From NCBI RefSeq assembly GCF_900115545.1, contig NZ_FOWV01000011.1:1-64000 (forward strand): a stretch of DNA of 64,000 bases, written 5' to 3'. Shown piece after piece: positions 1 through 64,000 of the stretch. Made by a program: the position numbers and the translations under genes. The notes below the pieces were generated by a model that had not been told where the DNA came from, searched no databases, and saw only the letters and a list, made by a program, of their open reading frames with translations. This DNA comes from Ralstonia sp. NFACC01. GTDB taxonomy: Bacteria > Pseudomonadota > Gammaproteobacteria > Burkholderiales > Burkholderiaceae. Positions within the stretch are counted from its first letter, which is position 1; each line of letters opens with the position of its first letter.

Positions 1-401
1 AGCGCGAAGGCGGCATCCCATTCGATCGGTACGTACTTGTCGCTGGCCGCGTCGTACACCATCGGGTGCGTGAGGCGCCCCTGGTCTTCGAGTGCGTAGT
101 CGGACCAGTCGGCCAACTCCCTCACGGTGTGCTGTGCGAAGAACTCCGGCGTGGTGCGGCGCGACGTCGCTTCTGCAGCTACGGCTTTGACGCCGTTCTC
201 GCAGAACTCGAAGGTGGAGGCGTGGTCGCGATCAGGCCAGGCGCAGCCGGGGCAGTCGAAGCCGTCGGGCTGGTTGGCCGACAGCATCGTCTTGGCGCCC
301 TTGGCCGCGATGCCCTGCGACAGCAATTGATGCGCAACGCTTTTAAGCGCGCCCCAGCCACCGGCCGGGTGACGGTAGAACTCGATCTTCTGGTGCTTCA
401 T
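1..401 (-). CDS. FdhF/YdeP-family molybdopterin oxidoreductase, N-terminal part
   Basis: The leftward frame opens with ATG at 401 and runs open off the left edge, giving about 133 residues that begin MKHQKIEFYRHPAGGWGALK. The early CPGCAWP motif, the TPEFFAQHTV segment and the D-K-Y-V-P-I-x-W-D-x-A-F stretch are typical of the FdhF/YdeP family of molybdopterin-dependent oxidoreductases, formate-dehydrogenase-alpha relatives whose substrate is often unknown. Only the N-terminal domain is visible, so molybdopterin ligands cannot be checked. It lies 28 bp downstream of the OFA-type carrier gene in the same direction, which suggests co-transcription and possibly formate or oxalate metabolism. Confidence 0.8.
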   Translation of the reverse strand, partial: MKHQKIEFYRHPAGGWGALKSVAHQLLSQGIAAKGAKTMLSANQPDGFDCPGCAWPDRDHASTFEFCENGVKAVAAEATSRRTTPEFFAQHTVRELADWSDYALEDQGRLTHPMVYDAASDKYVPIEWDAAFA

Positions 402-429
402 GGGTGGCGGGGCGGCGTTAAATCACGTG

Positions 430-2085
430 TCAGGAGAACAGAACGGCAGCTTTTTGGAGTGTAATCCAAACCCCCCAGCCCAACGGCAGGCCCACGGCGG
501 CCCAAGCCAGCACCACGGCCACGGCTGAGCCCGGATGCGCCTTCCATTCCAGCGACGTTTCCGGCGCGATCACCGACGGCGTCGGGCTCTTGGTTGCCGC
601 TGCGTGACGTTGCTCCTCGAGTTGCGCCTCGGTCATGAAGTGCTTTGCGTTGACCGGGCGCACCAGCAGGTTGCAGATGAAGCCGAGGATCAGCAGGCCG
701 GCCAGGATCATCATCGTGATGTCGTACACGGCTGCGCGTTCCACGCCATGGGCGATCTGGTATTCGCGCAGGTAGTTGACCAGCACCGGGCCCAGAATGC
801 CGGCCGTCGACCATGCCGTGAGCAGGCGGCCGTGGATGGCACCCACCATTTGCGTGCCGAACATGTCAGCCAGATACGCCGGCACGGTAGCAAAACCACC
901 GCCGTACATCGACAGGATCACGCAGAAGGCCAGTGCGAACAGCGCGATATTGCCCGTGTGCGAGGTCCACGGAATCGATGCGTACAGTACGAAGCCGAGC
1001 ACGAAGAAGACGGCGTACGTCATCTTGCGGCCCAGGCGATCCGACAGCGATGCCCAGAAGAAACGCCCGCCGATGTTGAACAGGCTCAGCAGACCCGTGA
1101 AGCCCGCAGCGATGGCCGCGATCTGGCCCTTCTGCGTGGCGGTCAGGTCCATGAACGACGTCGTCACGCCCAGCAGCTTGCCGCCAAACACTTCCTGCAG
1201 CAGCGGCGAAGCCATGCCCAGCACACCAATACCGGCCGACACGTTCAGGCACAGCACGGCCCAGATCAGCCAGAACTGCGGCGTCTTCAGCGCTTCGTTT
1301 GCGTGCACGTGGCGTTGCGTGACCATCGTGTCTTTCGCCTTGGTGGGCGAGGGTGTCCAGCCGGCCGGTTTCCAGCCCGTGGGCGGCACGCGGTAACCCA
1401 GCGCACCGGCCATCATGAACACGAAGTAGATGCCGGCCAGCACAATAAACGTTTGCGACACGCCAACCGATTCGGGCGTGGCAAACAGCTTCATCAGGCG
1501 GTCAGCCAGCGGGGCGCCGATCATCGCGCCGCCGCCGAAGCCCATGATGGCCATGCCGGTCGCCATGCCGCGCTTGTCCGGAAACCACTTGATCAGCGTC
1601 GACACGGGTGAGATGTAGCCCAGCCCCAGGCCGATGCCGCCGATCACGCCCGAGCCCACCCAGAGCAGCCACAGTTGGTGCATCTGGATGCCAAGCGCGG
1701 AAATCAGCAAGCCGCCGCACCAGCACACGGCCGACACGACGCCAGCCTTGCGCGGGCCAACCCGCTCAAGCCAGCCGCCCCACATCGCAGCGGATGCGCC
1801 CAGGAACACGAAAAACAGCGTAAACATCCAGCCAAGGCTGGAGACGCGCCAGTCGCAGGTGGTGGTGAAGAGCTCGGCGATCAGCGAGACATCGGCGCCG
1901 CAGGTGAGCGGCTTGGTGATGCCCAACGCGCGGCCAAGCGGCAGCCAGAAGACGGAGAAACCGTAGGCCATGCCAATGCACAGATGGATGGCCAGTGCGG
2001 CAGGCGGAACCAGCCAGCGGTTGAAACCAACCGCGGCGACGGTGCGCTCGCGCGAAAAAAATGGATGCAGGACTGCTTCGGACAT
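430..2085 (-). CDS. OFA (oxalate/formate antiporter) family MFS transporter
   Basis: 551 residues, somewhat longer than a standard 12-TM MFS carrier because of a loop after TM1 (around residues 50-75) and a central hydrophilic segment. The N-terminal AIHLCIGMAYGFSVFWLPL helix and the GGIGLGLGYISPVSTLIKWF segment are hallmarks of the oxalate:formate antiporter family. It should sit in the inner membrane and exchange small carboxylates. The ATG at 2085 is preceded by GGGGG-rich sequence. It precedes the FdhF/YdeP oxidoreductase in the same direction, which supports a formate or oxalate substrate, but substrate assignment is inference. Confidence 0.85.
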   Translation of the reverse strand: MSEAVLHPFFSRERTVAAVGFNRWLVPPAALAIHLCIGMAYGFSVFWLPLGRALGITKPLTCGADVSLIAELFTTTCDWRVSSLGWMFTLFFVFLGASAAMWGGWLERVGPRKAGVVSAVCWCGGLLISALGIQMHQLWLLWVGSGVIGGIGLGLGYISPVSTLIKWFPDKRGMATGMAIMGFGGGAMIGAPLADRLMKLFATPESVGVSQTFIVLAGIYFVFMMAGALGYRVPPTGWKPAGWTPSPTKAKDTMVTQRHVHANEALKTPQFWLIWAVLCLNVSAGIGVLGMASPLLQEVFGGKLLGVTTSFMDLTATQKGQIAAIAAGFTGLLSLFNIGGRFFWASLSDRLGRKMTYAVFFVLGFVLYASIPWTSHTGNIALFALAFCVILSMYGGGFATVPAYLADMFGTQMVGAIHGRLLTAWSTAGILGPVLVNYLREYQIAHGVERAAVYDITMMILAGLLILGFICNLLVRPVNAKHFMTEAQLEEQRHAAATKSPTPSVIAPETSLEWKAHPGSAVAVVLAWAAVGLPLGWGVWITLQKAAVLFS

Positions 2086-2291
2086 CGAATCCCCCCGGAT
2101 AAGTTGAGCCCGTGTTGTGACGTATGTTGTGAAACGTTGCGGCCGCGCCGGTCATGGCCGGTGCGTGCCAGTCGACTGCAGTTGGAGTGCGCCGACGTTG
2201 CCCGCGAAAGATAGTGGGGCAGCGTGTTCTAGATCAATAGTTGTAATCACCCGTTGTATTGCGGATTACGCAACGTACAGCCTAATTGCTT

Positions 2292-2317
2292 AATTTATGT
2301 GTCTGAAAACATAAATT
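2292..2317. promoter_or_regulatory. Perfect 9-bp inverted repeat upstream of the OFA carrier gene
   Basis: AATTTATGT and ACATAAATT face each other across an 8-base spacer in an AT-rich island within GC-rich DNA. It lies about 210 bp upstream of the carrier start and 60 bp past the end of the Hpt gene. There is no T-run, so an operator for an unknown regulator is more likely than a terminator. A looser dyad (GTAATC near 2245 and GGATTAC near 2265) lies between it and the gene. Confidence 0.4.
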
Positions 2318-2375
2318 CCCGGGTGGAAAGGTGGCGTTGCTGTTCAACCAATGACCGCCGGAGTGTGGTGCGCCG

Positions 2376-2852
2376 TCAGCTCCTAACCGCTGCGTTTGGC
2401 CACGGGCAGGCGATTGCTTGCTGGCGGAATTCATCGGCCAACGCGCGCAGGCAGGTGAGGGCGGATTGCATTTCCTCCGCCCGCTGCGGATATGGCCCAA
2501 TGCTCTGCGCAGCGCGCTCGATGCGGCGGGCAGCATCGCCAATCGGCTGATGCCCCAGCATGCGTGCGGAACCGACGATGCGATGCGCCGCTTCAACGAT
2601 CTGCGTATCTTCGCCGCCGTGGACGGCATTCTCCAGGTTGGCGAGATCCTGTTCTGCCGTCTCGCAAAATAGATCGACGATAAAACGCCATTGCTGCAGA
2701 TCATTGCCAAACAGCTCGATGAGTGTGGCGACGACCTGCGGCGGAAACTGGGCGGCGACGCTGGGGGGGACGTTGGACGTGGGGAGCATGGTGGCGATGC
2801 GTGCGATGAGAACCAGAGGCGCACTCTGCTCGCCTTGGCTACGCGTCACCAT
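2376..2852 (-). CDS. Hpt (histidine phosphotransfer) domain protein
   Basis: A small protein whose core has the Hpt pattern: a helical domain with the phospho-acceptor motif AAHRIVGSARMLG, where the His is the expected phosphorylation site (consensus H-[KR]-[IL]-x-G-S). Such stand-alone Hpt proteins relay phosphate between hybrid sensor kinases and response regulators in the cytoplasm. No kinase or regulator gene is adjacent, so its partner is elsewhere. The start is uncertain: ATG at 2852 is used here, but the ATG at 2789 would remove a poorly conserved leader and neither has a strong ribosome-binding site. Confidence 0.75.
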   Translation of the reverse strand: MVTRSQGEQSAPLVLIARIATMLPTSNVPPSVAAQFPPQVVATLIELFGNDLQQWRFIVDLFCETAEQDLANLENAVHGGEDTQIVEAAHRIVGSARMLGHQPIGDAARRIERAAQSIGPYPQRAEEMQSALTCLRALADEFRQQAIACPWPNAAVRS

Positions 2853-2888
2853 GAGATTGGTCCGATTCTGGTGTGAGCCCAAATGAAA

Positions 2889-2921
2889 ACGGGCGCACCG
2901 CTGGCAAAGCGATGCGCCCGT
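2889..2921 (-). terminator. Rho-independent terminator of the RND operon
   Basis: On the minus strand, ACGGGCGCA pairs perfectly with TGCGCCCGT across a 15-base loop and is followed by TTTTC. It lies 22 bp beyond the stop of the RND pump gene, as expected for termination of the leftward czcCBA-like operon. Confidence 0.8.
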
Positions 2922-2942
2922 TGCGCTTTCAACGCACGCGGC

Positions 2943-5900
2943 TTAAGGCAGCATGGCCGCTGTCGGATTGACGTCCGCATCACGCGAGGGCGGCCGGCGA
3001 TGACGGTGCGCCCACGTGAAGACCACCGGCAGCACCAGCAGCGTAAGAATCGTCGTGGTGACCATGCCGCCCACGATGACCAGCGCCAGCGGGCGCTGCG
3101 CTTCCGAGCCGATGCTGTGCGACAGCGCCGCCGGCAACAAGCCCAGGCCCGCCAGCATGGCCGTCATGATCACAGGGCGCAGGCGCAGTGCGGCGCCGTC
3201 GACGGTGGCTTCCCGCACGTTTTCGGATTGCGCCAGCCGATTGACGTACGAGATCAGAATCACCCCGTCCTGGATGGCGATGCCGAACAACGACAGGAAG
3301 CCGATCCCCGCCGAAATCGACAGCGTTTCGTGCGCGATATGCAGCGCCAGCAGCCCGCCGATGGCGGCAAACGGCACATTCAGCACCACCATCAGCGCAT
3401 CCTTGAAATTGCCGAACGTGCTGTAGAGCAGCAGGAAGATCACAAGGATGGTCAACGGCACGATCACCATCAGCTTGCTCTGGGCGACCTTCATCTCGTT
3501 GAACTGGCCATCCCACTTGACGGTGTAGCCCTCGGGCAACTGCACGTTGTCGCCCACCGTGCGCTGTGCTTCGTCCACCGCGCTGCCCAGGTCACGGCCG
3601 CGCACGCCGAACTTGATGGCGATGTAGCGTTTGCCCAGTTCGCGGTAGATGAAGAACGGGCCGTCGGTCATTTCCACCTTGGCGATCATCGACAGCGGAA
3701 CGTGCTGGCCGTCGGGCGTATCGATCAGCAGTTCGCGGATGGCGTCGTACGACGCACGTGCCTGCTGGTTCAGCCGCACCGCCAGGCCGAACGATTTCTC
3801 GCCCTCCAGGATTTGCGTGACAGGCGCCCCGCCAATGGCGTACTGCACCAGGTTCTGCACATCGCTCACGTTGATGTTGAAGCGCGCAGCCGCCTGGCGG
3901 TCGATCGAAACATTCAGCGTCGGTTGACCCAGCTCGCGGAAGATGCCCACGTCCACCAGGCCCGAGACCTTCTTGAGCTGCGCCTGGATTTCATTGGCCT
4001 TGGCTTCGAGCACATTCAGGTCATTGCCGAACAGCTTGACCGAGTTCTCGCCCTTCACGCCCGAGAGCGCTTCATCCACGTTGTCCTGGATGTATTGCGA
4101 GAAGTTGTATTCGATGCCCGGAATCTTCTCCAGGCGCTTGGACAGACGCTCGACCAGTTTCGCCTTCGTCATGCCGGCGGGCCATTGGTCAGGTGGCGCG
4201 AAGTACAGGCCGTATTCCTGGTTGAACACGCCGGTGGAATCGGTGCCGTCATCGGGGCGGCCGATCTGCACCGAAACCTGATTGATCTCCGGCTGTTTGA
4301 CGAAGTACGCGCGCAGGTCGTTGGCCACTGACGATGAGTAGTCCAGGTCGACCGTGTTGGGCAACGTAATGCGCAGCCACAGGTTGTTTTCCTCCAGCGT
4401 GGGGAGGAACTCGGTACCGAGGAACGTGGCGCTATACAACGTCAGAACGAGCGCCGTGATGGCCGTGGCAAAGACGGCCATCGGGCGCGCAATGAGCTTG
4501 CGCAGCAACGGCTTGTACCAACGGAGAATCGCCGTGATAAACGCCGGCGAATGCGGATGCAGCGTCTTGCCGAACACGAACGACGTGGTGGCCGGCACGA
4601 AGGTCAGGCTCAGCACGATCGACGCCATCAAGGCAAAGCCCATCGTGAACGCCATCGGCTTGAAGATGATGCCTTCCACGCCACCGATGAAGAACAGCGG
4701 CGAATACGCCACGATGATGATGCCCGTGGAGAAGATCATCGCGCGCTGCACTTCGCTGGTGGCCTTGACGATGGCATCGTCGAGCTTCTCGGCGCCTTCT
4801 TCCAGATGCCGCATGATGTTTTCCATCACGATGACGGCGGCATCGACAATCACCCCAAAGTCGATCGCCCCAAGCGAGATCAGGTTGGCCGGCACATGGA
4901 AGTGCTCCATGCTGATGAATGACACGCACAGCGCCAGCGGAATCACTGCCGCCACCACAGCCGCCGCCCGGAAGTTGCCCAGGAAGACGAACAGCACGGC
5001 GAGCACCAGCGAAATCCCCACCACCAGCGTGTGTTCGACCGTGCCCATGGTGATGTCGAGCAGCACCTGGCGGTCGTAGAACGGCTTGATCTGAATGCTC
5101 TTGGGCAGGATGCCGTTGTTTAGCTCCGCTACCTTCTCGCGCACCTTGGCCAGCACCTCGCTGGCGTTGGCGTCGCGCTTGAGCAGCACGATGCCTTCCA
5201 CCACGTCGGGCTGATCGTTGTATTGCACCTGGCCCAGACGCTGCACGTTGCCGACTTCCACTTCGGCAATATCGCGCACGCGCACTGGCACGCCGTTGTT
5301 GGCGGCTACCACCACGTTGCGGATGTCATCTACCGTCTGCAGCAGGCCCACGCCGCGCACGACGAACTGCTGCTCGCCGTCGCGCAGCAGGTTGCCGCCG
5401 GTGTTGTTGTTCGCGTTGCTGATGGCCGCGATGAGCTGTGACAGCGTGATGCCGTACGACTGCAGCTTCGCCGGCGACGGCACGATGTGATACTCCTTCA
5501 CCTTGCCGCCGAAGGAGCTGACATCCGCCACGCCCTGCACGTGCTTCAGCTCTTTGGTGATGTCGTAGTCCTGATAGCTCTTGAGCGTGGTGAGGTCTAC
5601 GCCGTTGCCCACCAGGCGAAAACGCATGATCTCACCTGTGGCGTCGGAGTCCGGACTCAGCGACGGCTGCACGCCAGTCGGCAGATTGGCTGCCGCCACA
5701 TATTGCGAGAAGTTCTGCCGCGCCTTGAAGCTGTCGGTGCCTTCCTTGAACTTGAGCGTCACCACCGACAGCCCGAACAGCGATACCGAGCGGAACGACT
5801 GCACATCCGGCACGCCGGCCAGCGCATTTTCAATCGGGATGGTGATCTGCTGTTCGACTTCGGTCGTGCTGCGGCCCGGCCATTGCGTGATGGCCTGCAC

Positions 5901-6038
5901 CGACAGCGGCGCCACGCCCGGATACGCCTGCAGCGGCAACTCTCGGAACGACAGCACGCCCGCCACCAGCAGCGCGATCGCCAGGAAGACAATCAGCAGC
6001 CGCCGCTTGAGGATGCCCGCGATGGGGTTGAAGCCCAT
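2943..6038 (-). CDS. HME-type RND efflux pump (CzcA/CusA family)
   Basis: 1031 residues, the usual size of an RND inner-membrane pump. The N-terminal TM1 plus ITQWPGRSTTEVEQQITIPIE opening and the central DFGVIVDAAVIVMEN motif near residues 395-410 match the heavy-metal-efflux branch, whose consensus is DFGxxVDGAVVxxEN; here the conserved Gly is replaced by Ala. The C-terminal GIAIQDGVILISYVN helix matches the second TM repeat. It should be the proton-driven pump of a tripartite complex exporting divalent or monovalent metal ions. It is the last gene of a leftward OMF-MFP-RND operon and ends at a strong terminator. The metal specificity cannot be read from the sequence. Confidence 0.88.
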   Translation of the reverse strand: MGFNPIAGILKRRLLIVFLAIALLVAGVLSFRELPLQAYPGVAPLSVQAITQWPGRSTTEVEQQITIPIENALAGVPDVQSFRSVSLFGLSVVTLKFKEGTDSFKARQNFSQYVAAANLPTGVQPSLSPDSDATGEIMRFRLVGNGVDLTTLKSYQDYDITKELKHVQGVADVSSFGGKVKEYHIVPSPAKLQSYGITLSQLIAAISNANNNTGGNLLRDGEQQFVVRGVGLLQTVDDIRNVVVAANNGVPVRVRDIAEVEVGNVQRLGQVQYNDQPDVVEGIVLLKRDANASEVLAKVREKVAELNNGILPKSIQIKPFYDRQVLLDITMGTVEHTLVVGISLVLAVLFVFLGNFRAAAVVAAVIPLALCVSFISMEHFHVPANLISLGAIDFGVIVDAAVIVMENIMRHLEEGAEKLDDAIVKATSEVQRAMIFSTGIIIVAYSPLFFIGGVEGIIFKPMAFTMGFALMASIVLSLTFVPATTSFVFGKTLHPHSPAFITAILRWYKPLLRKLIARPMAVFATAITALVLTLYSATFLGTEFLPTLEENNLWLRITLPNTVDLDYSSSVANDLRAYFVKQPEINQVSVQIGRPDDGTDSTGVFNQEYGLYFAPPDQWPAGMTKAKLVERLSKRLEKIPGIEYNFSQYIQDNVDEALSGVKGENSVKLFGNDLNVLEAKANEIQAQLKKVSGLVDVGIFRELGQPTLNVSIDRQAAARFNINVSDVQNLVQYAIGGAPVTQILEGEKSFGLAVRLNQQARASYDAIRELLIDTPDGQHVPLSMIAKVEMTDGPFFIYRELGKRYIAIKFGVRGRDLGSAVDEAQRTVGDNVQLPEGYTVKWDGQFNEMKVAQSKLMVIVPLTILVIFLLLYSTFGNFKDALMVVLNVPFAAIGGLLALHIAHETLSISAGIGFLSLFGIAIQDGVILISYVNRLAQSENVREATVDGAALRLRPVIMTAMLAGLGLLPAALSHSIGSEAQRPLALVIVGGMVTTTILTLLVLPVVFTWAHRHRRPPSRDADVNPTAAMLP

Positions 6039-6040
6039 GC

Positions 6041-7189
6041 CTACGCCCCCGCCTTGACGATCATCTCGTTGAGCAGCGCGGCGCCGCGCACGACCACCTG
6101 CGACGAAGCCTCAAGTCCGGCCGTCACGGCAAAGTTGCCGTCGGTGCCGGTGTCTTTGCCGTGCACTTCCACGCGCTTGAAGTGCGTGGCATCGCTCTGA
6201 ACAATCACGAAGTAGCTGCCGTGGTCTTTCACCAGGGCGGCCTTCGGCACCACCGTGGCCTGGCCGCTGCCGGTCTGGATGCGCGCTGTGGCGTACATCT
6301 CGGGGCGCAGCAGGCCATCGGTGTTGGGCACGTCGCAGCGCACCGTCAGGGTGTGCGTGGCCGGGTCGATGTTCGGGGCGATAAAGCTCACGCGGCCAGT
6401 GAACTCGCGGTCCGGATACGCCGACGTATGCAGCGAGATCGGCTGGCCGATGCGCACGCTGGCAATGTCGTTCTCATACACATTGCCCGTGAACCACAGC
6501 ACACGCGTATCGACGATGCTCATGAACGAGTCGCCCACGTTCAGGAAGGCGCCTGGGTCCATGTTGCGCTTGACGATCGTGCCTGAGATGGGCGCGCGCA
6601 GTGTCAGGTGTTCAGCGGGGGTACCGCGCTTGGCGATCTGCGCGACATCGGCATCGGACATGCCCAGCACGTGCAGGCGGCCTGCCGCGGACTGTACGGT
6701 GGCGTCTGCATCGTCCTGCAGATCCTTCATGTTGGAACCCTTGAGCTGGCGGGCGGTATTCAGCGCCAGCAGATATTCCTTCTGTGCCGAGATGAAGTCT
6801 GGCGAGTAGAGCTGCGCAATCGGCTGCCCCTCGCGCACCAGCGCACCTTCGAACAGGAGAATCTGGTCCAGCCGCCCAGCCACGCGCGCCGATGCCAGCT
6901 TGGTGCGCTCGGCGTTATAGGCGAGCTTGCCGGGCGTGGACAGCTCCACCGGCACTGAAAGCTGACTGACCTGCGCAACCTTCACCTGCTGCGGGTCGAA
7001 GCCGCCGGCCGGAATTTCCACGGAATCCGGCTTCGCGCGCGCCGTGGCCGCAGGAGCGGATGCAGCGGTGGCAGCGGGTTTTGCGGTCTCGGCGGGCGCG
7101 GCGGCGGGCCATTTGCGTCCGACCACCACACCAACAGCCAGAGCTGCGGCCAAGGCGAGGACTGCAACAACGGGAGAGAACTTCTTCAT
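6041..7189 (-). CDS. Periplasmic adaptor (CzcB/CusB-like membrane fusion protein)
   Basis: 382 residues with an N-terminal membrane anchor or signal segment (VVAVLALAAALAVGVVVG) followed by an Ala/Pro-rich linker. The barrel-sandwich segment RVAGRLDQILLFEGALVREGQPIAQLYSP and the RAPISGTIVKRNMDPGAFLNVG repeat are the two lipoyl-like halves of a membrane fusion protein, separated by a coiled-coil hairpin. It links the RND pump to the outer-membrane factor. The stop lies 2 bp from the pump start and 4 bp from the upstream OMF gene's stop, so translation is probably coupled. Confidence 0.87.
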   Translation of the reverse strand: MKKFSPVVAVLALAAALAVGVVVGRKWPAAAPAETAKPAATAASAPAATARAKPDSVEIPAGGFDPQQVKVAQVSQLSVPVELSTPGKLAYNAERTKLASARVAGRLDQILLFEGALVREGQPIAQLYSPDFISAQKEYLLALNTARQLKGSNMKDLQDDADATVQSAAGRLHVLGMSDADVAQIAKRGTPAEHLTLRAPISGTIVKRNMDPGAFLNVGDSFMSIVDTRVLWFTGNVYENDIASVRIGQPISLHTSAYPDREFTGRVSFIAPNIDPATHTLTVRCDVPNTDGLLRPEMYATARIQTGSGQATVVPKAALVKDHGSYFVIVQSDATHFKRVEVHGKDTGTDGNFAVTAGLEASSQVVVRGAALLNEMIVKAGA

Positions 7190-7193
7190 GATG

Positions 7194-8558
7194 TTATTGA
7201 GCTTGAACCGGCGAGCGACCCGTGGCCGCGAGCAGCGCGTGATAGGCCTGCAAGGCCGTGGCCTGTGCCTGGGCGACCGACAGTTCGGCGTTCTTAAGCG
7301 CGCCCTGGGCGGTGAGCAGGTCGTTGAAATCGGCGTTGTTGCTGGCGTAGTTGGTCATCGTCACGCGATAGGCCGCCAGCGCCTGGGGCAGTTGCCGCTG
7401 CTTGTTGAAATCGAGCTGCGCAAGGGTCTGGCGCAACGTGTTGTAGGCGGTATCGACGGCCAGTAACGTCTGCTGGCGCACCGACACATCATTCGCCTCG
7501 GTGGCAATCTGGCTTTCCACCGCCTGGTTCACGCCGTACTTCTCCTTGGTCAGAAACCAGAACGGGATGATCACGTCCAGCTCGATCTGGTAGCTGTTGG
7601 GGCGCACGCCATACGGCGGGTTGTCCGTGGTGACGGTGGCGATGACCTGGAAGTCGGGCAGGTAAGCCTTGCGCGCCAGCGTCACGCTCTTGCGCGCCGC
7701 GTCCATCAGCTCGGCCGATGCCTTGATCGACGGGTGCTCGCGCAGCGCCTGGTTTTCCAGCTCGGGCAGCGGTTCCTCCGGCAGGTGCACGGACTCGTCG
7801 TCAGCGCGCAGCACAAGCGGGAAGCTCGGCTCCTTGCCGATGAGCGTGTTGAGGGTCTGCAGCGTGGTGTCGTACTGGCGTTGCGCGGCAAACAGGTCAT
7901 TCTGCGCGCTGCTTTGCATGACCTGCGCGTTGAGGAAGTCGGCGTAGGCGGCGGCGTTGTTGGCGTACCGCACACGCGTGATCTGCTTGACCTGCTCGAG
8001 GCGCGTGATGGTCAGCTTCTGTACGTCGATTTGTTTCTGCAGCGCGATCGCCTGGTAGTACGTGGTGGAAAGCTGCGCGTAGAGCTGCAGGTACAGCGCG
8101 TCGTTTTGCGCGTTCAGCGATTCCGCCTGGCGATCGGCAATCTCGGCGGCCAACGCTTTCTTGCCCGGAAACGGAATCTGCTGCGTCAGGTTGTACTGGC
8201 TGCCGCCTGCGCGGTTGACCGCCAGCGGGAATCCCTTGGGAATGCTGTTCCAGATGTAGCCGAGCTGCGGGTTGTTGGGCGACGCAAGCTGCGGTGGTAT
8301 CGATTTGGCCGACAGATAGTTATGGCGCGCCTGGATCAGTTGCGGGTTGTTGCCTTTCAACTCCTGCAACAGTTCGACCAGGTTGAAGCCGGCGCCCGTC
8401 ACGCCCGGCACGGAAGGCTTGATCGGCGGCATGGTGGCGACGGGCATGCTAGCCGCAGCCGGTGCCGACGTGGCTGCCCAGGCAGCGGCAAATGGCAGGC
8501 AGGCCACCGCGCATAGCACGGCCCTCGCCCGTGAATGGAACGCACCCCGATGTTTCAC
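7194..8558 (-). CDS. Outer-membrane factor (CzcC/TolC-like) of the RND system
   Basis: 454 residues with a cleavable signal peptide (VLCAVACLPFAAAWA) and two long repeats of helical hairpins, including QQIPFPGKKALAAEIADRQAE, which is typical of the CzcC branch of TolC-like channels. It should form the outer-membrane exit duct. The start is GTG at 8558, with AGGGGAG nine bases upstream. It is the first gene of the leftward operon, with a 157-bp upstream gap to the MerR gene that carries the promoter region. Confidence 0.87.
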   Translation of the reverse strand: MKHRGAFHSRARAVLCAVACLPFAAAWAATSAPAAASMPVATMPPIKPSVPGVTGAGFNLVELLQELKGNNPQLIQARHNYLSAKSIPPQLASPNNPQLGYIWNSIPKGFPLAVNRAGGSQYNLTQQIPFPGKKALAAEIADRQAESLNAQNDALYLQLYAQLSTTYYQAIALQKQIDVQKLTITRLEQVKQITRVRYANNAAAYADFLNAQVMQSSAQNDLFAAQRQYDTTLQTLNTLIGKEPSFPLVLRADDESVHLPEEPLPELENQALREHPSIKASAELMDAARKSVTLARKAYLPDFQVIATVTTDNPPYGVRPNSYQIELDVIIPFWFLTKEKYGVNQAVESQIATEANDVSVRQQTLLAVDTAYNTLRQTLAQLDFNKQRQLPQALAAYRVTMTNYASNNADFNDLLTAQGALKNAELSVAQAQATALQAYHALLAATGRSPVQAQ

Positions 8559-8715
8559 TGCAGCAGACTCCCCTTGAGACGGGAGCGTTTTTACCGACGC
8601 GAACTTTCAAGCGCCTTTCACGACTCAGCCAGCCGTCAGGGCGTTAGAAAACGCGCAAAAACGCGCCCTGCGGCGGCAGTCTGCGACAGTTATATGACAG
8701 GACATGACGATCGTC

Positions 8716-9117
8716 TCAGGCCGGTGCAAGCGGGCATGCCATGCCGACGCGGGTCGCAAGTGCATTGCGCATGGCTTGGAGGCTTGCGATGCGGGCATCG
8801 ATCGTGGCGAGTTTCTCGCGCAGCAACGCAGTGACGGCGGCATCGGTGTCAGGTTGCTGCCACACGTGGGCCATGCCTTCTTTAATTTCCGCCAGTGTGA
8901 AACCTAGCTGCTGGGCCGTGCGGACGTATTGCACCAGTTCCACGATTTCGGGCGGATAGGCGCGGTAACCGTTGCTCCGGCGTCGCGCACGGATCAGTCC
9001 ACGTGCCTCGTAAAAGCGCAGGCCATCCCGCGAGACGCCTGTGGCCGCGGCCAGGTCGCCGATGGACAGGTCGCCGGTATGCGCATTGGAAATGGGAGCG
9101 GGGAGAGCAGCAGGCAT
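8716..9117 (-). CDS. MerR-family transcriptional regulator
   Basis: 133 residues starting MPAALPAP; the winged helix-turn-helix is SIGDLAAATGVSRDGLRFYEARGLI, with the R-F-Y-E-x-x-G-L-I motif of MerR proteins, followed by a dimerisation coiled coil. The C-terminus contains only one late Cys (GMACPLAP), so it lacks the paired Cys of classic copper or lead sensors. A longer open frame upstream runs through the divergent promoter, so ATG 9117 is preferred. It is divergent from a small membrane protein gene and tandem with the RND operon. Confidence 0.85.
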   Translation of the reverse strand: MPAALPAPISNAHTGDLSIGDLAAATGVSRDGLRFYEARGLIRARRRSNGYRAYPPEIVELVQYVRTAQQLGFTLAEIKEGMAHVWQQPDTDAAVTALLREKLATIDARIASLQAMRNALATRVGMACPLAPA

Positions 9118-9151
9118 GGTGGTTTGGACGGGGGGATGCGGTCGAGGGGGC

Positions 9152-9182
9152 TTGACCTTGGAGCGTACACCAAGCTTTAGCG
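9152..9182 (+). promoter_or_regulatory. MerR-type promoter with long spacer
   Basis: TTGACC at 9152 is followed by an 18-19-base spacer and TTTAGC, with the dyad CTTGG...CCAAG between them. Overlong spacers with an internal dyad are the signature of promoters activated by MerR-family proteins through DNA untwisting. It points at the rightward gene at 9218 and lies just upstream of the merR-type start, so the regulator probably controls its neighbour and itself. Confidence 0.7.
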
Positions 9183-9217
9183 TGGCGACTCCTTCACTTC
9201 CCTTTTGGAGTTTCACC

Positions 9218-9640
9218 ATGGTTTCCGAATCGACCTTCCTGCGTATTGTGCGAGCCAGTGCCTGGTATGACCTGATCGTGACCGCACCGTTTGCCACGCC
9301 ATGGACGTTTGCGCTGTTGCATCAAGCGCTGAGCGCATTGGCGCACGCGCTGGGCATCGGCAGCTTACCGGCATTTGAGCCGACGCATCTGCTGATGGCC
9401 AATCTGATGGGATCGGTAGTGTGCGTGTGGTCGGTACTGCGTATCCGACAGGCGAGTGTGGCGCTCGGCCGGTACGACGCTGTGGCGCGCGGCCTATTTG
9501 CGGCGTGGCAGGCATACGCGCTGGCATTGGGCGCAACGCTGCTGGTGGTGCCCTTCCTGATCGCGGAGATTGGCTTTGGGCTGCTGCAATCGCTGCCGGT
9601 GGGTCGCGTGCCCGGGCGAGCAGGCGCGCGGGCGGCGTAA
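9218..9640 (+). CDS. Small four-TM membrane protein under MerR control
   Basis: 140 residues from ATG 9218 with TTGGAG seven bases upstream. Four hydrophobic segments are visible (residues about 15-35, 50-70, 75-90, 100-125) and no enzymatic motif. The family is not recognised with certainty; it resembles unannotated DUF membrane proteins often found beside MerR genes. Its position directly behind the MerR-type promoter suggests it responds to the same inducer, but a role cannot be inferred from sequence. Confidence 0.6.
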   Translation: MVSESTFLRIVRASAWYDLIVTAPFATPWTFALLHQALSALAHALGIGSLPAFEPTHLLMANLMGSVVCVWSVLRIRQASVALGRYDAVARGLFAAWQAYALALGATLLVVPFLIAEIGFGLLQSLPVGRVPGRAGARAA

Positions 9641-9653
9641 CCGCTTGCGTGGT

Positions 9654-10070
9654 TTAGCGCGCGGCCGGGGCGCTGGCCGGTGCCTCGGGCGGCAAGCCGG
9701 CCGGGATGTACGGGCCGCCGCCGAGCACCTGCATGCGCGACAGCACGCGCAACTGATTGTCGAGCTTGGCCGAGTCAACAAAGCGTTTGACGTCGTCGCC
9801 GGCGCGCCGGGCCATTTCGGGAGTATCGACCCAGCCGGTCAGCGTGACCTTGCCATCAGGGGTGGAGCGGATGCGGATCTGGCGTGTGCTGAGCGCGGTG
9901 TCCTGATCCAGCGCCGCCTTGACCTGGTACGAGAGCAGCGAATCGTCGAGCATGTGCGCGCCGGCGCTGTTCGGGCTATCGCCCCACGCGCAAGCCGTAA
10001 GCAATGCTGCGGCGCCAATTGCGGCCAACACACCGACCGAGGCTGCGACGGACAACTGAGGGAAGCGCAT
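9654..10070 (-). CDS. BON-domain lipoprotein
   Basis: 138 residues with a lipoprotein signal ending LLTAC (Cys about residue 27), so it should be anchored in the outer or inner membrane facing the periplasm. The mature part contains one BON domain (SYQVKAALDQDTALSTRQIRI, then DGKVTLTGWVDTPEMARRA), a fold that binds phospholipid surfaces and is seen in OsmY-like stress proteins. It follows the bufferin operon in the same direction at 60 bp, and may belong to the same envelope or metal stress response. Confidence 0.8.
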   Translation of the reverse strand: MRFPQLSVAASVGVLAAIGAAALLTACAWGDSPNSAGAHMLDDSLLSYQVKAALDQDTALSTRQIRIRSTPDGKVTLTGWVDTPEMARRAGDDVKRFVDSAKLDNQLRVLSRMQVLGGGPYIPAGLPPEAPASAPAAR

Positions 10071-10131
10071 CGATGCTCCTGAAGAGAGGGCGACAAGCCA
10101 ACATCATAAGCCCGCCGCCCACCCAATCTGC

Positions 10132-10602
10132 TTAACGCGTGCGGCGCTGCCAGAGCGTCTGCGCCGCCAGCCAACCCGGTCCCACCGTTGCCACGAGCGC
10201 AATCAGCACGCCCCACACAAAATGAAATTCGATGGCCGATGCCGACAGATTGGCCCAGTACGACACCGCCGCCACCACGTTGACGAAGAACAGCCCGGCA
10301 GCCGCCAGCCGCGGCACGATGCCGGCCAGCATCAGAGAAGGGAAAACCAGTTCGCCGAACGTGCCGAGCGCTGCTGCCAGTGCGGGCGGCAACAGCGGCA
10401 CTTTGTATTCCTCGGTGAAGAGCAGCACCGTGGTGTCCCAGTCGTGCAGCTTGGTCAGGCCGGAGCGGAAGAACACGTAAAAGAGATACGCCCGGGCGAT
10501 CAATAGGATGACCGAACACAGCGTGCTTTGCGGACCGGCAAGCCGATCGAACGACGCGCGCAGGCGCGTAAGCGGGGCAAAAGTCGTAGTCAGGGTGTTC
10601 AT
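10132..10602 (-). CDS. bufD: DoxX-family membrane protein of bufferin operon (BufD-like)
   Basis: 156 residues starting [10 protein letters not shown], four TM helices, with the DoxX signature LIARAYLFYVFFRSGLTKL and LLPPALAAALGTFGELVFPS. DoxX proteins are frequently the last gene of DUF2282-DUF692-DUF2063 operons, where their role is thought to be in electron or membrane transfer for the modified peptide. Its ATG overlaps the stop of the DUF2063 gene by four bases, so it is translationally coupled to it. Confidence 0.8.
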   Translation of the reverse strand: MNTLTTTFAPLTRLRASFDRLAGPQSTLCSVILLIARAYLFYVFFRSGLTKLHDWDTTVLLFTEEYKVPLLPPALAAALGTFGELVFPSLMLAGIVPRLAAAGLFFVNVVAAVSYWANLSASAIEFHFVWGVLIALVATVGPGWLAAQTLWQRRTR

Positions 10603-11357
10603 GGCGTGTCTCCAGTAGACGAGGTTGTTGAGCAGGCAGACAGTGCGAGCAGCCCCGAGCGATAGAGGCCGGACAGGCATGCAGTCAGATCAAAATCCGG
10701 CCGCTCGGCCAACGTGGTTTCGAGCGCGGCCTGAAGCGAGGTCTCCGCTTTGCAAGCGGCGAGGAACGTAGCGCTTGGGGGATCGAGATCGAGCACGGCA
10801 ACGCGATGCCCGCGCACGGCAATCGCTGCGGCTTCGCCCACGCCCAGGTCGATTGCATTGAGCGCGATGGTTTCGCCGGGCTGGTGGGCGCGCCAGATCG
10901 ACACCACGGGCCACTGCGACGCCACCCACTGCGCCCCCTCGATCAGCCCGGCGCGGATGGTGTCTGCCGGCTGTGCGAGCAGCGTGGCGTCCGCCGCTTC
11001 AACGTGCGCGTCCGGGGCGTAATGCGCCCAGTGCACGCACCATTCCAGGCGCGCGACATCGGCCAGATAGGGCACGCTGTGCGCCAAGGGCGATTGCGCA
11101 ATGACGTCCGGCAGCGCATTTCCGTAGCGATGCAGGTTCGGTGATGTGGACGCCTGCACGGCAAGCGTGTCGCGCACGAGTGCATCAAAGCAGTCCTCGC
11201 CGACGAGCGCGCGGCAGACGGGGTAGGCCCCCGCCAGTGCAGTGCGCAGAATGGCCAGACGCGCATTGCGGTAAATGGCAATGCCGCGCGCATTTTCGTG
11301 GCTTGCAGGGTTGGTCAGTGCGCCGATGAGGTGCGTTTCCCAATCAGGCAGTCGCAT
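10599..11357 (-). CDS. bufC: DUF2063 partner protein of the MNIO enzyme (BufC-like)
   Basis: 252 residues starting [14 protein letters not shown]. The N-terminal DUF2063 domain ([20 protein letters not shown], then [12 protein letters not shown], then [13 protein letters not shown]) is characteristic of proteins that partner DUF692 enzymes and bring the precursor peptide to them. It overlaps the DUF692 gene by 14 bp. In bufferin systems this protein is required with BufB to modify Cys residues of the precursor. Confidence 0.85.
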
Positions 11358-12213
11358 GGCGTGGCTCCTGCATGGGTGCGTTGGCGTGGCGATCGAGCGT
11401 CGCTTGGGCGCGTGCCGCTTCGTCCAGCAACACCTGCACGGGCGGCAGTTCGGCATCCCATTCGATCAGTGTCGGGCGTGCACCATGCTTGGCGATCCAT
11501 GCGTCGTACAGTGCCCAGACGGGCGCGTGGACGGGCGCGCTGTGCGTGTCGATCAGCATGCCGTCTTCTACGCTGAAGCCCGCCAGGTGAATCTCGCCGA
11601 CCAGCGCAGGGTCGATATCGGCCAGTACCGATTCAACGGTCACGCCGTGGTTGACGCTGTTCACGTACAGGTTGTTCAGGTCCAGCAAGATGCCGCAGCC
11701 CGTACGCCTGGCGAGAGCGGTCAGGAATGCACCTTCGGAGACGGCGTCGTCGGCATCGACCAGCGTGCGGCAGTCGATGTACGCGGCAATGTTCTCGATC
11801 AGCAGCGGACGCTTGAGGATGTCCTGTGCGCGCATGACGTTGGCGCACACGATGTCGAGCGATTCGCGGGAATAGGGCAGCGGCAGCAGGTCGTTGACGA
11901 CCTGCGCGCCACTGCGGTTGAAGCACAGGTGCTCGGAAATGGCGGCTGGCGCCACCGCATCGGCCAGCATGGCGATGGCGCGTACGTGCTCGACGTCCAG
12001 TCCATCCGCATTGCCCAGCCCCATGCCCACGCCGTGCAGGCTCACCGGCTGGCGCTCTCGCGCGGCCAGCAGCGCTGCGCGGGCGGGGCCGCCATACAGA
12101 TAGTTCTCGCTGTGCACTTCCACCCAGGGGAAGCGGGCTTCCCCGTGCAACACGACGGGAAAGTGCGGTGCGCGCAGGCCTGCGCCGGCGCAGGTTGGCA
12201 GAGCGGTCTGCAT
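11344..12213 (-). CDS. bufB: DUF692 multinuclear non-heme iron enzyme (BufB-like)
   Basis: 289 residues from ATG 12213. TIM-barrel DUF692/MNIO family, shown by [10 protein letters not shown] near the N-terminus, [41 protein letters not shown] and EIHLAGF, which contain the His/Glu/Asp residues that bind two or three iron ions. Enzymes of this family oxidatively rearrange Cys in RiPP precursors; BufB makes metal-chelating thiooxazole-type rings. It sits between the precursor gene and BufC. Confidence 0.88.
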
Positions 12214-12235
12214 GGCGGTCACCCGGCGTCGCGCG

Positions 12236-12502
12236 TTACTTGGACGGGGCCTGCATCGTGCCGCCCATCTGCGCGCAGGTGCCGGCCGGCACGTACTTCC
12301 ACGACATTGGGTCCTTGTCCATCTTCGATTGGCCAGCGCAGGCGTGGGCGCTGCCCGGGCTGGCGCAATCGTTCTGGCCGGCCTTGGCGACGCCGTAGCA
12401 CTTTTCCTTGCCGGCGGCATCAGCGGCCTGCACCGGTGTCGACAGAGCGCCCAGCGCAAGCAGGCTACCCAGAGCGGCGGCGATCATGGCGTGTTGTTTC
12501 AT
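12236..12502 (-). CDS. bufA: Bufferin precursor (DUF2282, BufA1-like)
   Basis: 88 residues: an N-terminal signal peptide ([22 protein letters not shown]) and a short core containing four Cys ([13 protein letters not shown], then HACAGQ, then GTCAQMGG). This is the DUF2282 pattern of bufferins, ribosomally made peptides that are modified by BufB/BufC, exported and bind copper or other metals in the periplasm. It leads the operon, with AGGAGAA seven bases upstream of ATG 12502. The neighbouring metal RND pump fits a metal-stress island. Confidence 0.88.
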
Positions 12503-12680
12503 TTGTGTTCTCCTTGAGTGGCAGGTGTCGTTGAACGGCGGACAGGGCCAAATCCCTCGCCGTACGGTGCACTGCGGCATCGCGCAGATGTGTTCCGTGC
12601 ACCTTCGTCGGCGCACGTGGGCGTTCCTGACACGGAGAACAGAAATTTTTCGATTTTTTTTTTTGAAGCAAACCGCCAAT

Positions 12681-12709
12681 AAAAAAAGGCGACCCCAATG
12701 GGCCGCCTT
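12681..12709 (-). terminator. Rho-independent terminator after DUF6496 gene
   Basis: On the minus strand, AGGCG...CGCCT encloses a C/G-rich loop and is followed by seven T residues. It lies about 20 bp beyond the stop of the lysine/alanine-rich protein gene and separates it from the bufferin operon promoter region. Confidence 0.8.
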
Positions 12710-12728
12710 CAGGCTGAACAGGAAAGAT

Positions 12729-13259
12729 TTACCTGGCGTGCGCCGCGCGCGTGCGCGCCGCCTTCTTGGCGGCGGCGGATCGGCCGGCTGCGCCCTTGGT
12801 GGCAGCGCCCTTCTTGGCCGCCGCCGAGCGCTCACTGCTCGAACGCTTGGAGGCCGCGCTATGCGCCTGCTTGGACAGCGACGACTTGGAAGCCGCCGAA
12901 TGGCCTTCCTTCTTCAGCGTGCGCGTGGTGGTTTTGCTGCGCTTGGCCGTGGATTCCTTGCTGGCACTGGCGTGGCTGCCGGTCTTGTTACTTGCCTTGC
13001 TGCCGGCCTTGACGTCATGTTCCGCCTTCTTGCGCGTGGCGGCCGACGCCTTGCCTTCCCCCGGCGGCTTGACGGCAACGCCAGAATGGCGTGCCTTCGA
13101 TAGACCAATCGCAATGGCCTGCTTGGTGTTTTTCGCACCGTGCCTGCCTTCGCGGATGTGATCCATCTCTTCCTTCACGAAGTTGCCCGCCTGGGTCGAG
13201 GCGGCTTTGCCGTGGCGCTTGTCGGCGCGCGCACGTTCTACGGTTTTGCGTTCCGGCAT
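12729..13259 (-). CDS. DUF6496-type, histone-H1-like basic protein
   Basis: 176 residues. The N-terminal 60 residues ([20 protein letters not shown], then THE-like segment [31 protein letters not shown]) form the conserved DUF6496 domain, followed by about 110 residues of Ala/Lys/Ser/Thr-rich low-complexity sequence resembling histone H1 or AlgP tails. It probably binds DNA non-specifically. The start at ATG 13259 is chosen because homologues begin MPERK; longer readings add unrelated residues. Confidence 0.75.
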
Positions 13260-13378
13260 GATGACGTCCTCCGTTGAGTTGGAGCGCCGGCCGGTCATGC
13301 TGGGCATCAGCCCACAGATCAACAAACCGGCAGCGCTTGCACACAACCACGCAACCGGCGTACCTGCATCGCTTGCGT

Positions 13379-13648
13379 TCAGCCCACGCGGAAATGCTCG
13401 ATGCTCTGTCCTGCGTTGACGGCGCGCTTCAGCCAGTCGGGCATGTCGCCCATGCCGTCCCAGTGCTGGCCGTCGGCGCTCATGTAGACCGGGCCGATGG
13501 GGGCGGATGGTGCGGGCGGCGGCGGTGGCGCGTCAAAGCAGCCATGCGCCTGCAAATCTTCGACAGACAGGTCGTAGGTTTGCATTTGTTCCAGGATCCA
13601 GGCGATCGCGGTTTCGCGACCCGGCTCCGGCGGGTGACCTTCCTTCAT
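13379..13648 (-). CDS. H-NS-like DNA-binding protein, short form
   Basis: 89 residues starting MKEGHPPEPG. The C-terminus, YMSADGQHWDGMGDMPDWLK, matches the H-NS family DNA-binding loop (consensus W-x-G-x-G-x-x-P-x-W-L), although the usual Arg/Gly positions are replaced by Met and Asp. The N-terminal region lacks the long oligomerisation coiled coil, so it may act as a modulator or depend on partner proteins. A Pro-rich linker joins the two parts. Confidence 0.7.
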   Translation of the reverse strand: MKEGHPPEPGRETAIAWILEQMQTYDLSVEDLQAHGCFDAPPPPPAPSAPIGPVYMSADGQHWDGMGDMPDWLKRAVNAGQSIEHFRVG

Positions 13649-13804
13649 CTTGTACGTATGTTTGGGGTTTCTGTCCGCTGGCTGCCAAAGGGAGAGAGAG
13701 GCAGGCGCAGGGCGCGCCGGGCGCCAGCGGAAAACGCACAAGAATAACAGCAGTTGGGCTGCTCATTCGTGTGGCAAATGTGGAGGCCTATTGCGTGTAG
13801 TGCC

Positions 13805-14707
13805 TTATTTGGCCGCTGGCGAATCGCTCTGTGCCCGCAACCACCGATACGGCGACCACCCCAGGTTCATGCCCGCCGCCGCCAGCAGGATCGCCCCCGC
13901 GCCCAAAAACTGCGCCAGTTGCAGCCGATGCCCGAACGCAACGATATCCACCACGATGGCAACAATCGGATAGATGAATGACAACGATCCGGTCAGATGC
14001 GTCGGCAGCCGCTGGATGGCGCCATACAGCAGGATGTACATCAACCCCGTATGCACCACGCCCAGCGTGATCAGCATCCCCCAGGTGTGCGCATCAGCCG
14101 GCAGATGCCGCAGATTGGCCAGCGGCGCCAGCATCAGCACGCCCACGCACACCTGGATGAGGGCAATCAGATGCGGCGGCGTACCGGCCAGCTTCTTGAT
14201 CAGGAGCGCGGCCACCGCATAGGCAAACGCCGCGCCCAGCGCCATCGCAATGCCCGTCAGGTAATCGGTGCCCACGCTGGCCGCAGGCCCCACCTGAACA
14301 ATCAGGACGACGCCGATAAAGGCGATGGCCAGCCAAGTGAGCTTGGCCGCCGTGAGCTTTTCTGACAGAAACAGCGCGCCCAGCCCGACCAGCATGAAGG
14401 GCTGCGTGTTGTAGACCGCCGTGGCAATCGAGATGGATGCGCGCGGATACGCCGCGAACAGCAGCAGCCAATTGATGACGATTGCCACGCCGCCCAGTGC
14501 GGCAATGGCCGCACGCCGCCACGTGATGGCGCCGCGCAGCAGCCCCAGGCCGGCGCACACTCCCAGCAGCGTCAGCGCGCCGAACACGCAGCGCCAGAAC
14601 ACAACGTCTGCCACGGGCTGGCCGGAGCGGACGACGAACCAGCCGATCGTCCCGGAGATGACCATGGCGGCGGTCATCTCAACCGTGCCGCGCGTCTTAT
14701 CGTTCAT
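13805..14707 (-). CDS. EamA/DMT-family exporter
   Basis: About 300 residues with ten hydrophobic helices in two EamA repeats; PRASISIATAVYNTQPFMLV and VHTGLMYILLYGAIQRLPTH are typical of drug/metabolite transporters. Start at ATG 14707 (MNDKTRG). It is transcribed divergently from an Lrp/AsnC regulator 132 bp away, an arrangement usual for amino-acid exporters controlled by that regulator. Confidence 0.82.
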   Translation of the reverse strand: MNDKTRGTVEMTAAMVISGTIGWFVVRSGQPVADVVFWRCVFGALTLLGVCAGLGLLRGAITWRRAAIAALGGVAIVINWLLLFAAYPRASISIATAVYNTQPFMLVGLGALFLSEKLTAAKLTWLAIAFIGVVLIVQVGPAASVGTDYLTGIAMALGAAFAYAVAALLIKKLAGTPPHLIALIQVCVGVLMLAPLANLRHLPADAHTWGMLITLGVVHTGLMYILLYGAIQRLPTHLTGSLSFIYPIVAIVVDIVAFGHRLQLAQFLGAGAILLAAAGMNLGWSPYRWLRAQSDSPAAK

Positions 14708-14839
14708 GCGAACCACCTTGAGCGTTGAATGCAACAAGGATCGCACGCAGATTGGCTGACTTCCATTGCTTTTCTAAGGCAAAATCGGTGTTCTTTTTTA
14801 TGAAGTAAGGCGAAATAACCGAATTGGAGGCGGAATGCA

Positions 14840-15292
14840 ATGAACATGATTGACGCCCTGGATCAACGCATCCTTGATGTCCTGCTGACCGATTCCCGCA
14901 TCTCGCTCAAGCAACTCGCCGAGCAGGTGGGGTTGTCATCCCCCAGCGTGTCGGAGCGCCTGCGGCGGCTGGAGGAGCGCGGCGTGATCCGGCATTACAC
15001 CGTCGACATTGACCCGGCGGCGCTGGGCTACACGCTGCAGGCCATCGTGCGCGTGCGGCCCATGCCGGGCAAGCTGCATATCGTGCAGAAGCTGATCGAA
15101 GAGATTCCCGAGATCGGCGAATGCGACAAGGTCACGGGCGAGGACTGTTTCATCGCCCGGCTGTATGTGCGCTCGATCGATCAGCTCGACCAGATTCTCG
15201 ATCGCGTGGCGTATCACGCCGAGACCAACACAGCCATCGTCAAGACGCAGCCGGTCAAGCGGCGTGCGCCGCCGTTTGCACCGGCTGACTGA
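14840..15292 (+). CDS. Lrp/AsnC-family transcriptional regulator
   Basis: 150 residues with an N-terminal helix-turn-helix (LDQRILDVLLTDSRISLKQL, then GLSSPSVSERLRRLEERGVI) and a C-terminal RAM effector domain. ATG 14840 overlaps an upstream ATG-rich stretch; GGAGG lies 11 bases before it. Divergent from the EamA exporter gene, which it probably regulates in response to an amino acid. Confidence 0.85.
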   Translation: MNMIDALDQRILDVLLTDSRISLKQLAEQVGLSSPSVSERLRRLEERGVIRHYTVDIDPAALGYTLQAIVRVRPMPGKLHIVQKLIEEIPEIGECDKVTGEDCFIARLYVRSIDQLDQILDRVAYHAETNTAIVKTQPVKRRAPPFAPAD

Positions 15293-15303
15293 CGTGCTGG
15301 CGG

Positions 15304-16482
15304 TTATGCGACAACAGCGGGCTCCTGGATGGCTGCATGCGCCATGGCTTGCCGCAGATCGGCAATCAGGTCTTCTGGCGCTTCCAGCCCGACATTGAGC
15401 CGCACCAGACGGCCGCGGTAGTGGCGATTCGGCCGCGCCAGATCAGGATATGGCATCACCAGGCTGCTCGTGCCGCCCCAGCTCATGCCGATCCGGAACA
15501 TGCGCAGCGCATCGATGAACGCGTTGACCTGCTCGGCCGAGACGCTTTCCTGGAATACCACCGAAAACACGCTGGTTGCGCCGGTAAAGTCGCGCTTCCA
15601 GAGTTCGTGGCCGGGGCATGACGGCAGCGCCGGATGGAGCACGGTGGCAACGCAATCCTGCAGATGAAGCCAGCGCGCCACCGCCAGCGTGGAGGCTTGC
15701 AGGCGCTCCAGCCGCAGCCCCAGCGTTTGCAGGCCACGCAGGGCCAGACTGCAATCGTCTGGCGAGGCGCCCATGCCAAGGTCGGCAAACGCGCTGCCCA
15801 CGCGCTCGAACATCGCTTCGGAATTGACCGAGACCGAGCCGAGCAACAGGTCGCTGTGCCCGCCCACGTACTTCGTCAGCGCCTGCATGCTGATGTCGAC
15901 GCCGTGCGCAAAGGCATCGAAATACACGCCGGCCGTGTACGTGTTATCGAGCGCCACCGGCACGCCGCGCGCGTGCGCCGCTGCCACGATTGCCGGCACG
16001 TCCTGCACTTCCATCGTGACCGAGCCAGGGCTTTCGGTCCAAACAAGCGCGGTGTTTGAGCGGATGAGGCCGCCGATGCCCGCGCCGATGAGCGGGTCAT
16101 AAGTTTCGACTTCGATGCCCATCCGTTTGAGCAAGCCGGCGGCCATGCTGCGGTTGGGTCCATACGCGCTGAACGGCACCAGCGCGTGGCTGCCCGCGCC
16201 GCAGCAGGCCAGGTAGACGAGCGCGATGGCAGCCTGCCCGCCCGGGACGATAAAGCTGTGGCGTGCGCGTTCCAGTTGCGCAATCCGCGCGCCGAGTTCA
16301 ATGGCCGTCGGTGTGCCGTAGAGGCCGTAGGTGTAGCCGTGTTGCGCATGGCGCCAGTCGTCCACGACCTGCGCGGCGTTGTCGAACAACACAGTTGAAC
16401 CACGGTAGACCGGGGTGACCAATGACCGGAAACCGCCAGGGGCGAGCGTTTCGGGGTTGACGAGCTGGGATTGCCAATGCAT
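15304..16482 (-). CDS. Cys/Met-metabolism PLP enzyme (MetC-like lyase)
   Basis: About 392 residues from MHWQSQLVNP. Fold-type I PLP enzyme: GYTYGLYGTPTAIELGARIAQLE opening, SPGSVTMEVQDVPAI, ALDNTYTAG, and the lysine that should form the Schiff base in QALTKYVGGHSD. This pattern matches cystathionine beta-lyase and related cystine lyases. It is divergent from a second Lrp/AsnC gene 110 bp away, suggesting regulation by a sulphur amino acid. The stop is 12 bp from the stop of the convergent regulator. Confidence 0.83.
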   Translation of the reverse strand: MHWQSQLVNPETLAPGGFRSLVTPVYRGSTVLFDNAAQVVDDWRHAQHGYTYGLYGTPTAIELGARIAQLERARHSFIVPGGQAAIALVYLACCGAGSHALVPFSAYGPNRSMAAGLLKRMGIEVETYDPLIGAGIGGLIRSNTALVWTESPGSVTMEVQDVPAIVAAAHARGVPVALDNTYTAGVYFDAFAHGVDISMQALTKYVGGHSDLLLGSVSVNSEAMFERVGSAFADLGMGASPDDCSLALRGLQTLGLRLERLQASTLAVARWLHLQDCVATVLHPALPSCPGHELWKRDFTGATSVFSVVFQESVSAEQVNAFIDALRMFRIGMSWGGTSSLVMPYPDLARPNRHYRGRLVRLNVGLEAPEDLIADLRQAMAHAAIQEPAVVA

Positions 16483-16592
16483 GGGATGGCCCTCTGTGAA
16501 CATGTGGACCGTGAAATCCTATGTCACGTCAGCAGAGCAATTTCAGCTATTCTGCCCAGCCAGACGCAAAAATTTCTCGCTCCCCGTCCGTT

Positions 16593-17069
16593 ATGGCCCC
16601 ACAGAAATCGCTCGAACTCGACGCATTCGACATCGCCATTCTCAATGCCGTGCAGCGGTGCTACACCACGCCGCTGCGCGTGATCGGGGAGCAGGTCAAT
16701 CTATCGACGGCCGCGGTGCAGCGGCGCATCAAGCGGATGGAGGAAGCGGGCGTTATTGTCGGCAACGTGGCGGTGGTGGACCCCGAGCGGGTGGCCAAAC
16801 CCATCACCGTGATCGTTGAAGTGCATGCCGAGCGCACCAATACCGCGGCGATGGCCGCGCTCAAGAAGGCACTCTCCGGCCCTGAGGTGCAGCAGTGCTA
16901 CTACGTGACGGGCGAGGCTGATTTCGTCCTCATCCTGAACGTGGCCACGATGACGGAGTACGAAGCCCTTGGGCGTCGCCTGTTCGACGACAACGACAAC
17001 ATCCGGTGGTACCGCACGGCCGTGGTGCTCAACCGCGTGAAGGTCGGGCTCGAGGTGCCGCTGGGCTAG
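16593..17069 (+). CDS. Lrp/AsnC-family transcriptional regulator (second copy)
   Basis: 158 residues from MAPQKSLELD; helix-turn-helix with VNLSTAAVQRRIKRMEEAGVI and a RAM domain containing YYVTGEADFVLILNV. An open frame extends upstream to 16521 but the family normally starts near the ATG used here. Divergent from the MetC-like lyase gene, its likely target. Confidence 0.84.
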   Translation: MAPQKSLELDAFDIAILNAVQRCYTTPLRVIGEQVNLSTAAVQRRIKRMEEAGVIVGNVAVVDPERVAKPITVIVEVHAERTNTAAMAALKKALSGPEVQQCYYVTGEADFVLILNVATMTEYEALGRRLFDDNDNIRWYRTAVVLNRVKVGLEVPLG

Positions 17070-17213
17070 CGGTGCACGCCGTTCCACCGCCCGCACAATG
17101 CGTCAATACGGGGATGAGGCTATAGTGCCCCAGCGCTTGGCCTGATAAGGTTCGCGCGCCATAACACGTACGCTGGCACGACCGGCGTCCTTGAAGGTAC
17201 CAAAGGAGCTCCT

Positions 17214-18944
17214 ATGCAGAATCCAAGAACAGGCATGCGGTGGATCGCCGCCGCAATCGCATCGATCAGCATCACGACCGTCGTACACGCGGCATCCGTC
17301 GCACCCGTGGCCGCAGAAAACGGCATGGTCGTTGCGGCACAGCATCTGGCCAGCAAGGTCGGTGTGGAAGTGCTGAAGCGCGGCGGCAATGCGGTGGACG
17401 CCGCAGTGGCCGTGGGTTACGCGCTGGCCGTGGTCTATCCGGCAGCCGGCAACCTGGGCGGCGGTGGTTTCATGACAATCCAACTGGCCGATGGCCGCAA
17501 GACCTTCCTCGACTTCCGTGAAGTCGCGCCGAAGGCCGCCACCGCCAACATGTATCTGGACAAGGACGGCAACGTCATCAAGGGTGCGTCCACCAAGGGG
17601 CACTTGGCCGTGGGTGTGCCGGGCACCGTGTCCGGCATGGAGTATGCGCGCCAGAAGTACGGCACCATGCAACGCGCAGCACTGATCGCGCCGGCCATCA
17701 CGCTCGCCGACAAGGGCTTCGTCCTCGATCAGGGCGACGTCGACATGCTGCATACGTCCACCAAGGACTTCCAGGAAGACGCCGCATCGGGCGCGATCTT
17801 CCTGAACAAGGGCCAGCCGTTCCAGGTGGGCGAGAAGCTTGTCCAGCGCGATCTGGCCAAGACGCTGCGCGAGATCAGCAACAAGGGCACCGACGGTTTC
17901 TACAAGGGCTGGGTCGGGCAGGCCATTGCTGCGTCGAGCAAGGCGGGCGGTGGCCTGATCACGCAAGAGGACCTCGTCAGCTACAAGACGCGCGAACTGG
18001 CGCCGGTCGAGTGCGACTACCGCGGTTATCACGTGGTGTCGGCACCGCCCCCGAGTTCGGGCGGCGTGATCATCTGCGAAATGCTGAACATCCTGGAAGG
18101 CTATCCGCTCAAGGACCTGGGCTGGCATTCCGCGCAGGCCACGCACTACCAGATCGAAGCCATGCGCCACGCCTATGTAGACCGCAACAGCTACCTGGGC
18201 GACCCGGACTTCGTGAAGAACCCGCTGGACCGCCTGCTGAGCAAGGACTACGCGGCCAAGATCCGTGCCGTGATCGACCCGAAGAAGGCGGGCGTGTCGA
18301 AGGACATCAAGCCGGGCGTCGAGCCGCATGAAGGCAGCAACACGACGCACTACTCGATTGCCGACAAGTACGGCAATGCGGTGTCGGTCACGTACACGCT
18401 CAACGACTGGTTTGGTGCGAAAGTCACGGCCGCCAAGACGGGCGTGATCCTGAACGACGAGATGGACGACTTCACGGCCAAGGTCGGCGTGCCGAACCTG
18501 TACGGCTTGGTGCAGGGCGAGGCCAACTCGATTGCCCCGGGCAAGCGTCCGCTGTCGTCGATGAGCCCGACCATCGTTACCAAGGATGGCAAGCCTGTCA
18601 TGGTGGTAGGCACGCCGGGCGGCAGCCGCATCATCACGGCCGTCATGCTGACCATGATCAACGCGATCGACTACGGCATGAACGTGCAGGAAGCCGTCGA
18701 CATGCCGCGCTTCCACCAGCAATGGCTGCCGGACGTGACCAACGTGGAGCCGTACGCGCTGTCGGAAGATACGCGCAAGCTCCTGACGTCGATGGGCCAC
18801 AACCTGGGGGCGCCGCAGCCGGCCAACCACTTGGCTGCGATCATCGTCGGCGCACCGTCGCTGGGTGGCAAGCCGGTCGGCAACAACCGCTTCTATGGCG
18901 CGAATGACCCGCGTCGCAACACGGGGCTGGCAGCCGGTTATTGA
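17214..18944 (+). CDS. ggt: Gamma-glutamyltransferase, periplasmic
   Basis: 576 residues with a signal peptide ending TTVVHA. The large subunit contains AAAQHLASKVGVEVLKRGGNAVDAAVA-type sequence, and the autocleavage site is Thr in SNTTHYSIADKYGNAVS, which frees the N-terminal Thr nucleophile of the small subunit. GTPGGSRIITAV is the conserved substrate-binding loop. It transfers or hydrolyses gamma-glutamyl groups of glutathione in the periplasm. AAGGAG lies ten bases before ATG 17214. Monocistronic, ending at a bidirectional terminator. Confidence 0.92.
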   Translation: MQNPRTGMRWIAAAIASISITTVVHAASVAPVAAENGMVVAAQHLASKVGVEVLKRGGNAVDAAVAVGYALAVVYPAAGNLGGGGFMTIQLADGRKTFLDFREVAPKAATANMYLDKDGNVIKGASTKGHLAVGVPGTVSGMEYARQKYGTMQRAALIAPAITLADKGFVLDQGDVDMLHTSTKDFQEDAASGAIFLNKGQPFQVGEKLVQRDLAKTLREISNKGTDGFYKGWVGQAIAASSKAGGGLITQEDLVSYKTRELAPVECDYRGYHVVSAPPPSSGGVIICEMLNILEGYPLKDLGWHSAQATHYQIEAMRHAYVDRNSYLGDPDFVKNPLDRLLSKDYAAKIRAVIDPKKAGVSKDIKPGVEPHEGSNTTHYSIADKYGNAVSVTYTLNDWFGAKVTAAKTGVILNDEMDDFTAKVGVPNLYGLVQGEANSIAPGKRPLSSMSPTIVTKDGKPVMVVGTPGGSRIITAVMLTMINAIDYGMNVQEAVDMPRFHQQWLPDVTNVEPYALSEDTRKLLTSMGHNLGAPQPANHLAAIIVGAPSLGGKPVGNNRFYGANDPRRNTGLAAGY

Positions 18945-18969
18945 TCGGCATTGCACCACCCGCAGTACG

Positions 18970-19002
18970 AAAAAAGCCCACCAAGTTTCGGCGGGCTTTT
19001 TT
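18970..19002. terminator. Bidirectional terminator between ggt and hpd
   Basis: Arms AAAAAAGCCCACC and GGCGGGCTTTTTT pair with a single mismatch across a 7-base loop. A-run on one side and T-run on the other serve both convergent genes. Confidence 0.85.
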
Positions 19003-19021
19003 CTTGGCGACGTTTTCCGGC

Positions 19022-20095
19022 TCAGGCCGCCGCAGTCAACACCGGCAGATTGCCTTCGCCAAAGCCGTGGTGCCCGCGCCGCTGCACGATCTCGAAGAAG
19101 ATCTCGCCAGGATGGCGCTTGATGAACGTTTGCAGGAACAGTTTGGGCACGCCGTCGACGATCTCGCCGTCGACCAGAATGCCGTATCGGCGCAAGGCTG
19201 CCAGGTCCAATCCGTGACCGGGCAGGCGTGCGTCGACGGTGTCGTAGTAGTGCGCCGGGGGCTCGACAAAGGTGAGGCCGTTGGCGGCCAGCGCGGCGGC
19301 TGTGCGCAAGATGTCGTCGGTGGCCAGCGCAATGTGTTGCACGCCTTCGCCGGGGTGGTCGGGCAGGTAGGCGTGCATGAGGTGCGCGCGGTGCGTGCCT
19401 TCTTCATAGAGCGGGATACGGATCATGCCGCACGACGACACCATCACGCGGGAATCCGCCGCGACGTGCCAGTTGGCATGCAATTCGTGGATTTCGCTGA
19501 AGCCGAGCTGGTTGCGGTAGAAGTCGATCCAATCCTGCAGGCGGCCCGCGCCGACGGTCTGCGTCAGGTGGTCGACGCGTGCCAGCCCAACGCCAGCGTG
19601 GTGCCAGTCCTCATGCGCGGTCTCTGCGTCCAGCGGGCGAAAGTCGATGTCGTAGATGGAGATGTCGCCCAGGCCGCCCCTGGCACCGTGCTTGCCGCGC
19701 CAGCGATCGACAAAATGCAGGTGCGTATCGCCCACGCCCTGGATGGCGGGGATCACCAGCTCGCTCGGCCCGATGGGCTCGGCCTCGGCCGGCCATGCAC
19801 CCAGTTCGACGGCGCGGTCGTAGGCGTGCTGGGCGTCGTCAACACGGATGCCGATGGCGCAGATACCCACGCCATATTCCTCAGCCCAGCGGTGCGCGAA
19901 GGAATCGGCTTCGGCGTTGACGAGGAAGTTCATGTCGCCTTGCCGATACAGCGTGACGTCCTTGCTTACGTGCCGCGCGATGGCCTTGAAGCCGAGCGAT
20001 GCAAACACCTGGCCAAGCGCAGCCGGCGCTTGCGTGGCGAACTCGATGAACTCCAAGCCGGCGGTCTTGAATGGCAGGTCGGCGTTGCGGCTCAT
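19022..20095 (-). CDS. hpd: 4-hydroxyphenylpyruvate dioxygenase
   Basis: 357 residues, the normal length for bacterial HPPD. The three iron ligands are visible in VDHLTQTVG, VQHIALATDD and FFEIVQRRGHHGFGEGN. It oxidises 4-hydroxyphenylpyruvate to homogentisate in tyrosine breakdown. It lies beside a quinate/shikimate cluster that also encodes a QuiC protein with an HPPD-like C-terminal half, so two HPPD-fold proteins are present within 7 kb. Start at 20095 gives MSRNADLPFKTAGLEFIEFA. Confidence 0.87.
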   Translation of the reverse strand: MSRNADLPFKTAGLEFIEFATQAPAALGQVFASLGFKAIARHVSKDVTLYRQGDMNFLVNAEADSFAHRWAEEYGVGICAIGIRVDDAQHAYDRAVELGAWPAEAEPIGPSELVIPAIQGVGDTHLHFVDRWRGKHGARGGLGDISIYDIDFRPLDAETAHEDWHHAGVGLARVDHLTQTVGAGRLQDWIDFYRNQLGFSEIHELHANWHVAADSRVMVSSCGMIRIPLYEEGTHRAHLMHAYLPDHPGEGVQHIALATDDILRTAAALAANGLTFVEPPAHYYDTVDARLPGHGLDLAALRRYGILVDGEIVDGVPKLFLQTFIKRHPGEIFFEIVQRRGHHGFGEGNLPVLTAAA

Positions 20096-20176
20096 GGTGA
20101 GACTCCTGTGGCTGAAGCTAAGAATGCAGACACCGCATTGTGTACCACGCGGGTGGCAATGCGCATCCCACAGTCG

Positions 20177-21367
20177 CTATGCGGCAGCCCTTTGTGGATC
20201 CGGCTGGCTCTGCAGCTTCGGTAGCCAAAGGAAAGCGATGGACGCCAACACGGCGCCGGCAAGCATCATCGGCACCACCATGGGCCAGGCGCCAAGGCTG
20301 TGCGATGTATCGTCAAAGGCGGCCGCGGTCTGCCCCAGGCAGAAGGCCGCCAGCATCATGATGAAGCCTGACCATGACACCGCGCGCCCCGCAAGATGCG
20401 GCAGCTCGCCCACCGCACCTGCCTGGCCGCAAGGCTGATGAATGCCGTGGCCCATGCAATAGATGCCGTGTCCGAGCAGCAGCGGCCACGCTTGCCCGGG
20501 AAGCAGCCAGCAGCCCAAGCCCTGGATGCCCGCGCCGAGCAGGCTGAGCGTTGCGCCTTGCTGCACCGTCCGCACGAGGCTCTGCCGGCGCAGCAGGCGC
20601 CGGCAGCCCGTTGTACTGAGGATATAGACGAGCGATCCGCCGGCCGGTATCCAGCCATAAAGCTCGGGAGACAGGCCGAGATAGGCGATATAGACCATCG
20701 GCGAAAGCAGCAGGAAGCAGAAGATGCCGGCGTAGGTCGTGGCTGCCAGCAACCCCCAGACGCGAAAATCCGCGCTGGCGAAGATCTCGCGCACGCTGCC
20801 TGCCTGGCTCTGTGTCTCTTGCCGGGTTTCGGCAAAGCCGTGCCAGCACATCACCCATAGAACGATTGCATAGAAGCTCATGCCCGCCAGCACCCAGCGC
20901 CAACCCGCGTGTTGCGCGACAAAGGCACCCAGAATCGGTGCCACCAACGCAACGAAACCCAGCCCCGTGAGGCCACGCGCCATGACGTGCGGACCATCGC
21001 GTGCCGGGTGCAGATCACGTACGGCTGCGCGTGCGCACACCAGGATGGCGGCCATCGAGAACCCCTGCAGGGCGCGTGCAGCGGTCAACATGGAAGCGGT
21101 TACCGCCAGCGCGCCGGCCAGTGCAGCCACGGCATAGCACGCGAGCCCGATCAGCAGCACCTGACGACGGCCAAAACGATCGGCAAGGCTGCCCATCGGC
21201 AGTTGTCCAATGCCAAAGGCCAGCGCGAAGACCGTGAGGCTCGTGCTGGCCGAGCCCAGCGTCTGGGCAATGGCGGGAAGGGCGGGGAGATAACTGTCGG
21301 TCGCAACCGGCTGTGCCGACAGCAATAGCGGCAGCAGCAGGGCAAAGCTCAAAGGGCGACGCGTCAT
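20177..21367 (-). CDS. Bcr/CflA-like MFS transporter
   Basis: About 396 residues starting MTRRPLSFAL, 12 predicted TM helices. The motif GIGQLPMGSLADRFGRRQVL between TM2 and TM3 is the MFS motif A, and ATDSYLPALPAIAQ in TM1 is characteristic of the Bcr/CflA drug-resistance branch. It lies 5 bp after the shikimate dehydrogenase stop in the same direction, so it is likely in the quinate/shikimate operon; substrate unknown. Confidence 0.8.
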   Translation of the reverse strand: MTRRPLSFALLLPLLLSAQPVATDSYLPALPAIAQTLGSASTSLTVFALAFGIGQLPMGSLADRFGRRQVLLIGLACYAVAALAGALAVTASMLTAARALQGFSMAAILVCARAAVRDLHPARDGPHVMARGLTGLGFVALVAPILGAFVAQHAGWRWVLAGMSFYAIVLWVMCWHGFAETRQETQSQAGSVREIFASADFRVWGLLAATTYAGIFCFLLLSPMVYIAYLGLSPELYGWIPAGGSLVYILSTTGCRRLLRRQSLVRTVQQGATLSLLGAGIQGLGCWLLPGQAWPLLLGHGIYCMGHGIHQPCGQAGAVGELPHLAGRAVSWSGFIMMLAAFCLGQTAAAFDDTSHSLGAWPMVVPMMLAGAVLASIAFLWLPKLQSQPDPQRAAA

Positions 21368-21371
21368 CAGC

Positions 21372-22205
21372 TCAGTATGCAATGGCTGCGCTGCGCCGCA
21401 ACTCATCTGCGGTGGCGGTGCCGAAACCGAAGAACTCCAGGTACGCGGGAATCATCTCGAACAGCATGTCGGTGCCGACCTGGACATCGCAGCCCTTGTC
21501 GAGCGCCGCGCGCAGCAACGGCGTGTACTCGGATTTCATCACCACCTCGCCAACAAAGCAGCTCGGCGCGATGCGTGCCACGTCGAAGGGCAGCGGATCG
21601 TCTTCTTTCATGCCCACCGGCGTGGCGTTGACCACCACATCGAAGCCGTCCGGATCATTCGAACCGGTGCGCACCACCAGCGCGGGGTAATGCTCGCGCA
21701 GACGTCGGCCCAGCGATTCCGCCGATTCTGCGCGGGTGTCATACAAAGCAAGTTCGCCCACACCCGCAGCGGCCAGCGACGCGGCAATCGCTGAGCCGAC
21801 ACCGCCGGCCCCTGAAAGCAGCACACGCGCCCCTTCCAGTTGGCGCCCCTTGCGAAGCACGCCGCGCACGAAGCCTGCACCATCGAACTGGTCGCCCAGC
21901 AACGTGCCGTCATCGCGCTTGAGCACCGCGTTGCAAGCCCCCGCGATGCGCACGGCCGGCGTGACCTCATCGACCAGATTCACCGTGGTGACCTTGTGCG
22001 GCATCGTGATCAGCGCGCCACGCAGGTTGGTGAAGCGGCAGATCGACTGGAAGCTTTGCGCGTAATCCTCTGCCTTGACCCCCATGGGCACCACAACGGC
22101 GTCGATGCCTTTTTGCTCGAACCAGGGGTTGTAGATCATCGGCGACTTGAACGTCTCCGTCGGGTAGCCGATGTGGGCGATGAGGGTAGTTTTTCCAGAA
22201 ATCAT
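21372..22205 (-). CDS. Shikimate/quinate dehydrogenase (AroE family, catabolic)
   Basis: 277 residues. The substrate-binding Lys in ALITMPHKVTTVNLVD, the Rossmann loop LLSGAGGVGSAIAASLAAAG and the VVNATPVGM segment are typical of the AroE family. Context (permease upstream, IclR regulator with PcaR-type box, QuiC nearby) favours a catabolic role converting shikimate or quinate to dehydroshikimate or dehydroquinate, rather than aromatic amino-acid biosynthesis. Confidence 0.85.
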   Translation of the reverse strand: MISGKTTLIAHIGYPTETFKSPMIYNPWFEQKGIDAVVVPMGVKAEDYAQSFQSICRFTNLRGALITMPHKVTTVNLVDEVTPAVRIAGACNAVLKRDDGTLLGDQFDGAGFVRGVLRKGRQLEGARVLLSGAGGVGSAIAASLAAAGVGELALYDTRAESAESLGRRLREHYPALVVRTGSNDPDGFDVVVNATPVGMKEDDPLPFDVARIAPSCFVGEVVMKSEYTPLLRAALDKGCDVQVGTDMLFEMIPAYLEFFGFGTATADELRRSAAIAY

Positions 22206-22223
22206 GGTTCAGGCGTGCGGGTT

Positions 22224-23609
<1,386 letters not shown>

Positions 23610-23731
23610 GGTTGTCTCCGGTTTTATCTGTGCGGTCTATCGTGCGATTCGTTCGATGAAGGACCGTCTGTACACGCAACGCAGCGTAGTCCGCCGCCAT
23701 GGCGGGGCACAAGCGACTGTGGATTGAAAAC

Positions 23732-23746
23732 GTTCGATAATCGCAC
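23732..23746 (+). promoter_or_regulatory. PcaR/IclR-type operator upstream of permease gene
   Basis: GTTCGATAATCGCAC is, as far as I recall, identical to the box described for the Pseudomonas IclR-family regulator PcaR. It lies between the permease gene and the IclR gene, in the leftward promoter region. Confidence 0.75.
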
Positions 23747-23814
23747 GGAATGGTGCGAATAACGTACGACCCGAGGGTTTCTCCGAGTCTGTCTATCTCC
23801 CGGGGCGGAAGGCG

Positions 23815-24582
23815 CTACAGCACACGCATGATCGAAAGCGCGGTGTCCTGCAGCACCTGCAGCACCCGCTGCAAAGCGTGCTCCGTGGTTTCTTCACCGA
23901 CCTGCATGTTCACGCTCAGTGCGGCGATCACGTTGCCGTGTCGATCCCGCAGCGGTACCGCCACACCGCGCACGCCAATCTGCAATTGCTGTTCGACCAC
24001 GGCGTAGTCCTGCCGACCAGCCTTGCGGATTTCATCGAACAGGCGGTCCCGCTGCAGGATCGTGTAAGGCGTATAGGGCGTCAGCACACAGGTTTCCAGC
24101 CATGCCTTGACCTTCTGCTCGGGTTGCGCGGCCAGCATCATCACGCCGGCCGAGGCGAGCGGCGCCGGCACGCGCGCACCCAGCACGAATCCGGTACTCA
24201 TGACCCGGCTGGTGCTGGTGCGCGAGATGAAGACGAGCTCCCAATCATCCAGCACGCTGAGGTACGCCACCTCGCCCACGGCGGCGGTCACCTGCTGCAG
24301 GAAGGGCTGTACCGTGCGCGGCAGACGTGCTGAATCGAAGTACGACCAGCCCACCTTCAGCACGCGCGGCGTCAGGCTGAACAGCGTGCCTTCACTGGTG
24401 AGGTAGCCGAGGTGTTCGAGCGTCAGGAGGTAGCGGCGCGCGGCTGTGCGGGTGAGGCCGGTCAACTCGGCGGCCTGGGTGGGCGTCAGCCGGGGGTGCT
24501 CGTGGTCGAACGCCTCCAGGATGGCGAGCCCTTTTTCCAATCCGGCGATCCAGTCGCGCCTGTCGAGCGATTCCTTCGTCAT
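23815..24582 (-). CDS. IclR-family regulator (PcaR/PobR-like)
   Basis: 255 residues: N-terminal winged helix (GLEKGLAILEAFDHEHPRLT, then AAELTGLTRTAARRYLLTLEHLGYL) and a C-terminal effector-binding domain (GEVAYLSVLDDWELVFISRT). These match the protocatechuate/beta-ketoadipate regulators PcaR and PcaU. Divergent from the QuiC-type gene and upstream of the permease operon; both promoter regions carry matching 15-bp boxes, so it probably controls both. Confidence 0.88.
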   Translation of the reverse strand: MTKESLDRRDWIAGLEKGLAILEAFDHEHPRLTPTQAAELTGLTRTAARRYLLTLEHLGYLTSEGTLFSLTPRVLKVGWSYFDSARLPRTVQPFLQQVTAAVGEVAYLSVLDDWELVFISRTSTSRVMSTGFVLGARVPAPLASAGVMMLAAQPEQKVKAWLETCVLTPYTPYTILQRDRLFDEIRKAGRQDYAVVEQQLQIGVRGVAVPLRDRHGNVIAALSVNMQVGEETTEHALQRVLQVLQDTALSIMRVL

Positions 24583-24621
24583 GGCGATAACCCTAAAAAC
24601 GAGCGATATGTGCGCACGATT

Positions 24622-24636
24622 GTACGATCATCGAAC
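24622..24636 (-). promoter_or_regulatory. Second PcaR-type operator, in front of quiC
   Basis: On the minus strand it reads GTTCGATGATCGTAC, differing from the box at 23732 at two positions. It lies midway in the 137-bp divergent region between the IclR gene and quiC, so it can serve both autoregulation and activation. Confidence 0.7.
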
Positions 24637-24719
24637 GCTGTTGCGCGAATGCCGCTTGTCGGCATGTGGGGGGGCTCCTACGCTGCGGGCATTGCTTGAC
24701 GCCCGACCACCGTATCGCC

Positions 24720-26606
24720 ATGAACTCGCTTCACCCAGCACGTCGCCCCAAATGCATCGCCACGGTGTGCCTGTCCGGCACGCTGCCTGAAAAGCTGGAG
24801 GCCGCCGCCGCCGCAGGCTTTGACGGTGTTGAGATCTTCGAGAACGATTTGCTGAATTTCGATGGATCGCCGGCGCGCGTGCGGCAAATGGCGGCAGACC
24901 TAGGGCTGGCGATCATGCTGTATCAGCCGTTCCGCGATTTCGAAGCCATGCCGCGAGAGTTGTTCGCGCGAAACTTGGCGCGGGCCGAGCGCAAGTTTGA
25001 CGTGATGGCCGAGCTGGGCGTCGAGATGGTACTCGTCTGCAGCAACGTGCAGGACATCGCTATCGACGATCCGGCGCTCGCGGCAGACGATCTGCGCCAG
25101 ATGGCAGAAGCGGCGGCACGGCGCGGGCTGCGCGTGGGGTATGAGGCGCTGGCCTGGGCGCGGCATACGCGGACCTGGCGGCAGGCGTGGCAGATCGTGC
25201 GACAGGCTGACCACCCGGCGTTGGGGCTGATTCTCGACAGCTTCCACACGCTCTCGCTGGGCGACTCGCTGGATGGCCTCCACGATGTGCCGGCGGACAA
25301 GCTCTTCTTTGTGCAATTTGCAGACGCCCCGAAATTGTCGATGGACGTACTGTCCTGGAGCCGGCATCACCGTAACTTCCCGGGGCAGGGTGACCTTGCT
25401 GTGACGGAGTTTGCGCGCGACCTGCTTGCTGCGGGCTATACCGGGCCGTTGTCGCTTGAGGTCTTCAATGACGAATTCCGCTCTGCGCCCGCACGACTAA
25501 CGGCGCTGGACGGCATGCGTTCGCTGCGCTGGCTGGAGTCCGAAGCTGGTGGTGCGGAACTGCCGGCGCCAGCGCAATTTGGAGGCGTGGATTTCCTGGA
25601 GTTTGCCGTGGATGCTGCGGCAGGACGGGAACTTGAAACGCGCCTGCGTGCGCTGGGTTTCATCCTTGCGGGGCACCATCGCTCCAAGGCGGTTGACCTG
25701 TATCGGCAGGGCGGCGTCAACGTGATCTTGAATATGGAGCAGGACAGCGCAGCGTCGGAACACTTCCAGTTGCACGGGCCGTCTGTCTGTGCGATCGGCC
25801 TGAAAGTAGACGATGCCGAGCGCGCCATGGCACGCGCACGTGAGTTATGCGCCCAGGAATGGCGCGGGCCCGTGGGGCCGACTGAGCGCAGCATTCCCGC
25901 GCTGCGCGCGCCCGATGGCACGCTGCTCTATCTGATCGACGATCGTGAGGCCGATCGCAGCATCTACGAAAGCGATTTTGTCTTGCATCCAGACGTGCAA
26001 GACGATGCAGCCGGGTGGGCATCGATCGACCACGTTGCGCAGGCGCTGCCCGCGCACAGGCTCGACAGCTTCGTGCTGTTCTACCGGGCCATCTTCGGCA
26101 TGCACGCCGAAGCCGTACAGGAGATTGCCGACCCGTACGGCCTCGTGAAAAGCCGGGCGATGGTGAGTCCGGACCGCAACGTGCGGATTCCACTCAACGT
26201 ATCGGAAAGCGGGCGCACGGCCACGGGCAGGTTCATCACCGCCTACGCGGGCTCGGGGGTGCATCACATTGCATTCCGTACTGAGCGACTGTTCGAGACC
26301 ATCGAGGCCATCGACCGTGGCGCGGCCCGCCTGCAGCACGTTCCCGAGAACTATTACGACGACGTTGCCGCCCGACTTGGGCTGGATGACGCATTGCTCA
26401 ACCGCCTGCACGACGATGGTCTTCTCTACGACCGCGACCCGCACGGCGATTTTCTGCACGCCTACACCGAACCCTTTCGCGAGCGCTTCTTCTTCGAGCT
26501 TGTCCAGCGCAACGGCTACCTCGGCTACGGCGCAGCAAATGCTGCCGTGCGCATGGCTGTGCAGGCACAACTGAGCCGCGGCGCCACCACTTCGGCTGAC
26601 CACTGA
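24720..26606 (+). CDS. quiC: 3-dehydroshikimate dehydratase fused to HPPD-like domain
   Basis: 628 residues. Residues 1-280 are a sugar-isomerase-like TIM barrel (FDGVEIFENDLLNF, VGYEALAWARHTRTW, LILDSFHTLSLGD, LSLEVFNDEF) with metal-binding Glu/Asp/His/Glu as in AsbF and QuiC dehydratases. Residues 290-620 are a vicinal-oxygen-chelate domain resembling HPPD, with WASIDHVAQAL, GVHHIAFRT and RFFFELVQRNGYLGYG. The two-domain fusion is known from Pseudomonas QuiC1. It turns dehydroshikimate into protocatechuate. Divergent from the IclR regulator. Confidence 0.88.
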   Translation: MNSLHPARRPKCIATVCLSGTLPEKLEAAAAAGFDGVEIFENDLLNFDGSPARVRQMAADLGLAIMLYQPFRDFEAMPRELFARNLARAERKFDVMAELGVEMVLVCSNVQDIAIDDPALAADDLRQMAEAAARRGLRVGYEALAWARHTRTWRQAWQIVRQADHPALGLILDSFHTLSLGDSLDGLHDVPADKLFFVQFADAPKLSMDVLSWSRHHRNFPGQGDLAVTEFARDLLAAGYTGPLSLEVFNDEFRSAPARLTALDGMRSLRWLESEAGGAELPAPAQFGGVDFLEFAVDAAAGRELETRLRALGFILAGHHRSKAVDLYRQGGVNVILNMEQDSAASEHFQLHGPSVCAIGLKVDDAERAMARARELCAQEWRGPVGPTERSIPALRAPDGTLLYLIDDREADRSIYESDFVLHPDVQDDAAGWASIDHVAQALPAHRLDSFVLFYRAIFGMHAEAVQEIADPYGLVKSRAMVSPDRNVRIPLNVSESGRTATGRFITAYAGSGVHHIAFRTERLFETIEAIDRGAARLQHVPENYYDDVAARLGLDDALLNRLHDDGLLYDRDPHGDFLHAYTEPFRERFFFELVQRNGYLGYGAANAAVRMAVQAQLSRGATTSADH

Positions 26607-26726
26607 GACACGAGAATTTTTGCACTCACGGTTGTGCGGCCGTGGGCGCTATCTACGCAACACCACGGCTGCACGTGCGGCCGTCGCACACTCATACCCA
26701 TCACACAAAGAGGAGACAAGGGAGCC

Positions 26727-27791
26727 ATGAACAAGACAATGATTGCCGCACTGGTGCTCGGAGCCACGAGCCTGCCAGCGGCAGCGCAAACCGCCGGCGG
26801 CGTCACGCTCTACGGGCTGATCGACACCACCATCCGCTACAGCACGCACGAAAACGCAGCGGGCAACAGCAATCTGCAGATGATGGACGGTGTGCTGACC
26901 GGCAGCCGATGGGGACTGCGCGGCACGGAAGATCTGGGCGGTGGCACCAAGGCCATGTTCATCCTGGAATCGGGCTTCTTCCCCGATACCGGCGGCAGCC
27001 AGCAGGGCGGGCGCCTGTTCGGACGCACCGCGGTGGTCGGCCTGGAAGGCGACTACGGCAAGCTTTACCTCGGTCGGCAATACACGCTGGCGCACGAGGT
27101 CTTGTCTTCGTACGAGGCGATGGCGTTTGCCAACAACTCCATCGTTGGCTATCAGGGCGGCAACTACACCGGCCTGCGCTACGACAACACGGTCAAATAC
27201 ATCAAGTCGTTCGGCGGGCTGCAGCTTGCGGGCGCCTGGACCTTTGGCGAGGCTGCGGGCAGCTTCAGCAAGAGTTCGGCCGGCGCCGGCTCGATCGTCT
27301 ACAGCATGGGCTCGGCTGAAGTGGGCGCGGTGTACCAAGTCACGCGCGATGTGTCATCAGCGTTCTTCGGCGCGGTGCCGGCCGCGCAGGCCAGCAAGCA
27401 GACGGTCTGGGGCTTTGGCGGCAAGCTCGATACCTCGATTGCCACGTGGTACCTGGGCTATACAAACAGCCGCCTCGACGTGGCCGACTACAAGAACCAG
27501 GCCGCCTATGTGGGCGCGAAGGTGCCGCTCTCCGGCGCACTGAGTTTCATCGGCACCGTGCAGTACGACTGGATGAAGCACCTGGATGCCAGCGGCAAGC
27601 GCCTGACCACCGCCGGCATGCTCGACTACGCCTTCAGCAAACGCACCGACGTCTACGCCGAAGTTGACTACACCCGCCTGCAGGGCGCGTGGGTTGCACT
27701 GAACAGCGCGGCGGCGTTCAACAACTCGGGCAACACGTATGGCAACAACTCGCGCCTGGGCGTCATGCTGGGCGTGCGGCACAAGTTCTGA
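26727..27791 (+). CDS. Gram-negative porin (beta-proteobacterial OmpC/OmpQ-like)
   Basis: 354 residues: signal peptide (IAALVLGATSLPAAAQ), then VTLYGLIDTTIRYSTHENAA, GSRWGLRGTEDLGGGTKAMF, GRQYTLAHEV and a C-terminal Phe (LGVMLGVRHKF), the beta-barrel signature for outer-membrane insertion. AGGAGACAAGGGAG precedes ATG 26727. It lies 120 bp downstream of quiC and probably lets the aromatic precursors enter the periplasm. Confidence 0.9.
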   Translation: MNKTMIAALVLGATSLPAAAQTAGGVTLYGLIDTTIRYSTHENAAGNSNLQMMDGVLTGSRWGLRGTEDLGGGTKAMFILESGFFPDTGGSQQGGRLFGRTAVVGLEGDYGKLYLGRQYTLAHEVLSSYEAMAFANNSIVGYQGGNYTGLRYDNTVKYIKSFGGLQLAGAWTFGEAAGSFSKSSAGAGSIVYSMGSAEVGAVYQVTRDVSSAFFGAVPAAQASKQTVWGFGGKLDTSIATWYLGYTNSRLDVADYKNQAAYVGAKVPLSGALSFIGTVQYDWMKHLDASGKRLTTAGMLDYAFSKRTDVYAEVDYTRLQGAWVALNSAAAFNNSGNTYGNNSRLGVMLGVRHKF

Positions 27792-27820
27792 TCGCTGGGA
27801 TCGTTCTCACAATGAAAAAA

Positions 27821-27842
27821 GCCCGCCGGGACACTGGCGGGC
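27821..27842. terminator. Bidirectional terminator between porin and amino-acid dehydrogenase
   Basis: GCCCGCC and GGCGGGC pair perfectly across an 8-base loop, flanked by AAAAAA on the left and TTTTTT on the right, serving the two convergent genes. Confidence 0.9.
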
Positions 27843-27858
27843 TTTTTTCATGCTGCGA

Positions 27859-29112
27859 TCAATGCACCGGGCAATCTCGCGCGATCACGTCGCCCAACAT
27901 CGCGGCGGTGGCGCCGGAAAGCGTCCAGCCCAGGTGCCCATGGCCGGTGTTGTAGAACACGCGCCCATGCCGCCCGCGGCCGACGCGCGGCATCATGTCC
28001 GGCATCATCGGACGCAAGCCGGCCCACGGCACCACGCGCGACGTACCAATCGCGAAGTTGCGGCGCGTCCAGGCCACCAGGGGCTCGATGCGATCCGCAC
28101 GGATATCACGGTTGTAACCGTTGAACTCCGCCGTGCCGGCCACGCGGAAGCGGCCGGTGCCAAGTCGGCTGGTCACAATCTTCGCGCTCTCATCGAGCAG
28201 GCTGACCCATGGCGCGCCTTGCACGCTGGCTTCGTCGTCCAGGTGCACCGTGATGGAATACCCCTTGACCGGATACACGTTGATGCGATCGCCAACCATT
28301 TGTGCGATATGCCGGCTGCCCACGCCCGCGCAGACGACCATCGCGTCGGCGGCAAGGTCCTGCACGACGTTCGCCTCGCTGGTGGAAAGGCGGTCATCCA
28401 GCGTGGTTTGCAGCAGGAGACGAACGCCGTGCTCTGTGGTTTGCACATCGCGCACGTCCACGCCGTGCATGAAGCGCACGCCGCGCTTTTCGCAGGCCTG
28501 CGCGAGGCCGCGCGTGAACTTGTGGATGTCGCCGGTGGCGTCGGACTCGGTGAAATAACCGCCGTAGTAGTTGCCCCGCAGTGTGGGCTCGATGGCGGCA
28601 ATGTCTTCCGGGCTCACGGCGTGGCGCTCAAGCCCCCCGGCGATGAGCAGGGCGTTGGCCTTGCCTGCGGCCGCAAAGCTCGCCTTGTCGTGATAGACGT
28701 GCAGAATGCCGCGCTTCTGCAGATCAAAATCAATCTGCTCCCGTTCGGCCATCGCAAACAGATGCTTGCGTGCCTCGATGGCCATGCGTGTGGTCTCGAT
28801 GGTGTTGCGGCGGTAGTGCGCGATGCTGGCCACGAACTCGCCGATCCACGAATACTTATGCCAGGACGGCTTGGGATTGAGCAGGAGCGGGGCGTCGTTG
28901 CGCAGCATCCATTTGATGCCCTTGAGCAGCGTGCCGGTGCTGTTCCAGACTTCAGCGTTGCTGGCGGAAAGCTGCCCGCCGTTGGCGAACGAGGTTTCCA
29001 TGGCCGGATACAAGTGGCGGTCGAGCACCGTGACCTGATAGCCGAGTTGCGAGAGCGTGTAAGCAGTGGTGACGCCGGATATGCCGGCGCCGACGATGAC
29101 GATGTGCGTCAT
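27859..29112 (-). CDS. dadA: D-amino-acid dehydrogenase, FAD (DadA family)
   Basis: 417 residues. The N-terminal IVIVGAGISGVTTAYTLSQLGYQVTVLDR is an FAD-binding Rossmann motif; FANGGQLSASNAEVW and the C-terminal GLRPMMPDMMPRVG, then NTGHGHLGWTLSGATA match DadA/DAO-type dehydrogenases. It oxidatively deaminates D-amino acids, or glycine, at the inner membrane. A tandem glycine riboswitch lies immediately upstream in the same direction, so glycine is the probable inducer and may be a substrate. Confidence 0.88.
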   Translation of the reverse strand: MTHIVIVGAGISGVTTAYTLSQLGYQVTVLDRHLYPAMETSFANGGQLSASNAEVWNSTGTLLKGIKWMLRNDAPLLLNPKPSWHKYSWIGEFVASIAHYRRNTIETTRMAIEARKHLFAMAEREQIDFDLQKRGILHVYHDKASFAAAGKANALLIAGGLERHAVSPEDIAAIEPTLRGNYYGGYFTESDATGDIHKFTRGLAQACEKRGVRFMHGVDVRDVQTTEHGVRLLLQTTLDDRLSTSEANVVQDLAADAMVVCAGVGSRHIAQMVGDRINVYPVKGYSITVHLDDEASVQGAPWVSLLDESAKIVTSRLGTGRFRVAGTAEFNGYNRDIRADRIEPLVAWTRRNFAIGTSRVVPWAGLRPMMPDMMPRVGRGRHGRVFYNTGHGHLGWTLSGATAAMLGDVIARDCPVH

Positions 29113-29149
29113 GGCGGTCCCTATGGAGTGATGTCATGACCGGACGATC

Positions 29150-29360
29150 CGGTCGGCTCACCCCATCTGTCTTGGGACCTGAGAGCTTGGGCGCCAGCAG
29201 TGGTGGCGCCTTCCCCTTCGGTGGGCGCACGCGTACACGCCTCTCTCCAGATTCGCAGTCGACGCCACAGTCCTTTTGCCTGAGAGTTTCCGGGGTGGTT
29301 GCTCCATCGGCGCCGGGCGTTGCGCGTGTGTGCGTTGAGCCCGGTCTCTCCTGCGGCGTG
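29150..29360 (-). ncRNA. Tandem glycine riboswitch upstream of dadA
   Basis: On the minus strand two aptamers follow each other. The first has GGAGAGACC near 29352 and ends with ACTCTCAGGCAAAAGGACTG near 29270. The second has CTGGAGAGAGGCG near 29250, CACCGAAGGGG, and ends CTCTCAGGTCCCAAGACAG near 29170. These are the conserved elements of the gcvT-type glycine riboswitch. The last aptamer ends about 60 bp before the dadA start, leaving room for an expression platform. It senses glycine and usually turns on glycine catabolism genes. Confidence 0.88.
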
Positions 29361-29427
29361 TTGCAGCTGTCGTTGGTGCGTCAGCCGCGCCTGCGTGCTG
29401 CCGGTGTGGGCAGCGGGAGGGAGTGTG

Positions 29428-30219
29428 TCATGGGTTGTGACGTTCGGCAAGTCGGGCTGTACCCGGAGCGACGGAGGGCGTGTCGTCTTTCAAGTCCACG
29501 CCGCTGCGGCCGAGCGCCACTGCGCCGTTGAGCAGGAACACCAGTCGGCTCGCTGCCTGGTCATAGGCCAAGCCTGCCGGCCGCACATTCGAGATGCAAT
29601 TGCGCTCAGCATCGGACCGGCCAACGCGCGGCGCGTAGGTCAGGTAAATGCCTAGGCTGTCAGGCGAACTCAACCCCGGCCGCTCACCGATCAGCATTAC
29701 GACCTGTCGTGCGCGAAGCAACGCACCGATCTCATCCCCCAGCGCAACCCGGGATTGCTCGGCGATGGCGACCGGCCCGATCGACCAGCCGGCCGGCAGA
29801 CGCTCACGCACGCTGCATAGCAGCGGCACGGCATGGCTTTGCACGGCCAATGCGGAGAGCCCATCGGCAATCACGAAGACAACGTCGAATGGCTCCGCTG
29901 GCCGCAGCGCGCCGAGTTCTGCGCGGCTGGCTTCGTCAAGCCGGCGGCCGAGATCGGGGCGGCGCAGATACTGGGCCCGATCGGCTGCCGCGCTGTGCAC
30001 CGCCAGGGCCGTGAAGCCCGCCTGCCCAAGCGCGACCGCTAAAGCTGCACGATTGAGCGGCAAATGCACGGCATCGCGCGCCTGGGCGTGCGCCACGCCA
30101 AACGCGAGCACGGCGTCGGTCGTCTGGCTGTTGCCGGCCCGACCCAACGCAATGCGTGCGTCGGTAAAGGCACGCAGGTGTGTCCACGAATTCGGCTGAA
30201 CGAGCGTGTGTTTCGGCAT
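29428..30219 (-). CDS. eutC: Ethanolamine ammonia-lyase small subunit
   Basis: 263 residues from MPKHTLVQPNSW. FVIADGLSALAVQSHAVPLL, MLIGERPGLSSPDSLGIYLTY and RNCISNVRPAGL are signature segments of EutC, which contributes to cobalamin binding. It sits 20 bp after eutB in the same operon. With EutB it splits ethanolamine into acetaldehyde and ammonia. No microcompartment shell genes are present, as is usual outside enterobacteria. Confidence 0.92.
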   Translation of the reverse strand: MPKHTLVQPNSWTHLRAFTDARIALGRAGNSQTTDAVLAFGVAHAQARDAVHLPLNRAALAVALGQAGFTALAVHSAAADRAQYLRRPDLGRRLDEASRAELGALRPAEPFDVVFVIADGLSALAVQSHAVPLLCSVRERLPAGWSIGPVAIAEQSRVALGDEIGALLRARQVVMLIGERPGLSSPDSLGIYLTYAPRVGRSDAERNCISNVRPAGLAYDQAASRLVFLLNGAVALGRSGVDLKDDTPSVAPGTARLAERHNP

Positions 30220-30239
30220 GTGCGGATATCCAACGGGGT

Positions 30240-31622
30240 TCACAGCGCATGGGCCAACTGCAGCAGCGGCTGCCGCGCCGTGGCGTCTTGCAGGCGCCCA
30301 GCGGCGTCGACAATACCCATGCTTTGCAGCCACGCCTCAAACTCCGGCGCCGGCCGCAGGCCCAGCGTGTCGCGCAGATAGAGTGCGTCATGAAACGATG
30401 TGCTCTGGTAATTGAGCATGATGTCGTCGGCGCCCGGCACGCCCATGATGAAGTGGATGCCCGCCACGCCAAACAGGGTGAGCAGCGTATCCATGTCGTC
30501 CTGATCGGCTTCGGCGTGGTTGGTGTAGCAGACGTCGCAGCCCATCGGCAGGCCCATCAGCTTGCCGCAGAAGTGATCTTCCAATCCGGCGCGGATGATC
30601 TGCTTGCCGTCGTAGAGATACTCCGGACCGATAAAACCGACCACCGTGTTGACCAGCAACGGCGAGAACGCCCGCGCCACCGCATAGGCACGCGCCTCCA
30701 TGGTTTGCTGATCGACGCCGTGATGCGCATTGGCCGACAACGCGCTGCCCTGGCCGGTCTCGAAATACATCACGTTGTTGCCGACCGTGCCGCGCGCCAG
30801 GCCCTGCGCGGCGTCATGCGCTTCTGCCAGCAAGGCAAGGCTGATGCCGAATCCCGCGTTGGCCTGCTCGCTGCCGGCCACGGACTGAAACACCAGGTCC
30901 ACCGGCGCGCCCTGGTCAATGGCGCGCAGTGTGTTCGTCACGTGGGTCAGCACGCACGACTGCGTGGGAATGGCGTAGCGGTTGCGCAGTTCGTCAACCA
31001 ATTGCAGCAGCGAGACGATGGCGCCGAGGTTATCGCCCGCAGGGTTGATGCCGATGGTCGCGTCGCCGCAGCCATAGAGCAGGCCATCGATGATCGATGC
31101 GGCAATACCTTTGGGGTCGTCCGTCGGGTGGTTGGGTTGCAGCCGGACCGACAACCGGCCGGGCAAGCCGATGGTGTTGCGAAAGCGTGTGACCACGCGG
31201 CACTTGCGGGCCACGGAAATCAGATCCTGATTGCGCATCAGCTTGCTGACCGCGGCAGCCATTTCGGGCGTGATACCAGGCGCGACGCTTGCCAGTGTCT
31301 GGCTGTCCGTCTCATGCAGGAGCAGCCAGTTGCGAAACTCGCCCACCGTGAGCGAGGCAATCGGCTGGAAGGCCTGCGCGTCATGCCGGTCAAGAATCAG
31401 GCGCGTGACCTCGTCGTCTTCATAAGGCACCAGCGCTTCGTTGAGAAATACCGACAGCGGCACATCCGCCAACGCCATGCGCGCGGCCATGCGTTCGCCC
31501 TCGCTGGCCGCGGCCAGACCCGCCAGATAGTCGCCCGAGCGCGCCGGGCTGGCTTTGGCCAGGAGCGTCTTGAGATCGTTGAACACATGGCGTTGCACGC
31601 CAATGGTCTGAGCGAAGTGCAT
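30240..31622 (-). CDS. eutB: Ethanolamine ammonia-lyase large subunit
   Basis: 460 residues from MHFAQTIGVQRHVFNDLKTL (an upstream GTG at 31661 is less likely). LLAKASPARSGDYLAGLAA, IGINPAGDN, FQSVAGSEQANAGFG, GPEYLYDGKQIIRAGLEDHFCGKLMGLPMG-type sequence and FIMGVPGADDIMLNYQSTS are highly conserved in EutB, the B12-dependent catalytic subunit with a TIM barrel. No ethanolamine permease gene lies next to it within the window. Confidence 0.93.
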   Translation of the reverse strand: MHFAQTIGVQRHVFNDLKTLLAKASPARSGDYLAGLAAASEGERMAARMALADVPLSVFLNEALVPYEDDEVTRLILDRHDAQAFQPIASLTVGEFRNWLLLHETDSQTLASVAPGITPEMAAAVSKLMRNQDLISVARKCRVVTRFRNTIGLPGRLSVRLQPNHPTDDPKGIAASIIDGLLYGCGDATIGINPAGDNLGAIVSLLQLVDELRNRYAIPTQSCVLTHVTNTLRAIDQGAPVDLVFQSVAGSEQANAGFGISLALLAEAHDAAQGLARGTVGNNVMYFETGQGSALSANAHHGVDQQTMEARAYAVARAFSPLLVNTVVGFIGPEYLYDGKQIIRAGLEDHFCGKLMGLPMGCDVCYTNHAEADQDDMDTLLTLFGVAGIHFIMGVPGADDIMLNYQSTSFHDALYLRDTLGLRPAPEFEAWLQSMGIVDAAGRLQDATARQPLLQLAHAL

Positions 31623-31746
31623 GATGGGATACGCGGAAGCGTCCAATGACGGTGACGGCAATGCCTATCCTGCCACTTTAGTTGCCTTCTATGTCACGGC
31701 GGCAATGTTCTAATACGCGTTTCCCAAACGTCGATCTCGCCCGTAA

Positions 31747-32982
31747 ATGACCGCATCCGCCACACCGTCCCGCCTGCACCAAGCGGGCTCTGCCATGGAA
31801 GTGCTGGCGGTCTTTCTCAAGCTGGGCCTCACCAGTTTCGGCGGCCCTGTCGCGCATATCGGCTACTTCCGGCGCGAGTTCGTAGAGCGCCGCCGCTGGC
31901 TGGACGACGCAACGTTCACAGACCTCGTTGGCCTATGCCAGTTTCTGCCCGGGCCTGCCAGCAGCCAGGTGGGATTCTCCGTCGGGCTGCTCCGGGCGGG
32001 ATGGCGTGGCGGGTTGGCGGCATGGTGCGGCTTTACGCTGCCTTCCGTCTTGTTGCTGCTGGTCTTTGCGATGCTCGCGCCGAGCCTCAGCGGCCCGATT
32101 GGCGCGGGGCTGATCCACGGTTTGAAGCTGGTTGCCGTTGCGGTGGTGGCGCAGGCCGTGTGGGATATGGCGCGCAAGCTCTGTCCTGACTGGCAGCGCG
32201 CAGGTATCGCGCTGGTCAGCATTGCCGTGCTCAGCGCGTTGGCGACCGTTTACGCGCAACTGGTCGTGATCGTGCTCGGCGCCGTGCTGGGCTTGTTGTT
32301 ATGCCGATTGTCGCGTCCGGTGAGTGAGGGGCCGAGGGCCGGGCAGGGAACCGCATTTCGCGTGTCTCACGCTGCCAGCAGCGTCAGCCTGGTGCTGTTC
32401 TGCACCCTGTTGTTCGGGCTTCCGGTTGTGGCAAACCTTCATCCATGGATGCCCGCGAAAGTGTTCGACGCGTTCTATCGGTCAGGCGCGTTGGTATTTG
32501 GGGGCGGGCACGTCGTGCTGCCCCTGCTGGAGCAGCAGACAGTGGCGACTGGTTGGGTCGCGTCGAACGATTTTCTGGCAGGCTACGGTGCCGCGCAGGC
32601 GGTGCCCGGGCCGTTATTCACCTTCGCCGCTTTCCTCGGCTGGACGATCGCGCCGGGGCTCAATCATTGGGCCGGTGCTGCGCTTGCTACGGTGGGCATC
32701 TTTCTGCCGGGCCTGCTGCTGGTCATCGCGGCGTTGCCTTACTGGCAAGCGTTGCGCGCGCGTCCTTCCATGGCGGCGCTGTTGGCGGGTGTGAATGCCG
32801 CAGTGGTTGGATTGCTGGCATTTGCCCTTTACACGCCGGTCTGGACGAGCGCCGTGCGGTCATGGAGCGATTTTGTCGTCGCGGCGATTGCGTTCCTGCT
32901 GCTGACGCGATGGAAAACGCCACCGCTGATTGTGGTGGCGTTTTGTGCAGCGGCGGGCGTTGCCGCAGCCGCGCTGGGTTGA
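31747..32982 (+). CDS. chrA: Chromate transporter (ChrA family)
   Basis: 411 residues in two homologous CHR repeats: LKLGLTSFGGPVAHIGYFRREFV plus DLVGLCQFLPGPASSQVG in the first and FYRSGALVFGGGHVVLPLLEQ plus GYGAAQAVPGPLFTFAAFLG in the second. The FGGP and PGP motifs are typical of long-chain ChrA, which exports chromate and may carry sulphate-like anions. It is divergent from eutB. Confidence 0.9.
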   Translation: MTASATPSRLHQAGSAMEVLAVFLKLGLTSFGGPVAHIGYFRREFVERRRWLDDATFTDLVGLCQFLPGPASSQVGFSVGLLRAGWRGGLAAWCGFTLPSVLLLLVFAMLAPSLSGPIGAGLIHGLKLVAVAVVAQAVWDMARKLCPDWQRAGIALVSIAVLSALATVYAQLVVIVLGAVLGLLLCRLSRPVSEGPRAGQGTAFRVSHAASSVSLVLFCTLLFGLPVVANLHPWMPAKVFDAFYRSGALVFGGGHVVLPLLEQQTVATGWVASNDFLAGYGAAQAVPGPLFTFAAFLGWTIAPGLNHWAGAALATVGIFLPGLLLVIAALPYWQALRARPSMAALLAGVNAAVVGLLAFALYTPVWTSAVRSWSDFVVAAIAFLLLTRWKTPPLIVVAFCAAAGVAAAALG

Positions 32983-32997
32983 ATCGCGCTCTCCCTA

Positions 32998-33021
32998 CGC
33001 GCAGCAATCAGTCGCTGCGCG
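32998..33021. terminator. Hairpin between convergent chrA and dbpA
   Basis: CGCGCAGC and GCTGCGCG pair perfectly over 8 bp across an 8-base loop. No T-run follows on either side, so it may be a weak or factor-dependent terminator. Confidence 0.45.
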
Positions 33022-33031
33022 GGGCAGGCGG

Positions 33032-34429
33032 TCATTCATCCATCAGCCGAACCCTGACCTTCTTGCCCTTCAGCGTGCCGGCATTGAGCTTGCGCAGCGC
33101 CTCGCGCGCGATGCCGCGCTCGACCGCGACGTAGGTCGAGAACTCGGTCACGTTGATCTTGCCGATCTGGTCGCCCCGAAAGCCGGCGTCGCCTGTCAGA
33201 GCACCGAGCACATCGCCGGGTCGGATCTTCTCTTTGCGTCCGCCGAGAATCTGCAGCGTTTCCATTGGCGGCAGCAGCGGAGCGTCATTGCCGGTATCAA
33301 GCTCGTCGAGCTGGTGCCATTCGACCTCGCGCCCGAGCGCCTGTTCGATGTTGCCGACACGGCCCATCTCGTCCATGCTCGCGAGGCTCAACGCCCAGCC
33401 GTTCTCGTCGGCGCGGCCCGTGCGGCCAATGCGATGCACGTGTACTTCGGGGTCGGGCGTCACGTCAACGTTGATCACCGCTTCGAGCTGTGCGATGTCG
33501 AGCCCGCGCGCGGCAACGTCGGTCGCGACGAGCACCGAGCAACTGCGGTTCGCGAACTGAATCAATACCTGATCGCGCTCACGCTGCTCGAGTTCGCCAT
33601 GCAGCGCCAGCGCGTGGATGCCCTCCGCGCGCAACACGTCGAGCAGGTCACGGCATTGCTGCTTCGTGTTGCAGAAGGCGAGCGTGCTCACAGGCCGATA
33701 GTGCTTGAGCAGCAGCCCGACCGCATGCAACCGCTTGTTGTCCGTCACCTCGTAGAAGCGCTGGCGAATCTTGCTGTCGTCGTGGCGCTCTTCGAGTTTT
33801 ACTTCCTTCGGATTGCGCAGAATGCGCTGACTCAGCTTCGCAATACCTTCCGGGTACGTTGCCGAGAACAGCAGCGTCTGGCGATCGGCCGGGCATTGGC
33901 GCACGACCGTCGCGATGTCATCGAAGAAGCCCATGTCGAGCATGCGGTCTGCTTCGTCAAGCACGAGCGTTTTCAGCGCGCCGAGCGCGAGATTGCCGCG
34001 CTCCAGATGGTCCATGATGCGCCCCGGCGTGCCGACGATGACATGCGCGCCATGCTCAAGGCTTGCCGCCTGCGGACGCATCGGCGTGCCGCCGCAGAGC
34101 GTCAAGACCTTCACGTTTTCTTCAGCGCGTGCCAGGCGGCGGATCTCCTGTGCCACCTGATCGGCAAGCTCGCGCGTCGGGCAGAGAACCATCGCCTGCA
34201 CGTCGAAGCTGCGCGCGTCAAGCCGTGCGAGCAGGGCCAGCGCAAACGCTGCGGTTTTGCCGCTACCCGTCTTTGCCTGCGCAATCAGGTCGTGGCCAGC
34301 CAGCGCGATGGGCAGGCTTGCAGCCTGGATCGGCGTCATGTCGGTGTAGCCAAGCTGCGCCAGATTCGCGAGCACGGCCGGGGCGAGCGCTAGGGTGCTG
34401 AAGGGCGTGGCGGTCGGTTCAATGGTCAT
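33032..34429 (-). CDS. dbpA: DEAD-box RNA helicase DbpA
   Basis: 465 residues from MTIEPTATPF (a GTG at 34447 overlaps the upstream gene's stop and is an alternative). Q motif, Walker A AQAKTGSGKTAAF, DEAD motif VLDEADRMLD, SAT motif FSATYPEG, and HRIGRTGRADENG. The C-terminal 75 residues (IRPGDVLGALTGDAGFRGDQIGKINVTEFSTYVAV) are the DbpA RNA-binding domain that recognises hairpin 92 of 23S rRNA. It assists large-subunit ribosome assembly. Confidence 0.92.
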   Translation of the reverse strand: MTIEPTATPFSTLALAPAVLANLAQLGYTDMTPIQAASLPIALAGHDLIAQAKTGSGKTAAFALALLARLDARSFDVQAMVLCPTRELADQVAQEIRRLARAEENVKVLTLCGGTPMRPQAASLEHGAHVIVGTPGRIMDHLERGNLALGALKTLVLDEADRMLDMGFFDDIATVVRQCPADRQTLLFSATYPEGIAKLSQRILRNPKEVKLEERHDDSKIRQRFYEVTDNKRLHAVGLLLKHYRPVSTLAFCNTKQQCRDLLDVLRAEGIHALALHGELEQRERDQVLIQFANRSCSVLVATDVAARGLDIAQLEAVINVDVTPDPEVHVHRIGRTGRADENGWALSLASMDEMGRVGNIEQALGREVEWHQLDELDTGNDAPLLPPMETLQILGGRKEKIRPGDVLGALTGDAGFRGDQIGKINVTEFSTYVAVERGIAREALRKLNAGTLKGKKVRVRLMDE

Positions 34430-34443
34430 GTTGTTGCGCTGAT

Positions 34444-34629
34444 TCACTTGGACGGCTTGCCTTCGAGTTGTTCGTAGACGACGGTGCCGTCGTCAGCCTC
34501 GAAGCGTTCGACATAGTTGCGGGCGCCGCATAGCGCACAACGGAACAGCAGCCCTTGGCCCTCGTCCTTGATGACGACATCGGACAGTTCCCACTGCGTG
34601 CCGCAGCTCTGGTTGATGCAAGTGAACAC
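34444..34629 (-). CDS. Small zinc-ribbon-like protein
   Basis: 61 residues with CINQSC near the start and CALCGARNYVERF in the middle; the two Cys pairs could bind one zinc. It directly precedes dbpA and is probably co-transcribed with it. Function unknown. Confidence 0.65.
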   Translation of the reverse strand: MFTCINQSCGTQWELSDVVIKDEGQGLLFRCALCGARNYVERFEADDGTVVYEQLEGKPSK

Positions 34630-35158
34630 GGTTTTCTCTGAATGGATTTTTCGTTGCGTCTCGATAACGAGGCAGGTAGACCGGCGCCGCGTGTGCGCCT
34701 ATGTAAATCTAGATCAATACATCAATCACAAATGGCTTTGCCGCGCCATTCCTGGAAGATTGCGCGGCCTTTACCTGATTGGGCCCGAGAGGTGGGGATT
34801 GCATCTCGTCTCGTGGGGTTGGCCTCTGCGCGATGTCGTTTTTCGGGCGACGCCCACGCCAAGCGCCCAATGCATCCTGTTGGTGCAACAGATTCGCGGG
34901 TACAACGCTGAGATCGATGCAGATATGGGGCTGATCTTGCAGATCGTCACGTTTTCCCCGCCGGACTCTAACACACCCATTTAGGCCCGTAAGTCGCGGG
35001 CCAAGGCTCTGCAACGACTGGCAGCCAACCGCAGATGTCATTTCTTTGAAATTACGTAGAGTCCGCACTCTTGTCTTGGTTTGAGGTGCGTCAAGTCCGG
35101 CCCGCAGCCGCTGGCATCTAATGGGTTGCATATCCGCAATCGTTTGACGCCCCCAACC
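34630..35158. other. 529-bp gene-free region before the phaC operon
   Basis: No convincing gene: the frames here have no recognisable protein signature. It must hold the promoters for the divergent zinc-ribbon/dbpA unit and the phaC-ackA operon. A loose FNR/ANR-like dyad, TAAAT-CTAG-ATCAA at 34704-34717, has a good right half and a poor left half. Confidence 0.5.
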
Positions 35159-36907
35159 ATGCGCACCGCCCCCGTGCCGTCTTCACCAACTGCAGAGCTG
35201 ATTGATCTGCCGTTTCACGCCGCCCTTGCGCGTACATCGAATTCGCTGTCGCTTGCATCAATGCAACTGGCATTGATGGATTGGGCACTGCATCTGGCTG
35301 TTTCGCCAGGCAAGTGTCTGGATCTGTTCCGCTTGGCACTGACGCAGGCTGAGCAACTCGAGGCTTACATCCGGAACTGCTTGGCGTCCGGCCCGCAGGA
35401 CGTGTGTCTTTGCGTCCAGCCGCCGGCCCATGACCGACGTTTCTTGGCTGACGAGTGGCGTTTGTGGCCGTTCAACGTGCTGCACCAGTCTTTCCTGTTG
35501 ACGGAACAATGGTGGGAGGCGGCCACGCGCGGCGTCTGGGGTGTCGCCAAGCATCACGAGGACGTCGTTGCCTTTGCTGCGCGTCAATGGCTCGACATGA
35601 TGTCGCCGGGCAACCAACTGGCAACCAACCCCATTGTCCTGCGTCGGACCTTTGAACAGCACGGTACCAATCTCGTGCGCGGCGCACTCAATGCGCTTGA
35701 CGATCTGGAGCGCTCCATGAGCGGCGCGCCGGCCGCCGGCACCGAACGTTTTATGGTGGGCCACGACGTGGCAATCACGCCCGGCAAGGTGGTCCTGCGC
35801 AACCGCCTGATCGAGCTGATCCAGTACGCGCCGGCCACGAGCAAGGTCCAAGCCGAGCCCATCCTGATCGTGCCGGCATGGATCATGAAGTACTACATCC
35901 TGGATCTGTCACCGCAGAACTCGCTGATCCGTTATCTGGTAGAGCAGGGCCATACGGTGTTCTGCATCTCCTGGAAAAACCCCGACGAGGCTGATCGCGC
36001 CCTCGACATGGACGATTACCTCAAGCTCGGTGTCTTTGCCGCGCTCGATGCCGTCAATGCCATCGTGCCGGGCCAGCGCGTCCACGCCACCGGTTACTGC
36101 CTTGGCGGCACGTTATTGGCCATTGCAGCGGCTGCCATGGCGCGCGATGGCGATGCACGGTTGGCATCCATGACGCTCTTTGCCGCGCAGACAGACTTTT
36201 GCGAGCCGGGCGAACTCGGCCTGTTCATCGACGAGGCACAGGTCAGTCTGTTGGAAGCGCAGATGGAACAAACCGGCTATCTACGCGCCAGCCAGATGGC
36301 CGGAGCCTTCCAGATGCTGCGCTCGTACGACTTGCTGTGGTCACGTGTCGTGGGTGAATACCTGCTGGGCGACCGCGCACCGATGAACGATCTGATGGCC
36401 TGGAACGCCGATGCCACGCGCATGCCCGCGCGGATGCACAGCCAGTATCTCCGGCATCTGTTCCTGAATGACGACCTGAGCGAGGGCCGCTACCTCGTCA
36501 ACGGAAAGCCGGTGGCCCTCAACGACATCGACCTGCCCATCTTCGTGGTGGGCACGTTGACCGACCACGTAGCGCCATGGCGCTCGGTCCACAAGCTGCA
36601 TCACCTGACCGAGGCGGAGCTGACGTTCGTATTGACCACCGGCGGCCACAACGCCGGCATTGTCAGCCCGCCGGCCAACTCGCATCGGCGGTTCCAGATG
36701 CAGACACGTAACGTCGGCGAGGTATCAGTGGCGCCGGATGATTGGTTGGCATCGGCACCCATTACCGACGGTTCGTGGTGGCCGGCGTGGCATGCATGGC
36801 TGATCGCGCATGCATCGGGCCCCGCACCGGTGAAGCCACCGAAGATGGGCGCCCCGGCACTGCCGCCACTGGCGGACGCGCCGGGCGCCTACGTTCTGGA
36901 GAAATAA
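35159..36907 (+). CDS. phaC: Polyhydroxyalkanoate synthase
   Basis: 582 residues from MRTAPVPSSP. Alpha/beta-hydrolase synthase: the lipase-like box GYCLGGTL carries the catalytic Cys, Asp lies in VVGTLTDHVAPWRS and His in TTGGHNAGIV. The N-terminal domain includes FNVLHQSFLLTEQWW and NPIVLRRTFEQHG, typical of the PhaC family. It polymerises hydroxyacyl-CoA on the granule surface. It starts an apparent operon that also includes a phasin, a MaoC-Pta fusion and acetate kinase, so it may be a secondary PHA synthase used under low oxygen. Confidence 0.9.
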   Translation: MRTAPVPSSPTAELIDLPFHAALARTSNSLSLASMQLALMDWALHLAVSPGKCLDLFRLALTQAEQLEAYIRNCLASGPQDVCLCVQPPAHDRRFLADEWRLWPFNVLHQSFLLTEQWWEAATRGVWGVAKHHEDVVAFAARQWLDMMSPGNQLATNPIVLRRTFEQHGTNLVRGALNALDDLERSMSGAPAAGTERFMVGHDVAITPGKVVLRNRLIELIQYAPATSKVQAEPILIVPAWIMKYYILDLSPQNSLIRYLVEQGHTVFCISWKNPDEADRALDMDDYLKLGVFAALDAVNAIVPGQRVHATGYCLGGTLLAIAAAAMARDGDARLASMTLFAAQTDFCEPGELGLFIDEAQVSLLEAQMEQTGYLRASQMAGAFQMLRSYDLLWSRVVGEYLLGDRAPMNDLMAWNADATRMPARMHSQYLRHLFLNDDLSEGRYLVNGKPVALNDIDLPIFVVGTLTDHVAPWRSVHKLHHLTEAELTFVLTTGGHNAGIVSPPANSHRRFQMQTRNVGEVSVAPDDWLASAPITDGSWWPAWHAWLIAHASGPAPVKPPKMGAPALPPLADAPGAYVLEK

Positions 36908-38431
36908 ATGCGTGTGCAGAAGCAGCTCCGGGCGTGTGGCAGCTACGCCGACACGCGTATGGCCGCCATGGTAGTCACCGTCACTGTGCTGGCACTGTCG
37001 GGTTGCATCTCGATGGCGCCGCCTTACGAGGCGCCCGCGTTGCCCGTGGCCCAGCACTACGACGCCGACGATGGCCGGGATGGCCTGTCAGCATCAGCGA
37101 CCGGCTGGCAGGCGTACTTTACGGACACGCGCCTGCAGGCGTTGATCAAGCAGGCGCTGGAAAATAACCGCGACCTGCGCACTGCCGTGCTGCGTGTGGA
37201 AGAGGCGCGTGCTGCGTTTGGCATCCAGCGCGCGGAGATATTTCCGCACCTCAATGCGCAGGCCGGCGTCAGCCGCTTGAGCATTCCGGCGGACGTGAGC
37301 CCGTTCGGCATGCCGATGCGTGTCACCCAGTACCAGGTGGGGGCCGGTGTCTCCAGTTGGGAGATCGATTTCTGGGGACGCGTACGCAACCTCAACGAGG
37401 CCGCATTGGAAAGCTATGTGGCTTCCGACGCCGCACGCCGTGCGGTAGCGCTTGGGTTGATCGCGCAGGTGGCCGACAGCTATCTGGTGCTGCGTGAACT
37501 CGACGAGCGCATCGCGCTGGCGCAACAAACCGTGGATAGCCGGACCGAAACACTGCGCATCTTCTCGCGCCGCGTGGCGGTGGGCGCGACGTCAAGATTG
37601 AACCAAACACAGGTCGAGACCCTGCTGACCCAGGCGCAGGCGCTGCTAACGCAATTGCAGCAGGCGCGCGACGCGCAGGCGCACGGCTTGGCCTTTCTTG
37701 TCGGCAAACCAATCGACCTGCCGCCGGTCTCCGAGCCATTTGACGAGCACCGCATGCTGGCCGAACTGCGCGCAGGCCTGCCTTCCGACCTGCTGACGCA
37801 GCGCCCGGACATTGCCGCCGCGGAGCACCGGCTGCGTGCTGCGCACGCCAGCATCGGCGCGGCACGGGCCGCGTTCTTTCCCCGCGTGGCGCTGACCGGC
37901 GCTTACGGCACGCTGGGTCCGGAACTGGGTAACCTGTTTGCGCCCGGCACACGCGCCTGGGTATTTGCGCCGAGTATCAGCCTCCCGCTCTTTGAAGGTG
38001 GAAAGCTGCGCAGCAACCTCGACCTGGCAGAAGCCCGCCGAGACCTTGCCGTGGCTGGTTACGAGAAGACCGTGCAGAGCGCATTCCGCGACGTGTCCGA
38101 CGCGCTTTCTGCACGCAAGTGGCTGGCCGACCAACTCGACATTGCGAAGGCCGCACTGGCGGCACAGAGCGAACGCGCGCGGCTGTCGCAACTACGTTTC
38201 GACGCTGGAGCATCGACCTTCCTGGAGGTGCTCGACGCCCAGCGCGACCTACTGGCCGCGCAGCAGCAACTGGTGCAGGTACGCCGTGCGCTTCTCTCTA
38301 GCCGCGTTGGCCTGTATGCCGCACTGGGTGGTGGCACGCAGGCCGTCGAATCCGAATCTGATCTGCAACCTCACCTGAGCCTGACGCCGCCCCCGCGCGT
38401 ATCGGGCGTATCGGGCGGAACAACACCATGA
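36908..38431 (+). CDS. Outer-membrane efflux lipoprotein (NodT/OprM family)
   Basis: 507 residues with a lipobox ALSGC about residue 35 and the NodT-family opening PPYEAPALPVAQ. Coiled-coil hairpins include ENNRDLRTAVLRVEEARAAFGIQ and LTQRPDIAAAEHRLRAAHASIGAARAAFFPR-type repeats. It should be the outer-membrane duct for the adjacent ABC efflux system. Its ATG starts right after the phaC stop. Confidence 0.86.
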   Translation: MRVQKQLRACGSYADTRMAAMVVTVTVLALSGCISMAPPYEAPALPVAQHYDADDGRDGLSASATGWQAYFTDTRLQALIKQALENNRDLRTAVLRVEEARAAFGIQRAEIFPHLNAQAGVSRLSIPADVSPFGMPMRVTQYQVGAGVSSWEIDFWGRVRNLNEAALESYVASDAARRAVALGLIAQVADSYLVLRELDERIALAQQTVDSRTETLRIFSRRVAVGATSRLNQTQVETLLTQAQALLTQLQQARDAQAHGLAFLVGKPIDLPPVSEPFDEHRMLAELRAGLPSDLLTQRPDIAAAEHRLRAAHASIGAARAAFFPRVALTGAYGTLGPELGNLFAPGTRAWVFAPSISLPLFEGGKLRSNLDLAEARRDLAVAGYEKTVQSAFRDVSDALSARKWLADQLDIAKAALAAQSERARLSQLRFDAGASTFLEVLDAQRDLLAAQQQLVQVRRALLSSRVGLYAALGGGTQAVESESDLQPHLSLTPPPRVSGVSGGTTP

Positions 38432-39501
38432 CTACGACTCCCCGACAACGATGGATTGCGCTGCTGGCGGCCGCCCTGGTGATGGCCGGCGGAGCGTTCG
38501 CGTGGAAGGCTTTGCGGCAAGAGGGCCCCGGCAAGGGCTTTGCGAGCGGCAATGGCCGCATCGAGGCCACAGAAATCGACGTGGCCACCAAGCTGCCTGG
38601 CCGCGTGCAGGACATTCTGGTGGACGAGGGCGACTTCGTGACGGCCGGCCAGCCGCTTGCGCACATGCAGGTGCAGACACTGGAAGCGCAACGTGACGAG
38701 GCCCAGGCACGGCAGCAACAAGCGGTCTCTGCCGTGGCGAGTGCGCAGGCCCAGGTGGCCGTGCGAGAAGCCGATAGGCAAGCGGCTCTCGCGCAAATCG
38801 CCCTGCGTGAAAGCGACCTTGATGCCGCGCAGCGCCGGCTGGCGCGTTCGGAAACGCTGTCGCACGAAGGCGCTTTGTCAATGCAGGAGTTGGACGACGA
38901 CCGCGCCCGCGTGCGCAGCGCCAAGGCCGCGCTTGTGGCGGCCCGCGCGCAAGCCGAGGCCGCGCAGGCGGCCGTGTTGGCCGCTCATACGCAGGTGGCC
39001 GGCGCCGGTTCCACCGTCAAGGCAGCAGACGCAACCGTATTGCGCATCAAGGCCGATATTGACGACAGCGCCTTGACGGCCCCGCGCGACGCCCGTGTGC
39101 AATACCGCATCGCCCAGCCCGGTGAGGTGCTGGCCGGCGGCGGGCGGCTGCTCAACCTCGTGGATCTGTCCGACGTCTACATGACCTTTTTCGTGCCAGA
39201 GACGGACGCAGGCCGCATCGCCATGGGCAGCGAGGTGCGTATCGTGCTGGACGCTGCGCCGCAATACGTGATTCCGGCGCGCGTGTCCTTTGTGGCCAGC
39301 ACCGCGCAATTCACGCCCAAGACCGTGGAGACGGCCAGCGAGCGGCAGAAGCTGATGTTCCGCGTGAAGGCGCAGATCGATCGCGATCTGCTGCGTAAGC
39401 ACTTGAAGCTGGTGAAGACCGGTCTGCCCGGCATGGCGTGGCTCAAGCTCGACACGCAGGCCGAATGGCCGGCCACCCTGGCGATCAAGGTTCCGCAGTG
39501 A
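38428..39501 (+). CDS. HlyD-family membrane fusion protein (YbhG-like)
   Basis: 357 residues; N-terminal anchor ([20 protein letters not shown]), barrel-sandwich ([23 protein letters not shown]) and a very Ala/Gln-rich coiled coil (residues about 80-200), then [28 protein letters not shown]. It bridges the ABC transporter to the outer-membrane factor. ATG overlaps the upstream stop by four bases. Confidence 0.87.
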
Positions 39502-42281
39502 CGCGGTCTGCTGACCCATCCCCCTTGCATGAGGTGCACCTCGCGGCGCCGGTCGCGAGCCTTGCCGGCGTGAGCCTGCGCTACCGCAAGACGCTGGCGC
39601 TGGACGGCGTCACGCTCGACCTTCCCGCCGGCTGCATGGTCGGATTGATCGGTCCGGATGGCGTGGGCAAGTCCAGCCTGCTGTCATTGGTGGCCGGCGC
39701 GCGTGCCCTGCAGGACGGCGCAGTACATGTGCTGGGCAGCGACATGGCCGACCATCGCGCGCGCGCCGCGGTCGGCCCACGCATTGCTTACATGCCGCAA
39801 GGGTTGGGGCGCAATCTGTACCCCACGCTGTCGATCGAGGAGAACCTGCAGTTCTTCGGGCGCCTGTTCGGCCACGATGCAGCGGAGCGCCGCCGCCGCA
39901 TTGATGCCCTCACGGCCAGCACCGGCCTGCGGGCGTTTCTCTCACGGCCTGCCGGCAAGCTGTCGGGTGGCATGAAGCAGAAGCTGGCGTTGTGCTGCGC
40001 GCTGATCCACGACCCGGACCTATTGATCCTGGACGAGCCGACCACGGGCGTCGACCCGCTCTCGCGCAGGCAGTTCTGGGACTTGATTGGCAGTATTCGC
40101 GCCACGCGCCCGGGCATGAGCGTGATCGTGGCCACCGCCTACATGGAAGAGGCCGAACGCTTCGACTGGCTGGTCGCCATGGACGCGGGGCAGGTGCTCG
40201 CCACCGGCACACCGGCTGGTCTGCGCAGCCGTGCGGGTACCGATTCCCTTGAGGCCGCCTTCATTGCACTGCTGCCGCTGACGCGCCGGCAGGGGCATCA
40301 CGCCGTGGTCGTGCCGCCCCTGGTGGCCGGTGCAGAAGACGATATTGCGGTGCAAGCGAACGGCCTGACCATGCGTTTTGGTGACTTTGTCGCAGTCGAC
40401 CACGTCGACTTCCGCATCCGTCGTGGAGAGATCTTCGGCTTTCTCGGTTCGAACGGCTGCGGCAAATCGACCACCATGAAGATGCTCACCGGCCTGCTGC
40501 CTGCCAGCGAGGGTCAGGCGTGGCTGTTTGGCCATCCGGTGGACCCGAAAGACATCGACACACGCCGGCGCGTGGGCTACATGTCGCAGGCGTTCTCGCT
40601 GTATGGCGAGCTGACCGTGCGTCAGAACCTCGTGCTGCATGCGCGCCTGTTCCAGGTGCCCGAAGCCGAGGTGCAGTCGCGTGCGGCTGAGATGCTGACC
40701 CGCTTCGGGCTGCAGGAGGTGTCCGACAGCCTGCCTCAGAGCTTGCCGCTGGGCATGCGGCAGCGTTTGTCGCTCGCGGTGGCGATGGTGCACAAGCCGG
40801 AGCTGCTGATTCTAGATGAGCCGACCTCGGGGGTGGACCCGGTCGCGCGCGATATGTTCTGGCGCCTGATGATCGACCTCGCACGGCGGGATCGGGTGAC
40901 CATCTTCATCTCCACGCACTTCATGAACGAGGCCGAGCGATGCGACCGCATCTCGCTCATGCACGCCGGCCGGGTGCTGGTAAGTGATGCGCCCGCGGCG
41001 CTGGTGCGCGCTCGCGGCACGCAGACGCTGGAGCAGGCGTTCGTTGCCTATCTGCAGGAGGCTGCCGAAGCGTCTTCGGGCACCGGCGAGGTTGCTGCGC
41101 CGCTGCCGGTGCGCGCGGCGGCGGCCAGCGCACCCGCCGGCATGCCCGCCCGCCGCCGCTTCAGTCTTGCGCGCGCATTGAGCTATTCGCAGCGCGAGGC
41201 GCTGGAGCTGCGCCGCGACCGCGTGCGGGCCACGCTGGCGCTGCTGGGCACGGCCATCCTCATGTTCATCATCGGATACGGCATCAGCCTGGACGTGGAG
41301 AACCTGACCTACGCCGTGCTGGATCGCGACCAGACTGTGCTCTCGCGCGACTACACGCTCAACCTGGCGGGCTCGCGTTATTTCATCGAAAAACCCCCAA
41401 TTCGCGACTACGCTGAGTTGGATCGCCGCATGCGCAACGGCGAGTTGTCGCTGGCGATTGAAATCCCGCCTGGCTTTGCGCGCGACGTAAAACGCGGCAC
41501 GGCCGTGCAGATCGGTGCCTGGGTGGACGGTGCCATGCCCACCCGCGCCGAAACCGTGCGCGGTTACGTGCAGGCCATCCACCAGCTTTGGCTTGCGGAT
41601 ACTGCGGTGCACCGGCTGGGGGTGCGTCTGGCGGCGCCCAGCAGCATCGAAACGCGCTATCGCTACAACCCCGACGTGAGAAGCCTGCCTGCCATGGTGC
41701 CCGCCGTGATTCCGATGCTGCTGATGATGATTCCAGCCATGCTGGCGGCGTTGTCGGTGGTGCGCGAAAAGGAGTTGGGCTCCATCATTAATTTCTACGT
41801 GACACCGGTCACTCGCGCGGAGTTCGTGCTTGGAAAGCAGTTGCCGTATATCGTGCTCGCCATGCTGAACTTCCTCTTGCTGGCGCTGCTGGCAGTGACG
41901 GTGTTCGGTGTGCCGATCAAGGGCAGCTTTGCGACGCTCGCGTTGGGGGCGCTGATCTTCGTGACGTGTTCGACGGGTTTCGGGCTGTTTGCGTCCACCT
42001 TCACGCAAAGCCAGATCGCGGCCATGTTCGTCACCATGATCGGCACGATCATTCCGTGCGTGCAATTTGCAGGGCTGCTCAATCCCGTGTCGTCGCTGGA
42101 AGGAGCGGGGGCCATGATCGGGCGCGTATATCCCGCCACGCATTTCCTGACCATCAGCCGGGGCGTCTTCAGCAAGGCGCTGGACATGGGGGCGTTGGGC
42201 AGCGCCTTCTGGCCGCTCCTGGCGGCAGTGCCGGTCATCCTGGGCGCCACCTTGCTGATGCTGCGCAAGCAGGATCGATAG
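39498..42281 (+). CDS. Fused ABC transporter: two ATPase domains plus ABC2 permease (YbhF/RbbA-like)
   Basis: About 927 residues from GTG 39498, which overlaps the preceding TGA. Two nucleotide-binding domains: the first with Walker [10 protein letters not shown] (note P-D in place of the usual N-G), signature KLSGGMKQK and Walker [13 protein letters not shown]; the second with GSNGCGKST, a signature replaced by SLPLGMRQR and [12 protein letters not shown]. The last about 370 residues are an ABC2 permease with six TMs. With the next gene it forms the membrane transporter of a tripartite efflux system; substrate unknown. Confidence 0.88.
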
Positions 42282-42293
42282 GAGAGCCCCGCC

Positions 42294-43445
42294 ATGCCAA
42301 ACCTTCAAGTCGATCGACGCACCGCCCGCCTGAATAACATCTTCCGCCTTGGTATCAAGGAGCTGCGAAGCCTGGCGCGCGACCCGATGATGCTGGTGCT
42401 GATCGTCTACACCTTCACCCTGTCGATCTACGTGGCGGCAACCGCCATGCCAGAGAGCCTGCACAACGCCTCGATCGCCATTGTTGATGAAGACAGCTCG
42501 CCGCTGTCGGCGCGCATTGTCTCAAGCTTCTATCCTCCGCATTTCCGCACGCCTGCGTTGATTCCGCTCACGGAGGTGGACCCAGGCATGGACAGCGGCC
42601 GCTATACGTTCGTGCTCGATATCCCGCCCAACTTCCAGCGCGATGTGCTGGCCGGACGCGCACCGTCCATCCAGCTCAACATCGACGCCACGCGGATGAG
42701 CCAGGCCTTTACCGGCAACGGCTACATCCAGCAGATCGTCTCGGGCGAGGTGAGCACCTTCCTGCAGCGCCACCGCGCCGCGCCCGCCACACCGGTCGAC
42801 CTAGTGCTGCGCACGCGCTTCAACCCCAACCTGGAGCAGACGTGGTTCGGCTCGTTGATGGAGATCATCAACAACGTCACCATGCTGTCGATCATCCTTA
42901 CCGGCGCCGCACTCATCCGCGAACGCGAGCACGGCACGATCGAGCACCTGCTGGTGATGCCAGTCACGCCATTCGAGATCATGGTGTCCAAGGTGTGGTC
43001 GATGGGGCTGGTGGTGGTACTGGCCGCGCTTGTTGCACTGGTGTGCGTGGTGCAGGGCGCGCTGCATGTACCGATCGAAGGCTCGATCCTGCTGTTCATG
43101 CTGGTGGCTACGCTGCATCTGTTTGCCACGACCTCCATGGGGATCTTTCTTGCGACGGTGGCGCGGTCCATGCCGCAGTTCGGCATGCTGTTGGTCCTGG
43201 TGCTGCTGCCACTGCAGTTGCTCTCGGGCGGCACCACCCCGCGCGAAAGCATGCCCAGCGTGGTGCAGGACATCATGCTGGCCGCGCCGACCACACATTT
43301 TGTATCGGCGTCGCAAGCCATTCTTTATCGCGGTGCGGGGCTCGAGGTCGTGTGGCCGCAATGTCTGGCCATCTGCGTCATCGGCACCGTGCTGTTTGTC
43401 GCATCATTGACGCGCTTTCGCCAAACCATCAGCCAGATGGCATAA
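42294..43445 (+). CDS. ABC2-type permease (YhhJ/YbhR-like)
   Basis: 383 residues: TM1, a large extracytoplasmic domain (residues about 45-175), then five TMs including LTGAALIREREHGTIEHLLVMPVTPFEIMVSK, the hallmark ABC2 loop. It should dimerise with the permease half of the preceding fusion protein. Thirteen bases separate the genes. Confidence 0.87.
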   Translation: MPNLQVDRRTARLNNIFRLGIKELRSLARDPMMLVLIVYTFTLSIYVAATAMPESLHNASIAIVDEDSSPLSARIVSSFYPPHFRTPALIPLTEVDPGMDSGRYTFVLDIPPNFQRDVLAGRAPSIQLNIDATRMSQAFTGNGYIQQIVSGEVSTFLQRHRAAPATPVDLVLRTRFNPNLEQTWFGSLMEIINNVTMLSIILTGAALIREREHGTIEHLLVMPVTPFEIMVSKVWSMGLVVVLAALVALVCVVQGALHVPIEGSILLFMLVATLHLFATTSMGIFLATVARSMPQFGMLLVLVLLPLQLLSGGTTPRESMPSVVQDIMLAAPTTHFVSASQAILYRGAGLEVVWPQCLAICVIGTVLFVASLTRFRQTISQMA

Positions 43446-43454
43446 GGAGCCAAC

Positions 43455-43961
43455 ATGGATACACCCGCCAACGTGCCTCTCGCGCTCCAAAAGGCGCAGA
43501 TCGCATTCGGGCTGCAGACGTTGGGTCTGCTCAAGACAACACGGCAGCACTGGTATGCACTGGGCGCCGAGCTGCTGGCACAGGACGTTGCCCGCACCGA
43601 GTCTGCGCTGGCCGATCTGCAAAGCGTCGAGGACTGGAACGCGTTTGCAGCACTGCTGCCCAACGCATTTTGGCAGGCCAGCCAGCGCACCATGGATGTG
43701 CTGCAAGGCGTGCTGCAGACGGCCATCTCGAACCAGTCGAGCTTGGTGGCGGATTACCAGCGCGTCATGCTGGAATGGCAACAGGCTTCCGTACGCGCAT
43801 TGAGCACGACCGGCAACGCCATGCCGGTCCATACAGCGCTGCAGGGCATGCTATCGGCTTGGGGCGTGCCGGGCGATGCATGGCTCCGCTCTGCAACCGA
43901 GCGCTCAAATCCTGTCCGTACGCCCGGCAAGGGCAACGGTCAGCTTCACAAAGCTTCCTGA
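43455..43961 (+). CDS. Phasin-family protein
   Basis: 168 residues, largely helical and without TM segments, matching the phasin_2 pattern: LALQKAQIAFGLQTLGLLKT at the N-terminus and NQSSLVADYQRVMLEWQQAS further on. Phasins coat PHA granules. Its place in an operon with phaC supports this. AAGGAG precedes ATG 43455. Confidence 0.82.
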   Translation: MDTPANVPLALQKAQIAFGLQTLGLLKTTRQHWYALGAELLAQDVARTESALADLQSVEDWNAFAALLPNAFWQASQRTMDVLQGVLQTAISNQSSLVADYQRVMLEWQQASVRALSTTGNAMPVHTALQGMLSAWGVPGDAWLRSATERSNPVRTPGKGNGQLHKAS

Positions 43962-43970
43962 CGAACACAC

Positions 43971-45416
43971 ATGGGCCCCGATCATCTGCCTGTACCGCCG
44001 GCGTTGCTGCCGGCCGGCGATCTGAGTGTGGTGCGCAATCGCACCTTTGACGAAATTGCCATTGGCGACACGGCTGCCATTCTGCGCACGCTCACTGCCG
44101 AGGATATCCAGCTCTTCGCCGTGCTGTCGGGAGACGTCAACCCGCAGCACCTGGACCCTGAGTTTGCCGCGTCTACGCGCTTTCACGGTGTGATTGCCCA
44201 CGGCATGCTGGGCGGAGCGCTTATTTCCGCTTTGCTCGGCACGCGTTTGCCGGGGCCTGGAACGATCTACCTTGGACAGACGCTGCGGTTCCTCGCACCG
44301 GTGCGCATTGGCGACACCTTGACCATCCGCGTGACGGTGGTCAGCAAGGAGGCGGAAAGAAAGCGGATCAAGCTGGCATGCAGTTGCACAAACGACAGCG
44401 GCACGGTGGCCATCACGGGCGAGGCCGAGGTCATCGCGCCCACCGAGCGGATCGAGCGTCCGCGTACCACGCTGCCGGATGTGCGTATCACCACCGGCAG
44501 TGATGGCATCCATCGGCTGCTCGACCATGTGCGGCCTCTTGGTGCGATCCGGATGGCCGTTGTCCACCCGTGCGATGCGCTGAGCCTGTCTGCCGTGCTG
44601 GACGCGCGCGCCGAAGGCCTGATCGTGCCTTGCCTTGTCGCGCCGAAGGCCAAGCTGATGCGCGTAGCCGCCGAAGCCGGCCTTGACCTCAGTGGCATCG
44701 AGATCGAGGACGTGCCGCACAGCAGTGCCGCTGCAACCCGCGCAGTGGAGCTTGTGACGCAGGGCAGGGCAGAGGCGCTGATGAAAGGCAGCCTGCATAC
44801 CGACGAGTTGATGGCGGCGGTGGTGCGCGAGGAGGCCGGGCTACGCACTAAACGTCGGATCAGCCATTGCTTCCTGATGCAGTCGCCCGCGTATCCGCGC
44901 CCGTTTATCGTGACGGATGCCGCCATCAATATCGCGCCGACCCTGGATCAAAAGGCTGACATCGTCCGCAACGCCATCGACCTGGCCCATGCAATCGGCG
45001 TTGAACGGCCTCGGGTAGCGATCCTTGCTGCGGTCGAGACGGTGAACCCGCGCATGCCTGCCACGCTCGATGCGGCCGCGCTATGCAAGATGGCGGACCG
45101 CGGCCAGATTGAGGGCGGAGTGCTGGACGGGCCACTGGCTTTCGACAATGCCGTGTCTGCCGCTGCCGCACGCATCAAAGGCATTGTTTCGGAAGTGGCA
45201 GGGCAGGCCGATGTGCTGGTGGTGCCCGATCTGGAAAGCGGCAACATGCTCGCCAAACAGTTGGAATACCTGGGAGGCGCAGCCAGCGCAGGCATTGTGC
45301 TCGGCGCCCGCGTGCCCATTGTTTTGACCAGCCGCGCCGACTCGCGCGAATCGCGCATCGCGTCGTGCGCCCTTGCCACGTTGCTGGCCCACCGCTACCG
45401 CAATCTACCGCCATGA
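43971..45416 (+). CDS. Fusion of MaoC-like hydratase and phosphate acetyltransferase
   Basis: 481 residues. Residues 1-150 are a MaoC-type hot-dog domain (AVLSGDVNPQHLDPEFA, then FHGVIAHGMLGGALISALLG, with the catalytic D...H pair). Residues 165-480 are a Pta/Ptb domain (VEL-TQGRAEALMKGSLHTDELMA, then FIVTDAAINIAPTLDQKADI, then VVPDLESGNMLAKQLEYL). Such fusions transfer an acyl group from CoA to phosphate; the MaoC half may be an enoyl-CoA hydratase supplying hydroxyacyl-CoA for PhaC. The stop overlaps the acetate-kinase start. Confidence 0.88.
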   Translation: MGPDHLPVPPALLPAGDLSVVRNRTFDEIAIGDTAAILRTLTAEDIQLFAVLSGDVNPQHLDPEFAASTRFHGVIAHGMLGGALISALLGTRLPGPGTIYLGQTLRFLAPVRIGDTLTIRVTVVSKEAERKRIKLACSCTNDSGTVAITGEAEVIAPTERIERPRTTLPDVRITTGSDGIHRLLDHVRPLGAIRMAVVHPCDALSLSAVLDARAEGLIVPCLVAPKAKLMRVAAEAGLDLSGIEIEDVPHSSAAATRAVELVTQGRAEALMKGSLHTDELMAAVVREEAGLRTKRRISHCFLMQSPAYPRPFIVTDAAINIAPTLDQKADIVRNAIDLAHAIGVERPRVAILAAVETVNPRMPATLDAAALCKMADRGQIEGGVLDGPLAFDNAVSAAAARIKGIVSEVAGQADVLVVPDLESGNMLAKQLEYLGGAASAGIVLGARVPIVLTSRADSRESRIASCALATLLAHRYRNLPP

Positions 45417-46591
45417 CCGATTGCATCGTCGTACTGAACTGCGGCTCGTCGAGCATCAAGTTTGCAATGTTCGATGCCACCTTGCGCCCATTGCCGCGTG
45501 TGCCCATGTGGAGCGGGAAAGTGGAGGGGATTGGCACTGATCACCCCACGGCGACGGAGGCTGGCACGCCGACACAGGCGCTAGCGCTAGACAGCGCGCA
45601 GCCGTATCACGCCGCGCTCATGCACATTCGCCGGCGTGTCGAACACAGGCTGGACGGCCGCCGCCTGATGGCCGTGGCGCATCGAGTGGTGCATGGCGGC
45701 TCCAAATATTTCGCGCCGGTACGCGTGAACGCCGATGTGCTGTCCGATCTGCGCAGCTACATTCCTCTGGCGCCGCTGCATCAGCCGTTTGCGTTGGAGG
45801 CCATCGAGGCGCTGCTGTCGGACTTGCCCGATGTGCCGCAAGTCGCGTGCTTCGATACCGCGTTCCACCGCACGCTGCCGCAGGTAGAGACGATGCTGCC
45901 GCTGCCGTACACGGCATGGGAGCGCGGTCTGCGTCGTTATGGCTTTCATGGGTTGTCGTACGAATACATGTCGATCGCTTTGCTGGAACGGCATGGCGAC
46001 ATCGCACTCGGGCGAACCATCGTCGCGCACCTGGGCAGTGGCGCCAGCCTGTGTGCAATGCACGGGCTGAAGAGCGCGGCCACAACGATGGGGTTCTCCG
46101 CCCTCGATGGCCTAATGATGGGGACGCGATGTGGCGCGCTTGATCCGGGTGCAGTGCTCTACATGATGGAAACGGAGCATCTTTCCCCCACGCAGGTTGG
46201 GCACGTGCTGTATCACGAATCGGGCCTGCTGGGGGTGTCAGGGCTGTCTTCCGACCCGCGCGACCTGATTGCGCACGAGGGTGACACCCCGCGCGCGCAA
46301 GCGGCGCTCGCGCTCTACGTGCGCCGGATCGTCCGCGAGATCGGCGCCCTGGTGGCCGTACTCGGCGGCCTGGATTTTCTGGTCTTCACTGCGGGTATTG
46401 GCGAGCACAACGCCGTACTGCGCGAGCGCATTGTGGGCGGACTTGGTTTCTTGGGCGCCAACCTTGATGACGAGGCCAACCAAGCGCACGCAGCAGTCAT
46501 TTCCAGTTCAGCGAGCCGGATCCGCGTGGCAGTAGAGCCTACAAATGAGGAGTGGGTGGCAGCACGGCATGCCGTCAAACTGTGCTCATAA
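45413..46591 (+). CDS. ackA: Acetate kinase
   Basis: 392 residues from MTDCIVVLNCGSSSIKFAMF, the ASKHA phosphate-1 motif. AHRVVHGG, FDTAFHRTLP, RRYGFHGLSYEY, IVAHLGSGASLCAM and LVFTAGIGEHNAVLRE are all diagnostic. It makes ATP from acetyl phosphate supplied by the preceding Pta fusion. It is the last gene of the operon; its stop lies 65 bp from the prophage attachment site, so the integration did not damage it. Confidence 0.93.
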   Translation: MTDCIVVLNCGSSSIKFAMFDATLRPLPRVPMWSGKVEGIGTDHPTATEAGTPTQALALDSAQPYHAALMHIRRRVEHRLDGRRLMAVAHRVVHGGSKYFAPVRVNADVLSDLRSYIPLAPLHQPFALEAIEALLSDLPDVPQVACFDTAFHRTLPQVETMLPLPYTAWERGLRRYGFHGLSYEYMSIALLERHGDIALGRTIVAHLGSGASLCAMHGLKSAATTMGFSALDGLMMGTRCGALDPGAVLYMMETEHLSPTQVGHVLYHESGLLGVSGLSSDPRDLIAHEGDTPRAQAALALYVRRIVREIGALVAVLGGLDFLVFTAGIGEHNAVLRERIVGGLGFLGANLDDEANQAHAAVISSSASRIRVAVEPTNEEWVAARHAVKLCS

Positions 46592-46655
46592 GGTTTTTTG
46601 GGGAAATCGCCGAGTTCCAGGGCCCGCCGTCGTGTCGCTAGGATGCATCTATATT

Positions 46656-46672
46656 ATTTTACATAACACAAA
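46656..46672. repeat. Left attachment repeat (attL), dif half site
   Basis: ATTTTACATAACACAAA, identical to 58738-58754. Read on the minus strand it contains TTATGTAAAAT, which differs from the E. coli XerD arm TTATGTTAAAT at one position, and a 6-base centre TTTGTG. The other arm, lying in the phage, is a C/G run that does not resemble a XerC arm. Confidence 0.8.
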
Positions 46673-46698
46673 CTGCCCCCCCGGGCCTTCCTGCTGAA

Positions 46699-47025
46699 CT
46701 ACGCCAGGGCAGTGCCCCGACGCTGGCCCACAAGGCTCAGCAGGTCTTCAAAATTTACGGCGAGGCGGTCAAAAATCGACGCCCACATTTGCCGGACTTC
46801 GGGCGATTTGGCGCGCTCAGCGTGTGAGGCTGCTGCAACGGCGGCCGGGTCAATGCCCAGGATTTCCGCGATCCGCATTGCCGTTTCATCGTCAAAGCTA
46901 CCTTGGCCGTTCCGGTACTTGCTCACGGCAGAGCGTGAGATGCGCAGCGCCTTTGCGACTGCGTAGTCGGAGGCGCCGCCAAGCTTTCGGCTTACCGCCT
47001 CCAGAAAATCAAGAGTGGTTTTCAT
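46699..47025 (-). CDS. Phage repressor, XRE/DUF3693-like
   Basis: 108 residues from ATG 47025 with AGGGGT nine bases upstream. The helix-turn-helix is DYAVAKALRISRSAVSKYRNG, and the C-terminal half (SPEVRQMWASIFDRL) matches the DUF3693 repressor-like family found in small prophages. It is divergent from the early operon and should keep the prophage silent by binding the 47026-47150 intergenic region. Confidence 0.8.
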   Translation of the reverse strand: MKTTLDFLEAVSRKLGGASDYAVAKALRISRSAVSKYRNGQGSFDDETAMRIAEILGIDPAAVAAASHAERAKSPEVRQMWASIFDRLAVNFEDLLSLVGQRRGTALA

Positions 47026-47121
47026 CACATTTACCCCTAAGAAAAACGTCTACCCGGGCTGAAGCGTAGTCAACGGTCAACGAACGCGCAACGTCATCTG
47101 TAAGCGAACGTTCTTTGCATG

Positions 47122-47150
47122 TTGACTGTTCACAGGGTGATGACTATGAT
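47122..47150 (+). promoter_or_regulatory. Early promoter of the prophage
   Basis: TTGACT, a 17-base spacer and TATGAT: close to the sigma-70 consensus. It reads rightward into the structured leader and the early genes. Repeats of CAACG/GAACG in the 60 bp to its left are candidate repressor operators. Confidence 0.75.
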
Positions 47151-47175
47151 CCGTTCCCAGACGCACCGCCGCCTG

Positions 47176-47258
47176 GACGCTACCCCGCCAGGGCCGGCCT
47201 GATCCGCTGGCAGGCGGTGCGCACCCCGAAAGGGGCTTCGCGCAACAGGGGTAGCGTC
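47176..47258 (+). ncRNA. Structured leader of the early phage operon (three-way junction)
   Basis: GACGCTACCCC (47176-47186) pairs perfectly with GGGGTAGCGTC (47248-47258). The enclosed 61 bases form two hairpins: GCCAG...CTGGC (47187-47211) with an inner CGG/CCG stem, and TGCGC...GCGCA (47218-47244) capped by CCCC-GAAA-GGGG, a GNRA tetraloop. It lies between the early promoter and the first ribosome-binding site. It could be a leader RNA for antitermination or translation control, or a DNA hairpin used as a single-strand origin. Confidence 0.55.
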
Positions 47259-47271
47259 AAAGGGGAGTCAC

Positions 47272-47499
47272 ATGAAGTTACAAATTTCGACGTTCCGGGC
47301 CAGCGGGAAGCCGGACCAGGGATATGTCAGCGTGTCAGGGCCGATTACGTACGCGCTGTTCTGCTTCAACGGCTTGGGAGACGAGCGCATCACAGAAGTG
47401 GACGCGATGCGTCAGGCTGTGATCTTCAAAGAGGCGGTCGAGAAGCTGCAGCAAGGCGCGGCCGTAGAAGCGAATTTCATGAAGGGGGCCGCTCGATGA
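47272..47499 (+). CDS. Small early phage protein
   Basis: 75 residues from ATG 47272 with AGGGGAG before it. Acidic and soluble with no TM. The family is not recognised. It is the first gene after the early promoter and leader, and its stop overlaps the next start, so a role in establishment or replication is plausible but unproven. Confidence 0.6.
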   Translation: MKLQISTFRASGKPDQGYVSVSGPITYALFCFNGLGDERITEVDAMRQAVIFKEAVEKLQQGAAVEANFMKGAAR

Positions 47500-47618
47500 A
47501 ACCGACCCCCATCCACCGCACCGCTCTGGGCGGTTTCACCATCGACGGCCCGTACTATCGCCGCCGTCGCTCCCTGGCCGTTCTGGCAGAGCGTTTCTTC
47601 CATTTTCTGGGGGCGTGA
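47496..47618 (+). CDS. 40-residue basic phage peptide
   Basis: ATG overlaps the previous stop (ATGA). The C-terminus contains RRRRSLAVLAERFFHFLG, an amphipathic basic segment. Tight packing on both sides supports it being real. Function unknown. Confidence 0.5.
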   Translation: MKPTPIHRTALGGFTIDGPYYRRRRSLAVLAERFFHFLGA

Positions 47619-47620
47619 CC

Positions 47621-47800
47621 ATGGCGCGAGGCTACCGACCGGGCAGCACGCGCGACGGCGCAGCAGCAGCACACCTGCCGGCATCGATCCCCACGCCAGC
47701 AGCGCCGACAGAAATGTCGCGCGCCATGGCTGATGCGGCCATCGCAAACGCGCTGGCCATCCTCAAGCGGCACAAGCCGCGCATCAACCCAGCACGATGA
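47621..47800 (+). CDS. Small Ala/Pro-rich phage protein
   Basis: 59 residues from ATG 47621 (MARGYRPGST). Low complexity with a helical C-terminus (SRAMADAAIANALAILKRHK). Its stop overlaps the start of the next gene. Not recognised. Confidence 0.5.
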   Translation: MARGYRPGSTRDGAAAAHLPASIPTPAAPTEMSRAMADAAIANALAILKRHKPRINPAR

Positions 47801-48390
47801 TGCCGGCCGAGGTGGCGGTTCTCTTCGCGCGCGCGGACAGCATCTACAAGACGCTGCCGGACTGCGACGTATGGGATGCAGATCGCGACGCGCGGCGCTG
47901 GCCAGGCGGCAAGCCAGTAGTGGCGCACCCGCCATGCCGCGCCTGGGGCGTGCTGCGCGCGCTCGCCAATCCGCGACCGGATGAAAAGGCGCTTGCCCTG
48001 TTCGCTGTGGAGCAGGTGCGGCGGTTTGGCGGCGTGCTGGAGCATCCGGCAGGGTCAACGTTGTGGCGTGAGGCGGGATTGCCCGAGCCAGGCGAGCGGG
48101 ACCCCTGGGGCGGATGGACGCTGCCAATACATCAACACTGGTGGGGGCACAGAGCAGAGAAGGCGACGCGGCTCTACATCGTTGGGTGCGCGCCGGCCGA
48201 TCTGCCGGAAATTCCGCTTGTCCTGGGCGAGGCAACGCACATCGTTGCCAGCTCTGGGCGGCGCCGCGACGGCGGGCGCCTGCGTAAGGGTGACCGTGGG
48301 TGGAGGCCAGAGATTACCAAGGCGGAGCGCGAGCACACGCCGCCAGCACTGGCCGAATGGCTGTGCGAGACAGCCAGGCGGTGCGCCTGA
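47797..48390 (+). CDS. Phage protein with C5-methyltransferase-like PPC motif
   Basis: 197 residues. VVAHPPCRAWGVLRALANP recalls motif IV (P-C) of cytosine methyltransferases, and VLEHPAGSTLWREAGLPEPG with IHQHWWGHRAEKATRLYIVG are conserved in a group of phage proteins often annotated as DNA methylases or hypothetical. A clear SAM-binding motif I is not visible, so it may be a degenerate fold. Directly upstream of rep with a one-base overlap. It may protect or mark the phage DNA. Confidence 0.55.
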   Translation: MMPAEVAVLFARADSIYKTLPDCDVWDADRDARRWPGGKPVVAHPPCRAWGVLRALANPRPDEKALALFAVEQVRRFGGVLEHPAGSTLWREAGLPEPGERDPWGGWTLPIHQHWWGHRAEKATRLYIVGCAPADLPEIPLVLGEATHIVASSGRRRDGGRLRKGDRGWRPEITKAEREHTPPALAEWLCETARRCA

Positions 48391-50168
48391 TGTGGGGATA
48401 CCTTCGTGACGCGGCAGAGGCGGTCCCCGCGCTTCCAGAAATGAAGGAAGCGCGGGGCAGGGTGCCGATGCGCTGGTATAACCGCGCGCTCAAGGCCGCA
48501 GACAAGGCCGGCCGCGCAAGCGCGCAGCGCGCGGGCAGACCAGACATGTTCGACCTGGGTGCCGCTGCTGGCGCAGTCGCGGCGTTCATGAACGAGCACG
48601 CACCGAGCACGCTGCCGGTGCGCCCGGACGCTACAGACTACGAAATCTGCATGAAGGCGCGCCGCATCGCCGGCGACGTGCAACTCAAGGTGCACGGCCT
48701 GGAGCTGGAGGAAGCGCTGGTGGTGTGCGCTTCGACGTGCGAGCGCTACGGTGTCGAGCTGCCCGACTTCAGCGCGGCGGCGGATCGCGTGGCTCGAGTC
48801 AAATGCGAATTGTGGTGGCGCCGGCGTCTGCGCACGAAACACATTCGCGCGCTCGAGCGCTCGAACATCCATCTGCACTACGTCCACTATCGCAGCGACC
48901 CGTACGCCAGCAATGACGCGGTGCGCCGGCGCCTCGCGCAGAACCGCCGCAACCGCCAAACGCTCGAGCGGACCTCGCTCGAGAACGAGCACGGGCAGCG
49001 ATTCACGCTGGCGGAGCTGGCCGACAAGTCAATCGCCAACAAGGCACTTCGCCGCGGCGAATTGATGACGCGCCTCAAGGGCATGGAAGAGCTGGCCGAA
49101 GATGTGAAGTTCGCCGGCGTGATGTTCACCAAGACATGCCCATCACGGTTCCATGCCGTGAAGCAGATGGGCAACAAGTGGCAACCCAACGCCAAATATG
49201 AGGGCGCGGACCCGCGCGAGGGCCAAGGCTACCTGCGCCGCGTGTGGGCACGCATCCGCGCGGAGCTCAAGCGCCTGGGCGTTGTGTACTTCGGCCTGCG
49301 CGTTGCAGAGCCGCACCATGACGGGTGCCCGCACTGGCACGGCCTGATTTTCTCCAACCGCATCGACGTGGTGTGTGCCGTCATCCGCAAGCACGCGCTG
49401 AAGGATTCCCCCGAGGAAGCCGGCGCATCGCTGCGCCGCTGCCGTTTCGAGCACATCGACAGCGCCAAGGGCAGCGCGGTGGGCTACATCGCCAAGTACA
49501 TCTCCAAGAACATCGACGGCCACGCCGTGGGCGACCACAAGACGGCAGAGGGCTACGTGGTGCAAGCGGACTTCCTGGGCGATGACGTCATTACGCCGAG
49601 TGAGCGCGTGGAAGCCTGGGCGGCAACGTGGGGCATTCGCCAGTTTCAGGCGTTCGGCGGCGCGCCGGTCGGCGTGTGGCGCGAGCTGCGCCGCGTGAAG
49701 GAAGCGGACCTGCCGACCGAAGAGGAAAGCCCGGAAATCCGTGCAGCCTGGGCCGCCGCGCAGAAGACGGAAGAGAAGGGCGCGAGCTGGGCCGACTACG
49801 CCCGCGCAATGGGCGGCGTTGCCGGCGAGGGACGGCGCATCGCCATCAAGTTCGTGGAGCGCATGGAAGAGGGGCGCTACGGCATGGCCGTGCGTCAAGT
49901 GCCGCAGGGCGTGCAGGCCGTGGGACGCGCACACATCGTAGATGGCATGTGCGACTACTGGCGCACGACACAGATTTTCGTTCCGGCGACACGCTACGAA
50001 TGGCGGGAGGTGTCGCGCAGCGGCGCAGCCGCGAGCACTCGGACTCGTGTCAATAACTGTACGCGCCGGAAGGGCGCCAAGGACGGGAAACCGTTCTGGC
50101 TGGAAGAAATTGAGGCCAGCGCGCCGCCGCACGCGCTGGAAACGCCTCCAACCTGCGGCATGGAGTAG
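48390..50168 (+). CDS. Rolling-circle replication initiator (Y2 HUH, GPA-like)
   Basis: 592 residues from ATG 48390, chosen because it overlaps the upstream stop by one base. Residues 309-317 contain HHDGCPHWH, the HUH metal-binding motif, and residues 366-370 YIAKY give the paired Tyr of a Y2 nickase of the P2 gpA/phiX174 A/PM2 P12 superfamily. One Tyr cuts the origin and the other re-ligates after a round. The HUH core lies in the middle of a longer protein, with an Arg-rich N-terminal half. It implies a circular, rolling-circle genome. Confidence 0.9.
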   Translation: MWGYLRDAAEAVPALPEMKEARGRVPMRWYNRALKAADKAGRASAQRAGRPDMFDLGAAAGAVAAFMNEHAPSTLPVRPDATDYEICMKARRIAGDVQLKVHGLELEEALVVCASTCERYGVELPDFSAAADRVARVKCELWWRRRLRTKHIRALERSNIHLHYVHYRSDPYASNDAVRRRLAQNRRNRQTLERTSLENEHGQRFTLAELADKSIANKALRRGELMTRLKGMEELAEDVKFAGVMFTKTCPSRFHAVKQMGNKWQPNAKYEGADPREGQGYLRRVWARIRAELKRLGVVYFGLRVAEPHHDGCPHWHGLIFSNRIDVVCAVIRKHALKDSPEEAGASLRRCRFEHIDSAKGSAVGYIAKYISKNIDGHAVGDHKTAEGYVVQADFLGDDVITPSERVEAWAATWGIRQFQAFGGAPVGVWRELRRVKEADLPTEEESPEIRAAWAAAQKTEEKGASWADYARAMGGVAGEGRRIAIKFVERMEEGRYGMAVRQVPQGVQAVGRAHIVDGMCDYWRTTQIFVPATRYEWREVSRSGAAASTRTRVNNCTRRKGAKDGKPFWLEEIEASAPPHALETPPTCGME

Positions 50169-50173
50169 TTCAA

Positions 50174-50350
50174 ATGCAACCCTGGGACCAAGTTCAAGTT
50201 ACCGACGCCAACGACCCGCGCAATGGCGCAGCCGGTCTCGTCATCGCCACCAAGGGCACGGGCGACGACAAGCAGCTCACGGTGAAGATGGACGCCGACG
50301 GCGCCACCGTCGCCTACAAAGAAGCCCAACTGAAGCTGCTGGGCCGCTGA
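50174..50350 (+). CDS. Small SH3-like phage protein
   Basis: 58 residues starting MQPWDQVQVTDANDPRNGAA. The pattern of short beta strands (VQVTDAND, GAAGLVIATKG, LTVKMD, ATVAYKEAQLKLL) resembles small SH3-like proteins such as rolling-circle phage single-strand-DNA binders. It follows rep by 5 bp. Function inferred only from shape and position. Confidence 0.5.
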   Translation: MQPWDQVQVTDANDPRNGAAGLVIATKGTGDDKQLTVKMDADGATVAYKEAQLKLLGR

Positions 50351-50352
50351 TC

Positions 50353-50538
50353 GTGGCGCCGTTCCACACCGGGCGGCGCGTGCTGATCGTGGCCAAAGAT
50401 GAGTTCTACGGATTCATCGATGGCTGGGTCGGCTACGTGTCGGGGCGCCAAGCGGGCGCCATCTGGGTGGAATGCGTGCGGGAGGATGGCACCAAGTCGT
50501 TTCTGGTGCCGCCCGACCAACTGCGCGCGCTGCCCTGA
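50353..50538 (+). CDS. Second small beta-rich phage protein
   Basis: 61 residues from GTG 50353. Like its neighbour it has the layout G-R-R-V-L-I-V-A-K...G-Y-V-S-G...W-V-E-C-V...F-L-V-P-P, a small beta barrel of the SH3/KOW type. The tandem pair may be diverged duplicates. Confidence 0.5.
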   Translation: MAPFHTGRRVLIVAKDEFYGFIDGWVGYVSGRQAGAIWVECVREDGTKSFLVPPDQLRALP

Positions 50539-50563
50539 CGGGAAAACAAAAGAAGGGGGTCAC

Positions 50564-50728
50564 ATGGAAAAGGAACTGAAGAAGCTGCGCGAGCAGTACG
50601 CGGAAATTCCGCTGGTGGTGCGCATGCAGGGCAAGTTTTTCTTCGATCAGTTGTTCGTCACGCTCGCATCGATGCAGGCCGCCATCGTGCACGCCGAAGG
50701 CATGGCCGGCAGAAGCGAGCGCGACTGA
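50564..50728 (+). CDS. 54-residue helical phage protein
   Basis: ATG 50564 preceded by AAGGGGG; sequence MEKELKKLREQYAEIPLVVR then a hydrophobic helix. Overlaps the next start by one base. Not recognised. Confidence 0.5.
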   Translation: MEKELKKLREQYAEIPLVVRMQGKFFFDQLFVTLASMQAAIVHAEGMAGRSERD

Positions 50729-51036
50729 TGGCGACGAAACCGAAAAACCAAGTCGGCACCATGGAGTGCCGCTGTTGCCATCGGCATATCCCGGTGCGCG
50801 AGGCTGACACAGGAACGCTCAACGTGTCGTGCCAGTGGTGCGACTTCAGCGCCTACGCCAAGCACGGCACCGAGGCCGCGCGGATCATCCGCGCACAGAT
50901 GACAGCCCGCGAGGGAGACGCGCTACCGCTGGTGAAGACGGCGCAAGCGCCGCAACCCACGCCAACGCCGGCCGCGCCGCCAGCCAAGGCACCCGCGCCG
51001 ACACCGGCGCCCGCACCCAGGCGCATCCTGTTCTGA
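50728..51036 (+). CDS. Zinc-ribbon phage protein with Pro-rich tail
   Basis: 102 residues. MECRCCHRHIPV and VSCQWCDFSAYAKHGTEA give a C-x-x-C...C-x-x-C zinc ribbon in the first 50 residues, followed by an Ala/Pro-rich tail ending APAPRRILF. Small zinc-ribbon proteins act as transcription activators in PM2 (P13/P14); the same role is possible for late genes here. Confidence 0.6.
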   Translation: MATKPKNQVGTMECRCCHRHIPVREADTGTLNVSCQWCDFSAYAKHGTEAARIIRAQMTAREGDALPLVKTAQAPQPTPTPAAPPAKAPAPTPAPAPRRILF

Positions 51037-51103
51037 CGGCCGCCTGAAGGATTCGAGACCAGCGCACGCCCCCCGCGCGGAACTCGAACCCAACAGGTGG
51101 ACC

Positions 51104-51598
51104 ATGGAAGACCAAAATCACGAACTGGCGGGCCTTGCTGGCATCGCCGCCGAAGCCGATCAAGCTGCCGCTGGCGTTGCTGCGCCCGGCGACCCGACAG
51201 CGCCGGAACTGGCGCCGCCTGGGCCGGACTACGCCACCGAGGCGGCCGGCATGGTGGACATGCTGGGCGCGATGATCTGCGGCTACTCGCCCGCGTGCGC
51301 GCCGCTGTGGGGCACGGAAACCAAGCAGCGCATGGCCATGTCGGTGGCGCCCGTCATGGAGAAATACGGCTTCTCGTTCGGCGCCATGCCGGTCGAGTTG
51401 ACCGCGCTGGTGGTGTGCGGGCCGGTGCTGTATCAGTCGGCCCGCATCATCGGCGCCCAGATGGCAGAGGACAAGGTGAAGGCTGCGGAAGCGCAGCAGC
51501 AGGCCGCCGCGCGCAACGCTGCCGGCCTGCCGGCACCGAAGGCACCGGATGACGCGCCGGCCGCCGCTGTCCATCCGCAGATGGCGCTCTACCAATGA
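51104..51598 (+). CDS. Phage protein with one hydrophobic segment
   Basis: 164 residues. Ala/Pro-rich ends and a central conserved-looking part (YATEAAGMVDMLGAMICGYS, then FGAMPVELTALVVCGPVLYQ) with a likely TM helix around residues 100-115. Overlaps the packaging ATPase start by four bases, so it is probably a virion membrane or packaging partner. Not recognised. Confidence 0.55.
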   Translation: MEDQNHELAGLAGIAAEADQAAAGVAAPGDPTAPELAPPGPDYATEAAGMVDMLGAMICGYSPACAPLWGTETKQRMAMSVAPVMEKYGFSFGAMPVELTALVVCGPVLYQSARIIGAQMAEDKVKAAEAQQQAAARNAAGLPAPKAPDDAPAAAVHPQMALYQ

Positions 51599-52338
51599 AA
51601 GTGCGCCCAACCCAGGGCGCGGACATGCGCCCGAACATCCTGGCCTACATCGGGGCGTCGGGCGCCGGCAAATCCACGTCCCTGAAAGCCCAATTCAAGG
51701 CGGCGCGGCACACGCGGTCGATCATCTTCGACACCCAGCACGAATACGACATGTACGGCGCCGTCACGCACACCCTGGCGGACGTGCATCGCATGCTCAT
51801 GGAGGCGGGCAGGGGGCAGGTGCAGATCGTGTTCCGACCGTCGGCCGACATGAAGGTCGCGCGACAGCAATTCGATGCCATCTGCCGGATGGCGCACGCG
51901 GCCGGGCATATCGCGTTGGTGGCCGAAGAACTGGCCTTCGTGACGCGGCCCAGCGGCGGCGAGCCGGGCTGGATGCTGGTCAACCTGCGCGGGCGTCTCA
52001 AAGGGCTGGTGGTGTATGGCACCACGCAGCGGCCGGCGCGCGTGGATAAGGATTTCTTCGGCAACGCGACGCGCATCCGGTGCGGACGGCTGAACTACGC
52101 GACCGACCAGAAGGTAATGGCGGACGTGCTGGGTGTGCCGGTCGAACTGATCCAGGCGCTCAAGCCGATGGAGTACATCGAGCGGGACATGACCACTGGG
52201 AAGGTGACTACTGGGGAGGTGTCTGTGGGGGCCATCCAGCCACCGGCCAGAGAGTTGCACATTGGAGACGTTGCAAAGGTGGTGAAAACCGGAATTTCCG
52301 GGCCGCCAGCGCGAAAAAAAGTAGGGGGTAAGGGGTAG
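51595..52338 (+). CDS. Genome-packaging ATPase (FtsK/HerA superfamily)
   Basis: 247 residues (ATG 51595; MRPN at 51625 is an alternative). Walker A GASGAGKST (residues 20-28), Walker B IALVAEEL (106-113) with two acidic residues, and a sensor segment VYGTTQRPARVDKD (140-153). No TM helix, unlike Zot proteins of filamentous phages. This compact form matches the A32/PM2-P9-like ATPases that pump DNA into pre-formed capsids of membrane-containing phages. Directly upstream of the capsid block. Confidence 0.85.
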   Translation: MKVRPTQGADMRPNILAYIGASGAGKSTSLKAQFKAARHTRSIIFDTQHEYDMYGAVTHTLADVHRMLMEAGRGQVQIVFRPSADMKVARQQFDAICRMAHAAGHIALVAEELAFVTRPSGGEPGWMLVNLRGRLKGLVVYGTTQRPARVDKDFFGNATRIRCGRLNYATDQKVMADVLGVPVELIQALKPMEYIERDMTTGKVTTGEVSVGAIQPPARELHIGDVAKVVKTGISGPPARKKVGGKG

Positions 52339-52358
52339 GGAGGTGGGGTGCCTGGGGA
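52318..52358 (+). repeat. G-quadruplex-prone G-run series
   Basis: Five runs of three to five G (GGGGG, GGGG, GGG, GGGG, GGGG) separated by 2-5 bases, overlapping the 3' end of the packaging-ATPase gene. Such spacing fits the standard G-quadruplex pattern on the + strand. Confidence 0.6.
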
Positions 52359-52359
52359 C

Positions 52360-52389
52360 CTCCCCAATGGGGCGCTATCCATTGGGGAG
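52360..52389. repeat. 11-bp perfect hairpin before the capsid gene block
   Basis: CTCCCCAATGG and CCATTGGGGAG pair across an 8-base loop. No T-run follows. It sits directly after the G-run series and 90 bp before the first small structural gene, in the largest non-coding gap of the rightward operon. Confidence 0.7.
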
Positions 52390-52480
52390 TGTTCTAACGC
52401 CTTGCGAGGGTACGACCGTAAGTTTTGGCCTGTGCGCGGGGGGCTGCGCCGATCTCGTATCCAACTCGCAAGAGGACATC

Positions 52481-52600
52481 ATGAAGCAATACGTTCACAG
52501 CTACATCACCTTCGTCGCTTTCCTGGCCGTCACCAAAATCGTGGTGGCGCCCATCGCGCAGAACCTGAATGTGCCGCTGCTGAAAGACGTGCTCGCCTAA
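52481..52600 (+). CDS. 39-residue single-TM phage protein
   Basis: MKQYVHSYITFVAFLAVTKI followed by a short hydrophilic tail; one TM helix (residues about 8-25). It starts 44 bp before the capsid gene. PM2-like virions contain several such small proteins in their internal membrane. Confidence 0.6.
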   Translation: MKQYVHSYITFVAFLAVTKIVVAPIAQNLNVPLLKDVLA

Positions 52601-52643
52601 TCGGCGCGCTTCCCTTTCCGCAACCCTTCAGGAGAACGCACAA

Positions 52644-53438
52644 ATGCTGCTGGTTAAAAACCTGCCCTTCACCAACGTGGTCGCCAACGGCGTCGCGACG
52701 GTGAGCCTGCCCATCGGGATGAGCTACAACAAAATCATCCTGGCCCTGGGCGGCACTTCCTTCACCAAGTCGATGATCACGGACTTCAAAGTTCGGGTGA
52801 ACGGCAAGGTGATCATGCAAGGCACCGGCTCGCGCCTGGACCTGATCCAGCAATATCGCGGCCTGTCCTCGAACGCCGGTTTCCTGACGCTCGATTTCAC
52901 GGAACCGTACGCCAAGCTGATGAGCGAGCAGTACATCGGAAACATCAACACCGCGCAAGGCGTCTCGTCGCTCACGGTGGAAGTGACCATTGCCGGTGCC
53001 ACCGCGCCGACGCTGGACAGCTACGCCGAACTCGGCCCGCCGCAACCCCTGGGCGTGCTGGCCAAGCATCTGCCGTTCACCAACTCGTTCGGCGGCGCCG
53101 GCAAGTTCGCCTTCAAGCTGATCGACCTCGCCAACCGTGGCGCGGTGATCAAGCGGGTTCACTTCGCCCACGGCGGCAACATGACCGCCCTGGAAGTGAA
53201 GAAAAACGGCATCGTCATCCACGACAACATCCTCACGTCGGTGCTCGGCTATTACCAAGCCGACTACAAGAAGACGCAGCAAACGAACCTGTACACGTTC
53301 GACCCATGCGCGGACAACAACTACACCAACGCGGTCAAGACGGCCGACATGGTGTCGATGGAGTTCAACCCGACCTTCAGTGCCGCCGACACGGTGACGG
53401 CCGTCATCGAAACCCTGGACCTGCTGGGCAACATGTAA
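52644..53438 (+). CDS. Major capsid protein, double jelly roll
   Basis: 264 residues, close to PM2 P2 (about 269). An internal duplication is visible: KNLPFTN (5-11) recurs as KHLPFTN (141-147), and FKVRVNGKVI (48-57) as LEVKKNGIVI (183-192), at matching distances, as expected for two jelly rolls in one chain. The N-terminal run (NGVATVSLPIG, then VNGK) resembles PM2 P2 from memory. Such proteins form pseudo-hexagonal trimers over an internal membrane. AGGAGA precedes ATG 52644, and a strong hairpin follows the stop. Confidence 0.82.
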   Translation: MLLVKNLPFTNVVANGVATVSLPIGMSYNKIILALGGTSFTKSMITDFKVRVNGKVIMQGTGSRLDLIQQYRGLSSNAGFLTLDFTEPYAKLMSEQYIGNINTAQGVSSLTVEVTIAGATAPTLDSYAELGPPQPLGVLAKHLPFTNSFGGAGKFAFKLIDLANRGAVIKRVHFAHGGNMTALEVKKNGIVIHDNILTSVLGYYQADYKKTQQTNLYTFDPCADNNYTNAVKTADMVSMEFNPTFSAADTVTAVIETLDLLGNM

Positions 53439-53444
53439 AGCAGG

Positions 53445-53466
53445 GCGGCCGGCGCGTGCCGGCCGC
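53445..53466. terminator. Strong hairpin after the capsid gene
   Basis: GCGGCCGGC and GCCGGCCGC pair perfectly over 9 bp with a 4-base loop, 7 bp after the capsid stop. No T-run, so it is more likely an attenuator or an mRNA 3'-end stabiliser that raises capsid yield than a full terminator. Confidence 0.6.
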
Positions 53467-53489
53467 TGGTTTCCACCAGGGAGAGAGCG

Positions 53490-53891
53490 ATGGACCCAAC
53501 TTTCGATTGGAGTCAGTACACCGGGACTGACAACACGAGCGGCATTTTTCAAGATGCCGGTTCGTCTGTGGGGCCGCAGAGCGATGGCACCTACAGCTAC
53601 CCGGCAAACGCGCAACCGAACAACCAACCCTGGGATACCAGTGGCGGGGCGAACGGCAACTACAGCCAACAGGTGCTGGACGTGCTCAAGTTCGGCGTTG
53701 GCACGTGGCAGCAGGATCAGGCGCGCAAAGACTTCTACGACTACAAGAAGTACGAGGCGACCAACGGCGGCTTGTTCCAACAGGGTGCCTTCGCAGGCGG
53801 CCTGCGCACGACGCCGGCAAGCGCCAAGCCGCTGACGCTGGCGGCGATGGTGCTGCTCGGCCTCGTCGTGTTCCACATGTTGGAGCACTGA
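53490..53891 (+). CDS. Virion membrane protein, C-terminal TM
   Basis: 133 residues; Asn/Gly/Thr/Ser-rich N-terminal 60 residues, helical middle (QQVLDVLKFGVGTWQQDQAR) and a C-terminal TM (PLTLAAMVLLGLVVFHMLEH). GAGAGAG before ATG 53490. Probably anchored in the internal membrane with the N-terminus toward the capsid. Not matched to a family. Confidence 0.6.
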   Translation: MDPTFDWSQYTGTDNTSGIFQDAGSSVGPQSDGTYSYPANAQPNNQPWDTSGGANGNYSQQVLDVLKFGVGTWQQDQARKDFYDYKKYEATNGGLFQQGAFAGGLRTTPASAKPLTLAAMVLLGLVVFHMLEH

Positions 53892-53894
53892 CAC

Positions 53895-54143
53895 ATGTGG
53901 CCAATGCTCGCAGCTGCCGCGATTGGCGCGGCTGGCAAGGCGGCACAAACGCCGCCTGCCGGCCCGTCGCACGCGGATGGCTATTCGTCGGGAACGTCGA
54001 ACGCGCGATCAGGCTTTGACGGGTCGGGGTGGACCGTCTCCACGGGCAGCAGCAAGGCCACGGGGGCGGGGCTGAACATGAACACCATCCTGATCCTGGG
54101 CGGCATCGCCCTGGGCGCGGTCTACCTGATGCATCGCAAATGA
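53895..54143 (+). CDS. Small virion membrane protein
   Basis: 82 residues with a hydrophobic start (MWPMLAAAAIGAAGKAA), a Gly/Ser-rich middle and a C-terminal TM (ILILGGIALGAVYLMHRK). Three bases separate it from the previous gene; its stop overlaps the next start. Confidence 0.58.
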   Translation: MWPMLAAAAIGAAGKAAQTPPAGPSHADGYSSGTSNARSGFDGSGWTVSTGSSKATGAGLNMNTILILGGIALGAVYLMHRK

Positions 54144-54514
54144 TCATCGCGGCCGAACGTTCTGCCGAGGTGGCCGCGCTGCTGGCGCGTGCGTTCAAGC
54201 ACGACACCAGCGGCGGCGGCTACACGGTGGAAGACGCCATGGCCAGCACGCACGTCTACTCGGTGCGCGATGCGGCCGGCGCGCTGAAGCTTGCGTGGAC
54301 GATGGACATTCGGCGGGACCGAAAAGGCGTGCGCGCGTATGTGACCGCGTGTGCGGGCGAGGGGATGCAACAGGCGTTGCCGGAGTGTGAGCGGATCGCG
54401 CGCGAGCACGGGGCAAACCGGCTGGGCCTGCGCACGATGCGCCCGGGCATGGTCAAGCGAATGACAGAAGCGGGCTTCGTGCCGCGCTTCGTGGAATTGG
54501 AGAAAGAACTGTGA
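54140..54514 (+). CDS. GNAT-like soluble phage protein
   Basis: 124 residues. The layout (AERSAEVAALLARAF, LAWTMDIRRD, CERIAREHGANRLGLRT, RMTEAGFVPRFVELEKEL) resembles the N-acetyltransferase fold, including the closing EAGF segment. A clear acetyl-CoA loop (R/Q-x-x-G-x-G/A) is not visible, so activity is doubtful. Soluble, in the middle of membrane-protein genes. Confidence 0.5.
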   Translation: MIIAAERSAEVAALLARAFKHDTSGGGYTVEDAMASTHVYSVRDAAGALKLAWTMDIRRDRKGVRAYVTACAGEGMQQALPECERIAREHGANRLGLRTMRPGMVKRMTEAGFVPRFVELEKEL

Positions 54515-55050
54515 TTCGCACGCCGGCACAGATCAGGTTGATGGCGATGGGCTTGCCCCATACGCCGTGCAATGTGGGCGGTGAGTCGTCGTCGTCTTCG
54601 GCGTCGACCAACACCACAAACACGACGACGAACACCAGCTATCAGGACCGCCGCAACGTGGCGGACGGTGGCTCAACGGTGGTGAGCGCGGATCAGTCGA
54701 GCGTGTTCATCACGAACAGCGACCAAGGCGCAATACGCGCGGGCGTTGATCTGGGAACGGCTGCGCTCGATGCGTCGAAAGCACTGACGCAGGCTGGATC
54801 GCACATGCTGGACAGCAATATCCAGCTCACCCGCGATCTGAACTCAAGCAACAACAGCCTGGCGCGCGACCTGTTCGCGAACACGCAGAACGCCGTGGAG
54901 AGCGCCATGGCGCAGAACCAATCGGCGTTGCAGGTCGTGCAGGCGCTGGCAGCGCAGCCGGGAAAGCTGAACGACCCAAACCGGGCAATCCTGCTGGTGG
55001 GCATGACGGTGGTCGCCATCGCGGCCGTGGTGATGGTCCACAAGGGGTAA
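54511..55050 (+). CDS. Ser/Thr/Asn-rich virion protein with C-terminal TM
   Basis: 179 residues from GTG 54511, overlapping the previous stop. Residues 25-45 are Ser/Asn/Thr repeats, followed by VSADQSSVFITNSDQGAIRA, a helical segment with regularly spaced hydrophobics (ALTQAGSHMLDSNIQLTRDL) and a TM (AILLVGMTVVAIAAVVMVHK). The shape suggests a vertex or spike-base protein anchored in the membrane. Not recognised. Confidence 0.55.
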   Translation: MIRTPAQIRLMAMGLPHTPCNVGGESSSSSASTNTTNTTTNTSYQDRRNVADGGSTVVSADQSSVFITNSDQGAIRAGVDLGTAALDASKALTQAGSHMLDSNIQLTRDLNSSNNSLARDLFANTQNAVESAMAQNQSALQVVQALAAQPGKLNDPNRAILLVGMTVVAIAAVVMVHKG

Positions 55051-55053
55051 CGC

Positions 55054-55812
55054 ATGCAGTACTACGACATCAACATCCCAGCCAACAAACAACAGATCGT
55101 TGAGGCGCAAGGGACGTTCATCTACTACTTGAGCGGCAGCGCAGGCGGCGCCGATAACACCATCAAGGTAACACTCGGCATGGGTGGCACGACCGTGCTT
55201 CTCAAGCCGGGCCAGTCGATTCGGTTGCCGGTTTCGGCAAAGCCAATCGACATGTGGCGAGTCGAGAACTACGCCAACGCGCAGACCATCATCGGGCAAG
55301 TGTTGGTAGGTCAAGGGGACTTCAAAGACACCAACACCACGGGCACGGTGCAGGTCGTGGATGGAGGCAAGTCGCGGACGTTGGGCGGTGGCGCCTTCCT
55401 TGGGTATCTGACGACTGCTGCAGTCGCGGGGCAATACACGATCAACCAATTGTGGAACCCACCGGGCAGCGGGAAGAACGCGATCATCGAGCGTATCAAC
55501 CTGACCAACGGGGCGACAGCGCAAGCCATCGTCGCGCGCATCTCCAGCACGTCGCTGGGTGGCGGTACGGGGGCAGAGTCAAAGCTGGCAGGCGGGACGG
55601 TTTCAACTTCGCTCAAGCAAGGCATTTCGCAAGTTGCTGCGCCAACGGGAAATGTCGTCTTCGCCATGTTCTTTGGGGTCAACACCACCATGACCATGCC
55701 GCTGTCCGAGCCGATCATCTTGCCGCCAGGGAAGGCGCTTGCGATCAACAGCGGGGCGGCAAACGGCCTGGACGTGCCAACGACATTCGAGTTTTACGAG
55801 GAAAACCAGTAA
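55054..55812 (+). CDS. Candidate spike/penton or minor capsid protein
   Basis: 252 residues, no TM, beta-rich with Gly/Thr throughout (VTLGMGGTTVLLKPGQSIRL, then NIIER-like INLTNGATAQAIVARISST, then LPPGKALAINSGAANGLDVP). Its size, soluble nature and place in the structural block make it the best candidate for the vertex or receptor-binding protein. It bears no recognisable similarity to PM2 P1. Confidence 0.5.
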   Translation: MQYYDINIPANKQQIVEAQGTFIYYLSGSAGGADNTIKVTLGMGGTTVLLKPGQSIRLPVSAKPIDMWRVENYANAQTIIGQVLVGQGDFKDTNTTGTVQVVDGGKSRTLGGGAFLGYLTTAAVAGQYTINQLWNPPGSGKNAIIERINLTNGATAQAIVARISSTSLGGGTGAESKLAGGTVSTSLKQGISQVAAPTGNVVFAMFFGVNTTMTMPLSEPIILPPGKALAINSGAANGLDVPTTFEFYEENQ

Positions 55813-56423
55813 TGCGACCGGCCGCCATCATCGCGGCCGCCACGCTGGGTGTCGCGGCGTACGTGTGGTGGCAGTCGGCACAGGCATCGAACGGCGGCGG
55901 GGATTCTGGTGTGGACAACCCGGACCCTGAGAACGATACGGGCATGCCAGATTTTTCGTCGCTCTTTGGCGGCATCGTGAGTTTCGGAGGGAGTGACATG
56001 CATCTGAGTGATGCGGGCCTTCAGGCCCTGGCGCAGCGCGAGGGGTTCAGTGCAACGCCGTATTGGGACCACAAGGGCTATTCGATCGGTTACGGCCACC
56101 TCATCAAGGCAGGAGAAAACCTGACCAACGTGACGCGCGATCAGGCCGCGCAGTTGCTGGCAAGCGATGTGGCATGGGCAGAACAGGCGGTGGCCAACAA
56201 CGTCACGGCGCCCCTGACGCAGAACCAATTCGATGCGCTGGTTTCGTTCGCCTTCAACGTGGGCGCACCAGCATTCGCCAAGTCCACGCTGGTGAGCCTG
56301 CTGAACGCAGGCGACTACAGCGCGGCCGGCGAGCAGTTGCCGCGCTGGAACAAGGCAAGCGGCGTGGTCAATGGTGCGCTGGTTTCGCGGCGCGCTTCGG
56401 AAGTGGCGCAGTTTTACGCATAG
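55812..56423 (+). CDS. GH24 phage lysozyme with N-terminal anchor
   Basis: 203 residues; ATG overlaps the previous stop. Residues 5-22 are a hydrophobic segment (IIAAATLGVAAYVWWQS), like a signal-arrest anchor, then a Gly/Asp-rich linker, then the lysozyme domain. The catalytic Glu is in QREGFS (E77), the Asp in YWDHKGY (D86), and the third position carries Ser (SIGYGH, S91) where most relatives have Thr. NQFDALVSFAFNVG and the closing RRASEVAQFY confirm the family. It cuts the peptidoglycan for exit or entry. Confidence 0.88.
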   Translation: MRPAAIIAAATLGVAAYVWWQSAQASNGGGDSGVDNPDPENDTGMPDFSSLFGGIVSFGGSDMHLSDAGLQALAQREGFSATPYWDHKGYSIGYGHLIKAGENLTNVTRDQAAQLLASDVAWAEQAVANNVTAPLTQNQFDALVSFAFNVGAPAFAKSTLVSLLNAGDYSAAGEQLPRWNKASGVVNGALVSRRASEVAQFYA

Positions 56424-56432
56424 GCGGCAAGC

Positions 56433-56744
56433 ATGGGCAAAAACGACATGATTTTGATTGGCATCGCGGCGGCGGTGCTGGGCCTCGTGGTCTACAAGAC
56501 GCAGAACGCGCAGGCAGCAAACGCGCCCAACGGTGTGATGGCGAACGCGCCGGCCGTGCTGGGCACGCTGCTGCCGCCGACGGGCAACCCGTACAGCGGT
56601 GACGCCTACACGCCTTCGGGCATGTTCGGCGGAACGCTGTTCAACGCACCGCAGTACGTGCGCAGCGTCTTCGGGCCGGCCAACGACACAGCGTCGGGCA
56701 TCTCGCCGGCACCGGGCCTGTTCAACGCACCGCTGTTCATCTGA
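56433..56744 (+). CDS. Small phage membrane protein
   Basis: 103 residues: TM (MILIGIAAAVLGLVVYKTQN), then a Pro/Ala/Gly-rich region containing the repeat-like GGTLFNAP and GLFNAPLF. Nine bases from the lysozyme stop. Probably in the virion membrane. Confidence 0.55.
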   Translation: MGKNDMILIGIAAAVLGLVVYKTQNAQAANAPNGVMANAPAVLGTLLPPTGNPYSGDAYTPSGMFGGTLFNAPQYVRSVFGPANDTASGISPAPGLFNAPLFI

Positions 56745-56752
56745 GGCGCAGC

Positions 56753-57109
56753 ATGAAAACCATGTATCTCATGCTCGGCGGGCTGGCGCTGTGGGCCGTG
56801 GCCCGGCGTCGCGCGCCCGAGGCGTCGGAGACGATGCCGGCTGCAAACGGCTGGTACACCTACGCGCCAAAGGAGCCGTCCGACTGGTACGGCGACATGT
56901 GGCAGCGCCTGAGCGCTGGCGACCTGTTTCCGCAAGGCCAAAACGATGCGCCGGGCGGCGGCATGTTCATGAACGGCGCGCCGGTCGGGAACTACATCGA
57001 CCCGACCAACACGGGCGGCGCAAAGCTGGCAACGGACCCGAATGCACCGTATCAAGCGGTGCCGGTCAATCAAGCATCGCCCATTCCGGGCGTGATGCGC
57101 ATCCTGTAG
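56753..57109 (+). CDS. Small phage membrane protein
   Basis: 118 residues: N-terminal TM (MYLMLGGLALWAVARRR) and a soluble part with W/Y-rich DWYGDMWQRLSAGDL, then GGGMFMNGAPVGNYIDPTN. Sequence style matches the preceding protein. Confidence 0.55.
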   Translation: MKTMYLMLGGLALWAVARRRAPEASETMPAANGWYTYAPKEPSDWYGDMWQRLSAGDLFPQGQNDAPGGGMFMNGAPVGNYIDPTNTGGAKLATDPNAPYQAVPVNQASPIPGVMRIL

Positions 57110-57117
57110 GGGGCGTA

Positions 57118-57414
57118 ATGCAGGTATCGGGGCAAGCCATGCTGATCGCGGGCGGCCTGCTGGTCGCGGCCTATGTCGTCTTCAAAAAAAAAGACCTGGG
57201 GACTGCGGCTGTGGATGCGGCGGGCGGTGTCGGTGAAACCATCGGGCAGGGCGCCGTGGCAGCAACAAGCGGCGTGGTGCTCGGCATTGGTGATGGCCTG
57301 GGCGTGCCGCGCACGAACATGACTGAGTGCGAGCGGGCCAAGGCTGAAGGGCGGACGTGGGACGCAAGTTTCGCGTGTCCAGCAAGTGATTTTCTGTCGT
57401 ACGTGTTCAACTGA
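57118..57414 (+). CDS. Small phage membrane protein
   Basis: 98 residues from ATG 57118, 6 bases after the previous stop. TM (MLIAGGLLVAAYVVF) followed by KKKD and a Gly/Ala-rich helix (GGVGETIGQGAVAATSGVVL), ending with a Cys-containing tail (NMTECERAKAEGRTWDASFA). Probable membrane-bound virion component. Confidence 0.55.
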   Translation: MQVSGQAMLIAGGLLVAAYVVFKKKDLGTAAVDAAGGVGETIGQGAVAATSGVVLGIGDGLGVPRTNMTECERAKAEGRTWDASFACPASDFLSYVFN

Positions 57415-57427
57415 CCAAGGGGGTCGT

Positions 57428-57604
57428 ATGTATTTCTGGAATCGTCTGCGTGAGCCGTCCACCTGGGCCGGCATTGGTGGTCTCGCTGTGCAACTGGGAG
57501 CCAGCCCGGACAAGGTGAGCGTGGCATCGCAGGTTGTCGGCTGCGTGCTGGCCGCCCTGGCCGTGTTCCTGCCCGAAAAGGGCAACACCACGCCCCAGCA
57601 GTAA
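57428..57604 (+). CDS. Holin-like protein
   Basis: 58 residues: WNRLREPSTWAGIGGLAVQL and VSVASQVVGCVLAALAVFLP, two hydrophobic helices joined by a short loop and ending EKGNTTPQQ. This is the pattern of small phage holins that follow L-R-x-P-S-x-W-x-G. It is downstream of the lysozyme and probably times lysis. Confidence 0.7.
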   Translation: MYFWNRLREPSTWAGIGGLAVQLGASPDKVSVASQVVGCVLAALAVFLPEKGNTTPQQ

Positions 57605-57613
57605 GGGGCGGGC

Positions 57614-57772
57614 ATGGACTGGATGACGCTAGACATGCTCAAGCTGCTGGTCGGTGCTATCGCCACGGCGAGCGGCATCTATGGCGGCATCCGGGCGGAC
57701 CTGCGCAAGGCAATCGACCTGGGCAAGTCCGCACACGAACGGTTGGACCGCCACCTGGAGGGCCACCCGTGA
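57614..57772 (+). CDS. Small TM plus helix protein, spanin-like
   Basis: 52 residues: TM (LLVGAIATASGIYGGIRA) followed by a charged helix (DLRKAIDLGKSAHERLDRHL). It resembles inner-membrane spanins in layout but is much shorter than typical ones. It overlaps the next start. Confidence 0.5.
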   Translation: MDWMTLDMLKLLVGAIATASGIYGGIRADLRKAIDLGKSAHERLDRHLEGHP

Positions 57773-57939
57773 ACAAGTGGATTCCAAGCCCGCACGAAAT
57801 CGTGCGCGAGGGCATCATCGTTCTTGGCGGCGTGCTCATTGCCGCGTGGGTGCTCTCTCGCATGCCTTCGGTGAAGGCATGGGTACAGCAACAAGGAACC
57901 CTGACGATCAAAGACCAGTCGGGGAACGTTCTCTACTGA
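57769..57939 (+). CDS. Small single-TM phage protein
   Basis: 56 residues from GTG 57769, overlapping the previous stop. One TM (EGIIVLGGVLIAAWVLS) and a short C-terminal tail (QQGTLTIKDQSGNVLY). Not recognised. Confidence 0.5.
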   Translation: MNKWIPSPHEIVREGIIVLGGVLIAAWVLSRMPSVKAWVQQQGTLTIKDQSGNVLY

Positions 57940-57950
57940 AGGAGGCCACC

Positions 57951-58019
57951 ATGGCACACAAGCGCAAGCGCCGCACGCCGGCACGCGACAGCAAAGGCCG
58001 CTTCAAGAAGAAGCGCTGA
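57951..58019 (+). CDS. 22-residue very basic phage peptide
   Basis: MAHKRKRRTPARDSKGRFKK plus two basic residues: 12 Lys/Arg out of 22. GGAGG lies 6 bases upstream, a perfect ribosome-binding site. It may neutralise DNA in the virion in the manner of protamine-like peptides. It is the last gene before the terminator. Confidence 0.6.
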   Translation: MAHKRKRRTPARDSKGRFKKKR

Positions 58020-58031
58020 TGCAAAGAAAAA

Positions 58032-58052
58032 CCCCCGGTCAAAAGCCGGGGG
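58032..58052 (+). terminator. Terminator of the prophage late operon
   Basis: CCCCCGG and CCGGGGG pair perfectly across a 7-base loop, preceded by AAAAA and followed by TTTTTT. It ends the rightward operon; the A-run also lets it stop leftward transcription. Confidence 0.92.
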
Positions 58053-58073
58053 TTTTTTCATGGCCATGCGAGT

Positions 58074-58241
58074 TCACGGGGAACAGTGATCCTGATGGAG
58101 TCCGTATTGTTTTGCATAGGCGCAGGCGTCTTTCACATTCGTCGCATGATCCATGAAGATGGAACCGGCAAGGAATGCAGCGATGAAGGCGACATAAGCC
58201 CAGGTGGGGATACGGTTGCAAATGGAGATGAACTTTCGCAT
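58074..58241 (-). CDS. Small membrane protein at prophage right end
   Basis: 55 residues: MRKFISICNRIPTWAYVAFI and a TM (AYVAFIAAFLAGSIFMDHA), with a Cys-containing tail (VKDACAYAKQYGLHQDHC). One base separates its start from the upstream gene's stop, so the two form a leftward operon. Possibly a superinfection-exclusion protein by position, but nothing proves this. Confidence 0.5.
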   Translation of the reverse strand: MRKFISICNRIPTWAYVAFIAAFLAGSIFMDHATNVKDACAYAKQYGLHQDHCSP

Positions 58242-58242
58242 G

Positions 58243-58569
58243 TCAGGCTCGCATCTGTTCGGGTTGGTCGATGAGGGAAAGCGTAGGCGACGCGGGGACG
58301 TATCGAGGGCGCGCGGGAAGCGTGTAGACGGTGGCGGTGCCGGCGATGCCGAGGCGGCGATAGCCCATGGCGCGCATGTCGGCGTCACGCTGCCAAGCCC
58401 GCAGGCGTAGGAGTTCGGGAACCCACCAGGGCACGGGACTGGAGCCAGAGCGCCAGGCGCGCAGAGTTTTGACGGTGACGCGCAGGGTGCGGGCAAGCAT
58501 GACTTCGGGCGCGTGCGCGTAAAGCTCCAACTCCCCCAAGTGGCCCCATTTGTGATCGTGAGACTTCAT
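58243..58569 (-). CDS. DUF3653-like phage protein
   Basis: 108 residues from MKSHDHKWGH. TLRVTVKTLRAWRSGSSPVP then WWVPELLRLRAWQRDADMRA match a helix-turn-helix-like phage family (DUF3653-type) known from small temperate phages of beta/gamma-proteobacteria. It may be a second regulator of lysogeny. An open frame extends upstream through the terminator hairpin, but the ATG here is preferred. Confidence 0.6.
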   Translation of the reverse strand: MKSHDHKWGHLGELELYAHAPEVMLARTLRVTVKTLRAWRSGSSPVPWWVPELLRLRAWQRDADMRAMGYRRLGIAGTATVYTLPARPRYVPASPTLSLIDQPEQMRA

Positions 58570-58582
58570 CTTGTTTTTCTCG

Positions 58583-58609
58583 AAAAAAGGCCCGGCGCGA
58601 GGGCCGGGC
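58583..58609 (-). terminator. Terminator-like hairpin at the right prophage border
   Basis: GCCCGGC and GCCGGGC pair across a 6-base loop; on the minus strand it is followed by C and six T. It lies just upstream of the DUF3653-like gene, so it would stop leftward transcripts arriving from the neighbouring defence operon. Confidence 0.7.
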
Positions 58610-58737
58610 TTGCACGGGATGCGGTCCATTGGAACCGCGCAGCATGATGGTGTCAGAGCTATGCAGCGCAGAACCACCAACAAGGGGTAAAACAAGGTAA
58701 GACTTTGATTGAGAACAAGATTTGGCCCGGGGTGGCG

Positions 58738-58765
58738 ATTTTACATAACACAAATTATGCGATGG
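58738..58765 (-). repeat. dif-like XerC/XerD site, right attachment site (attR)
   Basis: On the minus strand: arm CCATCGCATAA, centre TTTGTG, arm TTATGTAAAAT. The second arm matches the E. coli XerD-binding arm at 10 of 11 positions; the first shares the inner CGCATAA with the XerC arm. The 11-6-11 layout is that of dif. The left 17 bp (58738-58754) repeat the prophage left border exactly. Joining the outer halves of both borders recreates this same site as the presumed empty host target. Confidence 0.8.
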
Positions 58766-59184
58766 CAGGGTATGTTTGCAGGTGTTGCGTCGTTTCAGGA
58801 GTGCAGACACCGCTCCAACGCAAACATGGGCCGAAATTCGCCACTTTCCTACGGAACGCTACCTCTTAATGGCAAATTTGCCCATTTCGGCCATTTGGTA
58901 CCAGCGTTGCGTTGGCGAATTTTGCTGATTGCATTAGATCCCACGATTCCGTTAAGTGGGCTTGCATGCATTGGTCCCACGCCACTGTAGCCATTACCGG
59001 CCTGTCTTCCGTGGCACCCTCGGCAAGGAAGCTGGGGCAAGCGTTGCGGTCACGACAAAAGTGACGTATACAGCTCTTTTCTGCCCCGGAAACTGCCTTT
59101 GTGGTCTTGGTCTAGCCGCACAAATGTTGGAGATACGCGTAGCGCGGAAGGCTACGTCCCGATCAGCACGTCATGTGTGCGCCG
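58766..59184. other. Gene-free 419 bp between prophage and defence operon
   Basis: No open frame with recognisable protein features and no tRNA. It is downstream of the leftward ATPase gene. Several short inverted segments (for example CGCCAACGCAACGC/GCGTTGCGTTGGCG-like around 58815 and 58905) suggest a remnant or a mobile-element end, but I cannot name it. Confidence 0.5.
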
Positions 59185-61209
59185 TTACCCCATTGCGGCG
59201 TCGTGCGGTCCCGCCGAAATAAAACCTTCTCCGGGCTTGCGCCAACGCTTTCGAACCAGTGATTCGAATTCGACCTGGTTCGCGAGTGCCAGCTTATCAG
59301 CATGATCAGTGACGATGATTTGTGGACGGATTCCAGTCTCTTTGAACGTGTCTTCACAGTACCAAACAAGCTGGTCGAACATGTTTGTCACTGCGCGCAG
59401 ATCCTCGTCCACTTTATGCGCCGAGGTACGGGTGGGATCCTGGATCGCATTGAATTCGGCGCCGTTGTCCAGCAAGGCGGGAAAGTACACTTGACTCGGC
59501 TGATCTAGAAAAAGGATCGGCGGTATCGCACACTTGTCTCCGAGCTCGCAAAAATAGCGATGTAGCGCGAGGAACAGCGCAAGATGGCAGGATAGCCAGT
59601 TGGCCCCGCTGCCCATTGATCGCAGGAAGACCTTCTTATCCTTTGCGGGTTCGTGCCACAGATCAAACGTCTCCACCGAGAACCGCAAGCGAATAGGCTT
59701 ATAAGAGTCCTCGAAGTCGAATCGCGTGCCGAGATCATCTAGAATCTTCGCGATGCGTTCTTCGGCCTGAGCAAGCTTTGTTTGAACGTCGAATCTGCGC
59801 TTCAGGTCTGCCTGAAGCTTGGCGATGCTTATGCGGAGTTGAGCCAAGTCACTCTCGTCCTTTCGGCTCACCGCCCTGGCAAGTGCGAGTAGTGCCTCTT
59901 CTAGACGCCCTTTCGCCGCAACTGCCATCTCATACTGGCTCTTCAGCTTGCCCATCTTGGCAAGTTCCGCGTTCAACCTCTTGAGCTCGCCTTCCTGCTC
60001 CGCAGCCAGATTCTGGACGGGAAGCATATCTTTCTTCACCTTAGCACGTGCCTCCTCAAATGACGCCAGCCGCGAGTTGGATCGGAGCAACTCGGTGTTT
60101 AGCCACTCAATCGCCGAGCTTAAGGCGTTCGCACTGTGCTCGACGGCTTCCGTGGGCGTCGCGCAGAATGGGCAAGCACTTGTGTGCAAATCCGCTTTTA
60201 CCGGAAGAGGAATATCCTGTTTGCGCTTGTCATACTGAATCGCGAAGGCAATGGACGACTCGATTCCATGCAGATTTGTTGCGTGCTCCCGTAGCAATGC
60301 AACGGTTTTGCTGTACTCCATTTCCAGTTCACGCCGTCGTCGCACGTGCCCCGCTGTATCTGCCGACAGTGCGACGGACATAGCCTCGATCCTGTCTCTC
60401 GCAGCCGCTGGGTTCGCGTACATCGTAGCCAAATCCACTGGAGGCGATAATCCAGACAATGCTTCGTACTCGGACCTTGCGAGGGCGACTTTCCGTTTGG
60501 CCTCGTCAATCTGCGCTTCGCGCTTTGGCGCCATGCGCTTCAACGATCGCTCTTCTTGCTCCAGTTCGTTGAGCTTTTGCTTTAACAGGAAGTACTCCTG
60601 CTTGGCGAAACCCAGAAACACCTTCAAGTGGTCGATCGCCTGCTCGCGCTTTTCGCGCTCGTCGAAGCGATAGAAGACCGCGTGCTTGTTGGCGACCAGA
60701 TTCTGGTGTTGCAGCATGAAAGACGTAAAGCTTCTTGCTGACGGGGTTGCCAATCGGGCCTTATTAAAACGTGCCTCGCGAGCCGACAGATCTTCATCAA
60801 CGTCGGTCACCACGACGCCAAAACTTCGTATCAAGTTCTTCTTGAAGAGATCTGTTGAATAGAAGAACTTCTCGTCGAAGTAAGCGCTATTCAATGTGCG
60901 GGCCTCTTTGACTCGCTCAGTCTCAAGCTCCTCCTTGAAAAATGCCGTCCCTGTGTCCGGACGACGAGCCAGAACGATGGCCGTATCATTGAGCATCAGC
61001 ACGGTGAAGTACAGAATCGCATGGTCAGTAATCACGCCGACCGGTACCGTAAACGCGGAGCTTCCAAAACAATAGTCAAAAATCTCGATCAGTGCGCTCT
61101 TGCCAGTAGACGAACGCCCAGTGATGACGTTGACGCCAGTCGAGAAGGTCACTGCGTGTACGGCGTCGTTTTTATCAACGACGCCGATGTGAAGGATGTG
61201 GGCTTTCAT
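59185..61209 (-). CDS. DUF3732 Rad50/SMC-like ATPase of an ABC-3C system
   Basis: 674 residues. Walker A GRSSTGKSA (31-39), long coiled coils (about 185-330 and 365-490) around a zinc-hook motif CPFC (346-349), ABC-signature equivalent SMGSGANWL (531-539), Walker B ILFLDQP (565-571) followed by SQVYFP, and an H-loop TDHAD (634-638). LDQPSQVYFP is the hallmark of DUF3732. Known three-component ABC ATPase systems couple such a sensor to a nuclease or other effector. Start overlaps the preceding gene's stop. Base composition is lower in GC than the chromosome. Confidence 0.85.
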   Translation of the reverse strand: MKAHILHIGVVDKNDAVHAVTFSTGVNVITGRSSTGKSALIEIFDYCFGSSAFTVPVGVITDHAILYFTVLMLNDTAIVLARRPDTGTAFFKEELETERVKEARTLNSAYFDEKFFYSTDLFKKNLIRSFGVVVTDVDEDLSAREARFNKARLATPSARSFTSFMLQHQNLVANKHAVFYRFDEREKREQAIDHLKVFLGFAKQEYFLLKQKLNELEQEERSLKRMAPKREAQIDEAKRKVALARSEYEALSGLSPPVDLATMYANPAAARDRIEAMSVALSADTAGHVRRRRELEMEYSKTVALLREHATNLHGIESSIAFAIQYDKRKQDIPLPVKADLHTSACPFCATPTEAVEHSANALSSAIEWLNTELLRSNSRLASFEEARAKVKKDMLPVQNLAAEQEGELKRLNAELAKMGKLKSQYEMAVAAKGRLEEALLALARAVSRKDESDLAQLRISIAKLQADLKRRFDVQTKLAQAEERIAKILDDLGTRFDFEDSYKPIRLRFSVETFDLWHEPAKDKKVFLRSMGSGANWLSCHLALFLALHRYFCELGDKCAIPPILFLDQPSQVYFPALLDNGAEFNAIQDPTRTSAHKVDEDLRAVTNMFDQLVWYCEDTFKETGIRPQIIVTDHADKLALANQVEFESLVRKRWRKPGEGFISAGPHDAAMG

Positions 61210-61685
61210 AGAGACATAACACCAAGCATGCGAAAGATCGTCGGTACGTCATAGGGCGCAAAGATCGTTCCGAGTTTTCTTGAGGCGGAAAGAGCTTCGC
61301 GCGGGGCCAACGGTTCGTCGACAACTTCACCACAGACCTCGAGCGACAAGTCTGTCGTTATCGAGAGGCGACCACAGTTCAGGAGATGCTGGAGGGTAAC
61401 GTTGGTGATGGCACGATAGGTATCGATCCGGCCCTGCAATCCATACAGACGTTCGGTCTTCGCCGCAAACGTCGGGAGACGCGTCCTGCCACGATCTTTG
61501 TGCAACACGTTCCTCGACTGTTCCGGCAAGACCAGGGGCAAGACAAGGTAAGCCAGCAAAACACCATTCTTTTGTGGCCCCATCGCCCCATAGAATTCGG
61601 TGAAAAGCTCGGAAAACAGGAAGGGGTTGTTGTGCAGTATGAAGAGATTTTCGACTACGTCGATCTTCTTTTTTTGAGCTTCCAT
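61206..61685 (-). CDS. ABC-3C middle component
   Basis: 159 residues, all soluble, with no catalytic motif: VENLFILHNNPFLFSELFTE, GVLLAYLVLPLVLPEQSRNV and LQHLLNCGRLSI. Size, lack of motifs and position between the effector and the DUF3732 ATPase are what define middle components of these systems. It overlaps the upstream gene by 31 bp and the downstream one by 4 bp, so all three are coupled. Confidence 0.75.
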   Translation of the reverse strand: MEAQKKKIDVVENLFILHNNPFLFSELFTEFYGAMGPQKNGVLLAYLVLPLVLPEQSRNVLHKDRGRTRLPTFAAKTERLYGLQGRIDTYRAITNVTLQHLLNCGRLSITTDLSLEVCGEVVDEPLAPREALSASRKLGTIFAPYDVPTIFRMLGVMSL

Positions 61686-62806
61686 TGCAATTGGCTGTTA
61701 TTCATCTCAACGTGCAGCAGTCCATTGCGGAACCAGGTCGGCGAGTCGTCGTAACCTGGAAACTTCGGTGCCCCAGCGCCGTGGACGTCATCATAGAAAT
61801 CCTGTGACGCACGTATTTCATCGGCGCAGTTCCGCGCGGCCTTCCGGTAGGTCGCGTTAAAGACATCGAGGACATCGCTGTGATAGCCCTTCCACCGAGA
61901 TGGCTCAATCAGATAGCCCTTGATGTGCGTTTCGATCAGCGTCATCGCATTCTGATAGTGATGGATCGCATCGGGAATGACCTCCTCATAGTCAATGTCC
62001 AGGATCTTGCGGACGAACGGGTCCTGGGAGGTGCCCATCGGCACCTCGGATATGCGGCTAGGGTGAGGCTTCTCCGGAAAATATCGAGTCGCCTTTCCGT
62101 GAATTTCGTACAACTCCTTCAGCTTCGTATCAAAATCGCGGAAATCGATTTCCCAAGTTGCCCCCTTGGGTTGGTCGGCACGACAGACGAAGCCAAGCAA
62201 GGCGTCCATCATCGGACCTTTGTTTTCGGCTGGGACACGGAGCTGCTCGATCTGGATCGATTTGTATAGTTCACTGAGGTCCGGCGCCGATGCTTCGATG
62301 TAGATCTTCGGCACAATAAGCTCCAGTAGGTCGCGGCGAATCGGATCGAGGATCCAGTCCTGTAACTCCAGAACCTTGCTACGCTTGGCCTGCTGGTCGG
62401 TGCCCTGGGCGACTTCGAACTCATCGGCATGAGCCGCATGGATTTCGCATAGCAGGTCCAGTCGCGCTGCACGCCCCTTTTCGTTCCAGTATCGCAATCG
62501 GGCCGTGGTGCCAAAAGCTTGAGTCGTGAAAAGGATGAGCGAGGCGTATCGTTCTTGGGGGAACCGCGCATCCATCCAGTTGTACACCGTATTCCAGAAG
62601 TTCTCGCTGCCATCCGTCAGAGGTTTGCTGTGATACCGCTTTACCTCAAACTGCGTGTGCCCTTCGAGCGTGATGTCCCCCAATCGCTCTATGAGAAGCT
62701 TCTGGTCGGGCTTTAGCGCGAAGCACTGCGCCACAGCTACGCAGAGCTGATAGACCGTCGCTCTTGTGGATGCGGTCGCGTCCGATCGCGAACCCTTTTT
62801 CGTCAT
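61655..62806 (-). CDS. ABC-3C effector with probable N-terminal nuclease domain
   Basis: 383 residues from MTKKGSRSDA (GTG at 62815 is an alternative). Near the N-terminus, LGDITLEGHTQFEVKRYHSK contains an E-x-K within a D...E-x-K pattern like the PD-(D/E)xK nuclease core seen in DUF4297/Cap4 proteins, and ENFWNTVYNWM follows as in that family. The C-terminal part (VFNATYRKAARNCADEIRAS then FRNGLLHVEMNNSQLQWKL) resembles ABC-3C C-terminal domains. It is first in the operon, so it probably cuts DNA when the ATPase is triggered. Confidence 0.7.
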   Translation of the reverse strand: MTKKGSRSDATASTRATVYQLCVAVAQCFALKPDQKLLIERLGDITLEGHTQFEVKRYHSKPLTDGSENFWNTVYNWMDARFPQERYASLILFTTQAFGTTARLRYWNEKGRAARLDLLCEIHAAHADEFEVAQGTDQQAKRSKVLELQDWILDPIRRDLLELIVPKIYIEASAPDLSELYKSIQIEQLRVPAENKGPMMDALLGFVCRADQPKGATWEIDFRDFDTKLKELYEIHGKATRYFPEKPHPSRISEVPMGTSQDPFVRKILDIDYEEVIPDAIHHYQNAMTLIETHIKGYLIEPSRWKGYHSDVLDVFNATYRKAARNCADEIRASQDFYDDVHGAGAPKFPGYDDSPTWFRNGLLHVEMNNSQLQWKLKKRRST

Positions 62807-62934
62807 GCCCAACACTCCGTGAGCCTATTTCCGCGCCTAGACGCCACCTCGCAGGCGCAGTCGTGGATGATTACATCCTCAAAATGCTCTTTCACTCGAA
62901 CGTGTGATTATGAAATATATTCCGGTGCATGGCA

Positions 62935-62962
62935 GTTTCACATAACCCAACTTAAGGAGGGG
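62935..62962 (-). repeat. Third dif-like half site
   Basis: On the minus strand: CCCCTCCTTAA, centre GTTGGG, arm TTATGTGAAAC. The XerD-type arm keeps 9 of 11 dif positions, the other arm almost none. It aligns with the prophage border repeat at 13 of 17 positions and lies 128 bp upstream of the defence operon start. Confidence 0.5.
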
Positions 62963-63162
62963 CTGCTGAAGGCATGCCAATCGACCCACAGGCGCATAAC
63001 TGCGCCCGTGCAGCGCCAAAATGGACCCTATGCGCCTTCCACCGTTCAGCGGGAGCATTAGCGACCCTTGGAGTAATTGGGCTTGCCCTCGGAGCCATTC
63101 GTTAGGCGCCGCTTCGCGTGGTACAAAAGACCGTAGTCCAAGCATCTGCCGGAATGTCAGAA

Positions 63163-63776
63163 GCTAGATCACGATCAAATTCCCGCCGTCCGCCTTTGCC
63201 GGCTCGGACGATATAAGCGCAAGAAGTTCGTCGTCTCCTGCTGTCAGTCCCGACATATCCTTGACGTGCGCCACCAGTTCTTTCAAATCGCGCGGACGGC
63301 ATCTCGGTCGCCTGGGCAAAGATCCATTTTCAGATTGCATCCAACTGCGCCCCCGCAGCTTGACCGCCTGGCCGTTGGTCTTGATGCGGCCGACTAGCAG
63401 CGTTTCCTGATGCGTGCGCTCGAACTCGCGGCCCAGGCCGCGCCCGGCCAAGTAGTCGCGTAGCGCCTGATGACCGGTGCGGGCACATGCACCTCCGGGG
63501 CTCGGCTCCCCTTTCCCGCGAACGACAGCGTCCACGTGCCTCGCTAGTCCGCGGCCGGATCCTGTCGCTGCAGATCGCCGATGGTTACCTGCGCCTGCTC
63601 CGAGATCCGCTGTCCAGGTGCGTAGTCGAAGCGCAACAGACACTGTATCCGTGCTGTGCGGGCATCGCCGTGTGGCAGGTCCCGGCGATGCTGCTCAGGA
63701 ACTGCCATTGCGCCTCGGTAAAGCCGCTCAAGGTAGAGGCTGATCCTGCATCAGCGCTTGCCAAACGCATCACCAA
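63163..63776 (-). pseudogene. Decayed tyrosine integrase
   Basis: Pieces of one integrase are spread over different frames. FTEAQWQFLSSIAG near 63700 continues in another frame as LPHGDARTARIQCLLRFDYA; a TAG at 63544-63546 interrupts it; then RGTWTLSFAGKGSRAPEVHV appears, and after another frame change ALRDYLAGRGLGREF. The catalytic C-terminal half is missing and replaced by an unrelated tail. It is clearly inactive. Confidence 0.75.
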
Positions 63777-64000
63777 TTTGCCGAGATCTTTTCACATCGT
63801 CGCCGTGCAGATAGATCGACGTCGTCGAGATGGACGCATGCCGCAGGTTGTCTCGCACAGTGGTCAGCTCTGCGCCGCGCTCCAGAGCATGGGTGGCGTG
63901 CGTATGCCGCATCCAATGTGGACTGGCCTTTCGGAGCTTCTCAGCCAGCACAGGGTGATCGCCTTCAATCACGTCGGCCGCCGTCAGGAAGAACCGTTTG
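63751..64000 (-). CDS. Tyrosine recombinase/integrase, C-terminal part
   Basis: The frame is open to the window edge. PHWMRHTHATHALERG contains the H-x-x-R catalytic pair of tyrosine recombinases, NLRHASISTTSIYLHGDD holds the second His region and the nucleophile Tyr. It ends KRSRQIGDAFGKR. The N-terminal part lies outside the window, so integrity cannot be judged. It overlaps the start of the decayed integrase behind it, suggesting a tandem pair from one older element. Confidence 0.8.
   Translation of the reverse strand, partial: KRFFLTAADVIEGDHPVLAEKLRKASPHWMRHTHATHALERGAELTTVRDNLRHASISTTSIYLHGDDVKRSRQIGDAFGKR

What the first reader, a model, noticed from the sequence alone, without database searches (positions are those of the whole stretch)
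46656..58765. Intact-looking prophage of a tailless, probably membrane-containing icosahedral phage
The set of genes fits neither tailed nor filamentous phages: HUH Y2 replication protein, soluble FtsK/HerA packaging ATPase, 264-aa capsid protein with internal duplication, ten or more small one-TM proteins and a lysozyme/holin block. This combination is known from corticoviruses (PM2) and FLiP-like viruses, which have very few cultured members and, to my knowledge, none established for Ralstonia. All genes are open and tightly overlapped, so the phage may be inducible.
Basis: partly seen in the sequence, partly recalled or inferred. Interest (0 to 1): 0.95.

Follow-up and report, generated by a model that had tools for sequence, protein, structure and literature searches.

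The report
PM2-like tailless prophage at dif
A 12-kb, apparently intact prophage of a tailless, probably membrane-containing phage related to PM2 sits in what looks like the site where this bacterium's second chromosome is resolved after replication; it is a well-preserved new member of a phage group already known from related bacteria.

Summary
Window 46656-58754 is a 12,082-bp element (repeat to repeat) bounded by a 17-bp direct repeat. The 264-aa protein is a PM2 P2-type double jelly-roll capsid protein (Pfam P2_C 2.4e-41, P2_N 1e-33; best PDB fold match PM2 P2). It also has a P9-type packaging ATPase, a PM2 P12-type HUH Rep, a P16-like repressor and a T4-type lysozyme. FLiP is rejected. 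It belongs to the order Vinavirales, in a Burkholderiales cluster; the closest relative found is a Cupriavidus prophage (capsid 83% identical).
No integrase was found. The right end carries a 28-bp dif-like site that 4 of 14 other genomes of the genus hold next to the same ackA gene; in the one tested, GC skew flips there. So it most likely integrates by host XerC/XerD, both present.
The kind is known: PM2-like prophages, one in Ralstonia eutropha, were described in 2007 (PMC1950889), betaproteobacterial ones as clade D (PMC9502842), and XerCD/dif integration was proposed for NO16 and Jorvik. A new member of a known kind.

The parts
46656..46672 (.). attL: 17-bp core repeat = XerD-type arm + 6-bp centre; the bases that follow (phage side) are a degenerate XerC-type arm
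   Evidence: arm names after E. coli dif, recalled
46699..47025 (-). HTH repressor, homologue of PM2 gp c (P16)
   Evidence: HTH_3 3.1e-9; profile match to PM2 gp c 99.5% probability
47272..47499 (+). 75-aa early protein, unknown
   Evidence: open frame; 45% identical to a stretch of the L072 prophage
47797..48390 (+). 197-aa accessory protein, phrog_12600; one phage relative is annotated as putative DNA methylase
   Evidence: phrog_12600 1.9e-83; 13 phage records
48300..50168 (+). rolling-circle replication initiator, HUH Y2, PM2 P12 type (start codon uncertain)
   Evidence: Phage_GPA 3.1e-74; 38% over 346 aa to PM2 P12
50174..50350 (+). 58-aa protein, unknown
   Evidence: 55% to Cupriavidus sp. 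U2 prophage
50353..50538 (+). 61-aa protein (GTG start), unknown
   Evidence: 39-45% to 5 distinct relatives at 2.3e-7 or better
50564..50728 (+). 54-aa protein, unknown
   Evidence: open frame only
50728..51036 (+). 102-aa CxxC protein, probable P14-like regulator
   Evidence: profile match to a NO16 protein 68.8% and PM2 P14 46.7%; weak
51104..51598 (+). 164-aa protein in the gp-h (membrane assembly factor) position
   Evidence: position; 53% to U2 prophage; no useful profile match to PM2, Jorvik or NO16 (best 3.9%)
51595..52338 (+). packaging ATPase, P9
   Evidence: phrog_2666 3.6e-22; NO16 4e-24 and PM2 2e-12
52481..52600 (+). 39-aa one-TM protein, P7 position
   Evidence: 82% to U2 prophage; TM; position
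52644..53438 (+). major capsid protein, P2, double jelly roll
53490..53891 (+). 133-aa C-terminal-TM protein, P3 position
   Evidence: 60% to U2 prophage; TM; no profile match to PM2 P3
53895..54143 (+). 82-aa one-TM protein, P8
   Evidence: profile match to PM2 P8 88.9%
54140..54514 (+). 124-aa possible GNAT acetyltransferase in the order's GNAT position
   Evidence: position; profile match to NO16 7223-7600 product 34.9% only; no Pfam or NCBIfam match
54511..55050 (+). 179-aa C-terminal-TM protein, P10 position
   Evidence: profile match to NO16 6771-7220 product 63%, to PM2 gp j 13%; TM
55054..55812 (+). 252-aa probable spike/penton protein, P1 position
   Evidence: position as P1 in PM2 and Jorvik; found in 14 relative loci, 13 distinct; structure model failed
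55812..56423 (+). T4-type lysozyme with hydrophobic N-terminus
   Evidence: PF00959 2.1e-38
56433..57414 (+). three small proteins (56433-56744, 56753-57109, 57118-57414), the first and third one-TM
57386..57939 (+). three small proteins (57386-57604, 57614-57772, 57769-57939), probable holin/lysis factors; first and third pass the TM cut
   Evidence: homologues in 18, 5 and 7 relative loci (window not counted); function inferred
57951..58019 (+). 22-aa basic protein
   Evidence: 82% to U2 prophage
58243..58569 (-). 108-aa regulator, P15 (gp a) position
   Evidence: profile match to Jorvik P15-like 66.4%, to PM2 gp a 7.6%; phrog_10187 2e-5
58738..58765 (-). attR: complete 28-bp dif-like site, the only copy in the genome within 3 mismatches

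Best explanation
It is a temperate tailless phage of the order Vinavirales (PM2 relatives), 12,082 bp, integrated at the dif site of the host's second replicon. Inferred life cycle: the circular phage DNA carries, between its P15-like and P16-like genes, a half-dif attP (XerD-type arm and centre good, XerC-type arm degenerate). Host XerC/XerD recombine it with dif, no phage integrase being needed, and leave a complete dif at the right end, so chromosome-dimer resolution can go on. The P16-like repressor keeps the lysogen silent. On induction the Y2 Rep replicates the excised circle by rolling circle; P2 capsomers assemble around a membrane that holds the small TM proteins; P9 presumably powers packaging; the lysozyme and small hydrophobic proteins lyse the cell. 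Shown here: gene families, boundaries, dif-like site at the end, host XerC/XerD genes present. Inferred: XerCD use, membrane, excision, infectivity, repression.
Against: 10 of the 14 other genomes with the ackA region show no dif-like site next to it; one of these, G015, has it 31 kb away. The right flank past dif is not collinear with the stretches of G007, G005, G003 and G015 compared, so the empty site is shown from the left flank and the dif site only. 15 of 25 relative loci showed no dif-like repeat by this search, some because contigs end nearby; three of these (L069, L072, L078) do hold a dif-like core without a repeat found. P1, P3, P7, P10, GNAT and gp-h are assigned mainly by position. 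The spike model was poor (pLDDT 45) and the capsid model only medium (pLDDT 67). No particle, excised circle or lipid has been seen.
Confidence: 0.92

Rival explanations
1. FLiP-like (Finnlakeviridae) ssDNA tailless phage.
Confidence: 0.02
2. A cryptic, no longer mobile prophage kept as a relic.
For: No induction data; single copy in the genome; no reads were at hand in which to seek an attP junction.
Against: No assigned gene is interrupted; both att cores are identical; capsid genes are open in the 26 prophage or bacterial-contig loci with a P2 hit (23 distinct).
Confidence: 0.2
3. Integration by the tyrosine integrase encoded to the right (C18 63802-65451) rather than by host XerCD.
For: A Xer-like integrase gene lies about 5 kb right of attR; Vibrio tailless prophages at dif regularly carry integrases (PMC11630473, passages seen).
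Against: It lies outside the repeats, beyond a Lamassu operon; the att core is a dif half-site, and 10 relative loci show the same arrangement.
Confidence: 0.06

Closest known systems
Cupriavidus sp. U2 prophage (NZ_RCOG02000032.1, locus L037)
   Same: Capsid 83%, P9 57%, P7-position protein 82%, 252-aa protein 44%, same order of the shared structural genes
   Different: Rep only 39% identical, lysozyme matches over 29 residues only; no end repeat found (the element lies within 13 kb of the contig's start)
Prophages in G207 and G350, same genus label (g3) as the U2 genome (L071, L072)
   Same: Rep 73%, repressor 63% and 54%, right-end small proteins 40-60%
   Different: Capsid only 39%, P9 38% and 35%: the replication and capsid modules have different histories
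Vinavirales clade D of Yutin et al. 2022 (PMC9502842; section 3.2 part 1 and passages read)
   Same: Prophages mainly of Betaproteobacteria; T4lyz-like lysozyme in betaproteobacterial phages; most conserved Vinavirales proteins reported there too
   Different: No clade D sequence list was open to me, so membership is inferred
Pseudoalteromonas phage PM2 (Corticoviridae)
   Same: P2, P9, P12-type Rep, P16, P8; genome opened between the P15-like and P16-like genes, as reported for PM2-like prophages (PMC1950889, passage)
   Different: Low identity (P9 27%), T4-type lysozyme instead of P5, extra genes, placed apart in the P2 tree
Vibrio phage NO16 (Asemoviridae) and Rhodobacter phage Jorvik (Mestraviridae)
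   Same: Temperate, dif-like att sites with XerCD proposed, Jorvik without a predicted integrase; same structural gene order in Jorvik (PMC9966536, PMC10589892, passages seen)
   Different: P9 38% and P2 24% to NO16; Jorvik far off in the trees

Membership tests
[quoted passage not shown]
   Pfam P2_N and P2_C over cut-off; PM2 P2 best fold match
Order Vinavirales | P9-type packaging ATPase near the capsid gene | tested here: met
Order Vinavirales | P1-type spike protein | tested here: inconclusive
   252-aa protein in the P1 place; no profile match to PM2 P1 (3.7%); model failed
Order Vinavirales | P7, P3, P8, P10 membrane proteins and GNAT between ATPase and spike | tested here: inconclusive
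   order, sizes and TMs fit; only P8 has a good profile match (88.9%), P10 63% to NO16, GNAT 35%
Order Vinavirales | Internal membrane in the particle | not testable with these tools
   needs purified particles
Family Corticoviridae in the strict sense | Groups with PM2 in capsid and ATPase trees | tested here: not met
   Window lies in a Burkholderiales group away from PM2 in both trees (outgroup branches long)
Family Autolykiviridae | Family B DNA polymerase with terminal protein, as in the record | tested here: not met
   The one large replication gene is a GPA-type Rep
Finnlakeviridae (FLiP) | FLiP-type capsid protein closer than PM2's | tested here: not met
Integrative element exploiting Xer (IMEX) | Integrated at a dif-like site with a dif-like attP and no integrase of its own | tested here: met
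Integrative element exploiting Xer (IMEX) | Recombination depends on host XerC and XerD | not testable with these tools
   both genes present; needs an assay

The most novel reading that the evidence does not exclude
These phages use two mirror-image half-dif attP designs. The window and 6 relatives keep the XerD-type arm plus centre and lack a XerC arm; 4 relatives (L076, L083, L084, L085) keep the XerC-type arm plus centre and lack a good XerD arm, as TLC phage of Vibrio cholerae does (PMC4246890, passage seen). In all 11 the fuller copy is at the right end, so integration hands the host back one dif. If so, tailless phages have evolved, more than once, an integrase-free and dif-preserving way in, perhaps with the first strand cut by a different recombinase in each class.
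Probability: 0.4. Interest if true: 0.5.

Novelty: new member of a known kind. Interest (0 to 1): 0.35.

Why it matters
Few phages of this order are in culture, and the mainly betaproteobacterial clade D had no known phage in the 2022 survey (PMC9502842). An intact-looking prophage with clear ends, a named host site and no integrase is a good candidate for one. It also bears on a point the 2024 Vibrio study left open (PMC11630473, passage), whether tailless prophages at dif use host recombinases or their own integrases: here none of its own was found. The mosaic (capsid module from one lineage, Rep and end genes from another) adds a clear case of replication-module swapping.

Tried and rejected
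Megablast of the whole element against phages and plasmids: no match. Viral contigs by the capsid protein alone: 7 pattern matches, none confirmed. Canonical dif core within 1 mismatch: found in 4 of 16 genomes of the genus, not in the window's, so the dif of its first replicon was not located. Structure of the 252-aa protein: mean pLDDT 45, not searched further; no PDB sequence match for its 4-row profile. Right-flank collinearity with 6 stretches of G007, G005, G003 and G015: no aligned piece of 200 bases or more. NCBIfam for the Rep, GNAT, P10, P1, gp-h, 197-aa and 98-aa candidates: no match up to 0.1. Sigma-70 promoter scan: 1 site, fewer than in shuffles (1.9); terminator scan 14 against 11.7. 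Naming the host from the plasmid collection: no informative hit. Papers: no paper in the library held double jelly-roll + FLiP + prophage + Ralstonia, PM2-like + prophage + Burkholderia or corticovir + Burkholderi + Cupriavidus; Vinavirales + Ralstonia and Ralstonia + tailless + double jelly-roll each gave only PMC11630473, whose one Ralstonia mention is a reference title. A survey of Ralstonia solanacearum prophages has no occurrence of 'corticovir' or 'tailless' (PMC9535894, word counts and passages).
Full report
OBSERVATION. A 17-bp sequence, ATTTTACATAACACAAA, stands at 46656-46672 and again at 58738-58754; between the two end regions compared it is the only exact match of 12 bases or more, and the 5.37-Mb genome has it only at these two places. 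The element is therefore 12,082 bp from repeat to repeat, with no second copy, at G000:C18. Rightward genes run from about 47.3 to 58.0 kb, many with overlapping or closely spaced ends; one leftward gene stands at each end. No phage or plasmid record matches it as DNA at megablast sensitivity.

The small proteins were compared as profiles with chosen PM2, Jorvik and NO16 proteins. The left-end repressor is PM2 gp c / P16 (99.5% probability), the 82-aa TM protein is P8 (88.9%), the right-end 108-aa protein resembles Jorvik's P15-like protein (66.4%), the 179-aa protein resembles NO16's 6771-7220 product (63%), the 102-aa protein a NO16 protein (68.8%) and PM2 P14 (46.7%). P7, P3, GNAT, P1 and gp-h found no convincing match and are assigned from place, size and TM segments against the annotated orders of PM2 and Jorvik. 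The model of the 252-aa P1 candidate failed (pLDDT 45); homologues are nevertheless present in 14 relative loci, 13 of them distinct.

RELATIVES. The P2_C profile hits 1 of 16 genomes of the genus (its own), 15 of 398 of the family (own included) and 8 of 399 of the order (own included); none of the 14 control genomes. The capsid gene is an open frame in the 30 loci with a hit (27 distinct, 4 of them phage records). In a P2 tree of 29 rows the window falls in a 7-row clade (100/100) with the Cupriavidus sp. U2 prophage, an Azonexus MAG and four members of the window's family, inside a wider Burkholderiales group, away from PM2, NO16, PG21 and Jorvik; outgroup branches are long (Jorvik 4.2), so deep order is unsure. 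The P9 tree of 30 rows joins window and U2 (100/99); its deeper forks are mostly open. The element is a mosaic: capsid 83% and P9 57% to U2 but Rep 39%; Rep 73% to L071 and L072 (same genus label, g3, as the U2 genome) but capsid 39%. Replication-module swapping is known for the group (PMC9502842, PMC1950889; passages seen).

THE SITE. Read on the minus strand, the right end is CCATCGCATAA TTTGTG TTATGTAAAAT, a dif-like 28-mer with 8 mismatches to E. coli dif, mostly in the centre and outer bases (E. coli dif and its arm names are recalled). Of the 15 genomes of the genus with the ackA region, own included, four others, G007, G005, G003 and G010, hold a dif-like site just 3' of that gene and have no P2_C match; the remaining 10 do not, of which G015 has the site 31 kb away. 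3 of 16 genomes match the window's 28-mer within 3 mismatches (own, G007, G015). In G007 the site lies on a 1.36-Mb contig; in 20 stretches of 20 kb sampled along it, GC skew is positive in all nine from 497 to 1,075 kb, about zero in the stretch holding the site (1,101 kb) and negative in the three from 1,136 kb on and the seven up to 446 kb, and GGGNAGGG motifs, few in number, change strand around the same place. That is what the terminus dif of a second replicon should look like. The host has a XerC and a XerD gene, each over the curated cut-off, and none of the 20 prophage proteins scanned is an integrase; those not scanned are under 100 aa.

Of 25 relative loci examined (23 distinct) 10 show an end repeat overlapping a dif-like site, with 0 to 6 mismatches to the pattern. 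In these 10 and the window the right end holds the fuller site (in L038 that site is itself poor, 6 mismatches) and the left end a half-site. Seven (window, L071, L074, L075, L080, L082, L038) repeat the XerD-type arm and centre; four (L076, L083, L084, L085) repeat the XerC-type arm and centre. A dif core pattern occurs 13 times in the 0.9 Mb of loci of 13 kb or more held, and 0 times on average in 5 shuffled sets (shuffles keep base content only; one search shows that the 13 include the window's own copy, one in G007 and one locus counted twice, which leaves 10 distinct prophage loci). The second class is like TLC phage, whose XerD site is degenerate (PMC4246890, passage seen); the first is its mirror image, and the presumptive PM2 dif printed in PMC9966536 (passage seen) also keeps the XerD-type arm. 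Opening of PM2-like prophages between genes XV and XVI was reported in 2007 (PMC1950889, passage seen) and fits here.

HOW IT MOST LIKELY WORKS. Host XerC/XerD integrate the circle at dif and restore a full dif; the P16-like protein represses; Rep drives rolling-circle replication after excision; the P2 shell forms over a membrane; lysozyme and small hydrophobic proteins release the particles. Gene families, ends and site are shown; the rest is inferred from PM2, NO16 and Jorvik.

KNOWN OR NEW. PM2-like prophages were described in 2007, one in 'Ralstonia eutropha' H16 (PMC1950889, passages); [quoted passage not shown] a mainly betaproteobacterial clade D, with T4lyz-like lysozymes in betaproteobacterial phages, was set out in 2022 (PMC9502842, part 1 of section 3.2 and passages); the order now has five families (PMC12451628, passages). 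XerCD/dif integration is proposed for NO16 and Jorvik, while for Vibrio tailless prophages at dif it was called inconclusive (PMC11630473, passages). This is a well-preserved new member of a known kind.

Noticed in passing
59185-62815 (-): A Lamassu defence operon (LmuA 3.5e-38, LmuC 1.9e-10, LmuB 5.1e-105) in low-GC DNA (about 0.54) lies right of attR, with a tyrosine integrase gene after it (C18 63802-65451): the dif region looks like an insertion hotspot.
   Followed up: partly
47797-48390 (+): 197-aa phrog_12600 protein with a HPPCRAWG motif is shared with Pseudomonas phages of 37-79 kb, a 10.9-kb Xanthomonas phage and small phages such as a tortoise microvirus; one is annotated putative DNA methylase. 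It seems to move between unrelated phage types.
   Followed up: partly
G015:C1 202876-235662: In this relative about 31 kb separate ackA from the dif-like site, so some other DNA may have entered there.
   Followed up: no
L039 (9,260 bp, MAG contig): The contig has identical 127-bp ends and carries P9 and a P1-like gene but gave no P2 hit; it may be a circular genome of a related phage with a divergent capsid protein.
   Followed up: no
58024-58058: A terminator-like palindrome (CCCCCGG...CCGGGGG flanked by A and T runs) follows the rightward operon (read; the scan did not list it).
   Followed up: no
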